Below are positions 1 through 64,000 of a stretch of 64,000 bases of DNA, piece after piece. The stretch comes from Rhizobiales bacterium NRL2. GTDB taxonomy: Bacteria; Pseudomonadota; Alphaproteobacteria; Minwuiales; Minwuiaceae. Made by a program: the position numbers and the translations under genes. The DNA lies in NCBI GenBank assembly GCA_001664005.1, contig CP016093.1:3307001-3371000 (forward strand), in the 5' to 3' direction. The first letter of the stretch is position 1, and the number at the start of each line of letters is the position of its first letter. The notes beneath the pieces are model-generated. The model was given only the letters and a program-made list of their open reading frames with translations. It was not told the origin of the DNA and made no database searches.

Positions 1-1676
1 GCGTGGTCCACGCCGTGCGCGGCGTCGATTTCGAGCTGTTCCGGGGTGAGACCCTGGGCGTCGTCGGCGAGAGCGGCTCCGGCAAGTCCGTCACCGCCTT
101 CAACATCATGGGCATCCTGGAGGCTTCGGGTCGGGTGGCGGCAGGGCACGTCCGCTTCCGCGGCCTGGACCTGACCACCGCGTCGGAGCGGGCGCTGCGC
201 GAGATCAGGGGCCGGGAGGCCTCCATGATCTTCCAGAATCCCCGCGTCGCACTGAACCCCATCCGCACCGTCGGCGACCAGATCGAGGACGTGCTGCGCC
301 GGCACACGACGATCCATTCCCTCGACCTGAAGAAGAAGGCCATCGAGGCGCTGGATGCCGTCCGCATCCGCAACCCGGAACTGCGTTACTCGGCCTATCC
401 CTTCGAGCTGTCGGGCGGCATGTGCCAGCGCGTCATGATCGCCCTGGCGCTGGCCTGCGACCCGCAACTGCTGATCGCGGACGAGCCGACCACCGGCCTG
501 GACGTCACCACCCAGAAGACGATCATGGACCTGATCCGCGACCTGGGACGGGAGCGCAACCTGGCCACCGTGCTGATCACCCACGATCTGGGACTGGCGA
601 GCCAGTACTGCCAGCGGCTCGTGGTGATGAAATCCGGCGAGGTCGTGGAAGCGGCCGCCACGCTGGAGCTGTTCGCCAATCCGCAGCACCCCTATACGCG
701 GAAACTCATCAAGGCGACGCCGCGCCTCGACAGCCGCCTCGAGGATCTCTCGGACGAGCCGGCCGCCAGCCGTCCGAGTCCGGTCGCCGCGCCGCCTGCC
801 GCCGACGGGCCGCCGCTGCTGGCCGTGGAGAATCTGGTCAAGGAATTCAGCGCCGCGTCCGGCGACGGCTGGTGGCGGCGGCTCGCCGGCCGGGCGACGG
901 ACGAAACACCGCCCTTCCGCGCCGTCGATGATGTCAGTTTCGAGGTCTGCGCCGGCGAAAGCGTCGGTCTGGTCGGCGAATCCGGCTGCGGCAAGTCCAC
1001 GACCTCCAACATGATCACGCGCCTGATGGACCCGACCGCGGGCCGCATCCTGTTCGAAGGCCACGACCTGGCGGCGATTCCGTCGGCGGACTTCGCGCTC
1101 AGGCCGGAACGGCGGCTGATCCAGATGGTCTTCCAGGATCCGACGGAGAGCCTCAACCCGCGCTTCAACGCGCGCAGCTGCATCGCCGATCCGCTGATGC
1201 GCCTCGACGGCATGCGCAACGCCGCCGAACGGGAGGCACGGATCGTCGAACTGGCCGGCATGGTGGGCCTGCCCGAAGATCTGCTCGGGCGCTTCCCGCA
1301 CCAGCTCTCGGGCGGCCAGAAGGCCCGCGTCGGCATCGCCCGCGCCATCGCCGTCGCGCCGAAGCTGCTGATTCTGGACGAACCGACTTCTGCGCTCGAC
1401 GTGTCGGTGCAGGCGATCGTGCTCAAGCTGCTGGCGGACCTGAAGCGCCGCCTGGGCATGAGCTATCTGTTCGTCAGCCACGACCTGAACGTCGTGCGCC
1501 TGCTCTGCGACCGGGTGATCGTCATGAACGCCGGCCGGATCGTCGAGCAGGGTCCGGCGGAAGAAATCCTGTCAAACCCGAAGGACGACTATACCCGCGC
1601 CCTGATCGAGGCCGTGCCGCACCTGGAGATGGACAGCGCCGCGGCGAAGGCCCGGCTGGCGGAGGAAGTATCTTGA
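1..1676 (+). CDS. ABC transporter ATP-binding protein, peptide/opine type, two fused ATPase domains (5' end cut by window)
   Basis: This protein powers import of a small peptide-like or nitrogenous solute through an inner-membrane ABC permease. Two complete nucleotide-binding domains are fused as in DppD-DppF: Walker A GESGSGKS, LSGG and DEPTTGLD in the first half, then GESGCGKS, LSGGQ and DEPTSALD in the second. Each half ends with the oligopeptide-ATPase extension (HPYTRKL; DDYTRAL). The frame is open to the left edge, so the N-terminus and the partner permease and binding-protein genes probably lie outside. The stop overlaps the start of allophanate hydrolase by 4 bases, which indicates one operon and suggests that the substrate feeds that pathway. 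The family is certain; the substrate is inferred only from context. Confidence 0.9.
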   Translation, partial: VVHAVRGVDFELFRGETLGVVGESGSGKSVTAFNIMGILEASGRVAAGHVRFRGLDLTTASERALREIRGREASMIFQNPRVALNPIRTVGDQIEDVLRRHTTIHSLDLKKKAIEALDAVRIRNPELRYSAYPFELSGGMCQRVMIALALACDPQLLIADEPTTGLDVTTQKTIMDLIRDLGRERNLATVLITHDLGLASQYCQRLVVMKSGEVVEAAATLELFANPQHPYTRKLIKATPRLDSRLEDLSDEPAASRPSPVAAPPAADGPPLLAVENLVKEFSAASGDGWWRRLAGRATDETPPFRAVDDVSFEVCAGESVGLVGESGCGKSTTSNMITRLMDPTAGRILFEGHDLAAIPSADFALRPERRLIQMVFQDPTESLNPRFNARSCIADPLMRLDGMRNAAEREARIVELAGMVGLPEDLLGRFPHQLSGGQKARVGIARAIAVAPKLLILDEPTSALDVSVQAIVLKLLADLKRRLGMSYLFVSHDLNVVRLLCDRVIVMNAGRIVEQGPAEEILSNPKDDYTRALIEAVPHLEMDSAAAKARLAEEVS

Positions 1677-3511
1677 ACGTGCTGGCCGATGAAATGCTGA
1701 CCATCGAGGCGCTGCGCCGCGCCCTGCTGGCGGGTGAAATCCGGCCCAGCGAGATCGCCGCCGAAGTCGCGCGCCGTTGCGACGACGCCGACCCGGCCAT
1801 CTGGATCAACCGACCGTCGGCGGACGCTCTCATGGCCGAGGCCCGGCGGCTCGACGGGCTCGATCCAGCGACGCACCCCCTGCTCGGCATCCCCTTCGCG
1901 GCAAAGGACAATATTGACGTGGCCGGCCTGCCGACTACGGCCGGCTGCGCCGCTTTCGAATACGCGCCCGCGCACGACGCGGAAGTGGTCCGGCGGCTGC
2001 GCGAGGCGGGTGCGCTGGTCGTCGGCAAGACCAATCTGGACCAGTTCGCCACCGGCCTCGTCGGCGTGCGCTCGCCCTATGGCGTGCCCGGCAACAGTTT
2101 CGATCCGGCCTTCGTGCCCGGCGGCTCCAGTTCCGGTTCCGCGGTGGCCGTGGCGAAGGGTCTCTGCGCCTTCTCGCTGGGCACGGACACGGCGGGTTCG
2201 GGCCGCGTGCCGGCAGCCTTCAACAACCTCGTGGGCTGGAAGCCGAGCAAGGGCCTGCTTTCGACCACGGGACTGGTGCCGGCCTGTCGCTCGCTCGACT
2301 GCACCTCCGTCTTCGCACTGACCGCGGCGGATGCCGCGGCGGTCGCCGGCGTCGTGACAGCCTATGACGATGCGGACCCGTTCTCCCGCGCCATGCCGAA
2401 GGACATCACGGGCCCGTCCGACTGGCGCGGCGCCCGCTTCGGCGTGCCCCTGGCAGCCAATCTCGACTTCTTCGGCGACAGGGACTGCGAAAAGCTGTTC
2501 CACGAGGCCGTCGCCGCCGCGGAACGGCTCGGTGGCGAGCCGGTCACAATTGACATCACGCCCTTCCTCGACGCAGCGCGCCTGCTCTACGAAGGACCAT
2601 GGGTGGCCGAACGCTATATCGCGGTCCAGGAGCTGATCGAGCGCGATCCCGACGCCCTGCACCCGGTCACGCGGGAGATCACGCTCGGCGGCCGCGACCC
2701 GAAGGCGACCGATCTGTTCCGCGCGGAGTATCGCCTCGCCGAACTGCGCCGCGCCGCCGACGACATCCTCGCCGGGCTCGATCTGATGCTGCTGCCGACC
2801 GCGGCCACCATCTACCGCATCGCCGAGGTCGAGGCCGACCCGATCCGTCTGAATTCCAATCTCGGACGCTATACCAATTTCATGAACCTGCTCGATCTCG
2901 CGGGGGTAGCCGTGCCGGCGGGATTCCGGCCCGACGGCATGCCGTTCGGGGTGACACTGGCCGCACCGGCCTTCCATGACCGCCGCCTGCTGGCGCTGGC
3001 TGGCGCGCTGCATGAGGAGACCTCCCCTTTCGTCGGAGCCATGCGGTCGCCGCTCACCGCCGCGCCTCCGAAACACGACAGCGAAACGGACGTGCTCGAG
3101 ATCGCCGTCTGCGGCGCACACATGTCCGGCCTGCCGCTCAACGGCGAGCTGAGGGAGCTAGGCGCAACGCTGGTCGGTCAGGCCAGGACCGCCGAGAAGT
3201 ACCGCTTCTACGCTCTCGCGGGACCCGAGCCGGCCCGGCCCGGACTCGTCCGCGTCCCGCAAGGCGGCGGCGCGGTGGAAGTGGAAATCTGGCGGCTGCC
3301 CGCGCACGCGGTCGGCGCCCTGCTGGCGGCGATCCCCGCCCCGCTCGGCCTGGGGTCCATCGCCCTGGCGGACGGCACAACGGTGAAGGGCTTTCTCTGC
3401 GAGGCCGCGGCGACCGGAGACGCGCGCGACATTACCGCCTTCGGAAGCTGGCGGCGCTATCTCGACGCGCGGCACACAGGGAGCGCCGAACTTGCCGAAA
3501 CCGCTGATTGA
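1673..3511 (+). CDS. atzF: Allophanate hydrolase
   Basis: This enzyme hydrolyses allophanate to ammonia and CO2, the last step of biuret, cyanurate or urea-carboxylase pathways, in the cytoplasm. The N-terminal half is an amidase-signature domain with the Ser-cisSer-Lys triad visible: Lys78 in PFAAKDN, the GGSSSGS loop at 150-156 and nucleophile Ser176 in TDTAGSG. Residues from about 460 to the end form the extra C-terminal domain typical of AtzF/DUR1,2-type allophanate hydrolases. At 612 residues it has the usual length. The TTG start at 1673 is chosen because GGAGGAAG lies 5-7 bases upstream and the gene is translationally coupled to the ATPase; a GTG at 1679 is an alternative. It overlaps the following hydrolase gene by 20 bases. 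Confidence 0.9.
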
Positions 3512-4175
3512 GGCCCGGCCGGGCGCTATCGAAATCGACCCGGCGCGCACGGCGCTGATCATCATCGACATGCAGCGGGATTTCCTTGAGCCTGGTGGTT
3601 TCGGCGAAACGCTGGGCAATGACGTCGGGCTGCTGGCCGCCGCCATCGGTCCGTGTGCGCGCGTGCTGGAGGCGGCGCGGCGAACCGGCCTGGCGGTCAT
3701 CCACACCCGCGAAGGTCACCGCCCCGATCTCAGCGATGCGCCGCCGGCCAAGATCGAGCGCGGCGCGCCCGCCATGCGGATCGGCGACCGCGGTCCCATG
3801 GGCCGCATCCTGGTGCGCGGCGAGCCAGGTCACCAGATCGTATCCGCGCTCGCGCCCGCACCGGGAGAGCCGGTGGTCGACAAGCCCGGCAAGGGCGCTT
3901 TCTACCAGACCGATCTGGAACTGATGCTGCAGAACCGCGGCATCGAATCGCTGCTGGTCTGCGGCGTGACCACCGAGGTCTGCGTCCACACCACCGTACG
4001 CGAAGCCAACGACCGGGGATTCCGCTGTATCGTCGTCGGCGACGCCTGCGGCTCCTATTTTCCGGAGTTCCACGAGGTTGGACTCAGAATGATCGCCGCG
4101 CAGGGCGGGATCTTCGGCTGGGTCACCGACGCCGCCGCCGTGGTTCGGGCGCTCGAGGCGATGGAGACGAATTGA
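3492..4175 (+). CDS. Isochorismatase-family cysteine hydrolase, probable biuret amidohydrolase
   Basis: This is a cytoplasmic amidohydrolase of the isochorismatase-like fold. The catalytic Asp-Lys-Cys triad is visible: Asp26 in IIIDMQRDF, Lys134 in KPGKGAF and Cys164 in [11 protein letters not shown], the last preceded by the usual cis-peptide GVTT motif. The spacing fits the biuret hydrolase (BiuH) and triuret hydrolase branch, and the gene lies between allophanate hydrolase and AtzE/AtzG, so conversion of biuret to allophanate plus ammonia is the best guess. Ureidoacrylate or N-carbamoyl amide hydrolysis cannot be excluded from sequence alone. It starts with TTG inside the end of atzF, and its stop shares bases with the next ATG. 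Confidence 0.8.
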
Positions 4176-4378
4176 TGGCCAAAGCGTTCGACGCCGAAAC
4201 CCACATGCGCGCCATGGCGGCCACACTGGACCTCGGGATAACACCCGCTCAGGAAGCCGGCGTCCGGCAGTTTCTGGAACTCGCCGCGCGGATGAACGCG
4301 TTGCTGGAAGCCGCGCCTTTACCTGCCGACAGCCTGGAACTCGCGCCGGTCTTCACCCCACCGGAGCGGGGCGCGTGA
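4175..4378 (+). CDS. atzG: AtzG-like small subunit (DUF4089 family)
   Basis: This 67-residue acidic helical protein resembles AtzG, the small partner that forms a complex with the amidase AtzE in the cyanurate pathway, built like GatC with GatA. It has no catalytic motif; two predicted helices (about 9-19 and 24-45) precede a Pro-rich tail (PLPADSLELAPVFTPPERG) of the kind that wraps round the amidase. The ATG overlaps the stop of the preceding hydrolase (ATGA-type junction), and its own stop overlaps the GTG of the amidase by 4 bases, so the three are translationally coupled. The call rests on size, position and the recognisable family pattern. Confidence 0.75.
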   Translation: MAKAFDAETHMRAMAATLDLGITPAQEAGVRQFLELAARMNALLEAAPLPADSLELAPVFTPPERGA

Positions 4379-5769
4379 CGCTGCCGCCCTACATGACCGC
4401 GGCGGCCATCGCCGGCGGCGTCGCGGCGGGCGAGATGAGCGCGGTCGAGGTCGTGCGCGGACACCTGGAGCGGATCGAACGGCTCAACCCGTTGCTGAAC
4501 GCCTATACCGACATCACCGCGCGCAGAGCGCTTCGCCAGGCCGCGGAGATCGACCGGAGACGTACGGCTGGCCAGGCCGTCGGCCCGCTCGCCGGCGTCC
4601 CCTTTGCAGTCAAGAACCTGTTCGACGTCGAGGGACTGACGACCCGCGCGGGTTCGAAGATCAACCGTGAGAACCCGCCCGCGGGCGCCGACGCAGAACT
4701 CGTCCGCCGTCTCGAAGCCGCCGGCGCCGTGCTGCTGGGCGCGCTCAACATGGGCGAATACGCCTACGACTTCACCGGCGAGAACGCCCATCACGGCGCC
4801 TGCCGCAATCCCCACGACGCGGACCGGATGTCCGGCGGCTCCAGCTCCGGCAGCGGTGCGGCGACGGCGGCCGGGCTGGCGCCGCTCAGTCTCGGCTCCG
4901 ACACCAACGGCTCGATCCGCGTGCCCGCGTCCCTCTGCGGTATCTTCGGACTGAAACCGACCTACGGCCGGCTGACGCGCCACGGCACCTTCCCCTTCGT
5001 CGATAGTCTCGACCATCTGGGGCCGTTCGCCCGTTCGGTCGGCGATCTCGCGCTGGCCTACGACGCCATGCAGGGCCCGGACCCGCGCGATCCGGTCGTG
5101 GCCGGCCGCCCGGCCGAGCCCATCACGGCCACACTCGGCCACGGCATCGAGGGTCTGCGCATCGCGATCGCCGGCGGCTGGTTCGACACCGGCGGCCTGC
5201 CCGACGCCGCGGCGGCGGTTGAAGCCGCGGCAAACGGGCTCGGCGCGGACCGGACTGTCGAAGTGCCGGGCGCTGAAGCGGGCCGAGCCGCCGCCTTCAT
5301 CATCACCAATGCGGAGAGCGCGGCCCTTCACCTGAACCGGCTGCGCCAACGCCCCGACGATTTCGACCCCGACACGCGCGACCGCTTTCTCGCCGGCGCG
5401 ATGCTGCCGGCCGGCTGGCTGGTGCGGGCGCAGCAGGTGCGGCGCTGGTACCTGGAGCAGGTCATGGCGCTGTTCCGCGACGTCGATCTTCTGATTGCGC
5501 CGTCGACACCCTTCAGCGCGCCCCTGATCGGCCAGAAGACCATGGAACTGCGCGGCGAGGAACTGTCGGTCCGGCCCAATCTGGGGCTGTTCACGCAGCC
5601 GATCTCCTGCATCGGACTGCCGGTCGCCGCGACGCCCATCGAGTGCGGCACCGCCATGCCCATCGGTGTGCAGATCATCGCCCCGCCCTGGCGCGAGGAT
5701 CTGGCGTTGCGCGCCGCACGGCATCTGGAACGCGAGGGCGTCGCCGCCGCCCGCACGCCGAAGCTCTGA
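4375..5769 (+). CDS. atzE: AtzE-family amidase (1-carboxybiuret hydrolase-like)
   Basis: This amidase-signature enzyme is related to GatA. Lys80 (PFAVKN), the GGSSSGS loop at 154-160 and nucleophile Ser180 (SDTNGS) form the Ser-cisSer-Lys triad. Its 464 residues and the preceding AtzG-like gene match the AtzE family, whose studied member from Pseudomonas sp. ADP removes ammonia from 1-carboxybiuret to give a dicarboxyurea or allophanate-level product. The start is GTG at 4375 inside the end of atzG. The gene closes the rightward operon, and 4 bases separate it from the convergent permease stop at 5774. A role in another amide pathway such as oxalurate or purine-derived compounds is possible. 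Confidence 0.82.
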   Translation: MTLPPYMTAAAIAGGVAAGEMSAVEVVRGHLERIERLNPLLNAYTDITARRALRQAAEIDRRRTAGQAVGPLAGVPFAVKNLFDVEGLTTRAGSKINRENPPAGADAELVRRLEAAGAVLLGALNMGEYAYDFTGENAHHGACRNPHDADRMSGGSSSGSGAATAAGLAPLSLGSDTNGSIRVPASLCGIFGLKPTYGRLTRHGTFPFVDSLDHLGPFARSVGDLALAYDAMQGPDPRDPVVAGRPAEPITATLGHGIEGLRIAIAGGWFDTGGLPDAAAAVEAAANGLGADRTVEVPGAEAGRAAAFIITNAESAALHLNRLRQRPDDFDPDTRDRFLAGAMLPAGWLVRAQQVRRWYLEQVMALFRDVDLLIAPSTPFSAPLIGQKTMELRGEELSVRPNLGLFTQPISCIGLPVAATPIECGTAMPIGVQIIAPPWREDLALRAARHLEREGVAAARTPKL

Positions 5770-5773
5770 ACGG

Positions 5774-6691
5774 CTACTTCCAGTACGGCTGGGCCAGGGT
5801 CCGGGGCGCGCTCTGCCGACCCACCAGACCGGAGACGGCGATGAAGGCCAGCAGGTAGGGCATCATGATCAGCAGCGCGTTGGGCGCGTCGATGCCCAGC
5901 GCGGGCAGCTGGAACTGCAGCGCCGTCGCCGCGCCGAAGACCAGGCACGCCACGATGGTCTGACCCAGCTTCCAGTTGCCGAAGATCACCGCCGCGATGG
6001 CGAGATAGCCCGCGCCGCGCGTCATCCCCTCGGTGAAGGTGTGGATATCGCCGATGGAGAGGAAGATGCCGCCCAGCGCGGCCAGCAGGCCGGTCGCCAT
6101 GATGACGCCATAGCGGATCAGCGTGACCGAAAGCCCCGAATGAGCGACCGTCCGTGGCGCGGCGCCGGCGGCCTTGATGGCCACCCCCAGCCCCGTGCGG
6201 GCGAGCAGATACCAGACCGCGACGGCGACCGGGATCACCAGATAGACCAGCCAGACCTGTTCGAAGATCGTCTGCCCGATCACCGGGATGTCGCTCAGGA
6301 CCGGCGGGTTCCACTTGTCGAAGCCCGGGATGACCTCCCGCGAGCGCGCGCCGAACAGCTCGCGGTAGCCCAGCGTCGTCGCGCCGAGCACGAAAATGTT
6401 GATGCCCAGGCCGGTGACGATCTGGTTGGCGCGGAGCGTGTTGGTCAGGAACGCCTGTAGCAGCGACAGCGGAATGACCGCGACCAGCCCGCAGACCAGC
6501 CCGACGACAGGGCTGCCCGAGAGCGACGCGCCCGCAGCGGCGGCGAAGGCGCCGGTCAGCATCATGCCTTCGACCGACATGTTGAGGACGCCGGCCTTCT
6601 CGCTCAACAGTTCGCCGATCGCGGCCAGAAGGAGCGGCGTGGCGAGCCGGATGGTGGAGGCCACGAAGACCGCCAGCAGTTCCTCGTTCAT
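5774..6691 (-). CDS. ABC transporter permease, BMP/nucleoside (BPD_transp_2) type
   Basis: This 305-residue inner-membrane permease belongs to the branched-chain/ribose/BMP family. About eight to ten hydrophobic segments are visible, and the motif EKAGVLNMSVEGMML near residue 25-40 is typical of nucleoside-type YufQ/RnsD permeases. The start at 6691 (MNEELLAV) is chosen over a longer in-frame extension because the extension is Arg-rich shadow of the upstream gene. It overlaps the start codon region of the preceding permease by 4 bases. It is the last gene of the four-gene importer operon and would pair with the 357-residue permease as a heterodimer. Confidence 0.88.
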   Translation of the reverse strand: MNEELLAVFVASTIRLATPLLLAAIGELLSEKAGVLNMSVEGMMLTGAFAAAAGASLSGSPVVGLVCGLVAVIPLSLLQAFLTNTLRANQIVTGLGINIFVLGATTLGYRELFGARSREVIPGFDKWNPPVLSDIPVIGQTIFEQVWLVYLVIPVAVAVWYLLARTGLGVAIKAAGAAPRTVAHSGLSVTLIRYGVIMATGLLAALGGIFLSIGDIHTFTEGMTRGAGYLAIAAVIFGNWKLGQTIVACLVFGAATALQFQLPALGIDAPNALLIMMPYLLAFIAVSGLVGRQSAPRTLAQPYWK

Positions 6692-7761
6692 CGGCTCGCT
6701 CTCCTGTCCATCCAGTAGGCCGCGCCGGCGATCGAGATCACGATCAGGCCCTGTACGATCTGCACCAGCGCCGTCGGCACGCCGGCCGCCATTTCCATGG
6801 TGATGCCGCCCGAGCGCAGGAAGCCGAACAGCAACGCGCCGGCGATGACGCCGGAAATCCGGCCCCGGGCCAGCAGGCCGACAACGAGGCCGTCGAAACC
6901 GTAGCCCGACGAAAAACCGGTCTTCAGCGAGTGCTGTTCGCCCAGCAGCATGATCGCGCCGGCCAACCCGCCCAGCGCGCCCGCGATGAACAGGGCCAGC
7001 ACGGTCATGCGCTCGACCGGTATGCCCGCGCGGGCGGCGGCGGTCGGATTGAGCCCGACAAAGCGGAGACGGAAGCCGAACACGGAGCGCGCCAGCAGGA
7101 CCGCCGCGACGACGGCGAGGATCAGTGCGATCACGACGCCGACGGTGACCGGCGCGGCGTAGGAGCCCGTCAGCAGCGGCACCATGGTCGAAGCCGGCAC
7201 CGTCGCCGATTCCGGCAGGGTCGCGGCGCTGGTCATGGGCTGGCGCAGCAGGTCCGTCGACTGGACGCACCAGTAGACGATCCAGATGGCGATGAAGGAG
7301 AGCAGCAGGGTCGAGATGACCTCATTGGTGCCGGCCCTGACCTTCAGCACGCCCGCCAGCCCGCCCCAGAGGCCGCCGGCCAGCGAAGCGGCCAGCACGG
7401 GCAGGATGACGGCCAGGCCCAACGGCAGGCCCGCGACCCCGCCATGCACGGCGACCGCCGTCGCCACGATGCCGCCGACGGCGATCTGTCCCTCGCCCCC
7501 GACATTGGTCAGGCCCGCGCGCGCGGCGATGACGAAACCGATGCCGACCAGGGCGTAGACCGTCGCGCGGTTGAGCGAGACCGAGATGGCGTAGGCCGAA
7601 CCGAAGGCGCCCTGGCTGAAGGCGGAGATCGCCTGACCCAGCGACGCCCCCGTGGCGACGATCAGCAGGAGCCCCACGGCGAAAGCAGCGAGAACCGCCA
7701 GCACGGGGATGGCCGCCGGCGCACCCAGGATCCGGCCCGAGGCGGCGAGCGCGGCGTTCAT
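6688..7761 (-). CDS. ABC transporter permease, BMP/nucleoside type
   Basis: This 357-residue membrane permease is the partner of the downstream 305-residue permease. It shows about ten hydrophobic segments, the motif RAGLTNVGGEGQIAVGG after the third segment (the longer subunit's version of the EGxM signature) and a periplasmic loop near 170-200. This pattern corresponds to the RnsC/YufP-type subunit of nucleoside or BMP-family importers. Four-base overlaps with genes on both sides indicate translational coupling. Confidence 0.88.
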   Translation of the reverse strand: MNAALAASGRILGAPAAIPVLAVLAAFAVGLLLIVATGASLGQAISAFSQGAFGSAYAISVSLNRATVYALVGIGFVIAARAGLTNVGGEGQIAVGGIVATAVAVHGGVAGLPLGLAVILPVLAASLAGGLWGGLAGVLKVRAGTNEVISTLLLSFIAIWIVYWCVQSTDLLRQPMTSAATLPESATVPASTMVPLLTGSYAAPVTVGVVIALILAVVAAVLLARSVFGFRLRFVGLNPTAAARAGIPVERMTVLALFIAGALGGLAGAIMLLGEQHSLKTGFSSGYGFDGLVVGLLARGRISGVIAGALLFGFLRSGGITMEMAAGVPTALVQIVQGLIVISIAGAAYWMDRRASR

Positions 7762-9368
7762 GCGCCCTGCCCCGCCATCATGGCGCCGATGGCGTCCTTC
7801 TCGGACGGATCGGCGGGTCGTTCGTTGACGATACGGCCGCGGTACATCACCAGCACCCGGTCGGCCACGGCCAGGATCTCGTCCAGTTCCGAGGAGATCA
7901 GGAGCACGCCCGCGCCCTTCTCGCAGGCGGCGCGAATCAGGCCGTAGACCGCTTCCACCGCGCCGACGTCGAGGCCGCGGGTCGGCTGCGCGGCCAGCAT
8001 GAATTTCAGTCCCGGCATGGTCAGTTCCCGCGCCAGCACCGCCTTCTGCTGATTGCCGCCCGAGAGGCTGCCGAAGCGGACGTCGGGCCCGGCGGCGCGC
8101 ACGTCGAAGCGCTCGATCAGATCGGCGGCTTCCGCACGGACCGAACGCCGGTCGATCAGCCCGAAGCGCGTGTGTGCGCCCATCCTGTTGTTCAGCATGG
8201 TCTCGGCGAGGCTCATGTCGTCCGCGGCGGCGACGAGGTGGCGGTCCTCGGGCACGATGCCGACACCGGCGGCCGTGATCCGGGACGGCGTGGCTCTTGT
8301 CAGCTCACTGTCGCCTGCGAACCAGCGCCCCGCGCTCGGATGCGCCAGACCGGCGAGGATACTGCCCAGTTCGCTCTGGCCGTTGCCTTCGACGCCGGCG
8401 ACGCCGACGATCTCGCCCGGCCGCACCGTGAGCGTCACATTGTCGAGCCGTTGCGCGCCGCCGGCGTCCCTGAAGGAGACGCCATCGACCTGCAGGGCGA
8501 GCCCCCCGGCGTCCGACATCCTGCGGCGAGCCCTGGGCGCGGCCGTATCGCCGCCCATGCCCAGGGTCGACATCATCGAGGCGTCCAGGCTTCCGGCGTC
8601 GCGGCGGATCATCGCCTTCACCAGCCGGTCGATCTCGCCGGACGGGTTATCGGAGGTCGTCGCGATATGTCCCGCGCGCAGCACCGAGACCCGGCTGGCC
8701 ACCTGCTTGATCTCCGCCAGCTTGTGCGTGACCAGCACGACCGCCGTGCCTTCGGCGGCGACCCGGCGGCAGGTTTCGATCAGCGCGGCGATCTCGTCGG
8801 GTAGCAGGACGGCGGTAGGTTCGTCCAGGATCAGCAGCCGGGGCTCGCGCATCAGGCATTTCACGATCTCGACACGCTGGCGCTCCCCAATCGACAGGTC
8901 GCCGACGATGCGGAACGGCTCGAGACTGAGACCGTAGAGCGCCGAGAGCTCGGCCAGCCGCGCGGCATAGGCGGCGCGGTCGACCCGGCCCAGCCCCCGG
9001 CCCAGTAGCAGGTTGTCCACCACCGAGAGCTCGTTCACCAGGCTGAAATGCTGGTGAACCATGGCGATGCCGTTCTCCAGCGCCTCGCGCGGTCCGGCCG
9101 GCGCATAGGGCGCGCCTTCGAAACGCATCTCCCCCGCCGTCGGCTGATGGACGCCGAAAATCAGATTGCAGAGCGTCGACTTGCCGGCGCCGTTTTCGCC
9201 CAGCAGGCAGTGGATCTCGCCGGCGCGGAATTCGATGTCGATATCGGCAAGCGCGTCGAAATCGCCGAAGCGCTTGCCGACGCCGCGCATCGCGAACCGG
9301 GCGTCTCCGGCCACGGCCACGGGGGCCGCCGCCGGAGACGCCGTCACGGTTCCCGCGTCGGGTGTCAC
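7758..9368 (-). CDS. ABC transporter ATP-binding protein, two-domain sugar/nucleoside type
   Basis: This 536-residue cytoplasmic ATPase has two nucleotide-binding domains in tandem, as in RbsA, MglA and nucleoside importers. The first is complete (GENGAGKST, LSIGERQRVEI, LILDEPTAVL). The second has a degenerate Walker A (GVEGNGQSE) and AAQPTRGLD instead of a classical Walker B, the usual asymmetry of this family. A variable linker at about 255-285 (ARRRMSDAGG) joins them. The gene lies between the binding protein and the permeases with 4-base overlaps, so it energises that importer. Confidence 0.9.
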   Translation of the reverse strand: MTPDAGTVTASPAAAPVAVAGDARFAMRGVGKRFGDFDALADIDIEFRAGEIHCLLGENGAGKSTLCNLIFGVHQPTAGEMRFEGAPYAPAGPREALENGIAMVHQHFSLVNELSVVDNLLLGRGLGRVDRAAYAARLAELSALYGLSLEPFRIVGDLSIGERQRVEIVKCLMREPRLLILDEPTAVLLPDEIAALIETCRRVAAEGTAVVLVTHKLAEIKQVASRVSVLRAGHIATTSDNPSGEIDRLVKAMIRRDAGSLDASMMSTLGMGGDTAAPRARRRMSDAGGLALQVDGVSFRDAGGAQRLDNVTLTVRPGEIVGVAGVEGNGQSELGSILAGLAHPSAGRWFAGDSELTRATPSRITAAGVGIVPEDRHLVAAADDMSLAETMLNNRMGAHTRFGLIDRRSVRAEAADLIERFDVRAAGPDVRFGSLSGGNQQKAVLARELTMPGLKFMLAAQPTRGLDVGAVEAVYGLIRAACEKGAGVLLISSELDEILAVADRVLVMYRGRIVNERPADPSEKDAIGAMMAGQGA

Positions 9369-10330
9369 CCTTCCAGAACCTTGATCCTGCCGGCCTGGAT
9401 GTCGGCCTTGATCTGCTCCAGCTTCTCCATCATTTCAGCCGAGCTCTCGCAGACGGCGATGTCGGAAGCTTCCGGGCCCATGGCGAGGCCGAAGGGCTTG
9501 TAGCCGGGGGCCCATTCGCCCGCCATCAGCTCGTCGATGGCGTAGCGCACCTGGAAGCCGACGCCGGTGATCGAATAGGCGACATACAGAGGATCGGAGC
9601 CGCAGCGGTCGGTGTAGCTGCCGATGATGTGGGTGCTCTTCTCCCGGGCCGCCTGCTCCATGCCGCGCAGTCCGAGATTGAGGATGTGGTAGTGGACATC
9701 CGCACCCTGGGCGATGGCGGCCAGGGTCGCCTCCTTGGACTTGGCCACGTCGTCGAAGTCGCCGGTGTAGTTCTCGAAGTACTTGATGTCGGGGTTGATG
9801 TAGCGCGCGCCGTTGCCGAACTCGGCGCCGGCGTTGACGATGGAGGGGATCTCCATACCGCCGACATAGCTGACCGCGCCGTTGGTCGAGAGCATCGCCG
9901 CGGCGGCGCCGGCGACGAAGGCGATCTCGGCCTGCTTGACGTCGTAGCTGGCGATGTTGGCCGGGGCCTCGCCCTCGTTACCGCCGACGATGGAGAAGCT
10001 CGTGTCGGGGAAGCGCGGCGCGATCTTGTAGATCGCCGCCTGGGTCTGGCCGCCGACGCCGATCACCAGTTCGTTGCCGATGGCGAGCTGGGTGATGGCC
10101 TGCTCCATGTCGGCGTAGTTGATGTTCTCGATCATCTGGACTTCCAGCCTGTCGCCGTACTTTTCCTGTGCGGCGACGAGACCGTCATAACCGGACTCCA
10201 TCCAGCCCTTGTCCGACTTCGATCCCGGAATGAGGATTCCGACCTTCTTCGCCTCATCGGCGAGCGCCGGCCCCGTGACCAGCATCGCGGCGGCGGCAGC
10301 CGCCATGAACATGCGTCGGGTGAAATTCAT
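9365..10330 (-). CDS. BMP-family periplasmic substrate-binding protein
   Basis: This is the solute receptor of the importer, a PnrA-like basic membrane protein family member of 321 residues. It begins with a signal peptide whose RRMFM motif precedes an Ala-rich hydrophobic stretch and the likely cleavage site GPALA-DEA, so export could be by Tat or Sec; no lipobox Cys is seen. The mature part starts with KVGILIPGSKSDKGW, the classic BMP opening, and contains the ligand-loop motif FVAGAAAAML. It is the first gene of the leftward operon, with a 284-base region upstream shared with modA. Known ligands of the family are nucleosides, purines and related compounds; context with biuret and allophanate hydrolases suggests a nitrogen-rich heterocycle or ureide. 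Confidence 0.9.
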   Translation of the reverse strand: MNFTRRMFMAAAAAAMLVTGPALADEAKKVGILIPGSKSDKGWMESGYDGLVAAQEKYGDRLEVQMIENINYADMEQAITQLAIGNELVIGVGGQTQAAIYKIAPRFPDTSFSIVGGNEGEAPANIASYDVKQAEIAFVAGAAAAMLSTNGAVSYVGGMEIPSIVNAGAEFGNGARYINPDIKYFENYTGDFDDVAKSKEATLAAIAQGADVHYHILNLGLRGMEQAAREKSTHIIGSYTDRCGSDPLYVAYSITGVGFQVRYAIDELMAGEWAPGYKPFGLAMGPEASDIAVCESSAEMMEKLEQIKADIQAGRIKVLEG

Positions 10331-10465
10331 CTGATAGCTCCCTCTCAGGCCCTCGGGGCGCGCCTGGCGCCGGGCGGTACATCAACGCAGGAGCAAGACG
10401 CACGCCGGATATCAACTTATTGAAAACAATACATTTTTCGAAAATTCCGGCAAAAGGAGGGCCGG

Positions 10466-10477
10466 ATTGCATACAAT
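10466..10477. promoter_or_regulatory. Possible GntR-type operator between the BMP importer operon and modA
   Basis: In the 284-base divergent gap (10331-10614), the 12-mer ATTGCATACAAT is a near palindrome (10 of 12 positions). It resembles operators of FCD-type GntR regulators, which often control amide and nucleobase catabolism. A related AT-rich segment (AACAATACAT) lies 40 bases to the left, towards the BMP gene. No regulator gene is visible nearby, and the rest of the gap shows no clear riboswitch fold. This is a weak call. Confidence 0.25.
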
Positions 10478-10614
10478 CTGCGCAGAAGCCAGACCACATC
10501 TGGCGAGAATTTCACCAGTGCCGGGAAAACGGGATCTGCCGCCGCGTTTGACAGCCCGTCACGTGGCCATCGATAGTCCCAGCCGCTATCGGGCGACAAA
10601 TCGGGAGGCCGTTC

Positions 10615-11397
10615 ATGCGCCTGTTCTCCGGACGCGGAATCGTGCGTGCACTGGCCGCGTGCCTGCTGGCGCTGGGTCTCGTGACCACGGTTCGCGCTGC
10701 CGAACCGGTCACGGTCTTCGCCGCGGCCAGCCTGCGGAACGCGATGGACGCGGCGATGGCGGCCTGGCGGGCAGAAGCCGGGCAGCCGGCGATCGCCGCC
10801 TATGCCGGCAGTTCCGCCCTCGCCCGTCAGATACAGCAAGGCGCCCCGGCCGACATATTCGTCTCCGCCAATCCAGACTGGATGGACGTGCTGGAACAGG
10901 ATGGCCTGATCCGCGCCGGAACACGTGTCGATCTGCTGACCAACGCCATCGTCCTGATCGCCCATGGCCGCGAGGCCGGGCCGGTCGACGTGGGACCATC
11001 GCTCGATCTCCCCGCACTGCTGGGTGACGGGCGGCTGGCGATGGCGCTGGTCGAGGCGGTCCCCGCAGGCGTCTACGGCCGCGCCGCGCTGGAAAATCTC
11101 GGCTTGTGGGACAAGATTGAGGCCCGTGTCGTCCAGGCGCCGAACGTCCGCGCCGCCCTTGCACTGGTCGCCACCGGCGAAGCGCCATACGGCATCGTCT
11201 ACCGCACCGATGCAGCCGCCAGCGACAACGTCTCGGTCGTCGGAACCTTCGCCGCCGGGACCCACCCGCCCATCGTCTATCCGGCGGCCGTGACGGCGGA
11301 GAGCGGCAATCGCCACGCCGCAGCCTTCCTCGCGTTCCTCAAGGGCCCGGCGGCACGCGCGATTTTCGAGCGACACGGTTTCGGCGTGATCAGGTAG
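10615..11397 (+). CDS. modA: Molybdate ABC transporter substrate-binding protein
   Basis: This periplasmic molybdate receptor of 260 residues carries a Sec signal peptide (RGIVRALAACLLALGLVTTV, cleavage near VRAAE). The mature start VTVFAAASLRNAMDA is the ModA signature; the Ser in AAASL and the Ser in YAGSSALARQI correspond to oxyanion-binding residues, and GAPADIFVSA follows as expected. GGGAGG lies 7 bases before the ATG. It is the first gene of modABC. Molybdate feeds molybdenum cofactor enzymes such as nitrate reductase or xanthine-type dehydrogenases, consistent with the nitrogen theme of the region. Confidence 0.95.
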   Translation: MRLFSGRGIVRALAACLLALGLVTTVRAAEPVTVFAAASLRNAMDAAMAAWRAEAGQPAIAAYAGSSALARQIQQGAPADIFVSANPDWMDVLEQDGLIRAGTRVDLLTNAIVLIAHGREAGPVDVGPSLDLPALLGDGRLAMALVEAVPAGVYGRAALENLGLWDKIEARVVQAPNVRAALALVATGEAPYGIVYRTDAAASDNVSVVGTFAAGTHPPIVYPAAVTAESGNRHAAAFLAFLKGPAARAIFERHGFGVIR

Positions 11398-11406
11398 AAG
11401 GAAGCC

Positions 11407-12102
11407 ATGGACTGGCTTGGACCCGACGCCTGGCAGGCGGTGGCGCTTTCGATCAGGGTCGCCTTCTGGGCGACGCTGGCGAGCCTGCCGCTCGCGGTTG
11501 CGACGGCGCTGCTGCTGGCGCGGGGCCGGTTTCCCGGCCGCCAGATATTGAACGTCATCGTCCATCTGCCGCTGGTCATGCCGCCCGTGGTGACGGGCTA
11601 TCTGCTGTTGCTGACCTTCGGCCGAAGGGGTGCGGTCGGCTCGTTCCTGGCCGAGCACTTCGACATCGTCTTCGCCTTCCGCTGGACCGGCGCAGCCCTG
11701 GCCGCCGCCGTCATGGGCTTCCCTCTGATGGTGCGGGCAATCCGCATCGCGGTGGAGGCGGTGGACCCGGGTCTGGAGCAGGCGGCCGGTACGCTGGGCG
11801 CCAACCGCTGCTGGGTCTTCCTCACCGTGACCCTGCCCATGATCCTGCCCGGCGTCATCGCCGGCGCGCTGCTCACCTTCGCCAAGGCGATGGGCGAGTT
11901 CGGCGCGACCATCACCTTCGTTTCCAGCATCCCCGGCGAGACGCAGACCATAGCCTCAGCCGTCTACACCTTCCTGCAAGTGCCGGGCGGCGAGCCGGCG
12001 GCGCTCCGGCTGGTCGTCGTCTCCATCGTCATCTCCATGGGCGCACTGCTGGTCTCCGAGACGCTGGCACAGCGCGCCACGCGGCGGGCGCAAGGCCAAT
12101 GA
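11407..12102 (+). CDS. modB: Molybdate ABC transporter permease
   Basis: This 231-residue inner-membrane permease has five or six hydrophobic segments. The EAA loop that docks the ATPase is visible near residues 115-140 (AAGTLGANRCWVFLTVTLP), and the family motif LPLVMPPVVTGYLLL occurs near residue 60. The gene starts 9 bases after modA and overlaps modC by 4 bases. Confidence 0.94.
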   Translation: MDWLGPDAWQAVALSIRVAFWATLASLPLAVATALLLARGRFPGRQILNVIVHLPLVMPPVVTGYLLLLTFGRRGAVGSFLAEHFDIVFAFRWTGAALAAAVMGFPLMVRAIRIAVEAVDPGLEQAAGTLGANRCWVFLTVTLPMILPGVIAGALLTFAKAMGEFGATITFVSSIPGETQTIASAVYTFLQVPGGEPAALRLVVVSIVISMGALLVSETLAQRATRRAQGQ

Positions 12103-13196
12103 CCCTCTCGGTCGCGCTCCGCCATCGCTTCCCGGGCTTCGAGCTCGACGTCGCCTTCGAGGCGCCGGCGGGCGTGACGGCCCTGTTCGGGCGCTCCGGC
12201 GCCGGCAAGACCACCGTGGTCAACGCCGTCGCCGGCCTGCTCAGACCGCAGGCGGGAAGGGTCGCCGTCAATGGCTGGGAACTGTTCGACACCGAAAGCG
12301 GCCTCTGGCTGCCGCCGCACCGGCGCCGTGTCGGCTATGTCTTCCAAGACGGGCGGCTGTTCCCGCATCTCAGCGTGGCGCGGAACCTGCGCTACGGCCG
12401 CTGGTTCGCGGGCAGACGCGCAGAAGACGACAGGTTTGACGATATCGTCGACATGCTGGGGATCGAGCCGCTGCTGGCGCGGCGGCCGGGCGCCCTTTCG
12501 GGGGGCGAGAAGCAACGGGTGGCGATCGGAAGGGCGCTGCTGGCCGCGCCGCGCCTGCTGCTGATGGACGAGCCCCTGGCCTCCCTCGACGAGGCGCGCA
12601 AGGCCGAGATCCTGCCCTATCTGGAACGCCTGCGGGACCGCACCGAGGTTCCCGTTCTCTATGTCAGCCATTCGGTGCCGGAGGTGGCGCGGCTGGCGAC
12701 GACGGTGGTCACCCTGCGCGACGGCCGGGTCGCCGCCGCCGGGCCAGCCGCCGCCGTCCTTTCGGAACCCGACAGCATCCCCGATCTGGGTGTGCGGGAG
12801 GCGGGCGCGATCATCCCCGCGACCGTCGTCGCCCATCACGCCGATGGACTGACCGAGTTCGAGGCGGCCGGCGGGCGGCTGCTGCTGCCGCGCATCGAGG
12901 CCGAGCCGGGGCGGCGCATCGCCGTCCGCATCCACGCCCAGGATGTGATCCTGTCTCGGACGCGGCCCGAAGGCCTGTCGGCGCTCAACATCCTCGCCGG
13001 CCGCGTCGCCGCGGTCCGCCGGGGCGAAGGTCCCGGGGTGATGGTGCAGCTCGACTGCGGCGGAGAGCGTCTGCTGGCGCGGCTGACGCGGCGTTCGGCC
13101 GAGACGCTTGAGCTTGCGCCCGGCGCCCCGTGCTATGCCATCCTGAAATCCGTCGCCGTCGCACGCGGCGACGTCTGGGCGCCCATGTCCGGCTGA
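12099..13196 (+). CDS. modC: Molybdate ABC transporter ATP-binding protein
   Basis: This 365-residue ATPase energises ModB. Walker A is GRSGAGKTT near residue 30, the signature is LSGGEKQRV, and Walker B is LLLMDEPLASLD. The C-terminal third (about 290-360) is a Mop/TOBE domain of the ModC type that can bind oxyanion. Length and order match standard modABC operons. Confidence 0.94.
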   Translation: MTLSVALRHRFPGFELDVAFEAPAGVTALFGRSGAGKTTVVNAVAGLLRPQAGRVAVNGWELFDTESGLWLPPHRRRVGYVFQDGRLFPHLSVARNLRYGRWFAGRRAEDDRFDDIVDMLGIEPLLARRPGALSGGEKQRVAIGRALLAAPRLLLMDEPLASLDEARKAEILPYLERLRDRTEVPVLYVSHSVPEVARLATTVVTLRDGRVAAAGPAAAVLSEPDSIPDLGVREAGAIIPATVVAHHADGLTEFEAAGGRLLLPRIEAEPGRRIAVRIHAQDVILSRTRPEGLSALNILAGRVAAVRRGEGPGVMVQLDCGGERLLARLTRRSAETLELAPGAPCYAILKSVAVARGDVWAPMSG

Positions 13197-13217
13197 GCGT
13201 TTATGGGAGAGGTAATC

Positions 13218-13997
13218 ATGGCCGTGATCGAGGAGACCCGCCGCGACGGCGTTCTGGAGTTGCGCCTGAACCGGCCGGAACAGCTCAACGCCTTCAACGA
13301 CGAGCTCTACAACGCCGCCGCCGGCGCGCTGCGGGCCGCCGCCGGAGACGGTTCGATCGCCTGCGTCCTGCTCACCGGCGCGGGCCGCGCCTTCTCCGCC
13401 GGCCAGGACCTGGCCGAACTGGCCGACGACCGCGACCACGAGAGCCGCATGAATGCGGGATTCCGTCCCTTCATATCGACGATCGAGTCCTTTCCGAAAC
13501 CCCTGATCGCCGCGGTCAACGGCGTCGGCGTCGGCATCGGCCTGACTGTCCTGCCCCATTGCGACATCGTGCTGATGGCGGAAAGCGCGAAGCTGCGCGC
13601 GCCCTTCGTCAATCTGGGCGTCACCGCGGAGGCCGCGAGCAGCCTGATGCTGCCGGAGCGGCTGGGCTGGAACCGGGCGGCGGAGCTTCTGTTCACCGGC
13701 GGCTGGATGGACGCGCGGGAGGCCGTGGCAAGCGGCCTCGCCCTGCGCGCGCTGCCCGATCACGAACTGATGGACGCGGCGCGCGAACTGGCCGCGCGCA
13801 TCGCCCGCATGCCCGTCGAGTCCCTGACAGCCACCAAGAAGCTGATGCTTGATGCCCGGATCGAGGCCGTGCGCAATGCGCGCCGGCGCGAGGAGGCCGC
13901 GTTCAGCCAGCTGATCGGCGGGCCGGTCAACCTGGAAGCCATCGCCGCCTTCGGCGAGGGCCGGCAGCCGGATTTCGCCGGCCTGCGGAAGCGCTGA
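13218..13997 (+). CDS. Enoyl-CoA hydratase/isomerase family protein (PaaG-like)
   Basis: This 259-residue crotonase-fold enzyme acts on a CoA thioester, likely hydration or isomerisation of a 2-enoyl-CoA. The oxyanion-hole segments AFSAGQDL near residue 60 and GVGVGIGLTVLPHCDI near residue 105 are present. The sequence resembles PaaG/PaaB-type hydratases of phenylacetate or beta-oxidation pathways, but the substrate is not determinable. ATG 13218 is preferred to 13203 because GGGAGAGG lies 6-7 bases before it. The gene follows modC by about 20 bases but is functionally unrelated. Confidence 0.85.
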   Translation: MAVIEETRRDGVLELRLNRPEQLNAFNDELYNAAAGALRAAAGDGSIACVLLTGAGRAFSAGQDLAELADDRDHESRMNAGFRPFISTIESFPKPLIAAVNGVGVGIGLTVLPHCDIVLMAESAKLRAPFVNLGVTAEAASSLMLPERLGWNRAAELLFTGGWMDAREAVASGLALRALPDHELMDAARELAARIARMPVESLTATKKLMLDARIEAVRNARRREEAAFSQLIGGPVNLEAIAAFGEGRQPDFAGLRKR

Positions 13998-14076
13998 AGG
14001 CAGCGCGACTCATTGCCGAATGCCCCGCCTGAGCAGGACATGCGAGAATCAACCCATCGATTGAGGAGGCAGCTCG

Positions 14077-14400
14077 ATGAAGCGGAAACTCGGCTTCGCA
14101 GCCGCAACGGCAGCTCTGACATTGGCTTGTACAGGTGCCGCAATCGCCCAAGGCTACGGTCATGGCGACTGGGGCTGGGGCCACATGATCTTCGGCGGAA
14201 TCATGATGGTGCTGTTCTGGGGTGGCGTGATCGCGCTGATCATCCTTCTCGTCCGCTGGCTCGGTTCCAGCCATGGCCAGTCGTTTACCGGCGGAAACGG
14301 TCAACGTTCGAGCGCGCGCCATATTCTGGACGAACGCTTCGCCCGCGGCGAGATAGACCGCGAGGAGTACGAGGAACGCCGCCGGGCGCTCGACCAGTAG
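14077..14400 (+). CDS. Small membrane protein with C-terminal SHOCT domain
   Basis: This is a 107-residue protein. An N-terminal signal-like segment (LGFAAATAALTLACTGAAIA), a Gly/His/Trp-rich patch (YGHGDWGWGHM) and one transmembrane helix (about 43-63) precede a short basic linker and a SHOCT domain (about 80-106: ILDERFARGEIDREEYEER). SHOCT domains are short oligomerisation modules found at the ends of many membrane proteins. It lies 15 bases upstream of an mscS gene, so a link with envelope stress is plausible. The function is unknown. Confidence 0.8.
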   Translation: MKRKLGFAAATAALTLACTGAAIAQGYGHGDWGWGHMIFGGIMMVLFWGGVIALIILLVRWLGSSHGQSFTGGNGQRSSARHILDERFARGEIDREEYEERRRALDQ

Positions 14401-14415
14401 GCTGAGGCGGACAAT

Positions 14416-15273
14416 TTGGTGGCTGAGTTCCTGAACGGTCTCACCAGCTGGGAACGGATCGCCGTCGCGCTCGCCCTGGCGGTGGCGGCGCACATCTTCG
14501 TCCGTGCCGTCCGCATGCTCAGCGCACGCGCCATGACCAGCGGCGTGGCCCGACGTTCCACCAAGACGCGGACCCTGATCAGCCTGATCACCAGCAGCGC
14601 GGTCTTCGCCCTCTACTTCACCGCCTTCGGTTTCGTCCTGAACGAAATCGGCGTGCCGCTCTCGACCTACCTGGCCAGCGCCTCGATCATCGGCCTGGCC
14701 GTGGCCTTCGGCTCCCAGGGCATGGTCCAGGACGTAGTCAGCGGCGTCACCATCGTCTTCACCGACCTGTTCGACATCGGCGACGTCATCGAGGTCAGCG
14801 GCCAGGTGGGCATCGTAGAGCGCTTCGGGATGCGCTTCACGGTGCTGCGCAACCCGATGGGGGCCGAGGTCTTCGTGCCCAACCGCAGCATCCTGAACGT
14901 CACCACCTACCCCAGGGGCTATGTCCGCTGCTTCATCGACGTCACCCTGCCCGAAGACACCGAGAAGGGGGAACAACTGGCGCAGGAGGCGTCGCTGCTG
15001 TCTGATACGGCGCTCGAGCTCTATCCCGGCATCTTCCGGGCCCAGCCGGAAATCATGGCGCGCCAGACGACACGCACGGGCCGCAGTTTCGTGCGCATCA
15101 AGTTCCGCATCTGGCCGGGCCGCGGCGGACCTCTGGAGGGGCCATTCCGCCAGGAACTGCTGCAGATGGCGAAGCGCATAGATCCCGACTACGCCGACTG
15201 GATGATCGCCGTGAACTTCGAGGTCGAGAAATACCGGCCGCCGCCGCGGGGCTATCGCGTGCCGGGCGACTGA
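14416..15273 (+). CDS. Mechanosensitive ion channel, MscS family
   Basis: This is a 285-residue small-conductance mechanosensitive channel that releases solutes on hypo-osmotic shock. Three hydrophobic helices occupy about residues 10-110. The pore-lining TM3 is recognisable by its Gly/Ala-rich stretch (ASIIGLAVAFGSQGMVQDVVSG), followed by the beta-domain (FDIGDVIEVSGQVGIVE, VFVPNRSILNV). It starts with GTG shortly after the SHOCT gene, probably in one transcript. Confidence 0.92.
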   Translation: MVAEFLNGLTSWERIAVALALAVAAHIFVRAVRMLSARAMTSGVARRSTKTRTLISLITSSAVFALYFTAFGFVLNEIGVPLSTYLASASIIGLAVAFGSQGMVQDVVSGVTIVFTDLFDIGDVIEVSGQVGIVERFGMRFTVLRNPMGAEVFVPNRSILNVTTYPRGYVRCFIDVTLPEDTEKGEQLAQEASLLSDTALELYPGIFRAQPEIMARQTTRTGRSFVRIKFRIWPGRGGPLEGPFRQELLQMAKRIDPDYADWMIAVNFEVEKYRPPPRGYRVPGD

Positions 15274-15388
15274 TTTCCTCGGTCGCCCGACGCGGCCGAT
15301 TGCACTCCGCCCGGCGAACCACCATGTCTCGCGCCGCGTTCACCACAGCGCGCCCGCCGTGCCGCGCCTTCCTCGAATGGTCCCCTTC

Positions 15389-16336
15389 ATGAGCTTCCTC
15401 GAACTCGCCGCCGGTCTGGTTCTTCTCGTTCTGGGCGGCGACATGCTCGTCCGCGGCGCCGTCGGCCTCGCCCGCCGGCTCGGCGTCTCGCCCCTGCTCA
15501 TCGGCCTCACCCTTGTCGGTTTCGGCACCTCCATGCCGGAACTCGTCACCAGCGTGGAGGCCGCCCTGGTCGGCTCGCCCGGTATCGCCGTCGGCAATGT
15601 CGTCGGCAGCAATATTGCCAACATCCTGCTGATCCTGGGTCTCGCCGCGCTGATCCGGCCCGTCCAGGCCAGCCTGAACTCGCTGCGCCGCGATGGCGTG
15701 GTCATGACCATCGCCGCCATCGCCTGCGCCGCCGTGGTGCTGTACGGGGAAATGAGCCGCCTGGTCGGCGTCGGTCTGATCGCCGGCCTCATCGTCTATC
15801 TGATCGTCGCCTATCGCGCCGAGCGCACCGTGCCCGGCCTTGCCGCCGAGGTGGACCTGCCGGCGCCGGCGCCGCTCCGGTCGGAGCGGTTATGGGTAGC
15901 CGGGCCGCTCTTCCTGGGCGGTCTGGCGCTGACGGTCTTCGGCGCGAAGATGCTGGTGGCCGCCGCCATCGACCTGGCGCAGCTGGCAGGCGTCTCCGAG
16001 GCGACGATCGGGCTCACCGTCGTCGCGGTCGGCACCTCGCTGCCCGAGCTGGTGACCTCCGTCGTCGCGGCCATCCGGCGTCAGGGCGACGTCGCGCTCG
16101 GTAACATCCTGGGCAGCAACATCTACAACATCTTCGGCATCCTGGGCGTCACCGCGATCCTGCAACCCATCGCCGTGCCCGAGGTGATCGCGGCGTTCGA
16201 CATCTGGGCGATGCTCGCCGCGACCGTGGCGATGATGGTCATGGCGGTCACCGGACTCCGGGTGAACCGCTTCGAGGGCGGCGCGCTGCTGGCCGGCTAC
16301 ATGGCCTATATCGGACTGGTCGTGATCCAGACATAG
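15389..16336 (+). CDS. Calcium/sodium antiporter (YrbG/CaCA family)
   Basis: This 315-residue cation exchanger has ten predicted membrane helices in two inverted halves. Both alpha-repeats are obvious: GFGTSMPELVTSVEAAL with GNVVGSNIAN in the first half, and AVGTSLPELVTSVVAAI with GNILGSNIYN in the second. The Glu of each PEL motif coordinates Ca2+ in the family. The ATG at 15389 is preferred because the upstream extension is not membrane-like. It stands alone, 115 bases after mscS. Confidence 0.92.
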   Translation: MSFLELAAGLVLLVLGGDMLVRGAVGLARRLGVSPLLIGLTLVGFGTSMPELVTSVEAALVGSPGIAVGNVVGSNIANILLILGLAALIRPVQASLNSLRRDGVVMTIAAIACAAVVLYGEMSRLVGVGLIAGLIVYLIVAYRAERTVPGLAAEVDLPAPAPLRSERLWVAGPLFLGGLALTVFGAKMLVAAAIDLAQLAGVSEATIGLTVVAVGTSLPELVTSVVAAIRRQGDVALGNILGSNIYNIFGILGVTAILQPIAVPEVIAAFDIWAMLAATVAMMVMAVTGLRVNRFEGGALLAGYMAYIGLVVIQT

Positions 16337-16443
16337 GTCTGCGTCTCCCGCGCGGGCCCTCCCCGTCCTGACCGGTTTGCGGGACCCCCGGCCTGCGCTA
16401 GCCTCGCCTCAGGGGAGAAACCGGCTTCAAGGGGAGAAGAAGC

Positions 16444-17403
16444 ATGTCGGCACTGGACCGGATCGATCCGGAATCGCGGGAGGGCCTGAAGGTCCTGCTT
16501 GAGGCGATGCCCGGCGGACTGAACGGCATTGCCGAGATCGGCGCACGGCGGCGGAAGCTGAGCGACACGATGCGGGAGATGACCGCCCACATCGAGCCGA
16601 ACCCGAACGTCTCGATCGAGGACCGCACCATCCCCGGGCCCCAGGGCGCGCCGGACGTCGCGGTGCGCATCTACCGGCCCGTCGGGGCCGGGGGGCCGCT
16701 GCCCGCCGTCTGCTACATCCATGGCGGCGGCATGATCATGGGCGACCTCCAGATGGGCGAACTCTCGGCCATCCGCATGTGCGAGGTCAGCCAGGCGGTC
16801 TTCGTCTCGGTCGACTACCGGCTGGCGCCGGAGGATCCCTACCCGGCGGCGGTCGAGGACTGTTATGCCGCGCTGAAATGGATGGCGGACAATGCCGAAG
16901 AACTCGGCATCCGGCGCGACCGCCTCGCGATCAACGGCGGCAGCGCCGGTGGCGGACTGACCATCGCGACGGCGCTGATGGCCCGCGACCGCGGCGGTCC
17001 GGGGCTCTGCTTCATGATGCCATTCTATCCGATGATCGACGACCGCAACGAAACACCGTCCAGCCACGAGATCGTCGACATCGGCGTCTGGGACCGGCCC
17101 GGAAATCTGGAAGCCTGGGACTGGTACCTGGGCGGCAAACCGGCCGACGGCTACGCCGCGCCGGCCCGAATGGAGAACCTCGCCGGCCTGCCGCCGACCT
17201 ACATGGACGTCGGCGACATGGACCTCTTCCGCGACGAGAACATCGCCTTCGCGCAGCGTCTGATTCAGGCGGGCGTCCCCTGCGAGTTCCATCTCTGGCC
17301 CGGCGCCTTCCACGCTTCGGAGACCTTTGCGCCCGGGGCGAAGCTCAGCCGCCGGATATGGGCGGCGCGGCTCGACGCGCTGAAGCGCGCGCTGGACGGC
17401 TGA
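16444..17403 (+). CDS. Alpha/beta hydrolase, hormone-sensitive-lipase family esterase
   Basis: This 319-residue cytoplasmic esterase belongs to the HSL (bacterial family IV) group. The oxyanion motif HGGG is at 93-96, the nucleophile is Ser167 in GGSAGG, the acid is probably the Asp in VGDMDLFRDE and the His is in PGAFHASE. GGGGAGAAG precedes the ATG by 4 bases. The substrate is unknown; short acyl esters are typical. The gene is 67 bases upstream of the aldehyde dehydrogenase. Confidence 0.88.
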   Translation: MSALDRIDPESREGLKVLLEAMPGGLNGIAEIGARRRKLSDTMREMTAHIEPNPNVSIEDRTIPGPQGAPDVAVRIYRPVGAGGPLPAVCYIHGGGMIMGDLQMGELSAIRMCEVSQAVFVSVDYRLAPEDPYPAAVEDCYAALKWMADNAEELGIRRDRLAINGGSAGGGLTIATALMARDRGGPGLCFMMPFYPMIDDRNETPSSHEIVDIGVWDRPGNLEAWDWYLGGKPADGYAAPARMENLAGLPPTYMDVGDMDLFRDENIAFAQRLIQAGVPCEFHLWPGAFHASETFAPGAKLSRRIWAARLDALKRALDG

Positions 17404-17470
17404 CGGGACTGTCGCGGCGGCGCGGCTTCGGCTAGACAGCGGAAACTGCGGACCAAGGGGAGCGAGAACG

Positions 17471-18898
17471 ATGTTCATTCAGGGCGCATGGACCGAGGCG
17501 GCCTCGGGCAAGACCTTCTCCGTCGTCAATCCGGCGACCGGCGAAACCATCAAGGAAGTGCCGGACGGCGACCGCGAGGCGGCCCGTCGCGCCATCGACG
17601 CCGCCCACGGCGCCTTCCGCGACTGGGCCGGAACCACGGCCTATCACCGCGCTGAAGTCCTGCGCCGGGCCTACGACCTGATGATCGAGCGCAAGGAGCA
17701 CCTGGCGCGGACCATGACCGAAGAGCAGGGCAAGCCGCTCCGCGCCGCGCGCACCGAGGTCCAGTACGGCGCCGACTTCCTGCTCTGGTTCTCCGAGGAG
17801 GCCAAGCGGAACTACGGCGAGACCATCCCTTCGCCGCGGGCCGACCAGCGCTTCATCGTGCTGCATCAGCCGGTCGGCGTCGTGGCCGCGATCACGCCGT
17901 GGAACTACCCCGTCTCCATGATCACGCGGAAGGTCGGGCCGGCGCTGGCCGCGGGCTGCACGGTGGTGCTGAAGCCGGCGGAGGCGACGCCGCTCTGCGC
18001 CATCGAGGTCTTCAAGATCCTGACCGAGGCCGGCGTCCCGGACGGGGTGATCAACCTGGTTACGGCCCTGGATCCGAAACCCATCGGCGAGGAATTCACG
18101 ACCAATCCCAAGGTGCGCAAGCTGACCTTCACCGGCTCCACCGCGGTCGGCCGCATGCTGGCCGGCCAGGCCGCGGCGAACATGAAGCGCGTCTCCTGCG
18201 AACTGGGGGGCCATGCGCCCTTCATCGTCTTCAAGGACGCGGACCCGGTTCATGCCGCCAAGGGCGCGCAGCTGGTGAAGTTCCTCAATACCGGTCAGGC
18301 CTGCATCAGCCCCAACAGGCTCTACGTCCACAGCTCCCAGGCCGACGCCTTCACCGAGACGCTGGCGGGTCGCGTGAGCAAGATGAAGGCAGGCTCCGGC
18401 TTCGACGAGAGTGTCGCCATCGGCCCGCTGGTCAATGCCGCCGCTGTCGACAAGGTGGCCCGTCAGGTCGACGACGCGAAGGCGAAGGGCGCGGACGTGG
18501 TCCTGGGTGGCCACCGTCTGACCGAGGGCGCGCTTGGCGGCGGTTTCTTCTACGCGCCGACGATCCTGCACGGCGTCAACAACCAGATGGAGATCTACCG
18601 CGAGGAGACCTTCGGCCCCGTCGCGCCGATCATTCCCTTCGATGACGAGGAGGAGGCGCTGAGCCTCGCCAACGACACCCATTACGGCCTCGCCGCCTAT
18701 GTCTACACCCGCGATATCGGCCGCGCCTTCCGCATGTTCGAAGGGCTGGACTTCGGCATCATCGGGATCAACGACATCAATCCCAGCGCCGCGGCGGCGC
18801 CCTTCGGCGGCATGAAGGACTCGGGCCTGGGCCGCGAGGGCGCGCGCGAAGGCATCGCCGAGTACCTGGAGACGAAGCTGGGCGGTTTCTCGATCTAG
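17471..18898 (+). CDS. NAD(P)-dependent aldehyde dehydrogenase, succinate-semialdehyde dehydrogenase-like
   Basis: This 475-residue ALDH-superfamily enzyme oxidises an aldehyde to its acid. The catalytic Cys278 lies in NTGQACISPNR and the general base Glu244 in CELGGHAP; the cofactor motif FTGSTAVGR (220-228) is intact. The residues around Cys278 and the overall pattern are closest to succinate-semialdehyde (GabD) or glutarate-semialdehyde dehydrogenases, but substrate assignment is tentative. GGGGAGCGAG lies 4 bases before the ATG. Its stop overlaps the convergent DUF454 gene by 4 bases. Confidence 0.88.
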   Translation: MFIQGAWTEAASGKTFSVVNPATGETIKEVPDGDREAARRAIDAAHGAFRDWAGTTAYHRAEVLRRAYDLMIERKEHLARTMTEEQGKPLRAARTEVQYGADFLLWFSEEAKRNYGETIPSPRADQRFIVLHQPVGVVAAITPWNYPVSMITRKVGPALAAGCTVVLKPAEATPLCAIEVFKILTEAGVPDGVINLVTALDPKPIGEEFTTNPKVRKLTFTGSTAVGRMLAGQAAANMKRVSCELGGHAPFIVFKDADPVHAAKGAQLVKFLNTGQACISPNRLYVHSSQADAFTETLAGRVSKMKAGSGFDESVAIGPLVNAAAVDKVARQVDDAKAKGADVVLGGHRLTEGALGGGFFYAPTILHGVNNQMEIYREETFGPVAPIIPFDDEEEALSLANDTHYGLAAYVYTRDIGRAFRMFEGLDFGIIGINDINPSAAAAPFGGMKDSGLGREGAREGIAEYLETKLGGFSI

Positions 18899-19266
18899 TT
18901 TTCGGTCGAGCCGGCCGGATGCGGCCGGGTCAGGATGAACAGCGCCACCAGGCCGAGCACAGCGGCCTGGATCGCGATTACCGTGTTCGAAAGCCCGGCC
19001 GCCCAGCCTCCGGCGAGCACAACCAGCATGGCGGCGACCGCGATGGCCTTGATCCGGGGCGCGATGCAACCGCCCTCGCGCCAGTGCGCGATCGGCGGGC
19101 CCAACCTGGGATGCCCGGTCAGCCAGTGGTGCAGACGCGGGCTGGACCGCGCGAAGGCGAAGGCGGCGAGCAGCAGGAAGGGTGTCGTCGGCACCAGCGG
19201 CAGGACGATGCCGGCGATGCCGCCGCCGAGCGAGAAGAACCCCAGTCCGAGATAGAACAGGCGCAT
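18895..19266 (-). CDS. DUF454 (YbaN-like) inner-membrane protein
   Basis: This 123-residue protein has three to four membrane helices. The N-terminal pattern of a Gly-rich helix followed by LPLVPTTPFLLLAAFAFARSS and then HxWL with HPRLGPPI is the DUF454/YbaN signature. The biochemical role of the family is not established. It is convergent with the aldehyde dehydrogenase and divergent from the nitric oxide reductase, sharing with it a 243-base upstream region that contains an NnrR-type box. Confidence 0.85.
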   Translation of the reverse strand: MRLFYLGLGFFSLGGGIAGIVLPLVPTTPFLLLAAFAFARSSPRLHHWLTGHPRLGPPIAHWREGGCIAPRIKAIAVAAMLVVLAGGWAAGLSNTVIAIQAAVLGLVALFILTRPHPAGSTEN

Positions 19267-19416
19267 CGCCGACCTTCAGATCCGGAAACGGGCGGCCCCG
19301 CCAGGGGCCGCGCCACCGTCTGTTTCCATAACTGGTGACTGGCCACGGCATTTGTCCAGCGGAAAATCGCCCGCGGAAACCGGCAGGCACGGGCACCGAC
19401 TCCGAACTCCACCGTA

Positions 19417-19432
19417 TTTGCGCCCGCGCAAA
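19417..19432. promoter_or_regulatory. NnrR/FNR-family box upstream of nitric oxide reductase
   Basis: TTTGCG-CCCG-CGCAAA is a perfect palindrome 77 bases upstream of the nitric oxide reductase start. It contains TTGCG-N4-CGCAA, the site reported for the nitric-oxide-responsive regulator NnrR in alphaproteobacteria. The distance would allow a -41.5 class II position with transcription starting near 19466. The regulator gene is not in the window. Confidence 0.6.
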
Positions 19433-19509
19433 TCGCCCCGCCCCCTTGCGTGAAAGCCTGTTCCGGTGAAGGCGGCAATGCGGCCGCCCGGTAAAGGAGG
19501 TTCGAAGCC

Positions 19510-21801
19510 ATGCCGACCCGTTCGCTCACGCGTCTCTGGGTGGCCCTCGCGCTCATACTGGTGGCCTCGTTCAGCACGCTGCTGCTGCTCGGACGGGAAA
19601 TCCACCGGGAGGCCCCGCCCATCCCCGAAGCCGTTCTCAGCCTAGACGGCGCCACGATATACACCAGGGAAGACATCCAGACCGGCCGGCAGGTCTACCA
19701 GTCGATGGGCGGCCAGCAGGTCGGCTCGATCTGGGGCCATGGCGGCTACCTCGCCCCCGACTGGTCGGCCGACTGGCTGCACCGGGAGGCAGTGACGCTG
19801 CTCGACATGTGGGCGGCCCGCGAATACGGCAAGGCCGGTTTCGACGCGCTCGACGCCTATCAGCAGGGTGCGCTCAAGGAACGCCTGAAGCAGGAACTCA
19901 GGGCCAACACCTACGATCCGGAAACCGCATCGATCTACGTATCCGAGGACCGTGCGGCGGCCATCCGGACTGTCGCGGCGCACTACGTCGACCTGTTCGG
20001 CGACGCGGCGGCGCTGGAGGCGCTCAGAGAAGACTACGCCATCCCCAACGGCGCGATTCCGGACCTGGAGCGGCGCCAGAAGCTGGCAGCCTTCTTCCAG
20101 TGGGCGGCCTGGGCCACCACGACCGAAAGACCGGACAGCGACGTCACCTATACGGCCAACTGGCCGCACGAGCCGCTGGTCGGGAACGCGCCGTCGACAC
20201 CGAACATCGTCTGGTCGATCGCCAGCATCATCCTGCTGGTGGCCGGCATCGGCGCACTGTCCTGGTGGCACGCCGCGCGCAAGCACGAGCCGGCGCCCGT
20301 ACCGCCGACCGAGGATCCGCTCGGACTGCTGAACCCGACGCCCTCGATGCGGGCGACGGCGAAGTATTTCTGGACCGTGATCGCCCTGTTCTGCGGCCAG
20401 ATCGCGCTCGGCGCGATCACCGCGCACTACGCGGTGGAAGGCCATGATTTCTACGGCTACCCGCTGTCCGAGATCCTGCCTTATGCCGTGACCCGCACCT
20501 GGCACACGCAGCTCGCCGTGTTCTGGATCGCCACGGCCTGGCTGGCCACAGGCCTCTACCTGGCGCCTGCGCTGGGCGGACGCGAGCCGCGTTTCCAGAA
20601 GCTCGGCGTCGATCTGCTCTACGTGGCGCTGGTGCTGGTCGTCGTCGGATCGATGGCCGGCGAGTGGCTGGGCGTGCAGCAGGTCCTCGACCTCGACACC
20701 AACTTCTGGTTCGGCCATCAGGGCTGGGAATATGTCGATCTCGGCCGCTTCTGGCAGATCGGACTGTTCACGGGCCTGATGCTCTGGCTGGCGCTGGTGG
20801 GCCGGGCGCTCTGGCCGGCCCTCAGCCACAAGGGCGAAGCGCAGCCGCTGATCGTCATCCTGTTCCTGTCGACGGTCGCGATCGGCCTGTTCTACGGAGC
20901 CGGCCTGACCTGGGGCAAGCACACCCACCTGTCGATGATCGAGTACTGGCGCTGGTGGGTGGTGCACCTGTGGGTGGAGGGCTTCTTCGAGGTCTTCGCC
21001 ACGGCGGCCATCGCCCTGCTGACCGTCAAGCTCGGCCTGGTCCGGGCCCGGACGGCCAACGGCGCGGTGCTGTTCGCCACGGTGATCTTCCTCACCGGCG
21101 GCGTGCTCGGCACCCTGCACCATCTCTACTTCTCGGGCACCACCACCGGCGTCATCGCCGTCGGCGCGGTGTTCTCCGCCCTGGAAGTGGTGCCGCTGGC
21201 GCTGGTCGGCCACGAGGCCTACGAGAACTGGAAGCTGACGAAATCGGCCCCCTGGGTGGAGACCTACAAGTGGCCGCTCCTGTTCTTCGTCGCGGTCGCC
21301 TTCTGGAACCTAGTGGGCGCCGGCCTGTTCGGCTTCCTCATCAACCCGCCGATCTCGCTCTACTACGTACAGGGCCTCAACCTGACGGCGACCCACGCTC
21401 ACGCCGCCCTGTTCGGGGTCTACGGCCTGCTGGGCATCGGCCTGATGCTGTTCTGCCTGCGCGGGCTGTTCCCGCGCACGGCCTGGAGCGACAGGCCACT
21501 GGCGTGGTCCTTCTGGCTGCTCAACGGCGGCCTGGCGATGATGGTGCTGATGAGCCTGTTCCCCGTCGGCATCGTCCAGGCCTGGGCGAGCGTTTCGGAG
21601 GGGCTGTGGTACGCCCGTTCGGCGGAGTTCCTGCAGCAGCCGCTGATCCACTTCCTGGTGTGGATGCGGGTGCCGGGCGACATCGTCTTCAGCGCCGGCG
21701 CCGGCGTGCTGGCGGTGTTCGCCGCGCGGCTCGCCTTCGCACGGCTGAGACAGCCCCGGCCTGCAGCGCCCGTTGACGCCGCGGTCGAACCCGGCGACTG
21801 A
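19510..21801 (+). CDS. norB: Quinol-dependent nitric oxide reductase (qNOR)
   Basis: This single-subunit enzyme of 763 residues (often called NorZ) reduces two NO to N2O with quinol. One N-terminal helix (about 10-30) and a periplasmic domain of some 200 residues with the qNOR motifs GGQQVGSIWGHGGYLAPDW and ADWLHRE come first; no CxxCH is present, as expected for the quinol type. About 13 membrane helices of the haem-copper-oxidase fold follow. Candidate haem and FeB ligands are the His in TRTWHTQL, in WVVHLWVEGFFE (with the conserved Glu), in GTLHHLYF and in ATHAHAALFG. GGAGG lies 9 bases before the ATG. It probably serves NO detoxification, since no norC, nir or nos genes are nearby. Confidence 0.95.
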   Translation: MPTRSLTRLWVALALILVASFSTLLLLGREIHREAPPIPEAVLSLDGATIYTREDIQTGRQVYQSMGGQQVGSIWGHGGYLAPDWSADWLHREAVTLLDMWAAREYGKAGFDALDAYQQGALKERLKQELRANTYDPETASIYVSEDRAAAIRTVAAHYVDLFGDAAALEALREDYAIPNGAIPDLERRQKLAAFFQWAAWATTTERPDSDVTYTANWPHEPLVGNAPSTPNIVWSIASIILLVAGIGALSWWHAARKHEPAPVPPTEDPLGLLNPTPSMRATAKYFWTVIALFCGQIALGAITAHYAVEGHDFYGYPLSEILPYAVTRTWHTQLAVFWIATAWLATGLYLAPALGGREPRFQKLGVDLLYVALVLVVVGSMAGEWLGVQQVLDLDTNFWFGHQGWEYVDLGRFWQIGLFTGLMLWLALVGRALWPALSHKGEAQPLIVILFLSTVAIGLFYGAGLTWGKHTHLSMIEYWRWWVVHLWVEGFFEVFATAAIALLTVKLGLVRARTANGAVLFATVIFLTGGVLGTLHHLYFSGTTTGVIAVGAVFSALEVVPLALVGHEAYENWKLTKSAPWVETYKWPLLFFVAVAFWNLVGAGLFGFLINPPISLYYVQGLNLTATHAHAALFGVYGLLGIGLMLFCLRGLFPRTAWSDRPLAWSFWLLNGGLAMMVLMSLFPVGIVQAWASVSEGLWYARSAEFLQQPLIHFLVWMRVPGDIVFSAGAGVLAVFAARLAFARLRQPRPAAPVDAAVEPGD

Positions 21802-21878
21802 GGACAGCGAAAGGCGCCAGCGGCGGTTCGGCCGGGGCCTGCGCCCCGGCCGTTCCGCTTCGCGCAGGAGAGACGAAC

Positions 21879-22349
21879 ATGGACGACCTGACCATCGCCC
21901 GCGCCATCCACGTTCTCGCTGTCGTTCACTGGATCGGCGGCGTCTTCATGGTGACGGGGGTGATCCTGCCCGCGGTCCGCCGCTTCGCCGAGCCGTCTCG
22001 CCGGATGGAACTGTTCGAGGCGGTCGAGGGCCGGTTCTCGGCGCAGGCGAAGATCTCCGTCGCCCTCGCCGGCCTCTCCGGCTTCTGGATGACCTGGCGG
22101 CTGGACGCTTGGCATCGCTTCGCCGAGGCGGGCTTCTGGTGGATGCACGCCATGCTCGCCGTCTGGCTGGTCTTCGCGGCCGTCCTGTTCGTGGCGGAGC
22201 CGCTGTTCCTGCACGACTGGTTCCGCCGCCGCGCCCGGACCGCGCCGGAGGCGACCATGGCGCTGGTGCAGCGACTTCACTGGGCGCTGCTCACTGTCAG
22301 CCTGATCACCACGGCTGCCGCCGTCCTCGGCGCCCACGGCATGATCTGA
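21879..22349 (+). CDS. Four-helix integral membrane protein, CopD/DUF2269-like
   Basis: This 156-residue protein has four predicted membrane helices (about 7-27, 53-72, 87-107, 131-152). It begins with HVLAVVHWIGGVFM, a His pattern seen in small CopD-like or haem-associated membrane proteins. It follows nitric oxide reductase by 77 bases on the same strand and likely shares its transcript, so a role in electron supply, metal handling or assembly for the reductase is a guess. I do not recognise a specific characterised family. Confidence 0.7.
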   Translation: MDDLTIARAIHVLAVVHWIGGVFMVTGVILPAVRRFAEPSRRMELFEAVEGRFSAQAKISVALAGLSGFWMTWRLDAWHRFAEAGFWWMHAMLAVWLVFAAVLFVAEPLFLHDWFRRRARTAPEATMALVQRLHWALLTVSLITTAAAVLGAHGMI

Positions 22350-22355
22350 AGTGGG

Positions 22356-23192
22356 TCAGCCTTTCAGAAATTCGTGCATGGCCTGACGGCCCGCGTCGGA
22401 TTCGGAGAACCGCCTTCCCCAGATCATGCCGCCGTCGACCAGGATGTCCTGCGCGTTGATGTAGCTCGACTCGTCGGAGGCCAGATAGACCGCAGCCCAT
22501 GCGACGTCGTCGACGAGGCCGGCCCTGGGGATCGGCGTTGCCTTCGCCAGCCGGTCCTTGACCTTCTCCGCCGTACCTTCCGACGCGGCGTCATCCATGC
22601 CCGCGAACTTGGCGAAGATGTCGGTGGCGATGGGGCCCGGCGAGATCGAGTTTACCCGCACGAAGTCCTCGCCCAGCTCCAGCGCCGCCAGCTTGGTGAA
22701 ATGCACCACCGCGCCCTTGAACAGGCTGTAGACCATCGAGGAACTGAACCCGGCGCGATAGCCGGCGACCGAGCCGTTGTTGATGATCGAACCCGCCTGC
22801 TGCGCCCGCATGATCGGCGCGGCGTACTTGGTGCAGGCGAAGACGCTGCGCAGCAGCACGTTGTAGGCGGCGTCCAGATCGGCCAGGTCGATGTCCTGCA
22901 CCCGCCCCAGTGCGGCGGGTCCGCCGGCATTGTTGAACAGCACGTCCAGCCTGCCGTGCCGTTCGGCCGCGCCCTCGATCAGCGCCCTGACTTCCGCCTC
23001 GTCGGTGACGTCGCAGCGCATGAAACTGGCGCCGTGGCCGATCCGGGCCGCCGCCTGCTCCCCCAGGTCGGCTCGCCGCCCCGACAGCACCACCGTCGCG
23101 CCCTCAGCCGCGTAGAGTTCCGCGGTGCGAAGTCCCATGCCGCTGGTCGCGCCGGTCACGACCGCCACCTTGTTCTTCAGCCTGTCTGCCAT
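22356..23192 (-). CDS. SDR-family NAD(P)-dependent oxidoreductase
   Basis: This 278-residue classical short-chain dehydrogenase shows the cofactor loop TGATSGMG at 14-21, the NNAG motif near 90, the catalytic Ser in NGSVAG and the YxxxK pair in YSLFKGA. The sequence ends with VDGGMIWG, the usual SDR C-terminus. The substrate is unknown. It is convergent with the membrane-protein gene and divergent from hemerythrin. Confidence 0.9.
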   Translation of the reverse strand: MADRLKNKVAVVTGATSGMGLRTAELYAAEGATVVLSGRRADLGEQAAARIGHGASFMRCDVTDEAEVRALIEGAAERHGRLDVLFNNAGGPAALGRVQDIDLADLDAAYNVLLRSVFACTKYAAPIMRAQQAGSIINNGSVAGYRAGFSSSMVYSLFKGAVVHFTKLAALELGEDFVRVNSISPGPIATDIFAKFAGMDDAASEGTAEKVKDRLAKATPIPRAGLVDDVAWAAVYLASDESSYINAQDILVDGGMIWGRRFSESDAGRQAMHEFLKG

Positions 23193-23268
23193 CCCGATTT
23201 CCTCCCCGGTTCCCGTCGATGGACGATCCGACAGTCTGGCCGGTCGCCCGTCGGGAAAAAATCCAAAA

Positions 23269-23284
23269 TTTGTTCTGGCTCAAA
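23269..23284. promoter_or_regulatory. FNR/NnrR-family box upstream of hemerythrin gene
   Basis: TTTGTTCTGGCTCAAA has the same 16-base TTTG-N8-CAAA layout as the box before nitric oxide reductase and ends 75 bases before the hemerythrin ATG, almost the same distance. The inner bases differ, so it could answer to FNR or another Crp/Fnr member. Shared control of the two NO- or O2-related genes is an inference. Confidence 0.4.
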
Positions 23285-23359
23285 TCGCCTGCGGATGGCG
23301 CCGCTAGGCTGGATTTCGATGGCGGACGGCAAGTCCGCCTCGAGCCATGGGAGACGGCC

Positions 23360-23965
23360 ATGAACGCGATCACGATAATCCAGGACGAACATCGGCGCAT
23401 GGGGGCGGTCCTGACCTGCCTGGCGCAGCTCTCGCACGAGTTGCTGGACCCGGAGGTGCAGCCCGATCTGGCGCCGTTCGAAGCCATTCTCGCCTATCTC
23501 GAGGCCTTTCCCGCGCGCTTCCACCACCCGAAGGAAGAGACCTACCTGTTCAGGGCGCTGGATGCCCGCGCGCCCGACCTGAAGCCGGTTCTCGACACCC
23601 TGCGCGACGAGCACGACCAGGGCGAGCGGCGGCTGGTCGATCTGGAGCGCGCGCTGGAGCGGCTCAGGGCGCGGCCCACCAAGGAGGCCGGGAACTTCTG
23701 CAAGGCCGTGGACGACTATGTCGCCTTCGAGAAGGCCCACATCCGCCTGGAAGAGACGGAAATCCTGCCCCAGGCGGCCAGCCGGCTGACCGCCGAAGAA
23801 CTTGCGCTGCTGGAGGAGGCCTTCCTCGGCAACGAGGATCCGCTGTTCAGCGCCGACCGGCAGCAGAAGTACAGGGATCTGTATTCCTATGTCCTGGCCG
23901 CCGTACCGCAGCCCCACGGGTTCGCCGACCCCTGGAAGCGCCAACCTGCACCGCTCCGCGCCTGA
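23360..23965 (+). CDS. Hemerythrin-domain protein
   Basis: This 201-residue cytoplasmic protein has a four-helix-bundle di-iron domain. Ligand motifs are in order: His11 (QDEHRRMG), His56 and Glu60 (FHHPKEE), His85 (RDEHDQGE), and His127 with an acidic residue four positions later (EKAHIRLEETE). Such proteins bind O2 or NO or protect iron-sulfur proteins; its position near nitric oxide reductase and the shared upstream box favour an NO-stress role. The ATG at 23360 starts exactly at the domain; a longer open frame upstream includes the regulatory box and is rejected. Confidence 0.88.
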   Translation: MNAITIIQDEHRRMGAVLTCLAQLSHELLDPEVQPDLAPFEAILAYLEAFPARFHHPKEETYLFRALDARAPDLKPVLDTLRDEHDQGERRLVDLERALERLRARPTKEAGNFCKAVDDYVAFEKAHIRLEETEILPQAASRLTAEELALLEEAFLGNEDPLFSADRQQKYRDLYSYVLAAVPQPHGFADPWKRQPAPLRA

Positions 23966-23989
23966 GAGAGCATCGGAAGGAGAGTGAAC

Positions 23990-25171
23990 ATGGCGCGCCA
24001 TGGCGACAGATCGGAAGGCGAACGGGCCTTCACCGCCTCGGTGCGCCGCTTCCTGGACGAGAACCTGACCCCCGACCTGCAGGCCGCCGGCCGCGCGACG
24101 GTCGGGACACATTCGGAGATCGGCGCCTGCCGCGCGTGGCATCAGCGGCTGCATCGCCGAGGCTGGATCGCGCCGGCCTGGCCCATTGAGTACGGTGGCA
24201 CGGGCTGGCCGGCGCGCCAGCGACTGATCTTCGAACACGAATGCGCCGAGCGCGACGCGCCGGTGCTGTTCGCCGGCGGGCTGCGCAATGTCGGTCCCAT
24301 CCTGATCGCGCGCGGTGACGCGGACCAGAGGCGCCGCTACCTGCCGCGCATCCTCTCCGGCGCCGATCTCTGGTGCCAGGGCTATTCCGAGCCGGGCGCG
24401 GGCTCCGATCTCGCCGCCCTCGACACCCGCGCTGTCCGCGACGGCGACCGCTACATCGTCACCGGCCGCAAGGTCTGGACGACCGGCGCGCAGCACGCCA
24501 ACCGCATGTTCGCCCTGGTCCGCACCTCGCGGCAGGGCAAGCCGCAGGAGGGCATCACCTTCCTGCTGATCGACATGGCCACGCCCGGAATCGAGGTCCG
24601 TCCGATCCCGACCATGTACGGCGAGGCCGAGTTCAACGAAGTCACCTTCGACGGCGTCGCGGTGCCGGCCGCCGACCGTGTCGGGCCCGAGAACGGCGGC
24701 TGGGGCGTGGCCAAGGACCTGATGAACTTCGCCCGCGCCAGCAACACGACCACCGGCCTGCTGCGCCGGACCTTCCGGCGGGTCCGGGCGATCGCGGCGA
24801 CCGTGGACGCCGACGGCGAAGAACAGGTCCGCCTGGCGGCTCTGGCGGCGGAACTGACGGCGCTCGAGCAGATCGAACGCCACGCCGCCTCCCGCGCGCC
24901 CGGCGCGCCGGCGCCGGAAGCCGAGGCTTCCCTGCTGAAACTCACAGCCACGGAGCTGCATCAGCGGATCACCGCGCTTGGCGTGGCGCTGGCAGGACCG
25001 TCGGCCTTTGCCTGTCTCGACCCTGAGAGCGCCGGGGCGCCGTTCTTCGCCGAGGCCGGCATCCGGCACCTCGCCACGCGCGCGGCCACGATCTATTCCG
25101 GAACCAGCGAGATCCACCGCAACGTCATGGCGCGGCATCTGCTGGATTTCCGGCCCAACGCCCCCGCCTGA
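23990..25171 (+). CDS. Acyl-CoA dehydrogenase family protein
   Basis: This 393-residue FAD enzyme oxidises an acyl-CoA. The FAD/substrate motif QGYSEPGAGSDLAAL and the WTTGA segment are clear, and the C-terminal helical domain carries IYSGTSEIHRNVMARHLL near the end. The usual catalytic Glu cannot be assigned safely; the segment GPENGGWGV and the overall pattern resemble the FadE-like enzymes of Actinobacteria and alphaproteobacteria. ATG 23990 is preferred to GTG 23984 because GGAAGGAG ends about 8 bases upstream. It follows hemerythrin by 24 bases, though functional linkage is unclear. Confidence 0.88.
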   Translation: MARHGDRSEGERAFTASVRRFLDENLTPDLQAAGRATVGTHSEIGACRAWHQRLHRRGWIAPAWPIEYGGTGWPARQRLIFEHECAERDAPVLFAGGLRNVGPILIARGDADQRRRYLPRILSGADLWCQGYSEPGAGSDLAALDTRAVRDGDRYIVTGRKVWTTGAQHANRMFALVRTSRQGKPQEGITFLLIDMATPGIEVRPIPTMYGEAEFNEVTFDGVAVPAADRVGPENGGWGVAKDLMNFARASNTTTGLLRRTFRRVRAIAATVDADGEEQVRLAALAAELTALEQIERHAASRAPGAPAPEAEASLLKLTATELHQRITALGVALAGPSAFACLDPESAGAPFFAEAGIRHLATRAATIYSGTSEIHRNVMARHLLDFRPNAPA

Positions 25172-25323
25172 GAGGCGGTCGGGCGCGCAGGACCCGGCGG
25201 CGGGATCTCCGCCCCTCTCCTCCTCACCAGAGACCGCCGCCGGCGTCTGTTCCCACCAAAGAACCAGAAGCCAGGGGTTGCGGCGCGTCTGAGACTGTCC
25301 ACCTGTCAGGGAAAAGAAACAAA

Positions 25324-25357
25324 GCCCGGCGACGGGGTCTTTCCGTCCCAACCGGGC
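25324..25357 (+). terminator. GC-rich hairpin between acyl-CoA dehydrogenase and a hypothetical gene
   Basis: Outer arms GCCCGG and CCGGGC and inner arms GACGG and CCGTC can pair to form a stem with a loop around GGTCTTT. No long T-run follows, and the structure ends 16 bases before the next ATG, so it may be a weak terminator or a leader hairpin. Confidence 0.35.
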
Positions 25358-25373
25358 AGAAAGCGCCCTGCAA

Positions 25374-26540
25374 ATGTCTCTTCGCACCGAAGAAGAATCC
25401 GCCGCGATGACGGCTGCCCGGATCATGGAGGGTTTTGCCGACAGGACGGGCCTCGGACACGGCTCGGACGCGGCGACCCGATATCTCTGGACCGACGCCT
25501 TCGCCCTCTGCATTTTCCTGGAGCTGCACGCGCGCACCGGGAATGGGCGCTATCGGGACCTGGCCTACCGGCTGATCGATCAGGTGCATGCCACACTGGG
25601 GCGGTTCCGCACCGATGACCCGCGCAATGGCTGGATCAGCGGTCTGGACGACGCAGAGGGACAGCGCAGCCCGACGGCCGGCGGCCTGCGCATCGGAAAA
25701 CCCCTGCCGGAGCGCCGCCCGGAAGAGCCCTTCGACGACCGCCTGGAGTGGGAACGGGACGGGCAGTACTTCCACTATCTGACCAGATGGATGCATGCTC
25801 TCGCGCGCGCGGCCCGGGCCCTCGAACAGCCGGTCTATCTGCGCTGGGCCATGGAACTGGCCGCCGTGGCCTTCGACGGCTTCGCCCGCCGGGATGCCGA
25901 CGGCGAGGTCGCCGGCCTTTACTGGAAGATGAACACCGATCTCTCCCGGCCGCAGGTTCCTTCCATGGGCCTGCACGACGCCCTGGATGGGCTGCTGAGC
26001 TTCAGCGACCTGCAGCGTATCGCCGACGAGTTCCAGGAGATGACGGCCGCGCCGCCGCTGGACGACCGCACCGACGCACTCGCGCGACTTTGCCGCGGCC
26101 GCGACTGGACCACCGACGACCCTCTCGGTCTCGGAGGGTTGCTCTGCGACGCCGCGCGGGCCGCCCAACTTTCCGAATGGGGCGCGCCGCTCGAACCGGA
26201 ATTGCTGCCCCGATTGCTGGACGGCTGCACCAGGGGCCTGCGCCTGTACCGGGCCGGCCGGCCGCTGGAACAGCCGGCGGCCCACCGCCTCGCCTTCCGC
26301 GAACTGGGTCTGGCCATCGGCCTGAGCGCCCTGCCGCTGATCGCCCGCCGGCTCGAAGACGGCCCGACGGGCCCGCGCGACACGCTGTCGGTTCTGGACG
26401 GCGACAGCGAACTGGCCGACGACATCGTCCGCTTCTGGCTCTCGGGCGCCGCGCAGCGGGCGGCGTCGTGGGACGCGCACCGCGAGATCAACGAGGTGAT
26501 GCTCGCCACCGCGCTGGTCCCCGACACCTATCTGAACTGA
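25374..26540 (+). CDS. Hypothetical protein, possible (alpha/alpha)6-barrel fold
   Basis: This 388-residue soluble protein belongs to no family I can name. Regularly spaced amphipathic helices rich in Trp, Tyr, Asp and Arg (RYLWTDAFALCIFLELH, YFHYLTRWMHALARAARAL, YLRWAMELAAVAFDGF) are reminiscent of six-hairpin glycosidase-like toroids such as GH88/GH105 or cellobiose-epimerase folds. Candidate acidic residues are in WTDAF and GLHDALDGLL. There is no signal peptide, so it would act in the cytoplasm. It stands alone on the plus strand, 9 bases before the convergent hydratase stop. The fold suggestion is inference from helix pattern only. Confidence 0.7.
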   Translation: MSLRTEEESAAMTAARIMEGFADRTGLGHGSDAATRYLWTDAFALCIFLELHARTGNGRYRDLAYRLIDQVHATLGRFRTDDPRNGWISGLDDAEGQRSPTAGGLRIGKPLPERRPEEPFDDRLEWERDGQYFHYLTRWMHALARAARALEQPVYLRWAMELAAVAFDGFARRDADGEVAGLYWKMNTDLSRPQVPSMGLHDALDGLLSFSDLQRIADEFQEMTAAPPLDDRTDALARLCRGRDWTTDDPLGLGGLLCDAARAAQLSEWGAPLEPELLPRLLDGCTRGLRLYRAGRPLEQPAAHRLAFRELGLAIGLSALPLIARRLEDGPTGPRDTLSVLDGDSELADDIVRFWLSGAAQRAASWDAHREINEVMLATALVPDTYLN

Positions 26541-26549
26541 AAGCCTGCG

Positions 26550-27329
26550 TCAGCGGCCCTTGAAATTCGGAACGCGGCGTTCCGAGACCGCCCTGATACC
26601 CTCCTGGAAGTCCTCGGTCTGACGCAGGCGGTCCTGTATCGCCAGTTCGTGGTCCGTCGCCCGCTTGACCCGGTCAGCCAGGTCGCCACGCAGGGTCGCG
26701 CGGGTCTCGACCACGCCCAGCGGCGAGTTCTCGGCGATTTCCGCGGCCAGGGCGTGGGCCGTTTCGCGCAGCTTGTCCTGGGGCACCAGCACGTCGACCA
26801 GACCCATCTCGTGCGCTTCCTCGCCCTTGATGCGGCGCGAGGTATAGAACATCAGCGCCGCCTGGCTCTTGCCGATGACCTCCGGCAGGGTCACCGTCAG
26901 GCCGAAGCCGGGATGGAAGCCGAGGCGGGTGAAGTTGGCCGAGAAGCGCGCTTCCGGGCTGGCGACGCGGAAATCCGGCATCAGGGCAAGCCCCAGCCCG
27001 CCGCCGATCGCCGCGCCCTGGATGGCGCCGACGACCGGCTTCGGCGTCCGGAACAACCGCACCGCTTCCTGGTAGAGATGGCCGGAGTTGCGGTCCAGTT
27101 CCTGCTCGCCGCCGCCGCCGAAGTTCGCGCCAGCGCAGAATGCCTTGCCCTGGGCGCACAGCATGATCGCGCGGCAGGCGTCGTCGCGGCCCAGATCCTC
27201 GAAGGCGCTGGCGAGACTTGCGATCAGTTGGAAGTCGAAGAAATTGTGCGGCGGGCGCTGGATCTCCACCACCGCCACGTGATCGTCGAGGGTGACCCCC
27301 AGGTCCTTGTAGTCGCCATAGCTGGCCAT
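26550..27329 (-). CDS. Enoyl-CoA hydratase/isomerase family protein
   Basis: This 259-residue crotonase-fold enzyme has oxyanion-hole segments AFCAGANFGGGG near residue 65 and GAAIGGGLGLALMPDFR near residue 105. The second catalytic position shows ASPEARFSANFTRLG where hydratases often carry Glu, so the exact reaction (hydration, isomerisation or thioester hydrolysis) is open. It overlaps the start of the adjacent alpha/beta-hydrolase gene's stop by one base, so the two form a leftward operon. Confidence 0.86.
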   Translation of the reverse strand: MASYGDYKDLGVTLDDHVAVVEIQRPPHNFFDFQLIASLASAFEDLGRDDACRAIMLCAQGKAFCAGANFGGGGEQELDRNSGHLYQEAVRLFRTPKPVVGAIQGAAIGGGLGLALMPDFRVASPEARFSANFTRLGFHPGFGLTVTLPEVIGKSQAALMFYTSRRIKGEEAHEMGLVDVLVPQDKLRETAHALAAEIAENSPLGVVETRATLRGDLADRVKRATDHELAIQDRLRQTEDFQEGIRAVSERRVPNFKGR

Positions 27330-28096
27330 CAGTTGCTCCCCTTCAGCTTGTCCAGAAATCCGATCACGGCGGCATTGAAGGCCGCCGGCTGATCCACGTT
27401 CGCGGCATGTCCGGCATCGGCGATCACCGCCTTCGACGCGCCGGGAATCTTCGCCGCCATGTAATCGCTGGCGGCCAGGAACGGTTCGTCACGGTCGCCG
27501 ACCACCACCAGCGTCGGCACGGCGATGGCCGGCAGCGAAGTGATGGCGTCCGCGGTCCGCTGGGTCAACATGCCGTAGGCCGCATTCCGCAGCCCCTGGT
27601 AGTTCTGCGTCTGCAGCCGCGTCTCCGCGCTGGCCGACAGCGCCGCCTCGCCCTTCGCCGCCAGTTCGTCGCCGCGGCCGCGGGCGTAGGCGTTCCATTT
27701 CTCCCGCGCCTCGTCGTTCCTGAAGCCCGGTCCCGTGTCGATCAGCAGAAGCGACCGCACCCGGGCGCCATGCGCCAGGTTGTAGGCCAGCGACATGTAG
27801 CCGCCGAGCGACATGCCGCCGACAACCGCCGTCTCTGCGCCCACGGCGTCCAGCAGGGCGTCGATGTCGGCCACCGTCAGATCGGCGGTGTAGAGCGCCG
27901 GATCTTCGGGCGAATCGCTCTGCCCGTGGCCGCGCATGTCCCAGGTCACGACCTTCCAGCCCGCGGCGGCCAGCGCCGGCGCATTCTCCCGCCACATCGC
28001 CGCGGAGGCGCAGAAGCCGTGCGTCAGCAGCAGCACCGGCCCCTCGCCGGTGACCTCGTAGTGGATGTTCACGCCATCGCGCGCGAGTTTCGGCAT
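27329..28096 (-). CDS. Alpha/beta-fold hydrolase (3-oxoadipate enol-lactonase/haloperoxidase-like)
   Basis: This 255-residue hydrolase shows the oxyanion motif THGFCAS, the nucleophile elbow GGMSLGGYMS, an acid near GDRDEPF and the His in DAGHAANVDQP. Overall it resembles PcaD-like lactonases and non-haem haloperoxidases. The genuine substrate is unknown; pairing with an enoyl-CoA hydratase suggests degradation of a carboxylic or aromatic acid. Confidence 0.86.
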   Translation of the reverse strand: MPKLARDGVNIHYEVTGEGPVLLLTHGFCASAAMWRENAPALAAAGWKVVTWDMRGHGQSDSPEDPALYTADLTVADIDALLDAVGAETAVVGGMSLGGYMSLAYNLAHGARVRSLLLIDTGPGFRNDEAREKWNAYARGRGDELAAKGEAALSASAETRLQTQNYQGLRNAAYGMLTQRTADAITSLPAIAVPTLVVVGDRDEPFLAASDYMAAKIPGASKAVIADAGHAANVDQPAAFNAAVIGFLDKLKGSN

Positions 28097-28310
28097 AGGG
28101 TCGTCCTCCCCTGATCGTCGCGGACTTCTCCCCCGCTGACCGCCATTATGGACGGCACCGCCCCCGGATGGCGATGGCTTTGCGCGCCGGGCCGGGTCCC
28201 GGGATTTGGGAAGCCGCGCCGGAAACCTATCTGGTAGGGGGAACGACGGTCGAGCGAAGGGGTGACGGCATGCGGCGATCCGGCGGCGGAGACAGGCGAG
28301 GGAAGCGGAA

Positions 28311-29000
28311 ATGAAGGTTCCGCGCCGGCAGCCCCATATCGTGCGCTATCTGCTCAGCGGCATCCTCGCGATCGTGCCGCTGTGGCTGACATGGATCATC
28401 TTCGACTTCATCCTGGGCCAGCTTGCCCGGATCGGCATGCCCGGGCTGCGGCTGACGGCGCGGCGGCTGGAAGGGAATTATCCGGACCTGGCGGAATGGA
28501 TGCTGCAGTCCTGGATCGACGACGTGCTGGCGGCGCTGATCACGCTGCTGGGACTCTATCTGATCGGCTGGGTCGTCAACCAGGTGATCGGGCGGCGGCT
28601 GTTCACCCTGTTCGAGAACGCGCTCCGCCGCCTGCCGCTGGTGGAGACCATCTACGGCAGCATCCAGCAGGCCATCGCGGCGCTGAAGACCAAGCCCGAG
28701 GGCACGCAGCGCGTGGTGCTGATCAACTTCCCTTCGCCGGAAATGCAGGCGGTGGGCTTCGTCACCAAGATCATCACCGAGGAAGGCTCGGGCCGCCAGC
28801 TCGCGGCCGTCTACGTGCCGACCACGCCGAACCCGACCTCGGGCTATCTGGAGCTGGTTCCCGTCGAGAACCTGACGCCGACCGACTGGACCCTGGACGA
28901 GGCGATGAACTTCGTCATCTCGGCCGGGTCGGCCGGCCCGTCACGGCTCAACACCACCACACTCGCCGCCGCTCTGGAAGACGCGCCGCCGCGGGCATGA
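28311..29000 (+). CDS. DUF502 family inner-membrane protein
   Basis: This 229-residue protein has two membrane helices (about 12-32 and 65-90). DUF502 signatures are visible: LSGILAIVPLWLTWIIF at the N-terminus, LPLVETIYGSIQQ in the middle and FVPTTPNPTSGYLELVP-like YVPTTPNPTSGYLELVP near residue 170. The role of the family is not established; it is related to LapG/envelope-linked plant COV proteins. It is the last gene of the left, chromosome-like part of the window. Confidence 0.88.
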   Translation: MKVPRRQPHIVRYLLSGILAIVPLWLTWIIFDFILGQLARIGMPGLRLTARRLEGNYPDLAEWMLQSWIDDVLAALITLLGLYLIGWVVNQVIGRRLFTLFENALRRLPLVETIYGSIQQAIAALKTKPEGTQRVVLINFPSPEMQAVGFVTKIITEEGSGRQLAAVYVPTTPNPTSGYLELVPVENLTPTDWTLDEAMNFVISAGSAGPSRLNTTTLAAALEDAPPRA

Positions 29001-29342
29001 CGGGAGCGAGCAATCGGAAACGAAGAACGCCGCCAACCCATCGAGAGACGGCATCTTGTTGGTTGCGGGGGCAGGATCATCCCACGTACCCATGGTCGCG
29101 GTATCTGTCTGAAGTGACACCGCCGAGTTCCATCGTGGGGCCGTTTCCGAGAGCTGATTTGACGCCAACTGCGCCGTGCGATCCGGTTCGGAAACCGGTT
29201 GACCTGACACGGGGCCGGGCCGCTGCCAAGGATTGCACCAGCAAGACTCAGCAAGCGCGCCGCAGGATCGGCCGCCGGCGGCGCGACCACAACCCTGTTC
29301 CAGCGCACTCATCGCCGGGCGGGCTGATCGGCAGGAAGCGGC
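29001..29342. other. Intergenic segment with tRNA-fMet 3'-end relic
   Basis: These 342 bases hold no convincing gene; the open frames crossing them have no family features. The only recognisable element is an 18-base fragment identical to the complement of an initiator-tRNA 3' end. Codon-like GC pattern falls here, in line with a junction between chromosome and inserted DNA. Confidence 0.5.
29060..29077 (-). repeat. tRNA-fMet 3'-end fragment, putative old attachment-site scar
   Basis: TGGTTGCGGGGGCAGGAT is the complement of the last 18 bases of an alphaproteobacterial initiator tRNA-Met gene (T-arm end, acceptor, CCA). The rest of the tRNA is absent. The first 13 bases recur in the same orientation at 38339. 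Such displaced 3' ends mark the distal side of elements integrated at a tRNA gene. Confidence 0.55.
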
Positions 29343-30359
29343 TCAATTCTGCATGGGAACACCGTCATCCCAGCGGAAGCCGACGCCGCCGCCCTGCCAG
29401 ACGCCATCCCCGAGCGGATTGGGTCCATGGATATTCACCTGGAGTGGCAGCCCGAAGTCCGGAGCGAAATTCCCGGTGCCGCGAACGGTGCTGCGATGCA
29501 GGATCCGCAACCCCTGTTGTTCGACTGGCAGGTGGGCCTCCGGCGAAGCTCGATGCGCCACCGCCAGATTATCGACGAACACGCAGTCCCGTTCCCGGTA
29601 TTCGTAGGAAATGGCGTACCCGTCATCCAGACCGGCGTTCAGGATCTGGTTGTACTCGTGGCAGAGTTGCGTCAGTTCAGCAGAATCGAGCAGGCGGAAG
29701 CCATCCTCTTCGGCTGCCTTTTCGATGACTGCTCCTGTCATGCCCAGATGCAGCCAGATCGATTTTCGTCCCGATATGGGGTGCACGTGAACCAGCGGAT
29801 GGACAACGCCTGACGCGGAATTCACCGACGAAAGCCGGCTCCAGAACGCCTTCGTTTCCTCCGGCAGGGCATCATATGCGGCGCCCTGATGGGCGAAACT
29901 CGTGCCGCCACCTTTCTCGGCGGGGCGGATGATGTGGTAGCCCGCATGGGAAAAGGTGTCCGGAACGAAGCTGCCATCATTGTGCCATTGGGGGCCGACA
30001 CCCGGGATCCCGTGACGCTGATCGTTCGAGAGGCGGAAGATATGGCGGTTGCCACCGGGAGTCGCGGGATGGACGCCATGGGTGCTGTGCAATCGCCTGC
30101 CGCCCCACCAACAGCTGGCACGGAGGAAGTCCTCGACCTCCAGTTCCTTCTCGTTCCTGAAAACGAGAAATCCGCGATGCGCCATTTCCTTTTCGAGCGC
30201 GTCCAGGACGTGGTCTGGCGGCGGTTCCCGGGATGCCAGGTCAATGCCCTGAACCTGCGCGCCGATCGGATCGAGCGGGGTGATTTCTCCGCCGAATTTC
30301 TCGATCGCAGCCACGCGTGCCGGATCGGGCGGGCGGAGTCTCGAAGACTGTGTATTCAA
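29343..30359 (-). CDS. TauD/TfdA-family Fe(II)/2-oxoglutarate dioxygenase
   Basis: This 338-residue oxygenase hydroxylates a small acid with 2-oxoglutarate and O2. The Fe ligands are visible as His126-x-Asp128 in PQWHNDGSF and the distal His in LAVAHRASP; the Arg that binds 2-oxoglutarate is probably in RILHRSTVRG. The pattern LAHRGFLVFRN-like MAHRGFLVFRN near 59-69 is typical of TauD. The TTG at 30359 is chosen because GGAGG lies 6 bases upstream and the product then begins cleanly; a longer open frame to 30665 would overlap the TIR gene by 266 bases and is rejected. It follows the TIR gene by 40 bases on the same strand, so read-through co-expression is possible. Substrate unknown. Confidence 0.86.
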   Translation of the reverse strand: MNTQSSRLRPPDPARVAAIEKFGGEITPLDPIGAQVQGIDLASREPPPDHVLDALEKEMAHRGFLVFRNEKELEVEDFLRASCWWGGRRLHSTHGVHPATPGGNRHIFRLSNDQRHGIPGVGPQWHNDGSFVPDTFSHAGYHIIRPAEKGGGTSFAHQGAAYDALPEETKAFWSRLSSVNSASGVVHPLVHVHPISGRKSIWLHLGMTGAVIEKAAEEDGFRLLDSAELTQLCHEYNQILNAGLDDGYAISYEYRERDCVFVDNLAVAHRASPEAHLPVEQQGLRILHRSTVRGTGNFAPDFGLPLQVNIHGPNPLGDGVWQGGGVGFRWDDGVPMQN

Positions 30360-30399
30360 TGCCGGCCTCCATTCCTTGTTGTACAGATGGGAATGAACC

Positions 30400-33300
30400 T
30401 CAGCGCCGTGAACGGCGGGCATAGGCTGCACTGCGTTCCACAAGGTTCTCGGCGGCGGTCGACTGATGGCGCGACAGATAGGCTTCTGCCGCGCGTCTCG
30501 CCATCGCCGCCGCTGCACGGAAATCATTGCCATCGCGTGCAAGCGCCCGGGCCCGATGCTCGAGCACCGCCGGCAGACCGGCATCCACGCCTTTCTGCAG
30601 CAGATCGCCCGATGTTTCATCGAGATGACCCGCGTCTGCCATTCGGGAGAGGACAATCCAGGCAATACCGGCCCCGCCCTCGGCCGCTTCCCGCAAACGC
30701 CGGATCAGCGCCTGCTTGTCACCGGGCGCACGCCCCTGGAGCATCAGCACAGCCAGCGTGTAACCGGCGGCTGCGTAACCTTGATCCGCGAGGCCGGCAA
30801 GCAGCCTGGCGGTCTCGTCAGCCCGTTCCGGCGCATGCAGCGTGGCGGCACGGGCAAGCTGGAACAGCGTGACCGGGTCCGGATCGGCCTTGCCGGCTGC
30901 TTCTCCGCACACGATCATGGCCTCGGGCGGAATGCGGTCGTAGGCGACGCCGTCCGCCCTTGCCTCAGGGTCGTTCACGAAAGCCGCCAGACGGTCGCAC
31001 GCGTCGGCGGTGTCAGCTTCCCTTGTTTCGACTTCTTCCGGAAAACGCATCCGGATCGCGGTTAGAAGGCCATCCGGATCAAGCATCGCATCTGAAAGAT
31101 CGACCACCGCCGGCCGGACGACATCCGATACCGTCACCGCGGAAAAATCGGCAGAAGGCCTGAACACACCGCCGAGACTTTCACGCCGTGGCACCGATGC
31201 CCGGACCTCACCGGTTGCAGTATCGATCAGCCGGAGCATGTCGGCGCCGCCGTTCACCCCGATCGCCCAGCGCTCATCCGCACCAAGGAAGGGGCGTGCA
31301 GGAACTGGCGTCGAGCCGCCATCGCCGGGGATCCGGTGCAGAACCCGACCGGTCTGCGCGTTCCGCACCGCGACTTCCCCCCGCGCGTCTTCGGAAACAA
31401 TGATCCGGTCCTGCGCACCCATTGCGTAGGCCGCCCCCCAGTCGAGGTCGAAGCGCTTTTCACCGGTTTCGAGATCGATCAACCAGGACGTGCGCGTGTC
31501 GTCCTCGAATCTGTGCAGCACAGCCGAATGGGGGCCTGCCGCCATGATGCGGACCGCGCCGTCCTGTTCGCCGAAGGGCACAGTCGTCCCGGTCACCGTG
31601 TCATGCCGCCACAGACCGTTCCGGTGAACCAGAAGAGCCGATTTGCCGCTGGCCGAGAAATACATGTCCGACGCTTCCGACGGCAGAGTTCGGGTCGCAT
31701 CGAGGCCGCCATTGTCAACGCTCGCCAGAAGGAGCCGGGCATCATCGGTCAGCACTGCAAGACGCCCTTCCGGCAGGAACGACATCTTGCGGACATTCCG
31801 CGCCGCCGCCCCTGACTCCGCATCGATCATTGCCAGCCGCTCGCCGCTCGACGTCCTGAAGATTCCGATACCGTCATCCGAAACCAGGGCCAGAAGGCCG
31901 TGAGACCCCCAGGCGACCTGGCTGCTTTCGAAGCGCTCGCCGCCCTCCAGCGGCACAGGTGCAGTGCCGTCTCTGGACAATACGGCCATACGAAACCCGG
32001 AGAGCCGAAGCAGCTCCCTGCCGGATGCCGGATCGGCGTCCAGCTGGACAGCATCGTCGATCGTGCGCACCGCACTGGCGGAGGCCATGTCCCAATAGAT
32101 CAGCGGTTCGCCATAGCCACCATTGACCGCGACCGTATCGCCGCGCGGCGCGGCGGTGGCAGAGACTCCCCCGCCGAAGGTCAGATCGAGGGGCTCGATC
32201 CGCCACAGGCCCAACCGCCCCTTGCCGTCATGGACGGCCAGAACGGGGCCGGCGGGCCGCTGCAGTATCTGTATCCAGCTTGCGCCGCCGTCCGGATTCA
32301 CGGCCAGCACTTCGCGTCCGCTCCCGGTCGACCACACCGAAACGAAGCCGTTCTGATGCACGATGGCCAGGTAGAGTCCGTCGCCGGAAAGATGAAATCC
32401 ACCCGCAGGCGGCGCATTCCTGCCGATCCTGTGAACAAGCTCGCCGCTCTGGCCATCCAGCACCGAGAACTGCTGATCGTGGCGCAGGATGAACCGCTCG
32501 CCACCGTTCGCCACGCCGGCCAGGCCGAACACGGTGGAGACCGACAGAGGCGTCCCGGAAGCCGGATCGGCCGCGCTGGTCAGGCTCACGCTGTTCAGAT
32601 CAGCGCGCGCCACAAGCCGGCCTTCGCCAAGCAAGAGTACATCTTCGGCCGGTTCGCCGCCGCTGAAAATCCGGACAGGTGATTGGCCGGCCGTCCAGAG
32701 CCACCAGGAATCCTGCGCCTCGAAGACCAGTTTTCCGCTGGATGGCTCGAACGCCAGCCCGCTCGCTCTGGCCATATGATCGTCAACCAGTTCGCCTCGC
32801 CTGTCCCGCAGTTCCACTCTGTCGGGATTTCGATAGGCCAGCGCGACGAACTCCCCGTCCCCGGAAACCGCCACGGCCTCGAATTGTGCCGGCGCCGCCA
32901 GATCGAACATCATCGAACCGTCGGAAAGACGGAGCGCCAGCGTCCTGTGGTCGCCATCCCGGTACTCGCTGGCAACGACGATATCCTGCGCCGGATGAAT
33001 GACGGCGTCTGCGAACTGACGGTCGTAGTCCGTCTCGGCAACCACCTCGCCAGTGCCGGGATCGAAGACCGTCAGGCTGCCCCAGGCGCCCGGCCGACGC
33101 CTGCTGCGAACCGCTGCGAGCTGGCCGTTGTCCAACCAGGCGATGGCTTCGACATCGGGTATCGCCAACGGCGTCGCGTCGCCCGTCCGGAAGGACCAGA
33201 CCTTCAGGTCAAGCAGGTGACGGGTTGCGATGAACGAACCGTCGGGACTTATGCTGGTCTCGGCAAAGCCGATGTCAGGCGCAGGCGCGGTTTCGAGATA

Positions 33301-34359
33301 GCCGAGGAACCGGTCTGTGAAGAGCAGGTGGCGGGCGACCGCCGCGCCATCCTTCAACAGCGGCGCATCATCCAGGGTTTGCGCCGTTTCCAGCGCGTCG
33401 CGCACCATCGGCGCGGCCTGGATATGCGCACCATCGCCGATCAACGCTGTGGCGTCGGAAAGGTTCCGCCGGGTCCGTTGGACCAAGGCTTCCCGAAGGC
33501 GCCGTTCGGCAAGGTCTCTCTGTTCTTCCGCCCGTTGCCGTTCGGCTTCCGCGCGGTCCCGCTCGGATTCCGCCGTGGCGCGTTGCCGTTCCGCCTCGGC
33601 GCGCTGGATCTCCGCTTCGACCCGCTGGCTTTCGGCTTCGATGGATTGCAGCCAGGCGAAAACCGAGAGGCCCGCAGTGATCAGCGCGACGGCGATCGAA
33701 CCGGCAATCCAGCCCCTTTGCCGCGCCTGGGACGCCCGTCGGCTCTCCCGGATCAGGGCGATGTGGGATTCGGTGATGTCAGGCGAATCCTTCGGCCGGC
33801 TGTCGCGCCAGGCTTCGGCGTCGGCAATGTCCTGCCCGCGGAGCAACAACCGCTTCGGGCGGCCTGCGTCCTGCCATCGACGGGCGAGACCGGAGAGCCG
33901 GGTATGTTCGCGCACCCAGTCGATGTCCGTGCTGAGCGCCGACGACAGGGTGTCGATGGCGTTCTCGAACGGATCGCGTTCGGTGCAGAAGATGAAGTTG
34001 AGCCGCGAAAGCAGCGGCGGAATGGCGCTTCCCTCCACCTCCTCAATGACGATGGGCGCGATCCGCTTGTTCAGACTGGTTGCGTACTCGACCTCCCAGG
34101 CACAGACCTCGGAAGCTATCGATTGCGGACTCATCAGGAAAACGATCGTATCGGCTTCCTCGATCAGCTGTTGCAGCCGCTCCCGCCACTCCTCGGTGGG
34201 CAGGATGTCCTCGGTATCGCGAAAGACACCGAAATGCCGGCTGCGCAGCGCATCGGCGATCCCCTGTGCCCGCTCCCGGTCCTTCCGCGAATAGGACAGG
34301 AATACCTTCGGCTCGTCCTGCGGCAGGTCTTCGTCAATGGGTGCAACGGAATCGGTCAT
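30400..34359 (-). CDS. TIR-domain protein with membrane helix, coiled coil, beta-propeller and Sel1-like repeats
   Basis: This large 1319-residue protein has a TIR domain at about 17-150 (KVFLSYSRKDRE, GVFRDTEDILP, TIVFLMSPQS). Glu89 in SEVCAWEVEYA sits where TIR NADases carry their catalytic Glu. A single membrane helix follows at about 217-236, then a charged coiled coil at 240-295 built of EAERQRA-like heptads. The next 750 residues or so alternate short beta strands with GDG, SPDGS and DxxTGE turns, a WD40/quinoprotein-like propeller. The last 180 residues are helical Sel1/TPR-like repeats. The layout suggests a membrane-anchored sensor-effector that degrades NAD+ when triggered. It is divergent from the cyclase gene; the 193 bases between show no clear promoter hexamers. 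Confidence 0.85.
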   Translation of the reverse strand: MTDSVAPIDEDLPQDEPKVFLSYSRKDRERAQGIADALRSRHFGVFRDTEDILPTEEWRERLQQLIEEADTIVFLMSPQSIASEVCAWEVEYATSLNKRIAPIVIEEVEGSAIPPLLSRLNFIFCTERDPFENAIDTLSSALSTDIDWVREHTRLSGLARRWQDAGRPKRLLLRGQDIADAEAWRDSRPKDSPDITESHIALIRESRRASQARQRGWIAGSIAVALITAGLSVFAWLQSIEAESQRVEAEIQRAEAERQRATAESERDRAEAERQRAEEQRDLAERRLREALVQRTRRNLSDATALIGDGAHIQAAPMVRDALETAQTLDDAPLLKDGAAVARHLLFTDRFLGYLETAPAPDIGFAETSISPDGSFIATRHLLDLKVWSFRTGDATPLAIPDVEAIAWLDNGQLAAVRSRRRPGAWGSLTVFDPGTGEVVAETDYDRQFADAVIHPAQDIVVASEYRDGDHRTLALRLSDGSMMFDLAAPAQFEAVAVSGDGEFVALAYRNPDRVELRDRRGELVDDHMARASGLAFEPSSGKLVFEAQDSWWLWTAGQSPVRIFSGGEPAEDVLLLGEGRLVARADLNSVSLTSAADPASGTPLSVSTVFGLAGVANGGERFILRHDQQFSVLDGQSGELVHRIGRNAPPAGGFHLSGDGLYLAIVHQNGFVSVWSTGSGREVLAVNPDGGASWIQILQRPAGPVLAVHDGKGRLGLWRIEPLDLTFGGGVSATAAPRGDTVAVNGGYGEPLIYWDMASASAVRTIDDAVQLDADPASGRELLRLSGFRMAVLSRDGTAPVPLEGGERFESSQVAWGSHGLLALVSDDGIGIFRTSSGERLAMIDAESGAAARNVRKMSFLPEGRLAVLTDDARLLLASVDNGGLDATRTLPSEASDMYFSASGKSALLVHRNGLWRHDTVTGTTVPFGEQDGAVRIMAAGPHSAVLHRFEDDTRTSWLIDLETGEKRFDLDWGAAYAMGAQDRIIVSEDARGEVAVRNAQTGRVLHRIPGDGGSTPVPARPFLGADERWAIGVNGGADMLRLIDTATGEVRASVPRRESLGGVFRPSADFSAVTVSDVVRPAVVDLSDAMLDPDGLLTAIRMRFPEEVETREADTADACDRLAAFVNDPEARADGVAYDRIPPEAMIVCGEAAGKADPDPVTLFQLARAATLHAPERADETARLLAGLADQGYAAAGYTLAVLMLQGRAPGDKQALIRRLREAAEGGAGIAWIVLSRMADAGHLDETSGDLLQKGVDAGLPAVLEHRARALARDGNDFRAAAAMARRAAEAYLSRHQSTAAENLVERSAAYARRSRR

Positions 34360-34552
34360 GGCGCCGATGCGAGCTTAGAGGCTGCCGGGCGGCCGCCCAA
34401 CAGTCCATTGCCTGTTCCCCGGAACCGGACGTCGCCCGCAATGGTCAGGGCCAATCCGATTTACGCTGAGGCGGGCCACGTGACATCATCGAAAGCGGAT
34501 AGGCGGACTGCCGAGACAAGAGGCTGCAAGGCCCGCAACCAGAGGGACCGAG

Positions 34553-36355
34553 ATGGATTTGGACCAGGCCGCTACAGGCCAGGAGGCCTGGGCGGCGGCG
34601 AAGGCCGAACTGTCCAGAGGGGAAAACCTGCACGCCCACGACCTGGCGGTGCGCGCGCGAGAGAAGTGGCCCGACCATGAGGGCCTGAAACATCTCGCCG
34701 TCCTCGCCCTCGCCCGTTCCGGAGCGGTCGATCTGGCTCGAAGACGGTTCGGCGAATATGGCCTGGACGAAGCCCGGAGCGAGGAGTCGTTCTCTCTGGA
34801 CGCGCGCCTGCACAAGGATCGGGCATTGGCCAATCCGGACCGCCCCGACCACGAAGCGCTCGATCATTCCATCGCGGCCTATGAAAGCGGGTACGAAGTC
34901 GATCGTGGCTATTATCCCGCGATCAATATCGCCACGCTTTCGTTGCTGGCAGGATATGCAGAGAAGGCCCGCTCCTGGGCCACTGCGGCGCTGACCGATG
35001 CCGAGGCAAAACGGGAGCGCGACGGCTACTACGCCGAGGCCACGCGCGCCGAAGCGCTTCTGCTGCTCGACCGGCCCGAGGAGGCGGCGGCCTCGGCGGC
35101 GCAGGCAGCGGCGCTGGCCGGCGCCAATTACGCCGAACGCGCGACAACCTTCCGGCAACTGCAGATGATATGCCGCCACAAGGGGTTGGAAGCGTCCCTG
35201 TTGGAAAGTCTCCGACCGCCACCGGTGATCCATTTCTGTGGCCATATCATCGCCCCTCCCGGCGCCGCCGGGCGGTTCCCCGCCGACCAGGAAGGTGATG
35301 TCCGGGAGGCGCTGCGAGAAGCATTCGCCGCCCTTTCCTGCAGCTACGCGATCGGCAGCCTCGCCGCTGGCGCCGATATCCTGGCGGCAGAGACGGCACT
35401 CGACGCCGGTGTGGCGCTGGATGTGGTCATGCCTTTCGATCGGGACGAGTTCATCGAACTGTCCGTCGCCCCCGCCGGCCGGCGTTGGGTGGCGCGGTTC
35501 GAGCGCTGCTACGCCAGGGCGCACAAGATCCACCATGTCACCAGGGATGCCTATCTGGGTGACGACGAGCTGTTCGGATATGCGTCCGAATATGCGCTCG
35601 GCCTCGCCAGGCTTCGTGCGCAATGGCTCTCCGCGGAGCTGAACCAGATCGCCATCTGGGACGGCAAGCGCGGTTCGGCGGCGGCCGGCACATATCACGA
35701 CCTCGAGCTCGGCCGCCGGGCCGGCTGTTTCCAACATGTCATTCGTGTCCGCCCGGAAACTCCCGCAGCGCCGCCGCCGGCGTTCGCTTCGGAAAGCGCG
35801 GGCGAGCAGCCCGGTCAGCTGAAGCGCACACGGAATACCCTGATCTTCGGCGACCTGAAGGGCTTCAGCAGATTGTCGGACGCCCAGATGCCGTCCTTCG
35901 TGCAACATGTCCTGGGGGCCATCGCGCAGGTTCTCGAAGCGCAAGGCGACCAGCTGATCCTGCAGAATACCTGGGGCGATGGCATCTTCCTGGTATTCAG
36001 GGATCCGGGCAATGCAGCCGCATGCGCCTTTGCGCTGCAGGAAGCCATGGCCGCCATCGACTTCGCGAAAACCGGACTGCCCGACGATCTCGGGCTCCGG
36101 CTGGGCTGCCATTACGGGCCGGTCTATGTGACTCGCGATCCGATCCTGCAACACGACAACTGCTTCGGCTTCCACGTCACCCGCGCCGCCCGCATCGAGC
36201 CGATTACACCCGAAGGCTCCGTCTACGTGACCGAACAGATGGCCGCCGCCCTTGCCCTGTCCTGTCCTGAACAATATCGATCCGACTATGTCGGCCAGCA
36301 GCCGCTCGCGAAGAACTACGGCTCGTTCGGAATGTATCATCTCAATCAGTGTTGA
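34553..36355 (+). CDS. TPR/TRAFs-binding-like, SLOG-like and class III nucleotide cyclase protein
   Basis: This is a 600-residue soluble protein in three parts. Residues 1-215 are helical TPR-like repeats resembling the TRAFs-binding (DUF4071) region. Residues 225-395 form a Rossmann-like segment with GSLAAGADILAAETALDAG and VVMPFDRDEF, the pattern of SLOG-type ligand- or nucleotide-binding domains. Residues 427-598 are a class III cyclase domain: metal ligands Asp434 (FGDLKGFS) and Asp476 (WGDGIFLVF), and transition-state Arg547 in HVTRAAR. The usual Asn of VNxAAR is Thr543. A 3',5'-cyclic nucleotide product is likely; base specificity is unknown. It is divergent from the TIR gene, and their proximity suggests a signal-producer and effector pair. 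Confidence 0.82.
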   Translation: MDLDQAATGQEAWAAAKAELSRGENLHAHDLAVRAREKWPDHEGLKHLAVLALARSGAVDLARRRFGEYGLDEARSEESFSLDARLHKDRALANPDRPDHEALDHSIAAYESGYEVDRGYYPAINIATLSLLAGYAEKARSWATAALTDAEAKRERDGYYAEATRAEALLLLDRPEEAAASAAQAAALAGANYAERATTFRQLQMICRHKGLEASLLESLRPPPVIHFCGHIIAPPGAAGRFPADQEGDVREALREAFAALSCSYAIGSLAAGADILAAETALDAGVALDVVMPFDRDEFIELSVAPAGRRWVARFERCYARAHKIHHVTRDAYLGDDELFGYASEYALGLARLRAQWLSAELNQIAIWDGKRGSAAAGTYHDLELGRRAGCFQHVIRVRPETPAAPPPAFASESAGEQPGQLKRTRNTLIFGDLKGFSRLSDAQMPSFVQHVLGAIAQVLEAQGDQLILQNTWGDGIFLVFRDPGNAAACAFALQEAMAAIDFAKTGLPDDLGLRLGCHYGPVYVTRDPILQHDNCFGFHVTRAARIEPITPEGSVYVTEQMAAALALSCPEQYRSDYVGQQPLAKNYGSFGMYHLNQC

Positions 36356-36412
36356 TCGAGCCGGGCCGAAAATACCCGTCAGCCATCCCGACGAGATGCG
36401 TATTCCGCGCGG

Positions 36413-36697
36413 CTATTCCGAAGCCCGGCCACGCCGCAGAAGTTCATCTTCATCCACGATCACTTCAAACTCGATCGCCACCTGATCCGTCGCAGCACCT
36501 TCAAGCAGAGACGTGATGCGGCCATTGCGGGTTGGCGGCAACCGGCAGCCTGAGTCCGTTGAAATCGGTCCTTGGCACGACCAGTCCGCGTCAGTCTGCC
36601 AATGCCTTTCGACGGTATCAAAGGGGAGCAGCTCAGTCTCCGGTGGACCATCCATCACGAGAGCCGCGTGCACAACCGTGTCATTCCGGGCTAGCAT
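36413..36697 (-). CDS. Small hypothetical protein
   Basis: This 94-residue open frame lies in the 386-base gap between the cyclase gene and the acyl-CoA ligase. Its C-terminal half (QVAIEFEVIVDEDELLRRGR) has beta-alpha character and an acidic tract, more protein-like than the antisense frame. Ribosome-binding support is weak (GCGGG before the ATG). No family is recognised. It could be a third small component of the TIR/cyclase locus or a chance open frame. Confidence 0.35.
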   Translation of the reverse strand: MLARNDTVVHAALVMDGPPETELLPFDTVERHWQTDADWSCQGPISTDSGCRLPPTRNGRITSLLEGAATDQVAIEFEVIVDEDELLRRGRASE

Positions 36698-36741
36698 CCC
36701 GCCTGCATCTGCATACCGGGTTGCAAGGGGAGGATACTTGG

Positions 36742-38280
36742 ATGGACATGCGGACCCTGATGGCGCGTTCGGCGCGCTTCTATTCCGACCGGGAGGCGGT
36801 GGTCTGGCGCGACCGGCGGCTGACCTTCGGCGAGGCCTGGAAACGGGGCCTCAGGATGGCGAACGCGCTGCTGGAAATGGGATTGAAGCCCGGCGACCGC
36901 GTCGGCGTCCTGGAGGACAACTCCGTCGAGGCGTCCGACATGTTTCTCGGCGCGGCGGCTGCGAATCTCGTGCGTGTACCGCTCTATCCGCGGAATGCGC
37001 GGGAAGCCCATGTGCACATGCTCTCCCACACCGACTGCCGTGTCCTAGTGGTCTCAGGCAACCATGCCGCGGAGGCCGCCGGGCTGGAGGACGAGGTGCC
37101 GTCGCTGGAACGCGTGCTGATCCGCGACGAGAACTACGAGGACTGGCTGGCGCAGCAGGATGACAGCGATCCGGGCGTGGAGGCAGACGCGGACGACCTT
37201 TTCATCATCCGCCACACCGGCGGCACGACCGGCCTGCCCAAGGGCGTGGCCTACACGCACAGGGCCTGGCTCGCCGCGGGCCGCGACTGGCACTACCTCT
37301 TTCCGCCGATCGTGCCCGGCGACAAATGCCTGCACATCGGGCCGATCAGCCACGCTTCGGGCTATTCCTTCGTGCCCGTCTGGCTCGGCGGCGGCTGCAA
37401 CGTGCTGCTCGATCACTTCGATCCCGGCGACACGCTGGACATCATGGAGCAGGAAGAGATCAGCATCATGTTCGCCGTGCCCACCATGGTGAACATGCTG
37501 GTCCATCATCCCGGCGTCGGCGGGCGGAATTTCCCGAAACTGAAATGCATGCAGATCGGGGCGGCGCCGATCACCGAGACGACCGCGCTCAAGGCCCACG
37601 AGATCTTCGGGCATCGCCTCTGGCAGGTCTACGGGCAGACCGAGGCCGTACCGATCACCGTCATGGGACCGGACCAGTGGTTCGCCAAGGTCGAAGGCTC
37701 CAACCCCCTGCAGGCCTGCGGCATGCCCCTGCCCTTCGCCGACCTCAAGATCTGCGACGGGGACGGCAATGAGGTGCCGCTTGGCGAGGAAGGCGAGCTG
37801 GTCGCCCGGTGCGACGGGCAGATGACCGGATTCTGGAAGGACCCGGAAGCCACCGCCGAACGGATGATCGACGGCTGGGTCCGCACCGGCGACATCGGCC
37901 GGATCGACGAGAACGGTTATGTCTACATGCTGGACCGCGCCGGCGACATGATCGTCTCCGGCGGCTTCAACATCTACCCGGCGGAGATCGAGAACGCCCT
38001 GGCCTCCCATCCCGCGGTGATCGAGGCGGCCGTCTTCGGCATCCCGAGCGAACGCTGGGGCGAGAGCCCGATGGCGATCTGCGTCACCGACGGCAAGACG
38101 CCGGTGACCGAGGAAGAACTGATCCGGCTCTGTGCGGACCGGCTGGGCTCCTACAAACGGCCGGCGAGGATCGAGCTGCAGACCGATCCGCTGCCCCGGT
38201 CGCCGGTCGGCAAGGTGAAGCGAAAGGACCTCCGCGAACCGCACTGGCGCGGCCAGAGCCGGCGGGTCGCCGGCAACTGA
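36742..38280 (+). CDS. AMP-binding acyl-CoA synthetase (fatty-acid--CoA ligase family)
   Basis: This 512-residue adenylate-forming enzyme activates a carboxylic acid to its CoA thioester using ATP. The phosphate loop TGGTTGLPKG is at about 160-170, followed by VYGQTEA, the GWVRTGDIG hinge region with its Asp, and the C-terminal catalytic Lys region GKVKRKDL. Both the large and the small domain are intact. ATG 36742 is chosen because AGGGGAGGA lies 5-9 bases upstream; an open frame from 36532 has no ribosome site and covers the small opposite gene. A terminator follows at 38297, then the tRNA-end repeat of the integrated element. Confidence 0.9.
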   Translation: MDMRTLMARSARFYSDREAVVWRDRRLTFGEAWKRGLRMANALLEMGLKPGDRVGVLEDNSVEASDMFLGAAAANLVRVPLYPRNAREAHVHMLSHTDCRVLVVSGNHAAEAAGLEDEVPSLERVLIRDENYEDWLAQQDDSDPGVEADADDLFIIRHTGGTTGLPKGVAYTHRAWLAAGRDWHYLFPPIVPGDKCLHIGPISHASGYSFVPVWLGGGCNVLLDHFDPGDTLDIMEQEEISIMFAVPTMVNMLVHHPGVGGRNFPKLKCMQIGAAPITETTALKAHEIFGHRLWQVYGQTEAVPITVMGPDQWFAKVEGSNPLQACGMPLPFADLKICDGDGNEVPLGEEGELVARCDGQMTGFWKDPEATAERMIDGWVRTGDIGRIDENGYVYMLDRAGDMIVSGGFNIYPAEIENALASHPAVIEAAVFGIPSERWGESPMAICVTDGKTPVTEEELIRLCADRLGSYKRPARIELQTDPLPRSPVGKVKRKDLREPHWRGQSRRVAGN

Positions 38281-39987
38281 CCGGAAGCAGAAACCGAACG
38301 GGCCGCCCTCGATGAGAGGACGGCCCGTTGGGTACAAGTGGTTGCGGGGGCCCGCAGCCGCGTTTGTTAAAACTTCAGGTCCGGGAGCGCTTTTCTCTTC
38401 GGCAACCAAGCCCAGAATCCCAAGCAACGCGCCGCGTAAAACGGCCGTAAACTCGCCTCTCGCCGCGCCCGGCGTGATCACCACTTCCCCGATCAAAGCA
38501 CGAACATCCGCGGCTGCTTCGGCATGCGTATCGGGGCTCGCCAGCGCATCGGTCAACCGGGCGACCTGCGCGCGGTAAAGTTCAGCGATGTTCGGATGCA
38601 CGTCAGGCACGTCGGCTGGCGTCTCGGACAAGCGTGCCGTGATCTCGGCCTTCTCCCGCTCCAACTCCTCCATCCGTGTTTTCATGGAGGGCTGGTACAT
38701 GCCGTCTTCGATCGCCCGCATAATGCCCTGGATCGCACGGTCGATCTTCTCGAGGGCCTGACGGTCGACCTCCCCCTGGGCACGGCGCTCCTGGTTCTGC
38801 CGGTTGGTCTGCTCGACATAGGCGCGCACTGCCCGGGCCACGGCATCGGCCGAAACGAGCTTGTCCTGCAGGCCCGCCAGAGCCCGTCGCTCGATCACCT
38901 GCCGGGCCACCGTGCGGTTGTTGTCGCACGTGCTGCGCCGGTAGTGGTTCAGGCAGCCATAGCGATCACGCGCGATGATCCCGTATTTCCCGCCGCAGCA
39001 GCCACAAGTCAGCAGGCCGGACAACAGGAAGGCTGGCCGACGCAAGCTATGGATGCGCTTCGCCCGCGCCTCCCGCACTCCGATGGTGGTTGACTCGAAC
39101 TGCTTCGCAAGCTCGGCCTGCCGGTCTTTCGCTGCGCGCCAGAGCGCGTCATCCACGATGCGCAGCTCCGGGACATTCGTCCTGATCCATTCGGTTTCGG
39201 GGTTCGGCCGCGAGACACGCCGGCCGGTGCTCGGATCCTTGACGTAGCGTTGACGGTTCCAGACGAGTACGCCGACGTAGAGCTCGTTGTTGAGAATGCC
39301 GGTTCCGCGGGAGACATGACCGCGGATCGTCGTATCTCCCCAGGCGCGGCCGAGCGGACCGGGAACGCCCTCATGATTCAGGTCGGCCGCGATCGCCCGT
39401 GGGCTCCGTCCGGCCGCAAATTCGCGGAAGATGCGCCGGACGATCCGTGCTTCGGCCTCGTTGATCGCACGCTCGCCGCGGAGCGGCTCGCCCTCGCCGT
39501 TCGTGCGCTTGACAACGTCATAGCCGTAGCAGAGTCCCCCACCCGCCTTGCCCTTCTCGACGCGCCCCTGGAGACCGCGATGGGTCTTGGCCGCGAGATC
39601 CTTCAAAAAAAGCGCGTTCATCGTGCCTTTCAGTCCGACATGCAGCTCGGAGATGTCCCCCTCGGCCAGCGTGACGATCTGCACGCCGGCGAAGCGCAGA
39701 TGCTTGAACAAGGTCGCGATATCGGCCTGGTCGCGGGAGATGCGGTCGAGCGCCTCGGCCAGCACGATGTCGAACTTCCTCTGGCGGGCGTCTTGCAGGA
39801 GCGCCTGAATGCCCGGCCGCAAGGTCACGCTGGCACCCGAGATGGCCGGATCCTGGTAGGTGTCTACGACGCGCCACTTCTCGCGTACGGCGTGGTCGCG
39901 GCAAACGCGGAGCTGATCATCAATCGAGGCAACGCTCTGATTGTCGGAGGAGTAGCGGGCGTAGAGCGCAACCTTGATCATCGTCAT
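37054..39987 (-). CDS. Large serine recombinase (integrase of the element) whose frame runs on past the attachment site
   Basis: This is the integrase of the conjugative element. The N-terminal resolvase domain starts VALYARYSSDNQ, with the first Ser after YARY as nucleophile, and continues with DRISRD. The recombinase domain is at about 160-300, a zinc ribbon follows (CGCCGG and YGCLNHYRRSTCDNN), and then a long coiled coil (EKIDRAIQGIMRAIEDG). Conserved sequence stops near residue 545, where the frame reaches the tRNA-end repeat at 38339-38352. It then stays open for another 430 codons antisense to the acyl-CoA ligase, down to 37054. The extra tail is almost certainly an accident of the insertion site. 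ATG 39987 has AAGGGG just upstream. Confidence 0.8.
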   Translation of the reverse strand: MTMIKVALYARYSSDNQSVASIDDQLRVCRDHAVREKWRVVDTYQDPAISGASVTLRPGIQALLQDARQRKFDIVLAEALDRISRDQADIATLFKHLRFAGVQIVTLAEGDISELHVGLKGTMNALFLKDLAAKTHRGLQGRVEKGKAGGGLCYGYDVVKRTNGEGEPLRGERAINEAEARIVRRIFREFAAGRSPRAIAADLNHEGVPGPLGRAWGDTTIRGHVSRGTGILNNELYVGVLVWNRQRYVKDPSTGRRVSRPNPETEWIRTNVPELRIVDDALWRAAKDRQAELAKQFESTTIGVREARAKRIHSLRRPAFLLSGLLTCGCCGGKYGIIARDRYGCLNHYRRSTCDNNRTVARQVIERRALAGLQDKLVSADAVARAVRAYVEQTNRQNQERRAQGEVDRQALEKIDRAIQGIMRAIEDGMYQPSMKTRMEELEREKAEITARLSETPADVPDVHPNIAELYRAQVARLTDALASPDTHAEAAADVRALIGEVVITPGAARGEFTAVLRGALLGILGLVAEEKSAPGPEVLTNAAAGPRNHLYPTGRPLIEGGPFGFCFRSVAGDPPALAAPVRFAEVLSLHLADRRPGQRIGLQLDPRRPFVGAQPVRTEPDQFFLGHRRLAVGDADRHRALAPAFARDAEDGRLDHRGMGGQGVLDLRRVDVEAAGDDHVAGAVQHVDITVLVDPADVAGADPAVDHPFGGGFRVLPESGHLPVAPGDQLAFLAKRHLIAVPVADLEVGEGQGHAAGLQGVGAFDLGEPLVRSHDGDRYGLGLPVDLPEAMPEDLVGLERGRLGDRRRPDLHAFQFREIPPADAGMMDQHVHHGGHGEHDADLFLLHDVQRVAGIEVIEQHVAAAAEPDGHEGIARSVADRPDVQAFVAGHDRRKEVVPVAARGEPGPVRVGHALGQAGRAAGVADDEKVVRVCLHARIAVILLRQPVLVVLVADQHAFQRRHLVLQPGGLRGMVA
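38297..38329 (+). terminator. Terminator hairpin of the acyl-CoA synthetase gene
   Basis: Perfect nine-base arms AACGGGCCG and CGGCCCGTT flank inner CCCTC and AGAGGA around the loop GATG, 17 bases after the ligase stop. No T-run follows, but the stem is strong. It ends 10 bases before the tRNA-end repeat, so it belongs to the original chromosome or inner island. Confidence 0.65.
38339..38352 (-). repeat. Left attachment site of the conjugative element (tRNA-fMet 3'-end core)
   Basis: TGGTTGCGGGGGCC matches the complement of the 3' end of an initiator tRNA-Met gene over 13 to 14 bases, in the same orientation as the copy at 29060. It lies where the recombinase frame loses conservation. By the usual logic of tRNA-targeting elements, the intact tRNA gene should be at the other end of the element, beyond the right edge of the window. 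Confidence 0.6.
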
Positions 39988-39996
39988 CAATCCCCT

Positions 39997-40422
39997 TTAT
40001 CGGCGGACGCCGCTGCTCCGGCGCTGCTCGCTCAATTCCAGGAACTTCTCCTTAACCTGCCCGAAAAGGCGCGGTGGGATGAAGCCGTAACTGAACACGT
40101 CAGGACGGCCGGGTAACGGAGCGAGGCCGCCGTTCGGCCATTCATCCACGTTGTACTCCGATACGATCACCCAACTCGGCGCATCGTCCAGCCCGAGCAC
40201 CTGCTTCACCCTCGCCGGGATCTCGATGCTGACCGTGTCATTGTCCGGCGGCGAGTGCGTGATCGGCAGAATGACCACGAACCGCGGGCGCAGGCTGGAG
40301 TCGCTCGCTGCCACCAGGCAAGCCGGACGCTCCTTTCCCTGATCGCGGCCGGCGGCGGCCTCATGGGACCAGAGATAGTCGTAGCGGATCACCAGACCCG
40401 GTTTCGGCTCCGGGAGAGCCAC
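39997..40422 (-). CDS. PemK/MazF-like growth-inhibitor toxin
   Basis: This 141-residue protein is of the type II PemK-like plasmid maintenance toxin group, whose members are usually ribosome-dependent or free mRNA endoribonucleases. The barrel pattern begins LVIRYDYLWSHEA and continues with GKERPACLVAAS and FVVILPITHSPP; the Arg-Pro and Ser/Thr positions match the MazF active-site region. It lies 10 bases downstream of the Phd-like antitoxin gene and 10 bases upstream of the recombinase gene. It probably stabilises the element. Confidence 0.78.
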   Translation of the reverse strand: MALPEPKPGLVIRYDYLWSHEAAAGRDQGKERPACLVAASDSSLRPRFVVILPITHSPPDNDTVSIEIPARVKQVLGLDDAPSWVIVSEYNVDEWPNGGLAPLPGRPDVFSYGFIPPRLFGQVKEKFLELSEQRRSSGVRR

Positions 40423-40432
40423 CGGCCCCGCC

Positions 40433-40687
40433 TCACTTCATGAGGTCGTCCAGCGGCGCATGCTCCGGGTCCATCTCGGCCCGGCGCACGGCGTCCACGA
40501 CAACCTCTGGCGCCTCCGTCGTCCGGCCGGTCCGGCGCGCCGCCGCCACCAGCCAGTCATAGTGGTCGGCCGACATCAGGACCAGTTCGCGCCGGCCATG
40601 GCGGGTGATCTCGACCGGCTCCCGCTGGGCCTGATGCTGGAACTCGCCAAACTTGCGCTGAAATTCCATCGCCGTGGTTCGAGCCAT
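40433..40687 (-). CDS. Phd/YefM-like antitoxin
   Basis: This 84-residue protein has an N-terminal DNA-binding half of the Phd type (AMEFQRKFGEFQHQAQREPVEITRHGR, shown as the pattern F..KFGE..HQA then PVEITRHGR) and VLMSADHYDWL. A more disordered acidic C-terminus (AEMDPEHAPLDDLMK) would wrap the toxin. The ATG at 40687 starts the domain; the frame is open further upstream through the preceding small gene and is rejected. A TTGACA hexamer (complement at 40744-40749) may be the -35 of its promoter. Confidence 0.78.
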   Translation of the reverse strand: MARTTAMEFQRKFGEFQHQAQREPVEITRHGRRELVLMSADHYDWLVAAARRTGRTTEAPEVVVDAVRRAEMDPEHAPLDDLMK

Positions 40688-40775
40688 AATATCCTCAGCG
40701 TGCAACATTCTAACCATCTGTATTCTCCGTATAATGCGAGGATTGTCAAGTCTGATGGGCTCAAGGCCGTCCATG

Positions 40776-40955
40776 TCACTCATCGCGCGGCTCGTTGTCA
40801 TTGACCGGAGGCGGATGCTTGGCATGCTCTCGCGCCAGATGCCGGCCGATCGCCTCGGCGATGCGGCCGATGCGAGGATCGAGGGGCTCGCCACCCGCCC
40901 GACCGTTGTCATTGGCGGGCACCCTGGGCTCCGACTGGCGATCGCTCCTCGTCAT
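40776..40955 (-). CDS. Small conserved ICE protein of 59 residues
   Basis: This short gene reads MTRSDRQSEPRVPANDNG at the start and ends VNDNEPRDE, with the core LDPRIGRIAEAIGRHLAREHA, an amphipathic helix. Two PANDN/VNDN motifs flank the helix. The type of sequence is familiar from small genes next to recombinases in alphaproteobacterial ICEs, but the function is unknown. It is preceded by a 65-base repeat 46 bases upstream, as is traG. It would be the first gene of a leftward unit with antitoxin, toxin and recombinase. Confidence 0.6.
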   Translation of the reverse strand: MTRSDRQSEPRVPANDNGRAGGEPLDPRIGRIAEAIGRHLAREHAKHPPPVNDNEPRDE

Positions 40956-41001
40956 GGCGCATCCCTTCCAAGGGGGAACCGATTGACCAGTTCACCCAAG
41001 T

Positions 41002-41066
41002 AGAGATTCACCAGAGTGGCAGAATCTAAAATCGCCTTTATGCGCGCCCTCTTACGCGCTCTTCGG
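41002..41066 (-). repeat. Copy 1 of a 65-bp repeat upstream of the leftward recombinase/TA unit
   Basis: This aligns without gaps to 57494-57558 with 49 of 65 identical positions. The best conserved part contains a dyad AGATTC-N12-GAATCT and an ATAAA(G/T)GCGATTTT block (minus strand). It ends 46 bases before the start codon of the 59-residue gene. It is probably a promoter/operator region. The adjoining stretch to 41138 holds no gene. Confidence 0.5.
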
Positions 41067-41138
41067 ATGATTCTTCGAAGAGCGGGCTGGAGCGTATAAG
41101 AACGCACTGAAGCCAAGAGAAGAACGGGCCTAGCCCAT

Positions 41139-41921
41139 TCAACGACGCTTCTCTTGGGTGTACTCCTCGAAGCTCGAAAAAGACCGTCGCCCTTTGGAGG
41201 CGTTCAACTTGGCAAGACGCGTCTTCATGATCCGCCCTTGGAGATACGCGCACAGATCGGCGAAATCCTCCATTGAAAGCAATTTCCACTGCGATCCGAA
41301 CTTGTGTTCGATGTTCTTAGAAATCGCCCCGTAGCTGAACTTGGTTGCGCGGGTCGGCTCCTTGGATGCGAACTCGTTGTAACGGTTGATCAAGTGCTGA
41401 ATGTAACGGCTGGTATTTTGATCGGCCCCAATCGTACCCGCAGCAGGGTGGATGGTAACGGCTCGGCGGGACGCCTTCAGACTGACGGTGCTCCCCACGA
41501 TGGCACCCGGGCTGTCAACCACGACGTTCCCGCTGTTGTTGTTGACTTCGACGCGCCGCATCGCATTCAGTAAAATCTTGGCATAGAAGGCATCGTTCGG
41601 TTGCTCGGGTCGGCCCAGCCGCGCCGCCTGGATGGCTTTGATTTCCTGTAGCGCCTCGACGGAGTACACGTCCGGTTCTGCGTCGACGACCTTGTGATGC
41701 CGCCGACAGAGCAGGATCAGATTGTCGAAGGCATGCCGTTCCGCCTCCGACTGCGTCTCATCGAACCGCGGGCCGCCTCTGCTTTGCGCGCGGATATGGC
41801 AAACTTCTCCGGTAATCGTCCCTGCGTCTTCGACGATAGGCGACGGGCAATCGGGAAACGCGCATACGTTTCCGGACAGCGCAAACAGTCTTCGTATCGT
41901 CTTTTCCGAAGGTCCCGACAA
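41139..41921 (-). CDS. HNH endonuclease domain protein
   Basis: This 260-residue protein has its N-terminal 85 residues forming a zinc-bearing HNH module: Cys20 and Cys25 (GNVCAFPDC), then GEVCHIRAQSRGGPRFD with the His, and NLILLCRRHHKVVD. Residues 115-160 form a Ser/Val-rich beta segment, and the helical C-terminus (SRYIQHLINRYNEFAS onward) is unassigned and may recognise the target. It starts 27 bases after the DUF6035 gene, in one leftward operon. A defensive nuclease role is suggested by the context of the cargo pocket. Confidence 0.8.
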   Translation of the reverse strand: MSGPSEKTIRRLFALSGNVCAFPDCPSPIVEDAGTITGEVCHIRAQSRGGPRFDETQSEAERHAFDNLILLCRRHHKVVDAEPDVYSVEALQEIKAIQAARLGRPEQPNDAFYAKILLNAMRRVEVNNNSGNVVVDSPGAIVGSTVSLKASRRAVTIHPAAGTIGADQNTSRYIQHLINRYNEFASKEPTRATKFSYGAISKNIEHKFGSQWKLLSMEDFADLCAYLQGRIMKTRLAKLNASKGRRSFSSFEEYTQEKRR

Positions 41922-41948
41922 ATGCCCCTCCCGAACCCATTCAAGTGA

Positions 41949-43262
41949 TCAAGTGTATTGATCCGAAGCTATACTACTACTGTTGTGCCGTGGTCCCGTC
42001 CGTCGCGATGGGAACATGTCCGGAAAAAGCCCAAGGGCGATGCGACCGATGATACTCTGTGGATCGTCCTGACGGACGGCGAGCGCCGTTGCCAACTTCG
42101 CTTGAACGCTTCGGGCCTTCAGCGCTTCACTACGACCGGCAAGCTCGGCAAACCGACGCACGAGGCGCGCGTAGCGATGCCGTCGGCCGGCATAGAAGAA
42201 GGTATTCAGCACTTCGACCAGGTTCTTCTGCTGAGAGCCGACCGGATGACCGTCCAGCAGCGAAAGCAGGCAGTTTATCAGGGAATCGATGTCGGCCTCT
42301 TCGAGCGCGTAACTATCGGTGTCGCCGAGAGACAGCTTGGTGACGAGCTCGGCGAGAAGCGTTTCACGCTCCGGCCATCGCGTACCGTGGTCGCCAGTGG
42401 CGGCTCGCCATCGGGTGAGAAAATCTTCATGCCAGGGCGGCGCCGGCGCGACGGCAAAAGCGCGGCCACTCGGGAGCCAGTACAGCTCGGACAGTCTGAC
42501 GAGCTTGGACATCCACACATGATCGCGCGTCCAGAATGCGCGAAGAACTACCTCGCCTTCTTGCCGGGAGAGGCGGACCGTCTCGTCATCCATCGCGAAC
42601 AGGTTTTTGTTGTGCGAATAGAATATGTCCTCGAAGGAGCTGAGCAGGCGGCCATCCACGGGCGGCGGCTCGAAATTCCACGTCAGCCACAGAAGCCGAT
42701 AGGCCTGGCTGTCATAGAAATCCTCGCGCTGGATGATGATCGGGATCTGCGTCGTCGCGAGCTGGACCTCCACGACGATCGGCGAGCCGTCGTAGACGGC
42801 ACGCACATCGGGGCGCCGACGGCCACTGTCGGTGACAAGATATTCGTCAACGATCACGCTGCCCGGTCTGGTGCGGGCATCCGCGTTCAGCAACTCCCCG
42901 ACAATGTTCTTGATCTTCGCGTGGAGCGGGCTCTCTTGAGCGCCGTCGAACTGCCGGCCACTGATGCCATCCACGTCAGACGGCACCCCTGTCCACCATG
43001 GGCAGTCCTCGGGGGCGCCGGGATGATGCTTCCAATATGGGAGGCCGGTACGCGGCTCGCGCGGCGCATAAACCGCGTGCCCGCATAGACCACACGCATA
43101 GCGCGGCCGATGATCGAGCCGGGCCCTGGTCGCCAGTCTGCGGATGACTTGATAGTCATCCTTATGCATGCCCATCAAGTCTTCACTGGAGATGGACTGC
43201 ATGGTCTCCAGATCGACAGCTTGTTTCAGCGTTCTTCTGAATCGCCGTTCCGCCATAGCCAC
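41949..43262 (-). CDS. DUF6035-like PD-(D/E)xK nuclease family protein with CoiA-like zinc region
   Basis: This is a 437-residue protein. A zinc-binding start (CGLCGHAVY at 57-65, YWKHHPGAPEDCPWW near 77-90) precedes a nuclease-like core: SPLHAKIK with His114, Asp152 in RRPDVRAVYDG and Glu165-x-Gln167 in VVEVQL. Thus D-(x)n-E-x-Q replaces the common ExK, as in CoiA-type proteins. The C-terminal half is helical and unassigned. It is the first gene of the leftward nuclease pair; 241 bases separate it from the divergent AbiE operators. Confidence 0.72.
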   Translation of the reverse strand: MAMAERRFRRTLKQAVDLETMQSISSEDLMGMHKDDYQVIRRLATRARLDHRPRYACGLCGHAVYAPREPRTGLPYWKHHPGAPEDCPWWTGVPSDVDGISGRQFDGAQESPLHAKIKNIVGELLNADARTRPGSVIVDEYLVTDSGRRRPDVRAVYDGSPIVVEVQLATTQIPIIIQREDFYDSQAYRLLWLTWNFEPPPVDGRLLSSFEDIFYSHNKNLFAMDDETVRLSRQEGEVVLRAFWTRDHVWMSKLVRLSELYWLPSGRAFAVAPAPPWHEDFLTRWRAATGDHGTRWPERETLLAELVTKLSLGDTDSYALEEADIDSLINCLLSLLDGHPVGSQQKNLVEVLNTFFYAGRRHRYARLVRRFAELAGRSEALKARSVQAKLATALAVRQDDPQSIIGRIALGLFPDMFPSRRTGPRHNSSSIASDQYT

Positions 43263-43503
43263 GAACAGTCTCGATCAGTTCTCGCTCTCTGGCATGGAGC
43301 GACCGGCATCATATCGGGGAATCCATTCTATGAGGATTTGTATCGCAGAGGGCTGGGAGGGCCGGCCCTCTCGATACCCCTGCGTTGCCGCGACGCTCCG
43401 GCGCTTGGTACCCCGCGCTGGGCGGTGCAGAACTCGGGGCCATTGATCCATGACTGTCGGCGCATGTTCCGCCTTCAGAAGTACCTTGAACCTCGACCAT
43501 TTT

Positions 43504-43530
43504 GTCCGAAGAATGTCGCATTCTTCGGAC
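43504..43530. promoter_or_regulatory. AbiE operator 1 (perfect inverted repeat)
   Basis: Arms GTCCGAAGAATG and CATTCTTCGGAC pair perfectly around TCG. This is the upstream one of two similar repeats whose centres are 39 bases apart, before the AbiEi antitoxin. Type IV AbiEi antitoxins are known to repress their own operon by binding inverted repeats. Confidence 0.75.
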
Positions 43531-43542
43531 TCTCTTGCATCT

Positions 43543-43569
43543 GTCCGAAAAATGTATCATATTTCGGAC
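43543..43569. promoter_or_regulatory. AbiE operator 2 (inverted repeat abutting the start codon)
   Basis: Arms GTCCGAAAAATG and CATATTTCGGAC flank TAT, with one mismatch relative to a perfect dyad. The outer GTCCGAA/TTCGGAC is the same as in operator 1. It ends at the base before ATG 43570. A TTGCAT (43535-43540) and TCATAT or CATATT could form the promoter, which would put transcription start at or near the ATG. Confidence 0.7.
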
Positions 43570-44238
43570 ATGCCTTCCATGACGCGAAAGAGCGACCTCC
43601 GCTCCCGGTTGCTCGACCGGATTGAATCCAACCCCGATCAGGTCTGGACACCCGGCGACTTCGCCGACCTCGGCAGCCGCGCCGCTATAGACAAGACCCT
43701 GCAGCGCCTCGCGTCCGCCGGCGAACTGCGCCGAATCGACCGAGGCCTCTACGACAAGCCGCGTAAGAACGAGCTGACCGGTCGCCCGACCGTCCCGGAC
43801 TATCGCGCCGTCATCCGCGCCGTCGCCCGCCGCGACAAAGCGCGTACCGTCATCGACGGTATGACCGCCGCCAATGATCTTGGACTCACCACCGCCGTGC
43901 CGGCCCGGATCGAAGTGCTCGTGGATGCGCGCCTGAAACCGATCAAGCTCGGCAGTCAGGAGATCCATTTCAAGTTCGCCGCGCCCAGCCGCCTCTACTG
44001 GGCCGATCGGCCTGCCGTGCGCGTTGTCCAGGCGCTACACTGGATGCAGGACATGCTGGACCAGGATAGCGAGCGTCGGCGCGTCCGGACCGTGTTGCGC
44101 CGCCTCTTCGCCGACCCTCGACATGGCCAAGCGATCCGCGACGATCTGCGGGCCGGCCTCTCCGCCTTGCCGATCTGGATGCAGGAGTTCCTGCGCGGGC
44201 TGCTGGACCCAGCCGAGACGGACGAGGCACGGCAATGA
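43570..44238 (+). CDS. abiEi: AbiEi-like antitoxin (DUF6088 family)
   Basis: This is the antitoxin and transcriptional repressor of a type IV toxin-antitoxin pair, about 222 residues. The N-terminal winged helix-turn-helix reads WTPGDFADLGSRAAIDKTL then LRRIDRGLYDKP; the C-terminal domain (LGLTTAVPARIEVLVDAR, IHFKFAAPSRLYW) is the usual AbiEi antitoxin part. ATG 43570 abuts operator 2; ATG 43579 is an alternative start. The longer frame from 43450 would translate both operators and is rejected. It overlaps the toxin gene by 4 bases. Confidence 0.85.
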   Translation: MPSMTRKSDLRSRLLDRIESNPDQVWTPGDFADLGSRAAIDKTLQRLASAGELRRIDRGLYDKPRKNELTGRPTVPDYRAVIRAVARRDKARTVIDGMTAANDLGLTTAVPARIEVLVDARLKPIKLGSQEIHFKFAAPSRLYWADRPAVRVVQALHWMQDMLDQDSERRRVRTVLRRLFADPRHGQAIRDDLRAGLSALPIWMQEFLRGLLDPAETDEARQ

Positions 44239-45278
44239 CCTCCGCGGCCTTCAAACAGATCATCACTGCAGCGCCGCGTGACCGGCTCGACCTGTTTCTC
44301 GCTACCGCCAATCGGCTCAGCGCGCCAGTCGGCAATGTCGAAAAAGACTTCTGGGTCTGCTGGACGCTGAACGCGCTCTATCATGAACGACCGGCTGACG
44401 GACCACGGCTCCTGTTCAAGGGCGGCACCTCGCTGTCGAAAGCCTATGGCCTGATCCGGCGTTTTTCCGAAGACATCGACGTTACCGTTTTTCGCGACGA
44501 CCTGGACGAGACGGCATCGGTCGAGGAACTTGAGGCCCTGTCGAACAAGAAGCGTCGGGCCAGACTGGATGCAATCCGGGACGCATGCCGGGCTTACATC
44601 ACCGACCCGCTCCGGGAATTCCTCAGCGCCCAACTCGCCGACGCCACCGGCGGCGCCGGCCATATTGAGATCGACGAAGCCGATCCGGACGGCCAGACAT
44701 TGCTCGTCTGGTATCCCGAGGTCGAGCCGCGCGATGATGCCTATGTCCGACCAGCCGTGCGAATCGAATCCGGCGCAAAATCGGCTCTCGATCCCAACCG
44801 CCCCGTCACGGTCCGGCCTTATATCAGTGAGGAAACCGAAGGGTTGGACCTGACGATTGCCAGCGTGACCACCATCGAAGCGACCCGTACCTTCTGGGAC
44901 AAGGTCGTGATCGCCCATGGGCTACGCCGCTGGCACGAACGGCGCGGCGTCCTCCGCCAGGAAGGCCAACGTGTATCGCGGCATTATTACGACCTCCATT
45001 GCCTGCTGGACTCGGAGGTCGGAAAAACGGCACTCGCGGACCGCGACCTCGGTGCCGACTGCGTGCGCCATGCACGCATGTTTTTCAACCGTCCCGATTT
45101 TGATCTCGCAAACGCGGTTCCCGGCACATTCGCAATCGCCCCCACTACCGGGATGATTGACGCCCTCCGCCGCGACTACGCGAACACCACCGCCATGATC
45201 TTTGGAGCGGCTCCCGAATTCGAGAAGATTCTGGCATCCGCCAAGAAGATCGAGCAGGTTCTAAATGATGGAGCTTAG
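44235..45278 (+). CDS. abiEii: AbiEii nucleotidyltransferase toxin
   Basis: This 347-residue toxin is of the DNA polymerase beta-like nucleotidyltransferase fold. The motif GGTSLSK (63-69) followed by Asp80-x-Asp82 in FSEDIDVTVF is the GSx(n)DxD active site of AbiEii, whose relatives block growth by modifying tRNA with pyrimidines. A further conserved block VEKDFWVCW lies at 35-43. The pair provides phage resistance and stabilises the element. It is convergent with DUF736, 38 bases apart. Confidence 0.87.
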   Translation: MTSAAFKQIITAAPRDRLDLFLATANRLSAPVGNVEKDFWVCWTLNALYHERPADGPRLLFKGGTSLSKAYGLIRRFSEDIDVTVFRDDLDETASVEELEALSNKKRRARLDAIRDACRAYITDPLREFLSAQLADATGGAGHIEIDEADPDGQTLLVWYPEVEPRDDAYVRPAVRIESGAKSALDPNRPVTVRPYISEETEGLDLTIASVTTIEATRTFWDKVVIAHGLRRWHERRGVLRQEGQRVSRHYYDLHCLLDSEVGKTALADRDLGADCVRHARMFFNRPDFDLANAVPGTFAIAPTTGMIDALRRDYANTTAMIFGAAPEFEKILASAKKIEQVLNDGA

Positions 45279-45316
45279 CCGAAAATCGCGACATCGCCTG
45301 TATCGCGCGACCGAAA

Positions 45317-45637
45317 TCATTCGAGCCGCCGTCGCGTCCATACGAGCTGGGCCATCCCACCGTCAGCGGCCTCAAACATGGCCGCAGAGATCGGTTCCAC
45401 CATACTCGGATCGTCCAGGCGAACGCTGAGATAGTCCCGCGGGTTTTCTCCGCTCGTGCGCTCGCGCCAGGCAGCCCCGAGTTCCGAGCGCCCGGCGAAC
45501 ACCCGGAAGTCCGGTGCCCGGTCGTTGTCGCGGTTGTCGTTGGGGACGAACCGCGCCTTCACGTCGATGGTGAGTGTGCGGATGGTCCCGGTCCAACCGC
45601 CGTCCTTGGTGGGCGTAAATGTCCCGATGATCGACAT
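45317..45637 (-). CDS. DUF736 protein
   Basis: This 106-residue protein starts IGTFTPTKDGGWTGTIRTLT, the DUF736 signature, and contains DFRVFAGRSELGAAW and YLSVRLDDP. It is a small beta-rich protein common next to trb genes in ICEs of alphaproteobacteria; its role in transfer is not known. Last backbone gene of the leftward transfer operon before the AbiE cargo. GGAAGGAGG lies just before the ATG. Confidence 0.9.
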   Translation of the reverse strand: MSIIGTFTPTKDGGWTGTIRTLTIDVKARFVPNDNRDNDRAPDFRVFAGRSELGAAWRERTSGENPRDYLSVRLDDPSMVEPISAAMFEAADGGMAQLVWTRRRLE

Positions 45638-45661
45638 GGCTTTGCCTCCTTCCGTTAACGG

Positions 45662-45895
45662 TTAGCCGCGCTTCGGGGACGAGCGCTCTCGTCGCGCCTT
45701 CGCAAATCCGCGGTCGGCGGCGAGGAAGCTCTCCAGCATGTAGGGGATGAGCTCGGCGACGGGCTCCGCCTCGCCATAGGTCTCGCGGTAGAGCTCGGCA
45801 TAGGCCTGGAGCGCCTTGTTCAGCTCGGGCGTGACCGTGACGGTGATCTTGACCGGCGTCCGGTCGGGGAGCTTGGACAGCTTCAGGTCGGGCAT
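45662..45895 (-). CDS. DUF2274 protein
   Basis: This 77-residue protein begins MPDLKLSKLPDRTPVKITV and continues TPELNKALQAYAELYRETYG, a ribbon-helix-helix-like pattern typical of DUF2274, found after trbI in many ICEs. It may bind DNA and regulate the transfer genes. Spacing to trbI is 16 bases, so it is in the same operon. Confidence 0.88.
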   Translation of the reverse strand: MPDLKLSKLPDRTPVKITVTVTPELNKALQAYAELYRETYGEAEPVAELIPYMLESFLAADRGFAKARRERSSPKRG

Positions 45896-45911
45896 GGCTC
45901 TATTTCCTCCG

Positions 45912-47165
45912 TCAGCCGCGATAGGGTCTCAGCACCAGGTCCTTGTGGACGATGACACGCAGCGGCCAGCCAGGCCGGACGGTGATGGTCGGCTGGATGT
46001 TGAGGTTGCGCTCGGTGATGCGCTGGCCGGCGCGGTTGGCGTCGCGCTGGGCGGACTCGCGGATCGCCCGGAGGAGATCGCCTTCCTCCCCGCCGAAGGT
46101 CAGCTCGGTGCCGACGCCCAGCAGCGTCGAGAGCGCCACGCCGGCGACCAGCCGCCAGGTGTGGTAGTCGACCTCGTCCTCGAGCCCGGCATAGCCCGCG
46201 GTGTCGGTCGCCGGCAGGTTCTCGATCACGACCGAGGAGCCGTCCGGCATAACGATCCGGTTCCAGATCACCAGCGCCCGGCTCTGGCCGAAGGCGACGA
46301 CACTGTCGTACTTACCGATCAGGCGCGCGCCCTGCGGGATCAGGAGATGCCGGCCGGTCGGCGTGTCGTAGACGTTACCGGTGACCTGGGCGATAACCAG
46401 TCCCGGCAGGTCGGAGTTGATGCCTGTAACGAGGCTCGCCGGGATCGCCGTGCCGGCCATCACCACGTAGGGCGAGATGAGATCCTGTAACGGATGCGGG
46501 TTGTAGACGGCGTCGTCGACACGCTGCTCCAGGAAGTCGAGCTTGCGGCCCTGATGGTTCTGGTCGCGAGTCGGGTCGAGCGCGAGGCGGTTGCCGGCAT
46601 CCGAATCTACGGTCGAGCGATCGGTACCCTGCCCCGCTGCCGGGTTCGTCGTTGTATCGTCAGCTCCCTGCCGTGCGGAGATCTGAAAGAACACTTCCGA
46701 CTCGCGTGCCTTCCGCGCCTGCTGCGCGAGACGCAGGCGTTCGGCCCGGGCGGCATCGGCTTCCGGGTCGGGGCGGAACGCCGTGCCCGCACCCCCCGGC
46801 GGGACCACGCCGAGGTTGCGCTCCATGTCGACCACGGGCGGCCCGACGTCGCCGGGTAGCGGCGGTCCGAGTGCGGGCGCCGACTTCGGCATGTCCCCAT
46901 AATCACGGGGCAGCTCGGCCAAACCTTCGGCGGTCGGCTTGTTCTGGGTGCTGTAGAGTTCGTCGCCGCGCCGGTCCTCGCGGAACGTCGGCGGGTCGAG
47001 CGCGACCAGTGTCGCGCCGAGAATCGCCGCCGAGCCGAGTGCCGCACCCGCAATCAGGACCTTGCGGTTGAAGCGCGTGACGGGCCGCGGCCGGGCTCGC
47101 AGCGTCAAGCTCTCCGGGTCGGTCTTCGGCGGGTTGCCGCCCGGTTCGGCCTGGTCCGACATCAC
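45912..47165 (-). CDS. trbI: Type IV secretion protein TrbI (VirB10-like)
   Basis: This 417-residue component spans both membranes in the channel core. One N-terminal helix (about 32-50, RKVLIAGAALGSAAILGATL) precedes a Pro-rich periplasmic linker; the C-terminal TrbI/VirB10 domain carries PLQDLISPYVVMAGTAIPA, RLIGKYDSVVAFGQ and a WNRIVMPDGSS block. It overlaps trbG by 4 bases. Confidence 0.93.
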   Translation of the reverse strand: MMSDQAEPGGNPPKTDPESLTLRARPRPVTRFNRKVLIAGAALGSAAILGATLVALDPPTFREDRRGDELYSTQNKPTAEGLAELPRDYGDMPKSAPALGPPLPGDVGPPVVDMERNLGVVPPGGAGTAFRPDPEADAARAERLRLAQQARKARESEVFFQISARQGADDTTTNPAAGQGTDRSTVDSDAGNRLALDPTRDQNHQGRKLDFLEQRVDDAVYNPHPLQDLISPYVVMAGTAIPASLVTGINSDLPGLVIAQVTGNVYDTPTGRHLLIPQGARLIGKYDSVVAFGQSRALVIWNRIVMPDGSSVVIENLPATDTAGYAGLEDEVDYHTWRLVAGVALSTLLGVGTELTFGGEEGDLLRAIRESAQRDANRAGQRITERNLNIQPTITVRPGWPLRVIVHKDLVLRPYRG

Positions 47166-48181
47166 CGGACCTCCGTCTCGTCCCGCGCCGGCGCCGCGTT
47201 CACCTGGCGCCCGTCCGTGCGATTGATCCGGACCACCTGTTGCGGATCCTCGCCGAGGCGAAGCTCGGCCGCGGCGAACAGGCGGTCGACGATGTAGTAG
47301 TTGCCGCGTACCCGGTAGTTGACGAGCTCCGCCCCGCCCTCGGGGCCGACCACGAACAGTGGCGGCGCCTCGCCCTGGTCGATGCGCCGGGGGAACTCGA
47401 TGTAGACCTTATAGGTGTCGTCGAACGCCCGCAGCGGTCGCCACGGCGGATTGTCGCCGGTGATCTCATAGCGGAAGCGCAGGCGATCGAGCGCGAGATC
47501 CTGCGCGACACTCTGCGTCTCGTTCGCCCGCTCGTTCTGCCGGCGGAGGGTGACGAGCTCTTCCTGCGGATAGTGCCAGGAGACCGAGGCCATGTAGGTC
47601 TCCTCGGTGCTCTCCAACTCCAGGTGATAGGCGCGCCGGTCAGTGGTGATGACGAGGTTGGTCCGCAGGTCCGGCGCCACCGGCTTCACCAGCACATGGA
47701 CCTGCTGCCGCTCACCGGTGCCGCTGGTGGTATCGCCCACCACCCAGCGCACCGTGTCGCCGGCCGAGACCGCGACCAGCTCCTCACCCGGCTGCAGCGC
47801 AATGTCGCTCACCTGCTCCGGCGACGCATAGAGGCGGTAGAGCGCGCCCTTCGTGAAGGGGTAGACTTGGATTGCGTTGATATAGCCGTCCTCGGTCGGC
47901 TCCAGGCGCGCGGCATCGTTCGCGTCGTCGACCCGATCCTTCGGCGGCCTCTTGTCGGGCGAGGCCGGCTCGTCCTTCGGCGCCGGCTTGAGCTGACCGG
48001 GCAGCGGCAACGGTTCGGGCACCGCGACGATCTCAACCGGCTTCGGCGGCTCGGGCTCGACGGCGGCAGACGCAAAATCGCCGGTATCGTAGGTGATCTC
48101 CGGGGGCGGCGTGCCCTTGGCGGCACAGGCAGCGAGCGCCAGCGCCGACACGCCGCAGAGCAGGATGCGAACAGGAGTCAT
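47162..48181 (-). CDS. trbG: Type IV secretion protein TrbG (VirB9-like)
   Basis: This 339-residue outer-membrane-associated protein. The start at 48181 gives a lipoprotein signal sequence with lipobox LAAC (ILLCGVSALALAAC). A Pro-rich spacer precedes the VirB9/TrbG domain with VYPFTKGALYRLYASPEQV and PGEELVAVSAGDTVRW. The longer upstream frame is rejected because it overlaps trbF and lacks the signal. It overlaps its neighbours by 4 bases each. Confidence 0.92.
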   Translation of the reverse strand: MTPVRILLCGVSALALAACAAKGTPPPEITYDTGDFASAAVEPEPPKPVEIVAVPEPLPLPGQLKPAPKDEPASPDKRPPKDRVDDANDAARLEPTEDGYINAIQVYPFTKGALYRLYASPEQVSDIALQPGEELVAVSAGDTVRWVVGDTTSGTGERQQVHVLVKPVAPDLRTNLVITTDRRAYHLELESTEETYMASVSWHYPQEELVTLRRQNERANETQSVAQDLALDRLRFRYEITGDNPPWRPLRAFDDTYKVYIEFPRRIDQGEAPPLFVVGPEGGAELVNYRVRGNYYIVDRLFAAAELRLGEDPQQVVRINRTDGRQVNAAPARDETEVR

Positions 48182-48873
48182 GGCGATTCTCCGGGGTTGA
48201 GCTCGCGCGACCAGTCGAGGCCGTGCACGTAGATGCCAAGCGGGTTCTTGCGCAGCGTCGCCACCTCGCGCGGCTGGCGGATGACGATGGAGAGGATGCC
48301 GGTCCAGCGCTCGGTCTTGGCGAGGCTGCCGCCCTCCCAGGTCCGCTCGGTCCATTTCACCTGGAAGGACTCGTCCGAGGCGCGCACCACGCTCGTCACC
48401 TCGACGGAGACGCTGCGCTCGCCCACCGCCTTGAACGGGTCGTTGACGCGGGCGAACTCGTTGAGGGTCTGGGCGGCTCGGTCGGTGGCGTAGTCGTAGG
48501 CCTCGAGCCAGCGCTTGCGCACGACGATGGGGTCGATGGAGAGCGAGCGGACGTTGCGCACGAAGCGCGCCAGATGGTGGGCGATCTGGGCATCGGTCGG
48601 CTCGTAGGGCTGGATGGCCGGCGCCACGGCCTGGGCGGCGCCGAGCGCGTCAACCTCGACGACATAGGGCGTGATCCGGCTCTGCGCCGACTGCCAGATG
48701 AGGGCTCCCGCGAATCCGGTGGCGAGCGTCAGGCAGAAGAACGCCATGAGGCGCCAGTTCCGCGCCTGCACGCGCGCCGAGCCGAGACGTTCGTCCCAGA
48801 GCTGGGCCGCTTTCTGGTACGGGGTGACGGGCTCGGGGGTATCGCCATAGCGGTTGGTCGCACGCCGGAACAT
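48178..48873 (-). CDS. trbF: Type IV secretion protein TrbF (VirB8-like)
   Basis: This 231-residue inner-membrane protein has one N-terminal helix (about 42-63, RLMAFFCLTLATGFAGALIW) and a periplasmic domain with TPYVVEVDALG and RFVRNVRSLSIDPIVVRKRW, the VirB8/TrbF pattern. It is thought to nucleate the channel at the inner membrane. Confidence 0.92.
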   Translation of the reverse strand: MFRRATNRYGDTPEPVTPYQKAAQLWDERLGSARVQARNWRLMAFFCLTLATGFAGALIWQSAQSRITPYVVEVDALGAAQAVAPAIQPYEPTDAQIAHHLARFVRNVRSLSIDPIVVRKRWLEAYDYATDRAAQTLNEFARVNDPFKAVGERSVSVEVTSVVRASDESFQVKWTERTWEGGSLAKTERWTGILSIVIRQPREVATLRKNPLGIYVHGLDWSRELNPGESP

Positions 48874-48876
48874 GGC

Positions 48877-50199
48877 TCACTCCCTCTCGGACAGGTCGGG
48901 ATTGGCGCCGGCGCCGGGCCGGTCCCCTTCCCGAACCGCCTGCTCGGTCGAATGAAGGCGGGCGCGGCGGCGCTGCTCCGCGCGCAGGCGCCGCGCCCAC
49001 ATCGGGACACCACCATCGCCCGGCGACGCAGAGGCGATTGCGGGACCACCTGCCGATCGCCCGCCACCGGTCGCCTGCCACGCCGCAGCGCGGCCGCGCT
49101 GCGCGCTCTCGGTGAAGCCGCCGACCATGTGCGCGCCGGCGGCACGGGCCGTGCCAGCCCCTGCGCTGGCGACACCGGCCATACCGGCAGCCACGCCAGC
49201 CGCACCGGTGGCGCCCGACGCGGCCTTGCCCATCCCGTAGGCCGCACCGGTGCCGGCAGAGAGCGCCGTCCCGGCGCGCACGGCGGACAATCCGCCCGCA
49301 CCGGCCATACGGGTGATACCGAGCGCGGCCGTGCCGCCGGCGAGCGTGCCCCCGGCCACCGCGCCCGCCGTGCCGACGGCGGCACCGGCCCCCAGTTGAG
49401 GTGCGCCGGAGACCAGGCCAGCGGCAATGCCGGGCCCGAAGATGCCGAGACCGAACAGCGCGAGTGAGGCCAGCACCATGGACATCGCCTGCTCGAGGCT
49501 GGGCTCCTCGCCGTCGAGCGCGCCGATGAAGTCGCCGAACAGGGTGGTGCCGATGCCGATGATGACGGCGAGCACCATCACCTTGATGCCGGAGGCGACC
49601 ACGTTGCCGAGCACCCGCTCGGCGAGGAAAGCTGTCTTGTTCCAGAGCGCGAAGGGCACCAGCACGAAGCCGGCAAGCGTGGTCAGCTTGAATTCGATGA
49701 TGGTGATGAAGAGCTGGATGGCGAGAATGAAGAAGGCGAGCACGACCACCAGCCAGGCGAAGACCAGCACGACGATCGTCACCGCGTTGTCGAAGAAGGT
49801 GGTGAAGCCGAGGAGCTCGCCCGCCTGCCGGATCAACGGATAGGCGGCCTCGAACCCAGTGCCGGCAACGAAACCGGGCCTGAGAAGATCACCGGCACTG
49901 AGGCTGTTGTTGGTCGCCTGCAGGCCGAGGCCCGAAAATGAATCGAAGATGGTGCTGGCAAAGAACTGCCAATTGTTCAGGATCAGCGCGAAGGCGCCGA
50001 TGTAGAGCACCTTGCGGATGAGCCGGGCGAGGACGTTGGAGCCCTCGTCCAGCGCCCACCAGAGTCCGGCGAGCGTGATGTCGATGGCGACCAGGATGGA
50101 AGTGAGGAACGCGACGTCGCCCGTCAGCAGACCGAAGCCCGAGTCGATATAGGTGACGAAGGTCTGCGTGAAGCGGTCGATGACGTTGATGTCGTCCAT
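48877..50199 (-). CDS. trbL: Type IV secretion protein TrbL (VirB6-like)
   Basis: This 440-residue polytopic protein begins MDDINVIDRFTQTFVTYIDSG (N-terminal pattern of TrbL). Six or so membrane helices lie between about 30 and 250, followed by a long Gly/Ala-rich low-complexity tail (250-370) and a charged C-terminus. It lies 20 bases downstream of trbJ; no trbK-like lipoprotein gene fits between them. Confidence 0.92.
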   Translation of the reverse strand: MDDINVIDRFTQTFVTYIDSGFGLLTGDVAFLTSILVAIDITLAGLWWALDEGSNVLARLIRKVLYIGAFALILNNWQFFASTIFDSFSGLGLQATNNSLSAGDLLRPGFVAGTGFEAAYPLIRQAGELLGFTTFFDNAVTIVVLVFAWLVVVLAFFILAIQLFITIIEFKLTTLAGFVLVPFALWNKTAFLAERVLGNVVASGIKVMVLAVIIGIGTTLFGDFIGALDGEEPSLEQAMSMVLASLALFGLGIFGPGIAAGLVSGAPQLGAGAAVGTAGAVAGGTLAGGTAALGITRMAGAGGLSAVRAGTALSAGTGAAYGMGKAASGATGAAGVAAGMAGVASAGAGTARAAGAHMVGGFTESAQRGRAAAWQATGGGRSAGGPAIASASPGDGGVPMWARRLRAEQRRRARLHSTEQAVREGDRPGAGANPDLSERE

Positions 50200-50219
50200 G
50201 GCCAGTCGCCTCGCTCACC

Positions 50220-50933
50220 TCAGTCAAGCGGCGTGTAGGCCTTGCCGTCGCCGAGGAAGCGGTCGAACTGGGCCCGCGCCTGCTCCTGAGCGGCGGCCGT
50301 CCGGGCGCGCTCCAGCGCCTCGGCCCGGTATTGCGCGGCGACCAGCTCCTGGGTCTGGAGCTGCTGCTTGGTCGAGAGCGCGACGAGTTGGTTGGTCGCC
50401 TGTTGCGCCTGGAGACTGCCGATGGCGGCCTGGGACTCGGCGACGAGGCGCGCGAGCTCGCCGCTATCGGCCTCCACGTTCTGCACGACCTCGGCCTGCA
50501 CCAGCATGGTCTGGCGCAGCGCGTCCATCGAATGCTCCCAGCGGCCGCGCGCGTCGCGGGCGAGCTCGTCGGTGGTGACGGTCGCCGCGTACTCCTTGGG
50601 GTAAAGCCGCGCGAATTCCTGCTCGGTGCGATCGACCCGAAACGCGATGCCCTCGGCCTGCGCCATCAGCAGGTTGATCCGGCCGAGCGCCGCCTGGATC
50701 GCGCCGAGGGAGGAATAGTCGAGGCGCTCCAGGTGCTTCGCCATATTCTGCAGCATCAGCACCTGGTTCTGCAGGCTGCGGATCTGGTTGTTGATCTGCT
50801 GCAGTGCCCGGGCGGCCTGCAGGACGTTTTGGCTGTAGTTGGAGGGATCGAACACGGTCAGCGCCTGCGCCGGCTGGATCGAGACAAGGGCGAAACACAT
50901 CGCGAGGCACACAACAGCGAGATGCCGCTTCAT
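50220..50933 (-). CDS. trbJ: Type IV secretion protein TrbJ (VirB5-like)
   Basis: This 237-residue periplasmic or pilus-tip protein has a Sec signal peptide (HLAVVCLAMCFALVS, cleavage near PAQA-L) and then the TrbJ opening TVFDPSNYSQNVLQAARALQ and long helices with QNQVLMLQNMAKHLERL. The overlap with trbE is 4 bases. Confidence 0.92.
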   Translation of the reverse strand: MKRHLAVVCLAMCFALVSIQPAQALTVFDPSNYSQNVLQAARALQQINNQIRSLQNQVLMLQNMAKHLERLDYSSLGAIQAALGRINLLMAQAEGIAFRVDRTEQEFARLYPKEYAATVTTDELARDARGRWEHSMDALRQTMLVQAEVVQNVEADSGELARLVAESQAAIGSLQAQQATNQLVALSTKQQLQTQELVAAQYRAEALERARTAAAQEQARAQFDRFLGDGKAYTPLD

Positions 50934-53404
50934 GGCTGTCCTCCTTGTTCGGTGGGGAAGTCACACAGCAGGTCCGCCGCCCAGTCGAGGTCCCGTGCGA
51001 GGAGCCAGGCTTCGGCGAACCGTTCCGATCCGGCTTCCGCCAGCACACGGTCGACGAGCGCCTGGTCGGACGGCTGGGAGGCCGCGCAGAAGGCGAGCGC
51101 CACCGGCCCGAGGCCGAGCTCGAACAGCCGGTTGCCGCGCCAGGACTGCAGGTAGTAGTCGCGCTTCGGCTGGGCGGCGGAGATCAGCTCGACCTGACGG
51201 GCATTGAGGCCGAAGCGCTCGTAGGCGTCCCGGCTCTGCGGCTCAAGCGCCCGGTCGTTGGGCAGGAAGATGCGCTGCGGGCAAGACTCGATCAGCGCCG
51301 GCGCGATGCTGCTGTCGGCGATATCGGCGAGCGACTGGGTGGCGAAGACGACGGCGACGTTCTTTTTGCGCAGCGTCTTCAGCCAGTCGCGGATGCGCCC
51401 GGCGAATAGCGGGTTGTCGAGGAAGAGCCAGGCCTCGTCGAGCACGAGCAGCGTCGGGCGCCCATCGAACCGCGCCTCCAGGCGGTGGAAGAGATAGGTC
51501 AGCACCGGCAGGACGGCGCCCGCCTCCTGCATCAACGCTTCCATCTCGAAGCACTGCACGTCGGCCAGCGCGAGCGCGTCCGCCTCGGCGTCGAGCAGCG
51601 CGCCGTAGGAACCTTCGAGCGTGTAGGGTGCGAGTGCCGACCGCAGAGCATTCGACTGCAGGACGACAGAGAGCCCCGTAATGGTGCGCTCCGCCGGCGG
51701 GGCCGAGGCGAGGTTGCCGAGCGCCGACCAGACGACCTCCTTCACTTCCGGCGTGAGGACGACCTTCTCGTGGGCGAGCAGGCCGGCGATCCACTCGGCG
51801 GCCCAGCTCCGGACCACGGGATCGTCGATGTGCCGCAGCGGCTGGAACGCGAGCGCGCCGCCGATGCCGAGCGCATGGTGCCGTCCGCTCATGGCGAGCA
51901 CTGCGGCGCGGGCGGAGCCGCCCTTGTCGAAGATATAGACCTGGGCGCCCGCGTAGCGCCGGAACTGCAAGGCCATCAGCGCCAGCAGCACCGACTTGCC
52001 GGCGCCCGTCGGACCGACCACCAGCATGTGCCCGACGTCGCCGACATGGGTCGAGAAGCGGAACGGCGTGGTGCCGCCCGTCTCGGCGAGCAGCAGCGGC
52101 GGTCCGTCGAGGTGGTCGTTCCACGCCGGCCCGGCCCAGACCGCGGACAGCGGCACGAGATGCGCCAGATTCAGCGTGTGGACCAGTGGCTGGCGGACGT
52201 TGGCATAGACGTGTCCCGGTAGGCTGCCGAGCCAGGCCTCGACGGCGTTGACCGTCTCTCGGATGGTGGTGAAGCCGCGCGCGTTGATGACGCGCTCGAC
52301 CGCGCGCACCTTTTCGGCGGCCTGGGCCCGGCTCTCATCCCAGACCGTGACGGTCGCAGTCAGATAACCAAAGGAAACATGATCGCCGCCCAGCTCCTGC
52401 AGCGCCGCGTCGGCATCGACCGCCTTGTTATCGGCATCGGAGTCGAGGAGCGGCGCCGGCTCGTTGTAGAGCACCTCGCGCAACAGCACGCCGATCGACT
52501 TGCGCTTGGCGAACCACTGGCGCCGCATCCGTGTGAGCGCGCTGTTGGCCGCGGTCTTGTCGAGCGGGATGAAGCGGGTGACCCAGCGATACGGGAAGCC
52601 CAAGTGGTTGAGGTCGTCGAGCAGCCCAGGCCGGGTCGTGTTGGGGAATCCGAGCACCGTGACGGTACGGAGGTGATGCTCGCCAAGCATCGGCTCGAGC
52701 CCACCCGCGAGCGGCGTGTCGGCGAGCACTGCGTCCAGGTACATCGGCGTCTCCGGCACGGCGACCGGATGCTGCCGGGTCGAGACGGTGCCGTGCAGGT
52801 AGGTGAGCGTCTCGGCGTCGTCGAGCGGTGCGCAGACCGGCATCAGGCTGGAGAGCAGGTCGAGCGCCCGGTCGGTCTCGGCGACGAAGGCCTCGAGAGG
52901 GTCGCGGTAGTCGATGCCGCGCTCGTCGGGCGGCGTCTCCAGCAGCGCCCGCTCGGCCCGGTTCACCTGGTCCGGCGGCGGGAGATAGAGGAGCGTCAGA
53001 TGATAGCTGCTCTCGAAGTGCGCCCGGCCTCGATATGCCGATTCGCCGTCATGCGCGCCCATGGTTTGCTCGAATGCGGCGCGGCGCTCCCGGTCGACCA
53101 GCCAGGACGCCGGATCGGGGAACTCGGACGCCGGATAGCTGGGCGCGGGGTGACGCTCGGCCTCGAAGAACAGCGCCCAGCCCGAGCCGAAGCGCCGCAA
53201 CACGTTGTTGAGCCGCGCGCAGGTGGCGACGAGTTCGGGCTCGGTGGCGCTCTCCAGGTCGGGCCCGCGGAAGCGGAAGGTCCGCTGGAAGCTGCCGTCC
53301 TTGTTGAGCAACACGCCGGGCGCGATGAGCGCCGCCCAGGGCAGGTAGTCGGCAAGCCGCTGCGGCTTGCCGCGGTATTCGGCGAGGCTCAGCATCCGAG
53401 CCAC
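50930..53404 (-). CDS. trbE: Type IV secretion ATPase TrbE (VirB4-like)
   Basis: This 824-residue motor ATPase. The N-terminal TrbE/VirB4 domain begins LSLAEYRGKPQRLADYLPWA. Walker A GPTGAGKS is near residue 460-468 and Walker B LLVLDEAWLFLDNP near residue 660. FPNDRALEPQSRDAYERFGL-type LPNDRALEPQSRDAY follows. The first ATG (53404) or the fourth codon's Met (53395) may be used; the latter matches the usual family start. It overlaps trbD by 16 bases. Confidence 0.94.
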   Translation of the reverse strand: MARMLSLAEYRGKPQRLADYLPWAALIAPGVLLNKDGSFQRTFRFRGPDLESATEPELVATCARLNNVLRRFGSGWALFFEAERHPAPSYPASEFPDPASWLVDRERRAAFEQTMGAHDGESAYRGRAHFESSYHLTLLYLPPPDQVNRAERALLETPPDERGIDYRDPLEAFVAETDRALDLLSSLMPVCAPLDDAETLTYLHGTVSTRQHPVAVPETPMYLDAVLADTPLAGGLEPMLGEHHLRTVTVLGFPNTTRPGLLDDLNHLGFPYRWVTRFIPLDKTAANSALTRMRRQWFAKRKSIGVLLREVLYNEPAPLLDSDADNKAVDADAALQELGGDHVSFGYLTATVTVWDESRAQAAEKVRAVERVINARGFTTIRETVNAVEAWLGSLPGHVYANVRQPLVHTLNLAHLVPLSAVWAGPAWNDHLDGPPLLLAETGGTTPFRFSTHVGDVGHMLVVGPTGAGKSVLLALMALQFRRYAGAQVYIFDKGGSARAAVLAMSGRHHALGIGGALAFQPLRHIDDPVVRSWAAEWIAGLLAHEKVVLTPEVKEVVWSALGNLASAPPAERTITGLSVVLQSNALRSALAPYTLEGSYGALLDAEADALALADVQCFEMEALMQEAGAVLPVLTYLFHRLEARFDGRPTLLVLDEAWLFLDNPLFAGRIRDWLKTLRKKNVAVVFATQSLADIADSSIAPALIESCPQRIFLPNDRALEPQSRDAYERFGLNARQVELISAAQPKRDYYLQSWRGNRLFELGLGPVALAFCAASQPSDQALVDRVLAEAGSERFAEAWLLARDLDWAADLLCDFPTEQGGQP

Positions 53405-53652
53405 CCCTTGTTCCGGAGGTGGCGGCTCAGCACCTGGCCGAACTGCGGATCGCGCTTCGCCGCAAATACCGCGAGTGAGTGGCCCATCGCCCAGACCAGG
53501 AGCCCGGCGATCCAGAGCCGGAGGCCGAGGCCGAGCGCGGCCGCCAGCGTGCCATTGACGATGGCGACGGTACGCGGTGCACCCGCGAGCAGGATCGGCT
53601 CGGTGAGCGCGCGATGCAGCGGCACCTCGAAACCATCAGCGTGGTCCGTCAT
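53389..53652 (-). CDS. trbD: Type IV secretion protein TrbD (VirB3-like)
   Basis: This 87-residue inner-membrane protein has two adjacent helices around residues 25-60 (TVAIVNGTLAAALGLGLRLW and IAGLLVWAMGHSLAVFA), followed by AAKRDPQFGQVLSRHLRNKGWL, a typical VirB3/TrbD ending. Start 53652 gives the VPLHRALTEPILLAGAPR opening; it overlaps trbC by 4 bases. Confidence 0.9.
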   Translation of the reverse strand: MTDHADGFEVPLHRALTEPILLAGAPRTVAIVNGTLAAALGLGLRLWIAGLLVWAMGHSLAVFAAKRDPQFGQVLSRHLRNKGWLGC

Positions 53653-53975
53653 GTGACCAGCGCCCCGCCGCCGAAGGAGAAGAAGGTCAGGAAGAAGCTC
53701 GTCGCCGCGAAGGCAATCGTGAGACCGAAAACGATCTGCAGCAGGCGCCGGAAGCCGCCCGAGGTGTCGCCGAAGGCGAGCGAGAGGCCGGTGATAATGA
53801 TGATGATCACCGCGATGATGCGCGCCACCGGCCCCTCGATCGATTGCAGGATCGATTCCAGCGGCGCCTCCCACGGCATGCCCGAGCCGGCGGCGAACGC
53901 CGGCGTGGCGATGCCGAGGACAACGAGTGCGGCCAATGCCGGGAGTGCAATATGCCGATGGCAGGGTTGACGCAT
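53649..53975 (-). CDS. trbC: Conjugal pilin TrbC (VirB2-like)
   Basis: This 108-residue prepilin has a long signal peptide (HIALPALAALVVLGIATPAFA) and two hydrophobic helices around ARIIAVIIIIITGLSLAFGD and LLQIVFGLTIAFAATSFFL, separated by SGGFRR. Cyclisation of the mature pilin by the TraF-like peptidase at the right of the window is expected by analogy with RP4. GGAGCAGG lies 4 bases before ATG 53975. Confidence 0.9.
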   Translation of the reverse strand: MRQPCHRHIALPALAALVVLGIATPAFAAGSGMPWEAPLESILQSIEGPVARIIAVIIIIITGLSLAFGDTSGGFRRLLQIVFGLTIAFAATSFFLTFFSFGGGALVT

Positions 53976-53992
53976 GAGCCTGCTCCTCCGAT

Positions 53993-54973
53993 TCACAAGG
54001 TGCTTAGACGGGCCGGCGAGAGCTCGACGACGCGGTAGTCGCCATGGGCGTCGAGCCCCTCGACCCCGGCGATGGTCTCGACGCGGCGCCCCTCGCCCCG
54101 GCCGCGGATGAAGACCACGAGGTCGATCGCCTGGGCGACGAGCCGGCGGGGTACCGTGACCACCGCCTCCTCGATCAGCTGCTCCAGCCGGTAGAGGGCC
54201 GAATGGGCCGCGTTGGCATGGACCGTGGCGATGCCGCCGGGGTGGCCGGTGTTCCAGGCCTTTAGCATGTCGAGGGCTTCCGGTCCCCGGACCTCGCCGA
54301 CGATGATGCGGTCGGGCCGGAGCCGTAGGGTCGAGCGCACGAGGTCGGCGAGGCCGACCACACCCGGCTTGGTGCGCAGCGCCACGCAGTCGGGTGCCGC
54401 GCATTGCAGCTCGCGCGTATCCTCGATCAGGATCACCCGCTCGTCGGCCCGCGCGATCTCGGCGAGTAGGGCGTTGGCAAGCGTGGTCTTGCCCGAGCTG
54501 GTGCTGCCCGCGATCAGGATATTGCGCCGGTCGCGGACGGCCCGGCGCAGGGCGTCCGCCTGCAACGGCATCATGATCCGACCCGCGACGTAGTCCTCGA
54601 GCGTGTAGATCTTGGCCGCCGGCTTCCGGATCGCGAAGCAGGGCGCGGTCGAGACCGGCGGCAGCAGCCCCTCGAAACGCTCGCCCGTCTCCGGCAGCTC
54701 GGCGCTCACCACCGGATTAGCGGCATGGGCCTCGACGCGGAGATGGCTCGCCACCAGGCGGATGATCCGCTCGACCTCGGCCGCCTCCAGCCGCTCGCCA
54801 GTGTCGACCCTGCCCTCGCCCAGTCGGTCGAGACGCAGGCTGCCGTCCGGGTTCACCATCACCTCGATGACGGCGGGATCGGCGAGCGCCACGCCGATGG
54901 CCGGGCCCATGGCCGTGCGCAGCATGGCGCGGCGACGCTGGCGGCTTTCCGCGTGCCCGTCGGTGCCGCTCAT
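53993..54973 (-). CDS. trbB: Type IV secretion ATPase TrbB (VirB11-like)
   Basis: This 326-residue hexameric traffic ATPase has Walker A AGSTSSGKTT (Lys162), the Asp box LIEDTREL, Walker B-like RPDRIIVGEVRGPEAL and the His box TGHPGGIATVHAN. It energises pilus assembly and substrate transfer. It is coupled to the CopG-like gene by a 4-base overlap. Confidence 0.94.
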   Translation of the reverse strand: MSGTDGHAESRQRRRAMLRTAMGPAIGVALADPAVIEVMVNPDGSLRLDRLGEGRVDTGERLEAAEVERIIRLVASHLRVEAHAANPVVSAELPETGERFEGLLPPVSTAPCFAIRKPAAKIYTLEDYVAGRIMMPLQADALRRAVRDRRNILIAGSTSSGKTTLANALLAEIARADERVILIEDTRELQCAAPDCVALRTKPGVVGLADLVRSTLRLRPDRIIVGEVRGPEALDMLKAWNTGHPGGIATVHANAAHSALYRLEQLIEEAVVTVPRRLVAQAIDLVVFIRGRGEGRRVETIAGVEGLDAHGDYRVVELSPARLSTL

Positions 54974-55389
54974 GGCTCGGCCTCCTCCTCGGACGTCTGC
55001 GCCAGCACCTCGCCCGCCAGCGTCCGGCCGCCGGCAATGCGCCGGCCGACCTGGTCGATGAAGGCTTGGAAGCGCTCGTGGCCGAGCGCGCGGGCGGCCT
55101 CCTGGTCTGCTTCCGGGAGCGGCGCCGTCACGGTGAGGTAGTAGCGGACGAAGAGCGCCAGGCTCTCCAGCAGGATCTGCTGGTCGCGTTCGATCCGGTT
55201 GAGCTGGCGGCTGAACCGGTCGAGCCGGACCTTGAGGCGATCATCGAGCTCGGTGGCGCCGCGCCGCGCGAGGAAGCTGCGCAGCGCGTCCGAGACGATC
55301 GCCGACTTGGACGAGCCGGGCTTGGCGGCAAGCGCTTCGAGCTGCTCCGTCAGCTCGTCGTCGAGATAGAGGTGATGGCGCGGTTTCAT
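54970..55389 (-). CDS. Ribbon-helix-helix (CopG-like) regulator
   Basis: This 139-residue protein. The N-terminus RHHLYLDDELTEQLEALAAK followed by SSKSAIVSDALRSFLARRG fits a MetJ/CopG-type ribbon-helix-helix. The rest is a helical segment with QLNRIERDQQILLESLALF. It lies between traG and trbB, as in related ICEs, where it is thought to regulate the transfer operon or help relaxosome assembly. Confidence 0.86.
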   Translation of the reverse strand: MKPRHHLYLDDELTEQLEALAAKPGSSKSAIVSDALRSFLARRGATELDDRLKVRLDRFSRQLNRIERDQQILLESLALFVRYYLTVTAPLPEADQEAARALGHERFQAFIDQVGRRIAGGRTLAGEVLAQTSEEEAEP

Positions 55390-55398
55390 GGCATCCCC

Positions 55399-57447
55399 TC
55401 AGAATCCCGGCAGCAGGTCGTCGTCGCGTCGGCCCGGGTCGCCGTCGATACCGTAGGCGCGGGTGACGGTGGGGAGCCTGCGGGCGCGATCCATGGTCTT
55501 GGTCTGGGCAGGGGCGTCGGCCTCGTCGTCCAGGAGGTCGAGGTCGCTCTGCCGCGCGGGTTCGACCGGCTTCGAGACCTCGGGCTCCGGCATGCCGGGA
55601 TGGCGCTGGTGCTGCAGCCCGCCCTCGTCGTCCGCGTCGGCGAGGCCGAGTTCGCGATCCGCCGCGGCGGCAAGACGGCTGTCGGTCCCGCGGATCCGCC
55701 CGGTCCAGTCGCCTACGCGCGGCGCCGGCCGGTCGCGGTAGCCGTTCTCGGCAAGCGCCGGCGCGTCCGCGATCCGAGCGGTGAAGTTGCCATCCTCGTA
55801 GTAGCGGAGCTTTTTAGCGCGGAGCGGCGGCAGGCCGGAGACGAGCACCAGCTCGTCGGAGGGTGGGAGCTGCATGACCTCGCCCGGCGTCAACAACGGG
55901 CGCGCCGTCTCCTGGCGCGAGACCATGACGTGACTGAGCCAGGGGGCGAGCCGGTGGCCCGCGTAGTTGCGCTGCGCACGCAGTTCGGTGGCGGTGCCGA
56001 GCGCGTCGGAGATGCGCTTGGCCGTGCGCTCGTCATTGGACGAGAACGCGATCCGGACATGACAGTTGTCGAGGATCGCGTTGTTTTCGCCGTAGGCCTT
56101 GGAGATCTGGTTCAGGGACTGCGCGATCAGGTAGGCGCGGATGCCATAGCCCGCCATGAAGGCCAGTGCCGTCTCGAAGAAGTCGAGGCGGCCCAGCGCC
56201 GGGAACTCGTCCAGCATCATGAGGAGTTGATACCGGCGGCGCTTATCCGGACTGCCTTCCAGGCGCTCGGTCAGTCGCCGCCCGATCTGGTTCAGGACCA
56301 GTCGCACCAGCGGCTTGGTGCGGGAGATGTCCGACGGTGGGATGACCAGGTAGAGCGAGACCGGCCGCTCGGCGTCCACCAGGTCGGCGATGCGCCAGTC
56401 GCAGGCGGCGGTAGTTGCCGCGACGGTCGGGTCTCGATAGAGCCCGAGGAAGCTCATGGCGGTCGACAGCACGCCCGAGCGCTCGTTCTCGGACTTGTTG
56501 AGCGCCTCGCGCGCCGCCTGGGCGACCACCGGATGCACCACCGGATTCTGCGGCGTACCCAGATGGTTGGTCGCCATCATGGCGCGCAGCGTGTGCTCGA
56601 AGGACCGGCGCGGGTCGGAGAGGAAGCTCGCGACGCGCGCCAGCGTCTTCTCCTCTTCGGCGTAGAGGACATGGAGGATGGCGCCGACCAGCAGCGTGTG
56701 GCTGGTCTTCTCCCAGTGGTTCCGGCGCTCCAGCATCCCTTCCGGGTCGACCAGGATGTCGGCGATGTTCTGGACGTCGCGGACCTCGTGCGGCCCCTTG
56801 CGCACCTCGAGGAGCGGGTTGTAGCGGGCCGAGCGCGGGTCGGTCGGGTTGAACAGCAGGCAATGCGAGAACCGCGACCGCCAGCCGGCCGTAAGCTGCC
56901 AGTTCTCGCCCTTGATGTCGTGGATGACGGCCGAGCCGGTCCAGGACAACAGCGTCGGAATGACCAGCCCCACGCCCTTGCCCGAGCGCGTCGGTGCGAA
57001 GGCCATGACGTGCTCGGGACCGTCGTGGCGCAGGTAGCCGCCTCCCAGCCGGCCGAGGAACACGCCGCGCGGCTCGAACAGGCCAGCCCGCTCCACCTCC
57101 TTGCGGGTCGCCCAGCGCGAGGAGCCGTAGGTGGTGACGAACCGCCCCTGCCGCGCCCGCCACAGCGAGCCGACGACGGCGACCACCGTGCCGAGCAGAC
57201 CACTGGTGCCGGCCAGCAGGCCCGCGCGCCGGAACAAGTCTGGTGCATAGGGCTCGTAGGCGTACCACCACTCGAACAGGCGCCAGGGGTAGTAGACCGG
57301 CCACTGCAGGAGTTCGAACCAGGGCGCACCGAGCCGCGGCTGGTAGCCCAGCATCGCCGCGGTCCATTGCGTCGTCGCCCACACCCCGCCGATCACAATG
57401 GCGAAGACGATGAGCGCCTGGCCGATGAGGAGCTTGGTCGGTGTCAT
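55399..57447 (-). CDS. traG: Conjugal coupling protein TraG (VirD4-like)
   Basis: This 682-residue inner-membrane ATPase links the relaxase-DNA complex with the secretion channel. Two or three N-terminal helices are followed by Walker A APTRSGKGVG near 150-158, the WxxTGSAVIHDIKGENW block and Walker B MMLDEFPALG near 410. A disordered tail covers the last 110 residues (PAPRVGDWTGRIRG onward). It heads the leftward transfer operon; a 65-base repeat lies 46 bases upstream. Confidence 0.94.
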   Translation of the reverse strand: MTPTKLLIGQALIVFAIVIGGVWATTQWTAAMLGYQPRLGAPWFELLQWPVYYPWRLFEWWYAYEPYAPDLFRRAGLLAGTSGLLGTVVAVVGSLWRARQGRFVTTYGSSRWATRKEVERAGLFEPRGVFLGRLGGGYLRHDGPEHVMAFAPTRSGKGVGLVIPTLLSWTGSAVIHDIKGENWQLTAGWRSRFSHCLLFNPTDPRSARYNPLLEVRKGPHEVRDVQNIADILVDPEGMLERRNHWEKTSHTLLVGAILHVLYAEEEKTLARVASFLSDPRRSFEHTLRAMMATNHLGTPQNPVVHPVVAQAAREALNKSENERSGVLSTAMSFLGLYRDPTVAATTAACDWRIADLVDAERPVSLYLVIPPSDISRTKPLVRLVLNQIGRRLTERLEGSPDKRRRYQLLMMLDEFPALGRLDFFETALAFMAGYGIRAYLIAQSLNQISKAYGENNAILDNCHVRIAFSSNDERTAKRISDALGTATELRAQRNYAGHRLAPWLSHVMVSRQETARPLLTPGEVMQLPPSDELVLVSGLPPLRAKKLRYYEDGNFTARIADAPALAENGYRDRPAPRVGDWTGRIRGTDSRLAAAADRELGLADADDEGGLQHQRHPGMPEPEVSKPVEPARQSDLDLLDDEADAPAQTKTMDRARRLPTVTRAYGIDGDPGRRDDDLLPGF

Positions 57448-57493
57448 GCCCTTGAGTCCACACGTCGGCGCGACTTGTGCGTCGCGTCACGCC

Positions 57494-57558
57494 CCAAGAG
57501 ATTCCTCAGACCGGCGGAATCGAAAATCGCATTTATTTACGCTGATCTACGCTCTCTT
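57494..57558 (-). repeat. Copy 2 of the 65-bp repeat upstream of traG
   Basis: This aligns without gaps with 41002-41066 (49/65 identical) in the same orientation and ends 46 bases before the traG start, the same distance as copy 1 from its gene. The dyad GATTC-N12-GAATC is kept. The rest of the 283-base gap (57448-57730) holds no other visible element. Confidence 0.5.
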
Positions 57559-57730
57559 CGGCGCTTGCCAAGTAGGGGTAATAAGAGCGTAGCTGGCCGA
57601 GCGAAACGTGGAACTGAATTCGAGGACGGGGTAAAATCCTCACCTAAACGACATCCGAGTTCGAAGACGGCAGACGGTTGCCGCGGAAGAGGGATTCGGT
57701 AGGCAAGATTTGCATTTAGGGAGCTGGTGA

Positions 57731-58345
57731 ATGAAGGCGCGATCAGCCCTTCTCGGTCTCATCATCTGGACCGCTGTCGTGGCTGCGGATGCCACGCAGG
57801 CCTCAGCCGCAGATTCGAGCGCGTACCAGGTAAGTGGGTTCAGGCTTGGAGCGACCGTGGAGAAGATCCAAGCAGCCGCGACCAAGAGTGGTCTCATCAC
57901 TCAGAATGTCGTCCGTGGTCCGTCCTTCGAGCAAGCGATCATGCAGGCGCAGAGCAAGCTGATCCCAGGGCGGGACTACGCAGGTGTACGGATGGTTCGG
58001 GCGCGAGGTGAAGCGGCCGAGGCTCAAGTCACGTTCGCACCAACGCCAGAAGGTCCGCGGGCGATCAAGATCGTATACGATGTACTGCCTGGTGGCCCCG
58101 ACATACCGACACTGGAAGCCAAGCTCCTCAATGACTACGGTGCGCCGAACCAGAGGAGCGAACGGGAATGGGTGTGGGGCGACACGGGGGCCTTTTACAG
58201 CCGCAAGAACGCTTATCTTGAATTTCGGCCGAACCCGGTCAGCGCCGGCGTACGAAGGCCTATCGCAACCTTGATCCTCGCTGACCCGGCCCTCCAGGAG
58301 CGCTCTCGGGAAACTATTGCTGTCGAAGCAGCAAAAGGTAGCTGA
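57731..58345 (+). CDS. Hypothetical exported protein
   Basis: This 204-residue protein has a Sec signal peptide (ARSALLGLIIWTAVVAAD with cleavage near ASA-ADS). The mature part starts YQVSGFRLGATVEKIQAAA, a pattern similar to periplasmic proteins with a short lipoprotein-like repeat fold, but no family is recognised. It is one of two rightward genes in the element's backbone area and stands in the cargo pocket between traG and the relaxase. The codon use is less GC-biased than the backbone, suggesting separate acquisition. The following 298 bases (58346-58643) show no gene or repeat. Confidence 0.7.
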   Translation: MKARSALLGLIIWTAVVAADATQASAADSSAYQVSGFRLGATVEKIQAAATKSGLITQNVVRGPSFEQAIMQAQSKLIPGRDYAGVRMVRARGEAAEAQVTFAPTPEGPRAIKIVYDVLPGGPDIPTLEAKLLNDYGAPNQRSEREWVWGDTGAFYSRKNAYLEFRPNPVSAGVRRPIATLILADPALQERSRETIAVEAAKGS

Positions 58346-58643
58346 TTAATACCTCCTCAGCGGCTGCAAACGATGAAGAGTTTTGCCTTACGCGGAGCTA
58401 GAAAGCCCAACGCTTGCCTGAAAGAGGTCGTTCCTTGTGTTGGGAAGATTGTCGGAAATGGGTGGATTTCGGGCTTTCGCTGCGCTCCGCCTCAATGCTC
58501 GTAAGGACCGATTACCAGCTCTGCCGTTGCCAGAGAATTGCCCGATCCTGGCTGAGCAATCCGTTCGTCAGGGCTGGGACATCAATTCAAGGCGAACGCT
58601 CTCTCGTGGTGATCACCCACAGCCGTTCTGCGAGTTTCCGAAG

Positions 58644-59855
58644 TCACCGGTAGCGAGCCCCTTCCTGCCGGCAGTGCTCCAGAACCCGCTCGATCCAGCG
58701 GTCATACCAGACCCACGTGTTCTTGTAATCGCCCTGGCAACCGTATCCCTTCGCTGGGTTCTTTGCGTCGAGTTCCTGCATGAGCTTCGTGTGGTCCCCG
58801 GGGCCGAATTTCGGGAAACCAGCCTCCTTGACTGCCGCGAGCACGTCCTTCCTGATGAACCGCGCCCGGTTCACCTCCTTGAAGATCACCTCGCCGACCT
58901 CTTGTGCCGTATCACTGCCAGGCTTCACGGTAACAACCGCGACATCAGAGCCGGCAGCCTTCTTCGCGGCGACGGGCACGAAAGCGACCTTGAGGCGGAA
59001 GGCCGGGTCCTTAACTTGGTCGTCGGACAGTCCATGCTCAAACGCGCTGATGAAGGACGAGACATGCAGGGGCAGTGAGGACGCCGTCTTCAAGCTGCTC
59101 CGCTGGTCAGGCCCAAACGACACGAACTGGAGAGCGATCGGCAGTCGCTTCTCAAGACCGAACTGCTTCCCGAAGAACCCCTTCAGTGCATCGTTGAAGT
59201 TCAGGGCACATGACTGGAGCTCAGCGCCAACCGCATCATCGATGCGGCTGGTCGACTGGTGCTCAATCTCGTTCCGTAGCTCGATGAGAAAGCGAAGGTT
59301 CGTCTTCGCTCCCTCGGAGAGCGGGCACTTGCCCGTGCTGATGCACTGGCTCAGATCCCAGTAGCGGTCGGCGCCGTGGGCCGTCTGCTTGCCCTTGTAT
59401 TTGTAGGGGATGCCCTCGCGCTTGTAGTAGGCGTGAAGCAAGTAGGTCCAGGCGACGATGGCGGTCGTGATGAAGAGTTCGGCGCGGAACATCAGTCCGG
59501 CGGAGTTAAAGGTGTGGACTGCGGCGATCATAGCTTCTCGGGCCTTGATCAGGAGTTCGTCGCCTCGGGCGCTCAAGCCTGTTCCGGGGTCGACATCGGG
59601 CCAAGTCGACAGGAACTCGTCGAGGGCTTCGTCGGAAGCAGGCTTGACGCTCTTGTGCTTCTTCCTCGCCCTGATCTCTCCTATGAGTCGGTGGTTAATG
59701 GAGCGGGTCGGGCGGGTGAAGTAGGCCAGAATGTCCTGATCGTTCGTGAAGCCGCCCCCGCGATGAATCATCCCCTTGACGATCTCGACCTCCCACCGCT
59801 CGAGGGTGTTACCGCGCCGCCGCTTGATTCTTCTTGGTTTCGCCTCGTCTGCCAT
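58644..59855 (-). CDS. DUF3644-domain protein with HEPN-like R-x4-H motif
   Basis: This 403-residue protein. An N-terminal basic tract (PRRIKRRRGN) precedes a helix-turn-helix-like block, EVEIVKGMIHRGGGFTNDQDILAYF with PTRSINHRLIGEIR, typical of DUF3644. A helical middle contains RNEIEH at 194-199, an R-x4-H motif like that of HEPN RNases. The C-terminal third (RKDVLAAVKEAGFPKFG, HTKLMQELDAKNPAKGYG, YKNTWVWYDRWIERVLEHC) resembles a DNA- or effector-binding tail. ATG 59855 begins at the basic tract; an extension to 59930 is unlikely. The protein is probably a defence or abortive-infection cargo gene; the exact activity is unknown. Confidence 0.72.
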   Translation of the reverse strand: MADEAKPRRIKRRRGNTLERWEVEIVKGMIHRGGGFTNDQDILAYFTRPTRSINHRLIGEIRARKKHKSVKPASDEALDEFLSTWPDVDPGTGLSARGDELLIKAREAMIAAVHTFNSAGLMFRAELFITTAIVAWTYLLHAYYKREGIPYKYKGKQTAHGADRYWDLSQCISTGKCPLSEGAKTNLRFLIELRNEIEHQSTSRIDDAVGAELQSCALNFNDALKGFFGKQFGLEKRLPIALQFVSFGPDQRSSLKTASSLPLHVSSFISAFEHGLSDDQVKDPAFRLKVAFVPVAAKKAAGSDVAVVTVKPGSDTAQEVGEVIFKEVNRARFIRKDVLAAVKEAGFPKFGPGDHTKLMQELDAKNPAKGYGCQGDYKNTWVWYDRWIERVLEHCRQEGARYR

Positions 59856-60103
59856 CGCCCTTTTCTCCGAGAAGGGAGCTAACACTACGGCTATGGAGTG
59901 GTCAAACTTCCGACGAACGCAACCGGTCACTTACTGATAGATCGGGCAATAGGAGTAGGATGGTCGGTATAACGCCTGGATGGCTGCTCCGCACTGGACG
60001 TTCTCGGACAGCCGCTATGAGACACGAGCATGCGCGGCCACGCCAGGTTCGGAGGGCTGCTTCGGGGTCGACAGCGGGCACGCCTACGAGCCTGATCGCA
60101 ATC

Positions 60104-62083
60104 CTACGAGATGCCCGGACCGCGCCGCTTGCGCCCAAGCGACCAGGAGATCGTGTCGCCGCGCAGCGTACCGGACACTTGCTTCCCGAGGTTGCGCTCC
60201 AGTACCGGCCGCCATGGCACCAGCGTGAATTCGCGCGACTTCTCAATCACGGCAAACCGGCCGCTGACGAGGTCCAGCCGCCGGCGGTAGACGCCCTCGA
60301 TCCGCTTGCCGGGCTCGCTTTCAGCGTATTGCAGGCCAAGTTCGCCGGAGAGCTGGTCCGCGACCCGCGTCAGGTCGCGTCGGCGCAGGAGACCGAGCAT
60401 GTTGGCACGGTAGACGATCCGGTCCTGCTCCTGGCGGGCAAGCTCCTGCTCAATTAACCACTGCCGGCGCCGGTCGAGCGCCTGGCGTACCTGGCGCCCG
60501 AAGCCCGCGTCGCGGAGGCTGGTCGGCGTGTCGGCGAGCAGCTCCCGGTCGAGCCAGGTCGCGCCGTCGGCGCCGACCTGCCGGTCGAGCGCCACCGCGG
60601 ACAGCATCGCGACGATGACCGGGCTCGCCCGTGCCCGGCTTCGTTCGTACGCCGCCGCCCGATCCAAATGATCAGGCGCGATCGTCCAGGTGCCATCCGG
60701 CTGGCGGTCGACGCCGATGTCCCGCCGCCGCATCGCCTCGAGCCGTCGCACGTGGGTCTCGGCGAACGCGGCCGTGGCCGTGGGGTCGTGCCGCAGGTGG
60801 ATGTCAACGCTGTACTGCCCGTCGTTCGCGGCGGCGATCTCGGCGATGGTTCGGTCGACGTCTCTCGGCGCGGCCCGCTTCGGTGCGATCGCAATGATCG
60901 CACCGTCCGGCAACGGCTCGGTCGTGTCGGCCCTGCCGATATCGACGTAATGGGCGCGGCCGTCGACACCGTCTACGATCAGGTAGTGGCGGTCGTTGAT
61001 CTCGTCGGAGAGACCGCGCGCGACGACGCGGCCGACCAGTCGCCGCGCCTCTGTGTCGGCCGGGTCGTAGATGGCGTACTCCGAGGTCGCCCTGTCCCGA
61101 CCCTCGCGGGTCATCTCACGGTGCATGGTCTTGATGATGTCGCCGCGCTCGCCCATCCGGCGCAGCACCGGCTCCAGGTCGTCGGCCAGCCGCCACCGGC
61201 CCGGCTCTATCTCCTCGGCGAGTCCGAGGCGATGGAGCTTGTGCAGCCGGCCGGCGCGCAGCGTCTGGCGGAAGGCGTCGCCGGCCGCGGTGCCAGACCG
61301 GACAAGCCCGTCCTCGCCGATGTCGCCCAGCAGGCCGCGGTCGAGGCTGGTAAAGCGCTCCTGCTCCACCTCCCAGCGCAGGCGGTGCTCGATCTCCAGA
61401 TCGGAGCGCGGCCCGAGATCCAGCTCAACGATCTCTGCCGCCCGCTCGCGCATCCCCCTGGCGAGGTAGTCGCGGGCGATGACGAGATCCTTCCCCTGGT
61501 CGTCGCGGCCGCGCAGCACGACATGGGTGTGGGGATGGCCGGTGTTGTAGTGGTCGACCGCCACCCAATCGAGCCGGGTGCCGAGGTCGTCCTCCATCTG
61601 TCGCATTAGCCGACGGGTGAACCCTTTCAGCTCGTCGTACTCGGCGGCGTCCTCGGCCGAGACGATGAAGCGGAACTGGTGCCGGTCGCCCTCGCCGCGC
61701 TCGAGGAACGCCCGGCCGTCGGCACGATCGGACTCGGCGTCGTACAGATCGCCGGGCAACCCCTCGCGGGTGACACCGTCGCGCTGGATGTAGCGCAGAT
61801 GGAGCTGGGCCGCCTTCCGCCCCTGCCCCGTCAGCTTCACGATGCGCGACTTCACGATCACCCGGCGCGCCCGGTAGGCGGCATAGCGGTCGCGGGCGGC
61901 GAGCACCCGGCCGACGCCGGACCCACGACCGATGCGGTTGCCCTGGAAGGTACCGCGGCTCGGCAACGACCGGCCGCCGGCAAGCGCCATCGACCGCAGC
62001 ACCTGGTGCAGGTAGCGACGCCCGCGCTTGCTGCCGCGGCTGCGGATCCGGCCGAGCCTCGGCGTGAAGTCGTCATCCTTCAT
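60104..62083 (-). CDS. Relaxase/mobilisation nuclease with DUF3363 domain
   Basis: This 659-residue protein nicks the transfer origin and leads the strand into the recipient. The N-terminal third contains the metal-binding His motif HPHTHVVLRG near 178-188, preceded by WVAVDHYNTG; Tyr candidates lie nearby. Residues from about 250 onward form the DUF3363 region typical of ICE VirD2-like relaxases. It is followed on the left by cargo rather than traG, and preceded on the right by the candidate origin. Confidence 0.9.
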   Translation of the reverse strand: MKDDDFTPRLGRIRSRGSKRGRRYLHQVLRSMALAGGRSLPSRGTFQGNRIGRGSGVGRVLAARDRYAAYRARRVIVKSRIVKLTGQGRKAAQLHLRYIQRDGVTREGLPGDLYDAESDRADGRAFLERGEGDRHQFRFIVSAEDAAEYDELKGFTRRLMRQMEDDLGTRLDWVAVDHYNTGHPHTHVVLRGRDDQGKDLVIARDYLARGMRERAAEIVELDLGPRSDLEIEHRLRWEVEQERFTSLDRGLLGDIGEDGLVRSGTAAGDAFRQTLRAGRLHKLHRLGLAEEIEPGRWRLADDLEPVLRRMGERGDIIKTMHREMTREGRDRATSEYAIYDPADTEARRLVGRVVARGLSDEINDRHYLIVDGVDGRAHYVDIGRADTTEPLPDGAIIAIAPKRAAPRDVDRTIAEIAAANDGQYSVDIHLRHDPTATAAFAETHVRRLEAMRRRDIGVDRQPDGTWTIAPDHLDRAAAYERSRARASPVIVAMLSAVALDRQVGADGATWLDRELLADTPTSLRDAGFGRQVRQALDRRRQWLIEQELARQEQDRIVYRANMLGLLRRRDLTRVADQLSGELGLQYAESEPGKRIEGVYRRRLDLVSGRFAVIEKSREFTLVPWRPVLERNLGKQVSGTLRGDTISWSLGRKRRGPGIS

Positions 62084-62148
62084 GATCGCCGCCGGTCATG
62101 TTGCATCGTGATCCACGAGTAGACGGCGGCCAGCCGAAGCCGCAAGCC

Positions 62149-62266
62149 GGCGCCATGAAGATCGCGGCAGACCAAGGACTTACTCCCGCACTGGCGCCAT
62201 CCTGGACGGGCATGGCGCCAGGGAAAACGATGTGCAGCCAACGACATAGGCGTCTCATGGCGCCAT
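62149..62266. other. Candidate origin-of-transfer region with clustered GGCGCCAT palindromes
   Basis: Four GGCGCC-centred sites lie within 120 bases just upstream of the relaxase gene: GGCGCCAT at 62149, a perfect inverted repeat CTGGCGCCAT / ATGGCGCCAG at 62191-62221 enclosing CATCCTGGACGGGC, and the palindrome ATGGCGCCAT at 62257-62266. ATCCTG at 62199-62204 resembles the core of P-type nic sites. The whole gap (62084-62438) has no convincing gene. Function is inferred. Confidence 0.4.
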
Positions 62267-62438
62267 CCTTTTATCTTGCCCTACCGGGCTTCTGAGCCAC
62301 CTGCCGTCCCTCCTACGATCACCTGCGATCTCTGACCGGACCTTGACTCGGGCGACCGGTCGCGCGCCGGCCAGGATCACCACACAAGGAAGTCGGGAGC
62401 GGCACCTGACGGTATCGCTCCCAGGGTGGCCGGTGGCA

Positions 62439-62801
62439 TCATCCGCCACTCGCCAGGAACGCCTGTTCGGCGCTCTCAAAGCACTCGAAATGGCGCAGAC
62501 CGAGCATCCAATGGACGTCTCGGTCGCCATCGACGAGACACGTCGCGACGTAGTAGCGGGCGCGGAAGTAGCCGAGAATCGTCACCCGCTCGAACATCTC
62601 GTTCTCGTCGTCGAGGCTCTCCCAGGCGCCGAGATTCATCTCCGCGATGCGTCCGTCCCAGTGGAAATCGGCGCGCTCGGCGGCGATAAATAGCTCGATA
62701 GCGGCGTCGATTCCGTCCGTTCCGAACTCGGCGATCAGGTCGCGGCGGAGCTGCGGGAAGCGGTCGAACGCGGCGTGCGGATGCGTGTGAAGTGTGGTCA
62801 T
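62439..62801 (-). CDS. Small conserved ICE protein of unknown function
   Basis: This 120-residue acidic protein starts MTTLHTHPHAAFDRFPQLR and contains DAAIELFIAAERADFHW and VTILGYFRARYYVATCLV. GGAGG lies 6 bases before ATG 62801, which fixes the start; a frame open further upstream crosses a hairpin and is rejected. I recognise it only as a protein found beside relaxase genes in related elements. It may aid DNA processing. Confidence 0.7.
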   Translation of the reverse strand: MTTLHTHPHAAFDRFPQLRRDLIAEFGTDGIDAAIELFIAAERADFHWDGRIAEMNLGAWESLDDENEMFERVTILGYFRARYYVATCLVDGDRDVHWMLGLRHFECFESAEQAFLASGG

Positions 62802-62817
62802 CGGAACCTCCGTGGTT

Positions 62818-62841
62818 GCTGTCCTCCTCATCGAGGACAGC
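62818..62841 (-). promoter_or_regulatory. Perfect 9-bp hairpin in the leader of the 120-residue gene
   Basis: Arms GCTGTCCTC and GAGGACAGC pair perfectly around a six-base loop, about 5 bases before the GGAGG of the small gene. On the minus strand this could be an operator, a leader hairpin or a weak terminator. Confidence 0.45.
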
Positions 62842-62867
62842 TCCCGCCATCGGCCGGCGAAGCGGCT

Positions 62868-62971
62868 GTCAAGGACGCCGGAGGCGCCGCGAAGCGGGGC
62901 GCGGGGGAGCCGAAATGCGGAGCGGAGCGCCAGCGCAGTGGAGCATTTTGGGGGGACCGCGCATCCTTGAC
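62868..62971. repeat. Non-coding segment bounded by inverted GTCAAGGA arms
   Basis: GTCAAGGA at 62868-62875 and TCCTTGAC at 62964-62971 face each other across a G-rich 88-base stretch with several GCGGAGCG/GCGAAGCG motifs. No gene fits here. It may be a structured control region or part of the origin. Confidence 0.35.
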
Positions 62972-63055
62972 GGGCGCTTCGTCCTGGCTGGTACGCTGGG
63001 ACAACCGAGACGAGGTCCTCTCTCTCCGACAGGGCACCGGCCGCGCCGTCGCGGT

Positions 63056-63706
63056 TCATCGGTCCTCGCCCGGCACGGTACGCAAGGGCACGAACAGGCT
63101 GTCCGTGGCCACCGTCGACGACGACTCGCGACCGTCCGTCACCGTCGCGCGCAGAGGGAAGAAGAGACGCCGATCCGTTTCCGCGGCCCCTGCGGCCTCT
63201 GTTGCCAGACGCGACGGATCGAGCCGCGCGAGGTAGGCACGGGTCTCGCGCGGCAGCGGTCGCCCGTCGGTCAGATGCTCTTGGTAGCGACCGGGCCCGG
63301 CATTGTAGGCGGCGAAGAGGCCGGGGAACCCGAAGCGCTCGTAAAGGGTGCAGAGATAGGCGGTCCCGGCCAAGATGTTGTCGCGTGGGTCGTGCGGATC
63401 GCCACCAAGACCATGTCGCCGACGCATCTCTTCATAGGTCCCCGGCATCACCTGCATGAGCCCCATGGCGCCGGCGGACGAAGTGATCGGACGGCCGTCG
63501 AGCATAATTCGCCCCGCGCTCTCGGCCGCGATAACCGCGCGTATCCAAGTCTTCGGGACGGCGAACCGGGCGGAGGCCTCGGCGATGAACGGCTCCCAGC
63601 GGTCGAGCCGCTGCTCGACGGGGGCCGGTTCAGCGACGACGGAGGACGAGCAGGCAAAAGTCGCAAGGGCAACCGCGCCCAGCGCCAGGACGGTCACCCG
63701 GTCCAT
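63056..63706 (-). CDS. Lytic transglycosylase (conjugation-associated)
   Basis: This 216-residue periplasmic muramidase opens the peptidoglycan for the secretion channel. A signal peptide (VTVLALGAVALATFACSS, with a possible lipobox) precedes the SLT domain: catalytic Glu in VIAAESAGR, then SSAGAMGLMQVMPGTYEEM, and AYNAGPGRYQEHL. It overlaps the peptidase gene by 13 bases. Confidence 0.92.
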   Translation of the reverse strand: MDRVTVLALGAVALATFACSSSVVAEPAPVEQRLDRWEPFIAEASARFAVPKTWIRAVIAAESAGRIMLDGRPITSSAGAMGLMQVMPGTYEEMRRRHGLGGDPHDPRDNILAGTAYLCTLYERFGFPGLFAAYNAGPGRYQEHLTDGRPLPRETRAYLARLDPSRLATEAAGAAETDRRLFFPLRATVTDGRESSSTVATDSLFVPLRTVPGEDR

Positions 63707-64000
63707 AGCGGCACGAGCCTCCCGATGACCCTGGCGCGCCGTACCGGCCCGAAGTACCGGCCGTCGAACGAGCCGGAGACACCGGCCATCAGCAGGAACA
63801 GTTCGTCGGCGGCGAGCGTGCGACAGCCGGTCCAGCGCGGCAGCGCACGGCCGAAGGAGTCGCGATTGCGACGCGTGGCGACATACGTGCCGTTGACGAA
63901 GACGGCATCGCCGACGGCGCAGACGACGTCGTCCGCAACCGCCACGAGACGCTTCACCAGGGGTGTCCCGACCGGCAGATAGCCACGGTCGGCCGCAAGC
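63694..64000 (-). CDS. traF: S26-family signal peptidase, TraF-like (5' end cut by window)
   Basis: This is the C-terminal part of the pilin-processing peptidase. The catalytic Lys is in PLVKRLVAVADD; the catalytic Ser lies outside the window. The remaining conserved blocks GDAVFVNG and LAADELFLLM with SFDGRYFGPV are of the S26 fold (FDSRYFGPV-type box). The frame is open to the right edge (LAADRGYLPVGTP precedes the Lys). It probably cyclises or trims the pilin TrbC. Confidence 0.88.
   Translation of the reverse strand, partial: LAADRGYLPVGTPLVKRLVAVADDVVCAVGDAVFVNGTYVATRRNRDSFGRALPRWTGCRTLAADELFLLMAGVSGSFDGRYFGPVRRARVIGRLVPLWTG

Follow-up and report, generated by a model that had tools for sequence, protein, structure and literature searches.

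Two nuclease-like genes lie side by side in a 64,000-nt stretch of contig CP016093.1 from Rhizobiales bacterium NRL2, which is the whole DNA analysed here and is called the window below, and the question is whether they form one dedicated system. As the sequence-only reading had claimed, both open reading frames are present on the minus strand (Table 1), with 27 nt between them, and they are probably co-transcribed as one operon. The start of the first gene, encoding a DUF6035/CoiA-type protein (P0002), is probably the ATG at 43256, judging from the N-termini of homologues. The second gene, encoding an HNH nuclease-family protein (P0001), has a TTG start, and a pair in Xanthobacter is arranged alike, with 24 nt, GGGAG and TTG. 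When the window was compared with the Xanthobacter pair L036, dN/dS (NG86) was about 0.15 for the DUF6035 gene and about 0.08 for the HNH gene with dS near saturation, and three close HNH pairs gave about 0.22-0.27 (NG86); on these values both genes look to be under purifying selection. Downstream of the HNH gene, a phd/yefM-like gene follows on the same strand after a gap of 226 nt, and next to it is a weak PemK match (below cut-off). Methylase and helicase had been described as absent, which holds for the ten window proteins scanned around the pair (36413-47165), and a cognate DNA methyltransferase, the criterion for Type II restriction-modification, was likewise not found among them.

Table 1 Features of the two-gene locus and its surroundings (positions in the window)
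Feature	Position	Strand	Basis and remarks
Large serine recombinase	37054..39990	-	Pfam Resolvase and Recombinase; opposite side of cargo
HNH nuclease-family protein P0001	41139..41921	-	260 aa; PADLOC HNH-bearing models; second gene of unit
C-terminal helical domain, residues ~160-259	41145..41444	-	AF2 pLDDT ~80
Low-confidence linker, residues 123-156	41454..41555	-	pLDDT < 50
Cap5-type HNH domain, residues 1-106	41604..41921	-	VIA-align; residue conservation
Spacer, 27 nt, with GGGAGGGG, ribosome-binding-site-like, upstream of TTG start	41922..41948	-	Sequence inspection
DUF6035/CoiA-type protein P0002	41949..43262	-	437 aa from GTG; Pfam DUF6035 and CoiA_nuc matches
PD-(D/E)xK-type nuclease core, residues ~109-262	42477..42938	-	AF2 model and structural comparison
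Predicted catalytic residues D152, E165, Q167 (PD-ExQ)	42762..42809	-	Invariant
Probable zinc ligands C57, C60, H79, C87	43002..43094	-	Invariant; zinc binding inferred
AbiEi-like antitoxin, divergent from DUF6035	43450..44238	+	PADLOC AbiEi E 3e-100; Pfam DUF6088 E 1e-27
Two near-perfect palindromes between DUF6035 and AbiEi	43503..43570	.	Repeat search
AbiEii-like nucleotidyltransferase toxin	44235..45278	+	Pfam AbiEii E 2e-39; PADLOC E 4e-102
TrbI	45912..47165	-	Pfam; marks conjugation region with the four genes below
TrbE-like	50930-53404		Pfam
TrbB-like	53993-54973		Pfam
TraG-like	55399-57447		Pfam
Relaxase-like	60104-62083		Pfam

The description of the two products as a zinc-bearing PD-(D/E)xQ protein and an HNH protein is borne out at the level of prediction. 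P0002 matched Pfam DUF6035 (E 5e-12, 46.5 bits; curated cut-off 22.6) and CoiA_nuc (E 7e-5, 23.4 bits; curated cut-off 20.3) and had no match among the PADLOC models. The four probable zinc ligands, P151 and the three predicted catalytic residues were invariant in alignments A2 and A4 (five rows each, overlapping sets). An AF2 model built from five input sequences reached a mean pLDDT of 65, and at this model quality Foldseek gave a best E of 0.017 and nothing at E <= 0.001, while a second look using VIA-align gave Can2 (Z 9.6, rmsd 3.3, 128 residues) above lower rows at Z < 8 (Card1, Hjc and others) that were mostly PD-(D/E)xK nucleases. From sequence and model, P0002 is a CoiA-like DUF6035 protein with a putative zinc knuckle, a predicted PD-ExQ nuclease core and a helical C-terminus. 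The PD-EXQ motif is described as the CoiA variant, found in BglII too, and CoiA is implicated there in recombination and DNA uptake (PMC1189080); experimentally found anti-phage systems of E. coli are described as including a CoiA domain (PMC9519451), which provides a defence precedent for a CoiA-type protein. P0002 shares with CoiA (PF06054) the PD-EXQ core and the CoiA_nuc match above cut-off, but it differs from both CoiA and the E. coli defence protein in its DUF6035 subfamily, its longer helical C-terminus and the HNH gene behind it.

For P0001, the Pfam HNH_2 score (17 bits) was below the curated cut-off of 21, and PADLOC models bearing an HNH domain matched strongly (PDC-M68A E 3e-28, CBASS effector E 4e-21, SduA E 9e-19); solved Cap5 sequences and the predicted fold likewise point to an HNH domain. 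This domain aligned with Cap5 9dih at Z 13.3 (VIA-align; rmsd 2.1, 103 residues), and H42 aligned with His56 of PsCap5. Among P0001 and 34 homologues, C20, H42, N67, C72, H75 and D80 were kept in all 35 rows and H76 in 34 of them. The C-terminal domain had no Pfam family common to the members, only single-member matches at E 0.045-0.091, and in two other loci (L107 and L108) it is attached to HNH domains of conventional type. Its likeness to 8qe9 (VIA-align Z 6.7, rmsd 2.2, 66 residues) was set aside, as unrelated helical domains reach similar values. A phage origin was rejected as well: a search of 50,697 phage records with the domain gave no match at E 0.01, and no relative of P0001 or P0002 was confirmed in viral contigs by pattern-based scans, which work best for close relatives. 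Taken together, P0001 is predicted to consist of a Cap5-type HNH domain, a flexible linker and a helical C-terminal domain of its own. The label "HNH protein" in the sequence-only reading was right about the domain but says too little, for P0001 belongs to a specific family that occurs behind several known defence systems.

The CBASS effector Cap5 (HNH-SAVED) has the same type of HNH domain, including the predicted catalytic histidine, but carries SAVED where P0001 has about 140 residues of other sequence. Matches of P0001 to HNH-SAVED profiles and chains stop by residue 135 of 260, the solved Cap5 chains have 384-388 aa, and judged by sequence and length no SAVED domain was found C-terminal to the HNH domain. 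No CD-NTase was present among the genes scanned at the HNH gene (DUF6035 upstream, phd-like downstream); the nucleotidyltransferase encoded by the divergent AbiEii gene belongs to a different family. Because both SAVED and CD-NTase are missing, membership of P0001 in CBASS was rejected. The strong match to the PADLOC candidate PDC-M68A covers residues 6-97, which is the HNH domain only, and one paper lists the label PDC among the non-defence, unverified or unpublished labels that it discards (PMC12409356).

The AbiE pair reported beside the two genes is real, but it lies on the opposite strand and is divergent from DUF6035, and it is therefore a neighbour of the operon and not part of it. The AbiEi-like gene likely starts at 43570 or 43579, and the palindromes ahead of it may form the AbiEi operator. 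AbiE genes also occur near HNH-family genes in L029, L034, L047 and L054; since their sides and strands relative to the HNH gene vary between contexts, AbiE was treated as island company and rejected as an obligate third component. With the conjugation genes on one side and the recombinase on the other, the pair is cargo in the toxin-antitoxin-rich part of a Trb-type integrative conjugative element (ICE), and near-identical copies of this element were found in Parvibaculum indicum and a Rhodobiaceae MAG.

To place the HNH family, 39 full-length loci were merged by hand into 27 contexts: L025 was merged with L024, L037 with L036, L063 and L066 with L041, L044 with L043, L050-L052 with L048, and L033, L035, L038 and L045 with L032, and L055, L007 and L113 are one contig region. 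L047, whose HNH reading frame leaves the family after about residue 180, and L059, with a broken-up match, were kept in the counts. In L034 an AbiEii gene ends 102 nt upstream but was missed by the gene models used, and this context was therefore not scored as tight.

A conserved DUF6035-HNH pair, which the earlier reading had put forward, is only partly supported. It recurs with tight spacing in two related ICEs, those of the window and Xanthobacter, and loosely in L027 and L030, but most copies of either gene lack the other. DUF6035 lies directly upstream of a full-length HNH gene in 2 of the 27 contexts and within the locus in 4, and in the other 23 no DUF6035 turned up in the flanking sequence retrieved, which in some cases is truncated at a contig end. 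From the DUF6035 side, none of 18 loci had an HNH relative in the flanking sequence retrieved, so the neighbourhood check that had been set beforehand gave a mixed outcome. Both families are rare: the DUF6035 Pfam model matched in 3 of 385 genomes of the class, P0002 in 5 of 289 and P0001 in 11 of 289, a figure that also counts matches to the HNH part or the C-terminus only, and in one genome (G162) the DUF6035 and HNH-domain relatives are unlinked, on different contigs. As the two genes are found separately in most loci, an obligate pair was rejected as the main reading.

The HNH family was instead found directly behind several unrelated immunity systems, so that it looks like a reusable add-on and not half of a fixed system. 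For example, an HNH-family gene follows directly after JetD of a full Wadjet JetABCD operon (L043), and others follow IetA-IetS (L020, scanned; L048, L050, L051 and L052, by similarity). Wadjet is described as four genes and IetAS as two, and the HNH gene is additional to each. Further genes just ahead of HNH are MmeI-like (L055), Qat-like (L057), a Ppl-like ATPase (L030) and DUF6035 (L024, L036). Counted for the HNH family alone, 14 of the 27 contexts have a same-strand reading frame ending no more than 60 nt upstream, and 4 have one starting that near downstream; three of the 14 (L029, L053, L058) are shorter than 150 aa and are possibly fragments or non-genes. Partners without a name have 289 aa (L018/L031), 121 aa (L026-L028) and 358 aa (L047). 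The L047 partner had no match in Pfam; a restriction-like motif was noticed in it by eye only. Among the subset of neighbours scanned, 11 of the 27 contexts had no defence, toxin-antitoxin, restriction-modification or DUF6035 gene named beside HNH, and the recurrent L032 group is close to metal-handling genes. The HNH tree shows partners that differ between branches; it was not used as proof of frequent swapping, since its 12 partner changes for 12 labels are close to the floor of 11, and frequent swapping is not indicated. Supported clades are linked to Wadjet and, in sphingomonads, to IetAS, and the MmeI-linked L055 and L107 group with L108. Such partner-specific clades suggest a lasting partnership once it is formed, and common descent of the whole locus explains them as well.

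Tentatively, and at just under an even chance, we favor the reading that the window pair is defence-type ICE cargo, in which two separable nuclease modules are co-transcribed and HNH is a portable accessory nuclease. The DUF6035 protein would recognize or cut incoming or abnormal DNA, and the HNH protein would be kept inactive by its C-terminal domain, which sits where Cap5 has the cyclic-dinucleotide-sensing SAVED domain. Triggered by the same lesion as DUF6035 or by the upstream system, HNH would then act second and degrade DNA, perhaps killing the cell. For its gene, a place in operons that become expressed or armed upon infection may be an advantage, and no particular partner protein would be needed. 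A dedicated two-component system, with DUF6035 as sensor or first nuclease and HNH as its obligate partner, would agree with the 27- and 24-nt spacing, with the similar divergence of both genes between the window and L036 (69% and 63-64% identity) and with the additional proximity in L027 and L030 of two families that are rare; we nevertheless find it distinctly unlikely, since the retrieved flanks of the 18 DUF6035 loci hold no HNH relative, the close HNH relatives L026 (75% identical) and L028 (74%) have no DUF6035 match in their loci, and the trbB-traG slot of related ICEs that holds the pair in Xanthobacter (L037) is occupied in L109 by a 55%-identical DUF6035 that lacks an accompanying HNH gene. 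DUF6035 may also serve the ICE itself, for example by processing single strands on entry or by aiding establishment, as CoiA does in transformation, with HNH as unrelated cargo. The role in DNA uptake and recombination described for CoiA (PMC1189080) and the location of the gene, which in L109, L037 and the window is amid or next to trb/tra genes, are in line with this, but of 12 further plasmid regions, 9 have genes of restriction-modification, SbcCD, AbiE, SIR2 or AbiJ type within 4.5 kb of DUF6035, and the CoiA domain is described in phage-defence systems (PMC9519451), which makes this explanation very improbable.

The remaining explanations concern the HNH protein. It may be a stand-alone defence or selfish nuclease placed behind expressed operons and act independently of the systems upstream, DUF6035 among them; we rate this as rather unlikely. 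Its diverse neighbours, the L019/L032 group copies without a recognized partner and the excess of close genes upstream over downstream are what this explanation expects, and Shedu is a one-gene defence precedent; its SduA model matched P0001 in the HNH part. The Wadjet-, IetAS- and MmeI-linked groupings on the tree suggest lasting partnership and count against it, but common descent also explains them. General clustering in defence islands can likewise give rise to the linkage of HNH with defence genes, and the neighbourhoods by themselves fit an accessory as well as a stand-alone nuclease. An unlikely extension of the portable-nuclease reading is that HNH plugs into unrelated systems through its C-terminal domain and its place behind the last gene, giving the same DNA-degrading output on each; its hosts would be the Wadjet, IetAS, MmeI-like, Qat-like, Ppl-like and DUF6035 systems.

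In conclusion, adjacent nuclease genes in an ICE are not necessarily one system, as the window illustrates. The CoiA/DUF6035 family, so far associated with transformation and with one phage-defence screen, is now linked to ICE-borne cargo, and HNH proteins of the P0001 type represent a small and little-known nuclease family. If HNH is a portable add-on, systems regarded as fixed operons such as Wadjet and IetAS would gain an optional terminal nuclease, which detection models built on core genes would miss, and the C-terminal domain would offer a way to study how a single effector is coupled to different sensors. If the plug-in reading is true, the family would be a general accessory effector of prokaryotic immunity, free of any single alarm signal.

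The two adjacent nuclease-like genes and the adjoining AbiE pair proposed by the sequence-only reading were confirmed, the former from ORFs and domain matches and the latter by Pfam and PADLOC (table). The HNH gene starts with TTG, with GGGAGGGG immediately 5', and the layout is identical in the Xanthobacter HNH gene. The genome itself has one match each for the DUF6035/CoiA-type protein (P0002) and the HNH protein (P0001). Compared with the Xanthobacter pair, dN/dS (NG86 script) was about 0.15 for DUF6035 and about 0.08 for HNH, with dS near saturation, and three close HNH pairs gave 0.22-0.27 with the same script; both genes look to be under constraint. The palindromes are a possible AbiEi operator, which could also reach the divergent DUF6035 promoter. 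We read the DNA around the two genes as an integrative conjugative element (ICE), and near-identical copies are found elsewhere: window 38339-49921 matches a Parvibaculum indicum contig at 99.7% identity (11,583 bases), and 38339-49696 matches a Rhodobiaceae MAG at 99.6% (11,358 bases), in both cases as far as the fetched loci extend. Farther away in the window, a TIR-domain protein (TIR_2, E 1e-23) with weak beta-propeller matches and PADLOC TIR-type matches is a candidate defence gene.

Features of the window, followed by those of compared loci (in locus coordinates)
Feature	Position	Strand	Remark
DUF6035 gene (P0002)	41949-43262	-	437 codons
HNH gene (P0001)	41139-41921	-	260 codons; 27 nt after DUF6035 gene
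AbiEi and AbiEii genes	43450-45278	+	divergent, upstream of DUF6035 gene
Two near-perfect palindromes	43503-43570		27-28 nt (GTCCGAA...TTCGGAC); directly 5' of AbiEi start
DUF736, TrbI, TrbE-like, TrbB-like, TraG-like, relaxase-like genes			past AbiE genes
Phd/YefM-like gene, weak PemK match, large serine recombinase			3' of HNH gene
TIR-domain protein	30400-34359	-	1319 aa
Protein without Pfam match	34445-36340		631 aa; adjoins TIR protein
L047, protein upstream of HNH gene	6898-7974		358 aa; 14 nt upstream
L107, C-terminal domain fusion	6449-7207		534 nt downstream of MmeI-like gene
L108, C-terminal domain fusion	5741-6436
L111, genes ending in DUF6035	4045-7163		335/341-aa protein (L111/L112), 252-aa protein, DUF6035
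L112, genes ending in DUF6035	1422-4492		same order

Conservation of the pair held only in part. Using five full-length members, a scan of the species-genome collection gave 119 relatives of the HNH protein; among the best 80, which were examined, 39 matched across 227 or more of the 260 residues, and hand-merging of near-identical neighbourhoods left 27 contexts. DUF6035 lies beside or near HNH in four of them: it is directly upstream in the window's own element (L024/L025) and, with a spacing of 24 nt, in the Xanthobacter element (L036/L037). In L027 a single gene separates the two, and in L030 DUF6035 comes 168 nt after HNH, where a Ppl-like ATPase is upstream. From the DUF6035 side, however, HNH or C-terminal-domain profiles matched in none of 18 loci with flanks of 1.4-10.5 kb (14 plasmid regions, from 33 matching plasmid records, and four from genomes), and in one of these genomes (G162) HNH-domain relatives are on a different contig. 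In L109, a DUF6035 gene (55% identical) lies between trbB and traG and HNH is absent; in L037, DUF6035-HNH and a few more genes lie between the same trbB and traG, and in the window's element the unit is at the opposite end of the trb genes. The window protein clusters in the HNH tree with L036/L037, L026-L028 and L047. We infer that the pair arose one or more times in this family of ICEs and was co-inherited by the window and Xanthobacter elements. The proposed interpretation is partly borne out: the genes are probably co-transcribed and both products are nuclease-like, but within the flanks covered most occurrences of either gene are without the other.

The partners of the HNH family differ among genomes, as named by Pfam and PADLOC on chosen proteins and by similarity to those for others, covering part of the neighbours. 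In L043, the HNH gene comes 33 nt behind a run of JetA, JetB, JetC and JetD (PADLOC E 4e-105, 7e-67, 0 and 4e-134); JetC and JetD precede it in L041, L063 and L066, as does a JetD fragment in L044. IetA (E 4.5e-69) and IetS (E 2.5e-28) precede it in L020 and, by similarity, in L048, L050, L051 and L052, and in L026 an IetA-like gene lies farther upstream, together with an S8 peptidase. Other neighbours are an MmeI-like protein with a 4-nt overlap (L055; weak Pfam matches, at or slightly under cut-off), QatC-like ORFs (L057), AbiEi-AbiEii (L034), AbiEi with an AbiEii fragment (L029), a Mokosh-like protein (L059), and a HATPase gene with a DNA methyltransferase downstream (L056). No defence, toxin-antitoxin, restriction-modification or DUF6035 neighbour was named among the scanned neighbours in 11 of the 27 contexts (L028, L031, the L032 group, L039, L040, L042, L046, L049, L053, L058 and L064). 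The HNH copy of L032, L033, L035, L038, L045 and L019 is without a recognised partner and has a conserved 154-aa gene downstream; this context, common to Nitratireductor, Oricola, Stappia and a bin labelled Phycisphaerae, is near cation-diffusion and multicopper-oxidase genes (annotation in L019). The 358-aa protein of L047 has no Pfam match and a restriction-endonuclease-like E...EFDVV...QCK stretch by eye, and may form another nuclease-HNH pair.

In 14 of the 27 contexts, a same-strand ORF ends no more than 60 nt before the HNH gene, and in 4 of the 27 one starts no more than 60 nt after it. These counts cover the HNH family alone, and general clustering in islands may account for the linkage of HNH to defence genes. 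Three of the 14 upstream ORFs, shorter than 150 aa (L029, L053 and L058), are doubtful. Wadjet-linked and sphingomonad IetAS-linked proteins form separate supported clades in the tree, on which 12 changes are required to explain the 12 partner labels; the tree was rejected as a sign of frequent partner swapping since this is near the floor of 11.

The N-terminal part of P0001 is an HNH domain of the Cap5 type (Foldseek E 7e-5; VIA-align Z 13.3, rmsd 2.1, 103 residues). Its match to Pfam HNH_2 is under the cut-off, PADLOC models bearing HNH match strongly, and its profile reaches 9om4 (an entry named just 'HNH endonuclease') at E 4e-25 and 7rwm (a Cap5) at 4e-16. Predicted catalytic residues are kept. 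All 35 aligned HNH rows share C20, H42, N67, C72, H75 and D80, and 34 share H76 and C25. H42 is aligned to Pseudomonas Cap5 His56, the residue mutated in entry 9nlg, going by its title. In the predicted structure, residues 1-121 are of high confidence, 123-156 form a loose linker and about 160-259 a helical domain. In Cap5, cyclic dinucleotide binding by the SAVED domain is described as turning on DNA degradation (PMC8568899), whereas P0001 has a shorter, different C-terminal part in place of SAVED. The C-terminal domain of P0001 is seldom met (2 of 398 genomes in the phylum, own genome counted). It is also joined to conventional HNH domains in L107 and L108; the L107 fusion lies behind an MmeI-like gene, as does the Cap5-type version in L055.

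P0002 scores above the Pfam cut-offs for DUF6035 (E 5e-12) as well as for CoiA_nuc (E 7e-5), and C57, C60, H79 and C87 as well as P151, D152, E165 and Q167 are invariant in two overlapping alignments of five rows each. PD-EXQ is described as a variant found in CoiA and also in BglII (PMC1189080). The AF2 model, built from five sequences, is weak (pLDDT 65 overall) and better across residues 110-270; Foldseek with it gave nothing at E <= 0.001, and a second look by VIA-align gave Can2 (Z 9.6, rmsd 3.3, 128 residues), with the remaining rows, including Card1 and Hjc, below Z 8. Secondary structure and this second look would fit a PD-(D/E)xK fold. DUF6035 is rare (3 of the class's 385 genomes with the Pfam model; 5 of 289 with P0002 as query) and absent from three same-genus genomes (G082, G197 and G656). 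A CoiA domain is listed among the domains of experimentally found E. coli anti-phage systems (PMC9519451). Plasmids L120, L127 and L129 share an arrangement in which DUF6035 follows a WYL-type gene (hypothetical by its annotation in L129) and SbcC/SbcD-type genes are divergent, and the 252-aa protein of L111 and L112 is nucleotidyltransferase-like by eye, without Pfam match.

We propose that the DUF6035 protein would act on incoming or damaged DNA, and that the HNH protein would be a gated DNA-degrading effector on the same promoter. RM, SbcCD, AbiE, SIR2 or AbiJ-type genes within 4.5 kb of DUF6035 in 9 of 12 plasmid regions agree with such an action on DNA. The sequence is compatible both with HNH communicating with its upstream partner and with HNH acting alone. 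Slightly less weight is put on the best explanation, two separable nuclease modules of which HNH would be a portable accessory, because the tree count does not show frequent swapping and the three short upstream ORFs are doubtful. In open-access full text, DUF6035 had one passing mention, where the gene was not pursued, and titles and abstract openings of the papers listed tied no HNH gene to IetAS, Wadjet or defence-island hitchhiking. In the main text of the DefensePredictor paper (PMC13092281), CoiA, DUF6035 and Wadjet are absent and HNH appears twice, in another context. The HNH family may already be named, for example in a 2024 preprint by Payne et al., which deals with antiviral genes that are embedded within immune systems (cited in PMC13092281 and PMC12409356). 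In conclusion, we infer that DUF6035-HNH is an optional combination, and the portable HNH family is a more interesting outcome than the pair.
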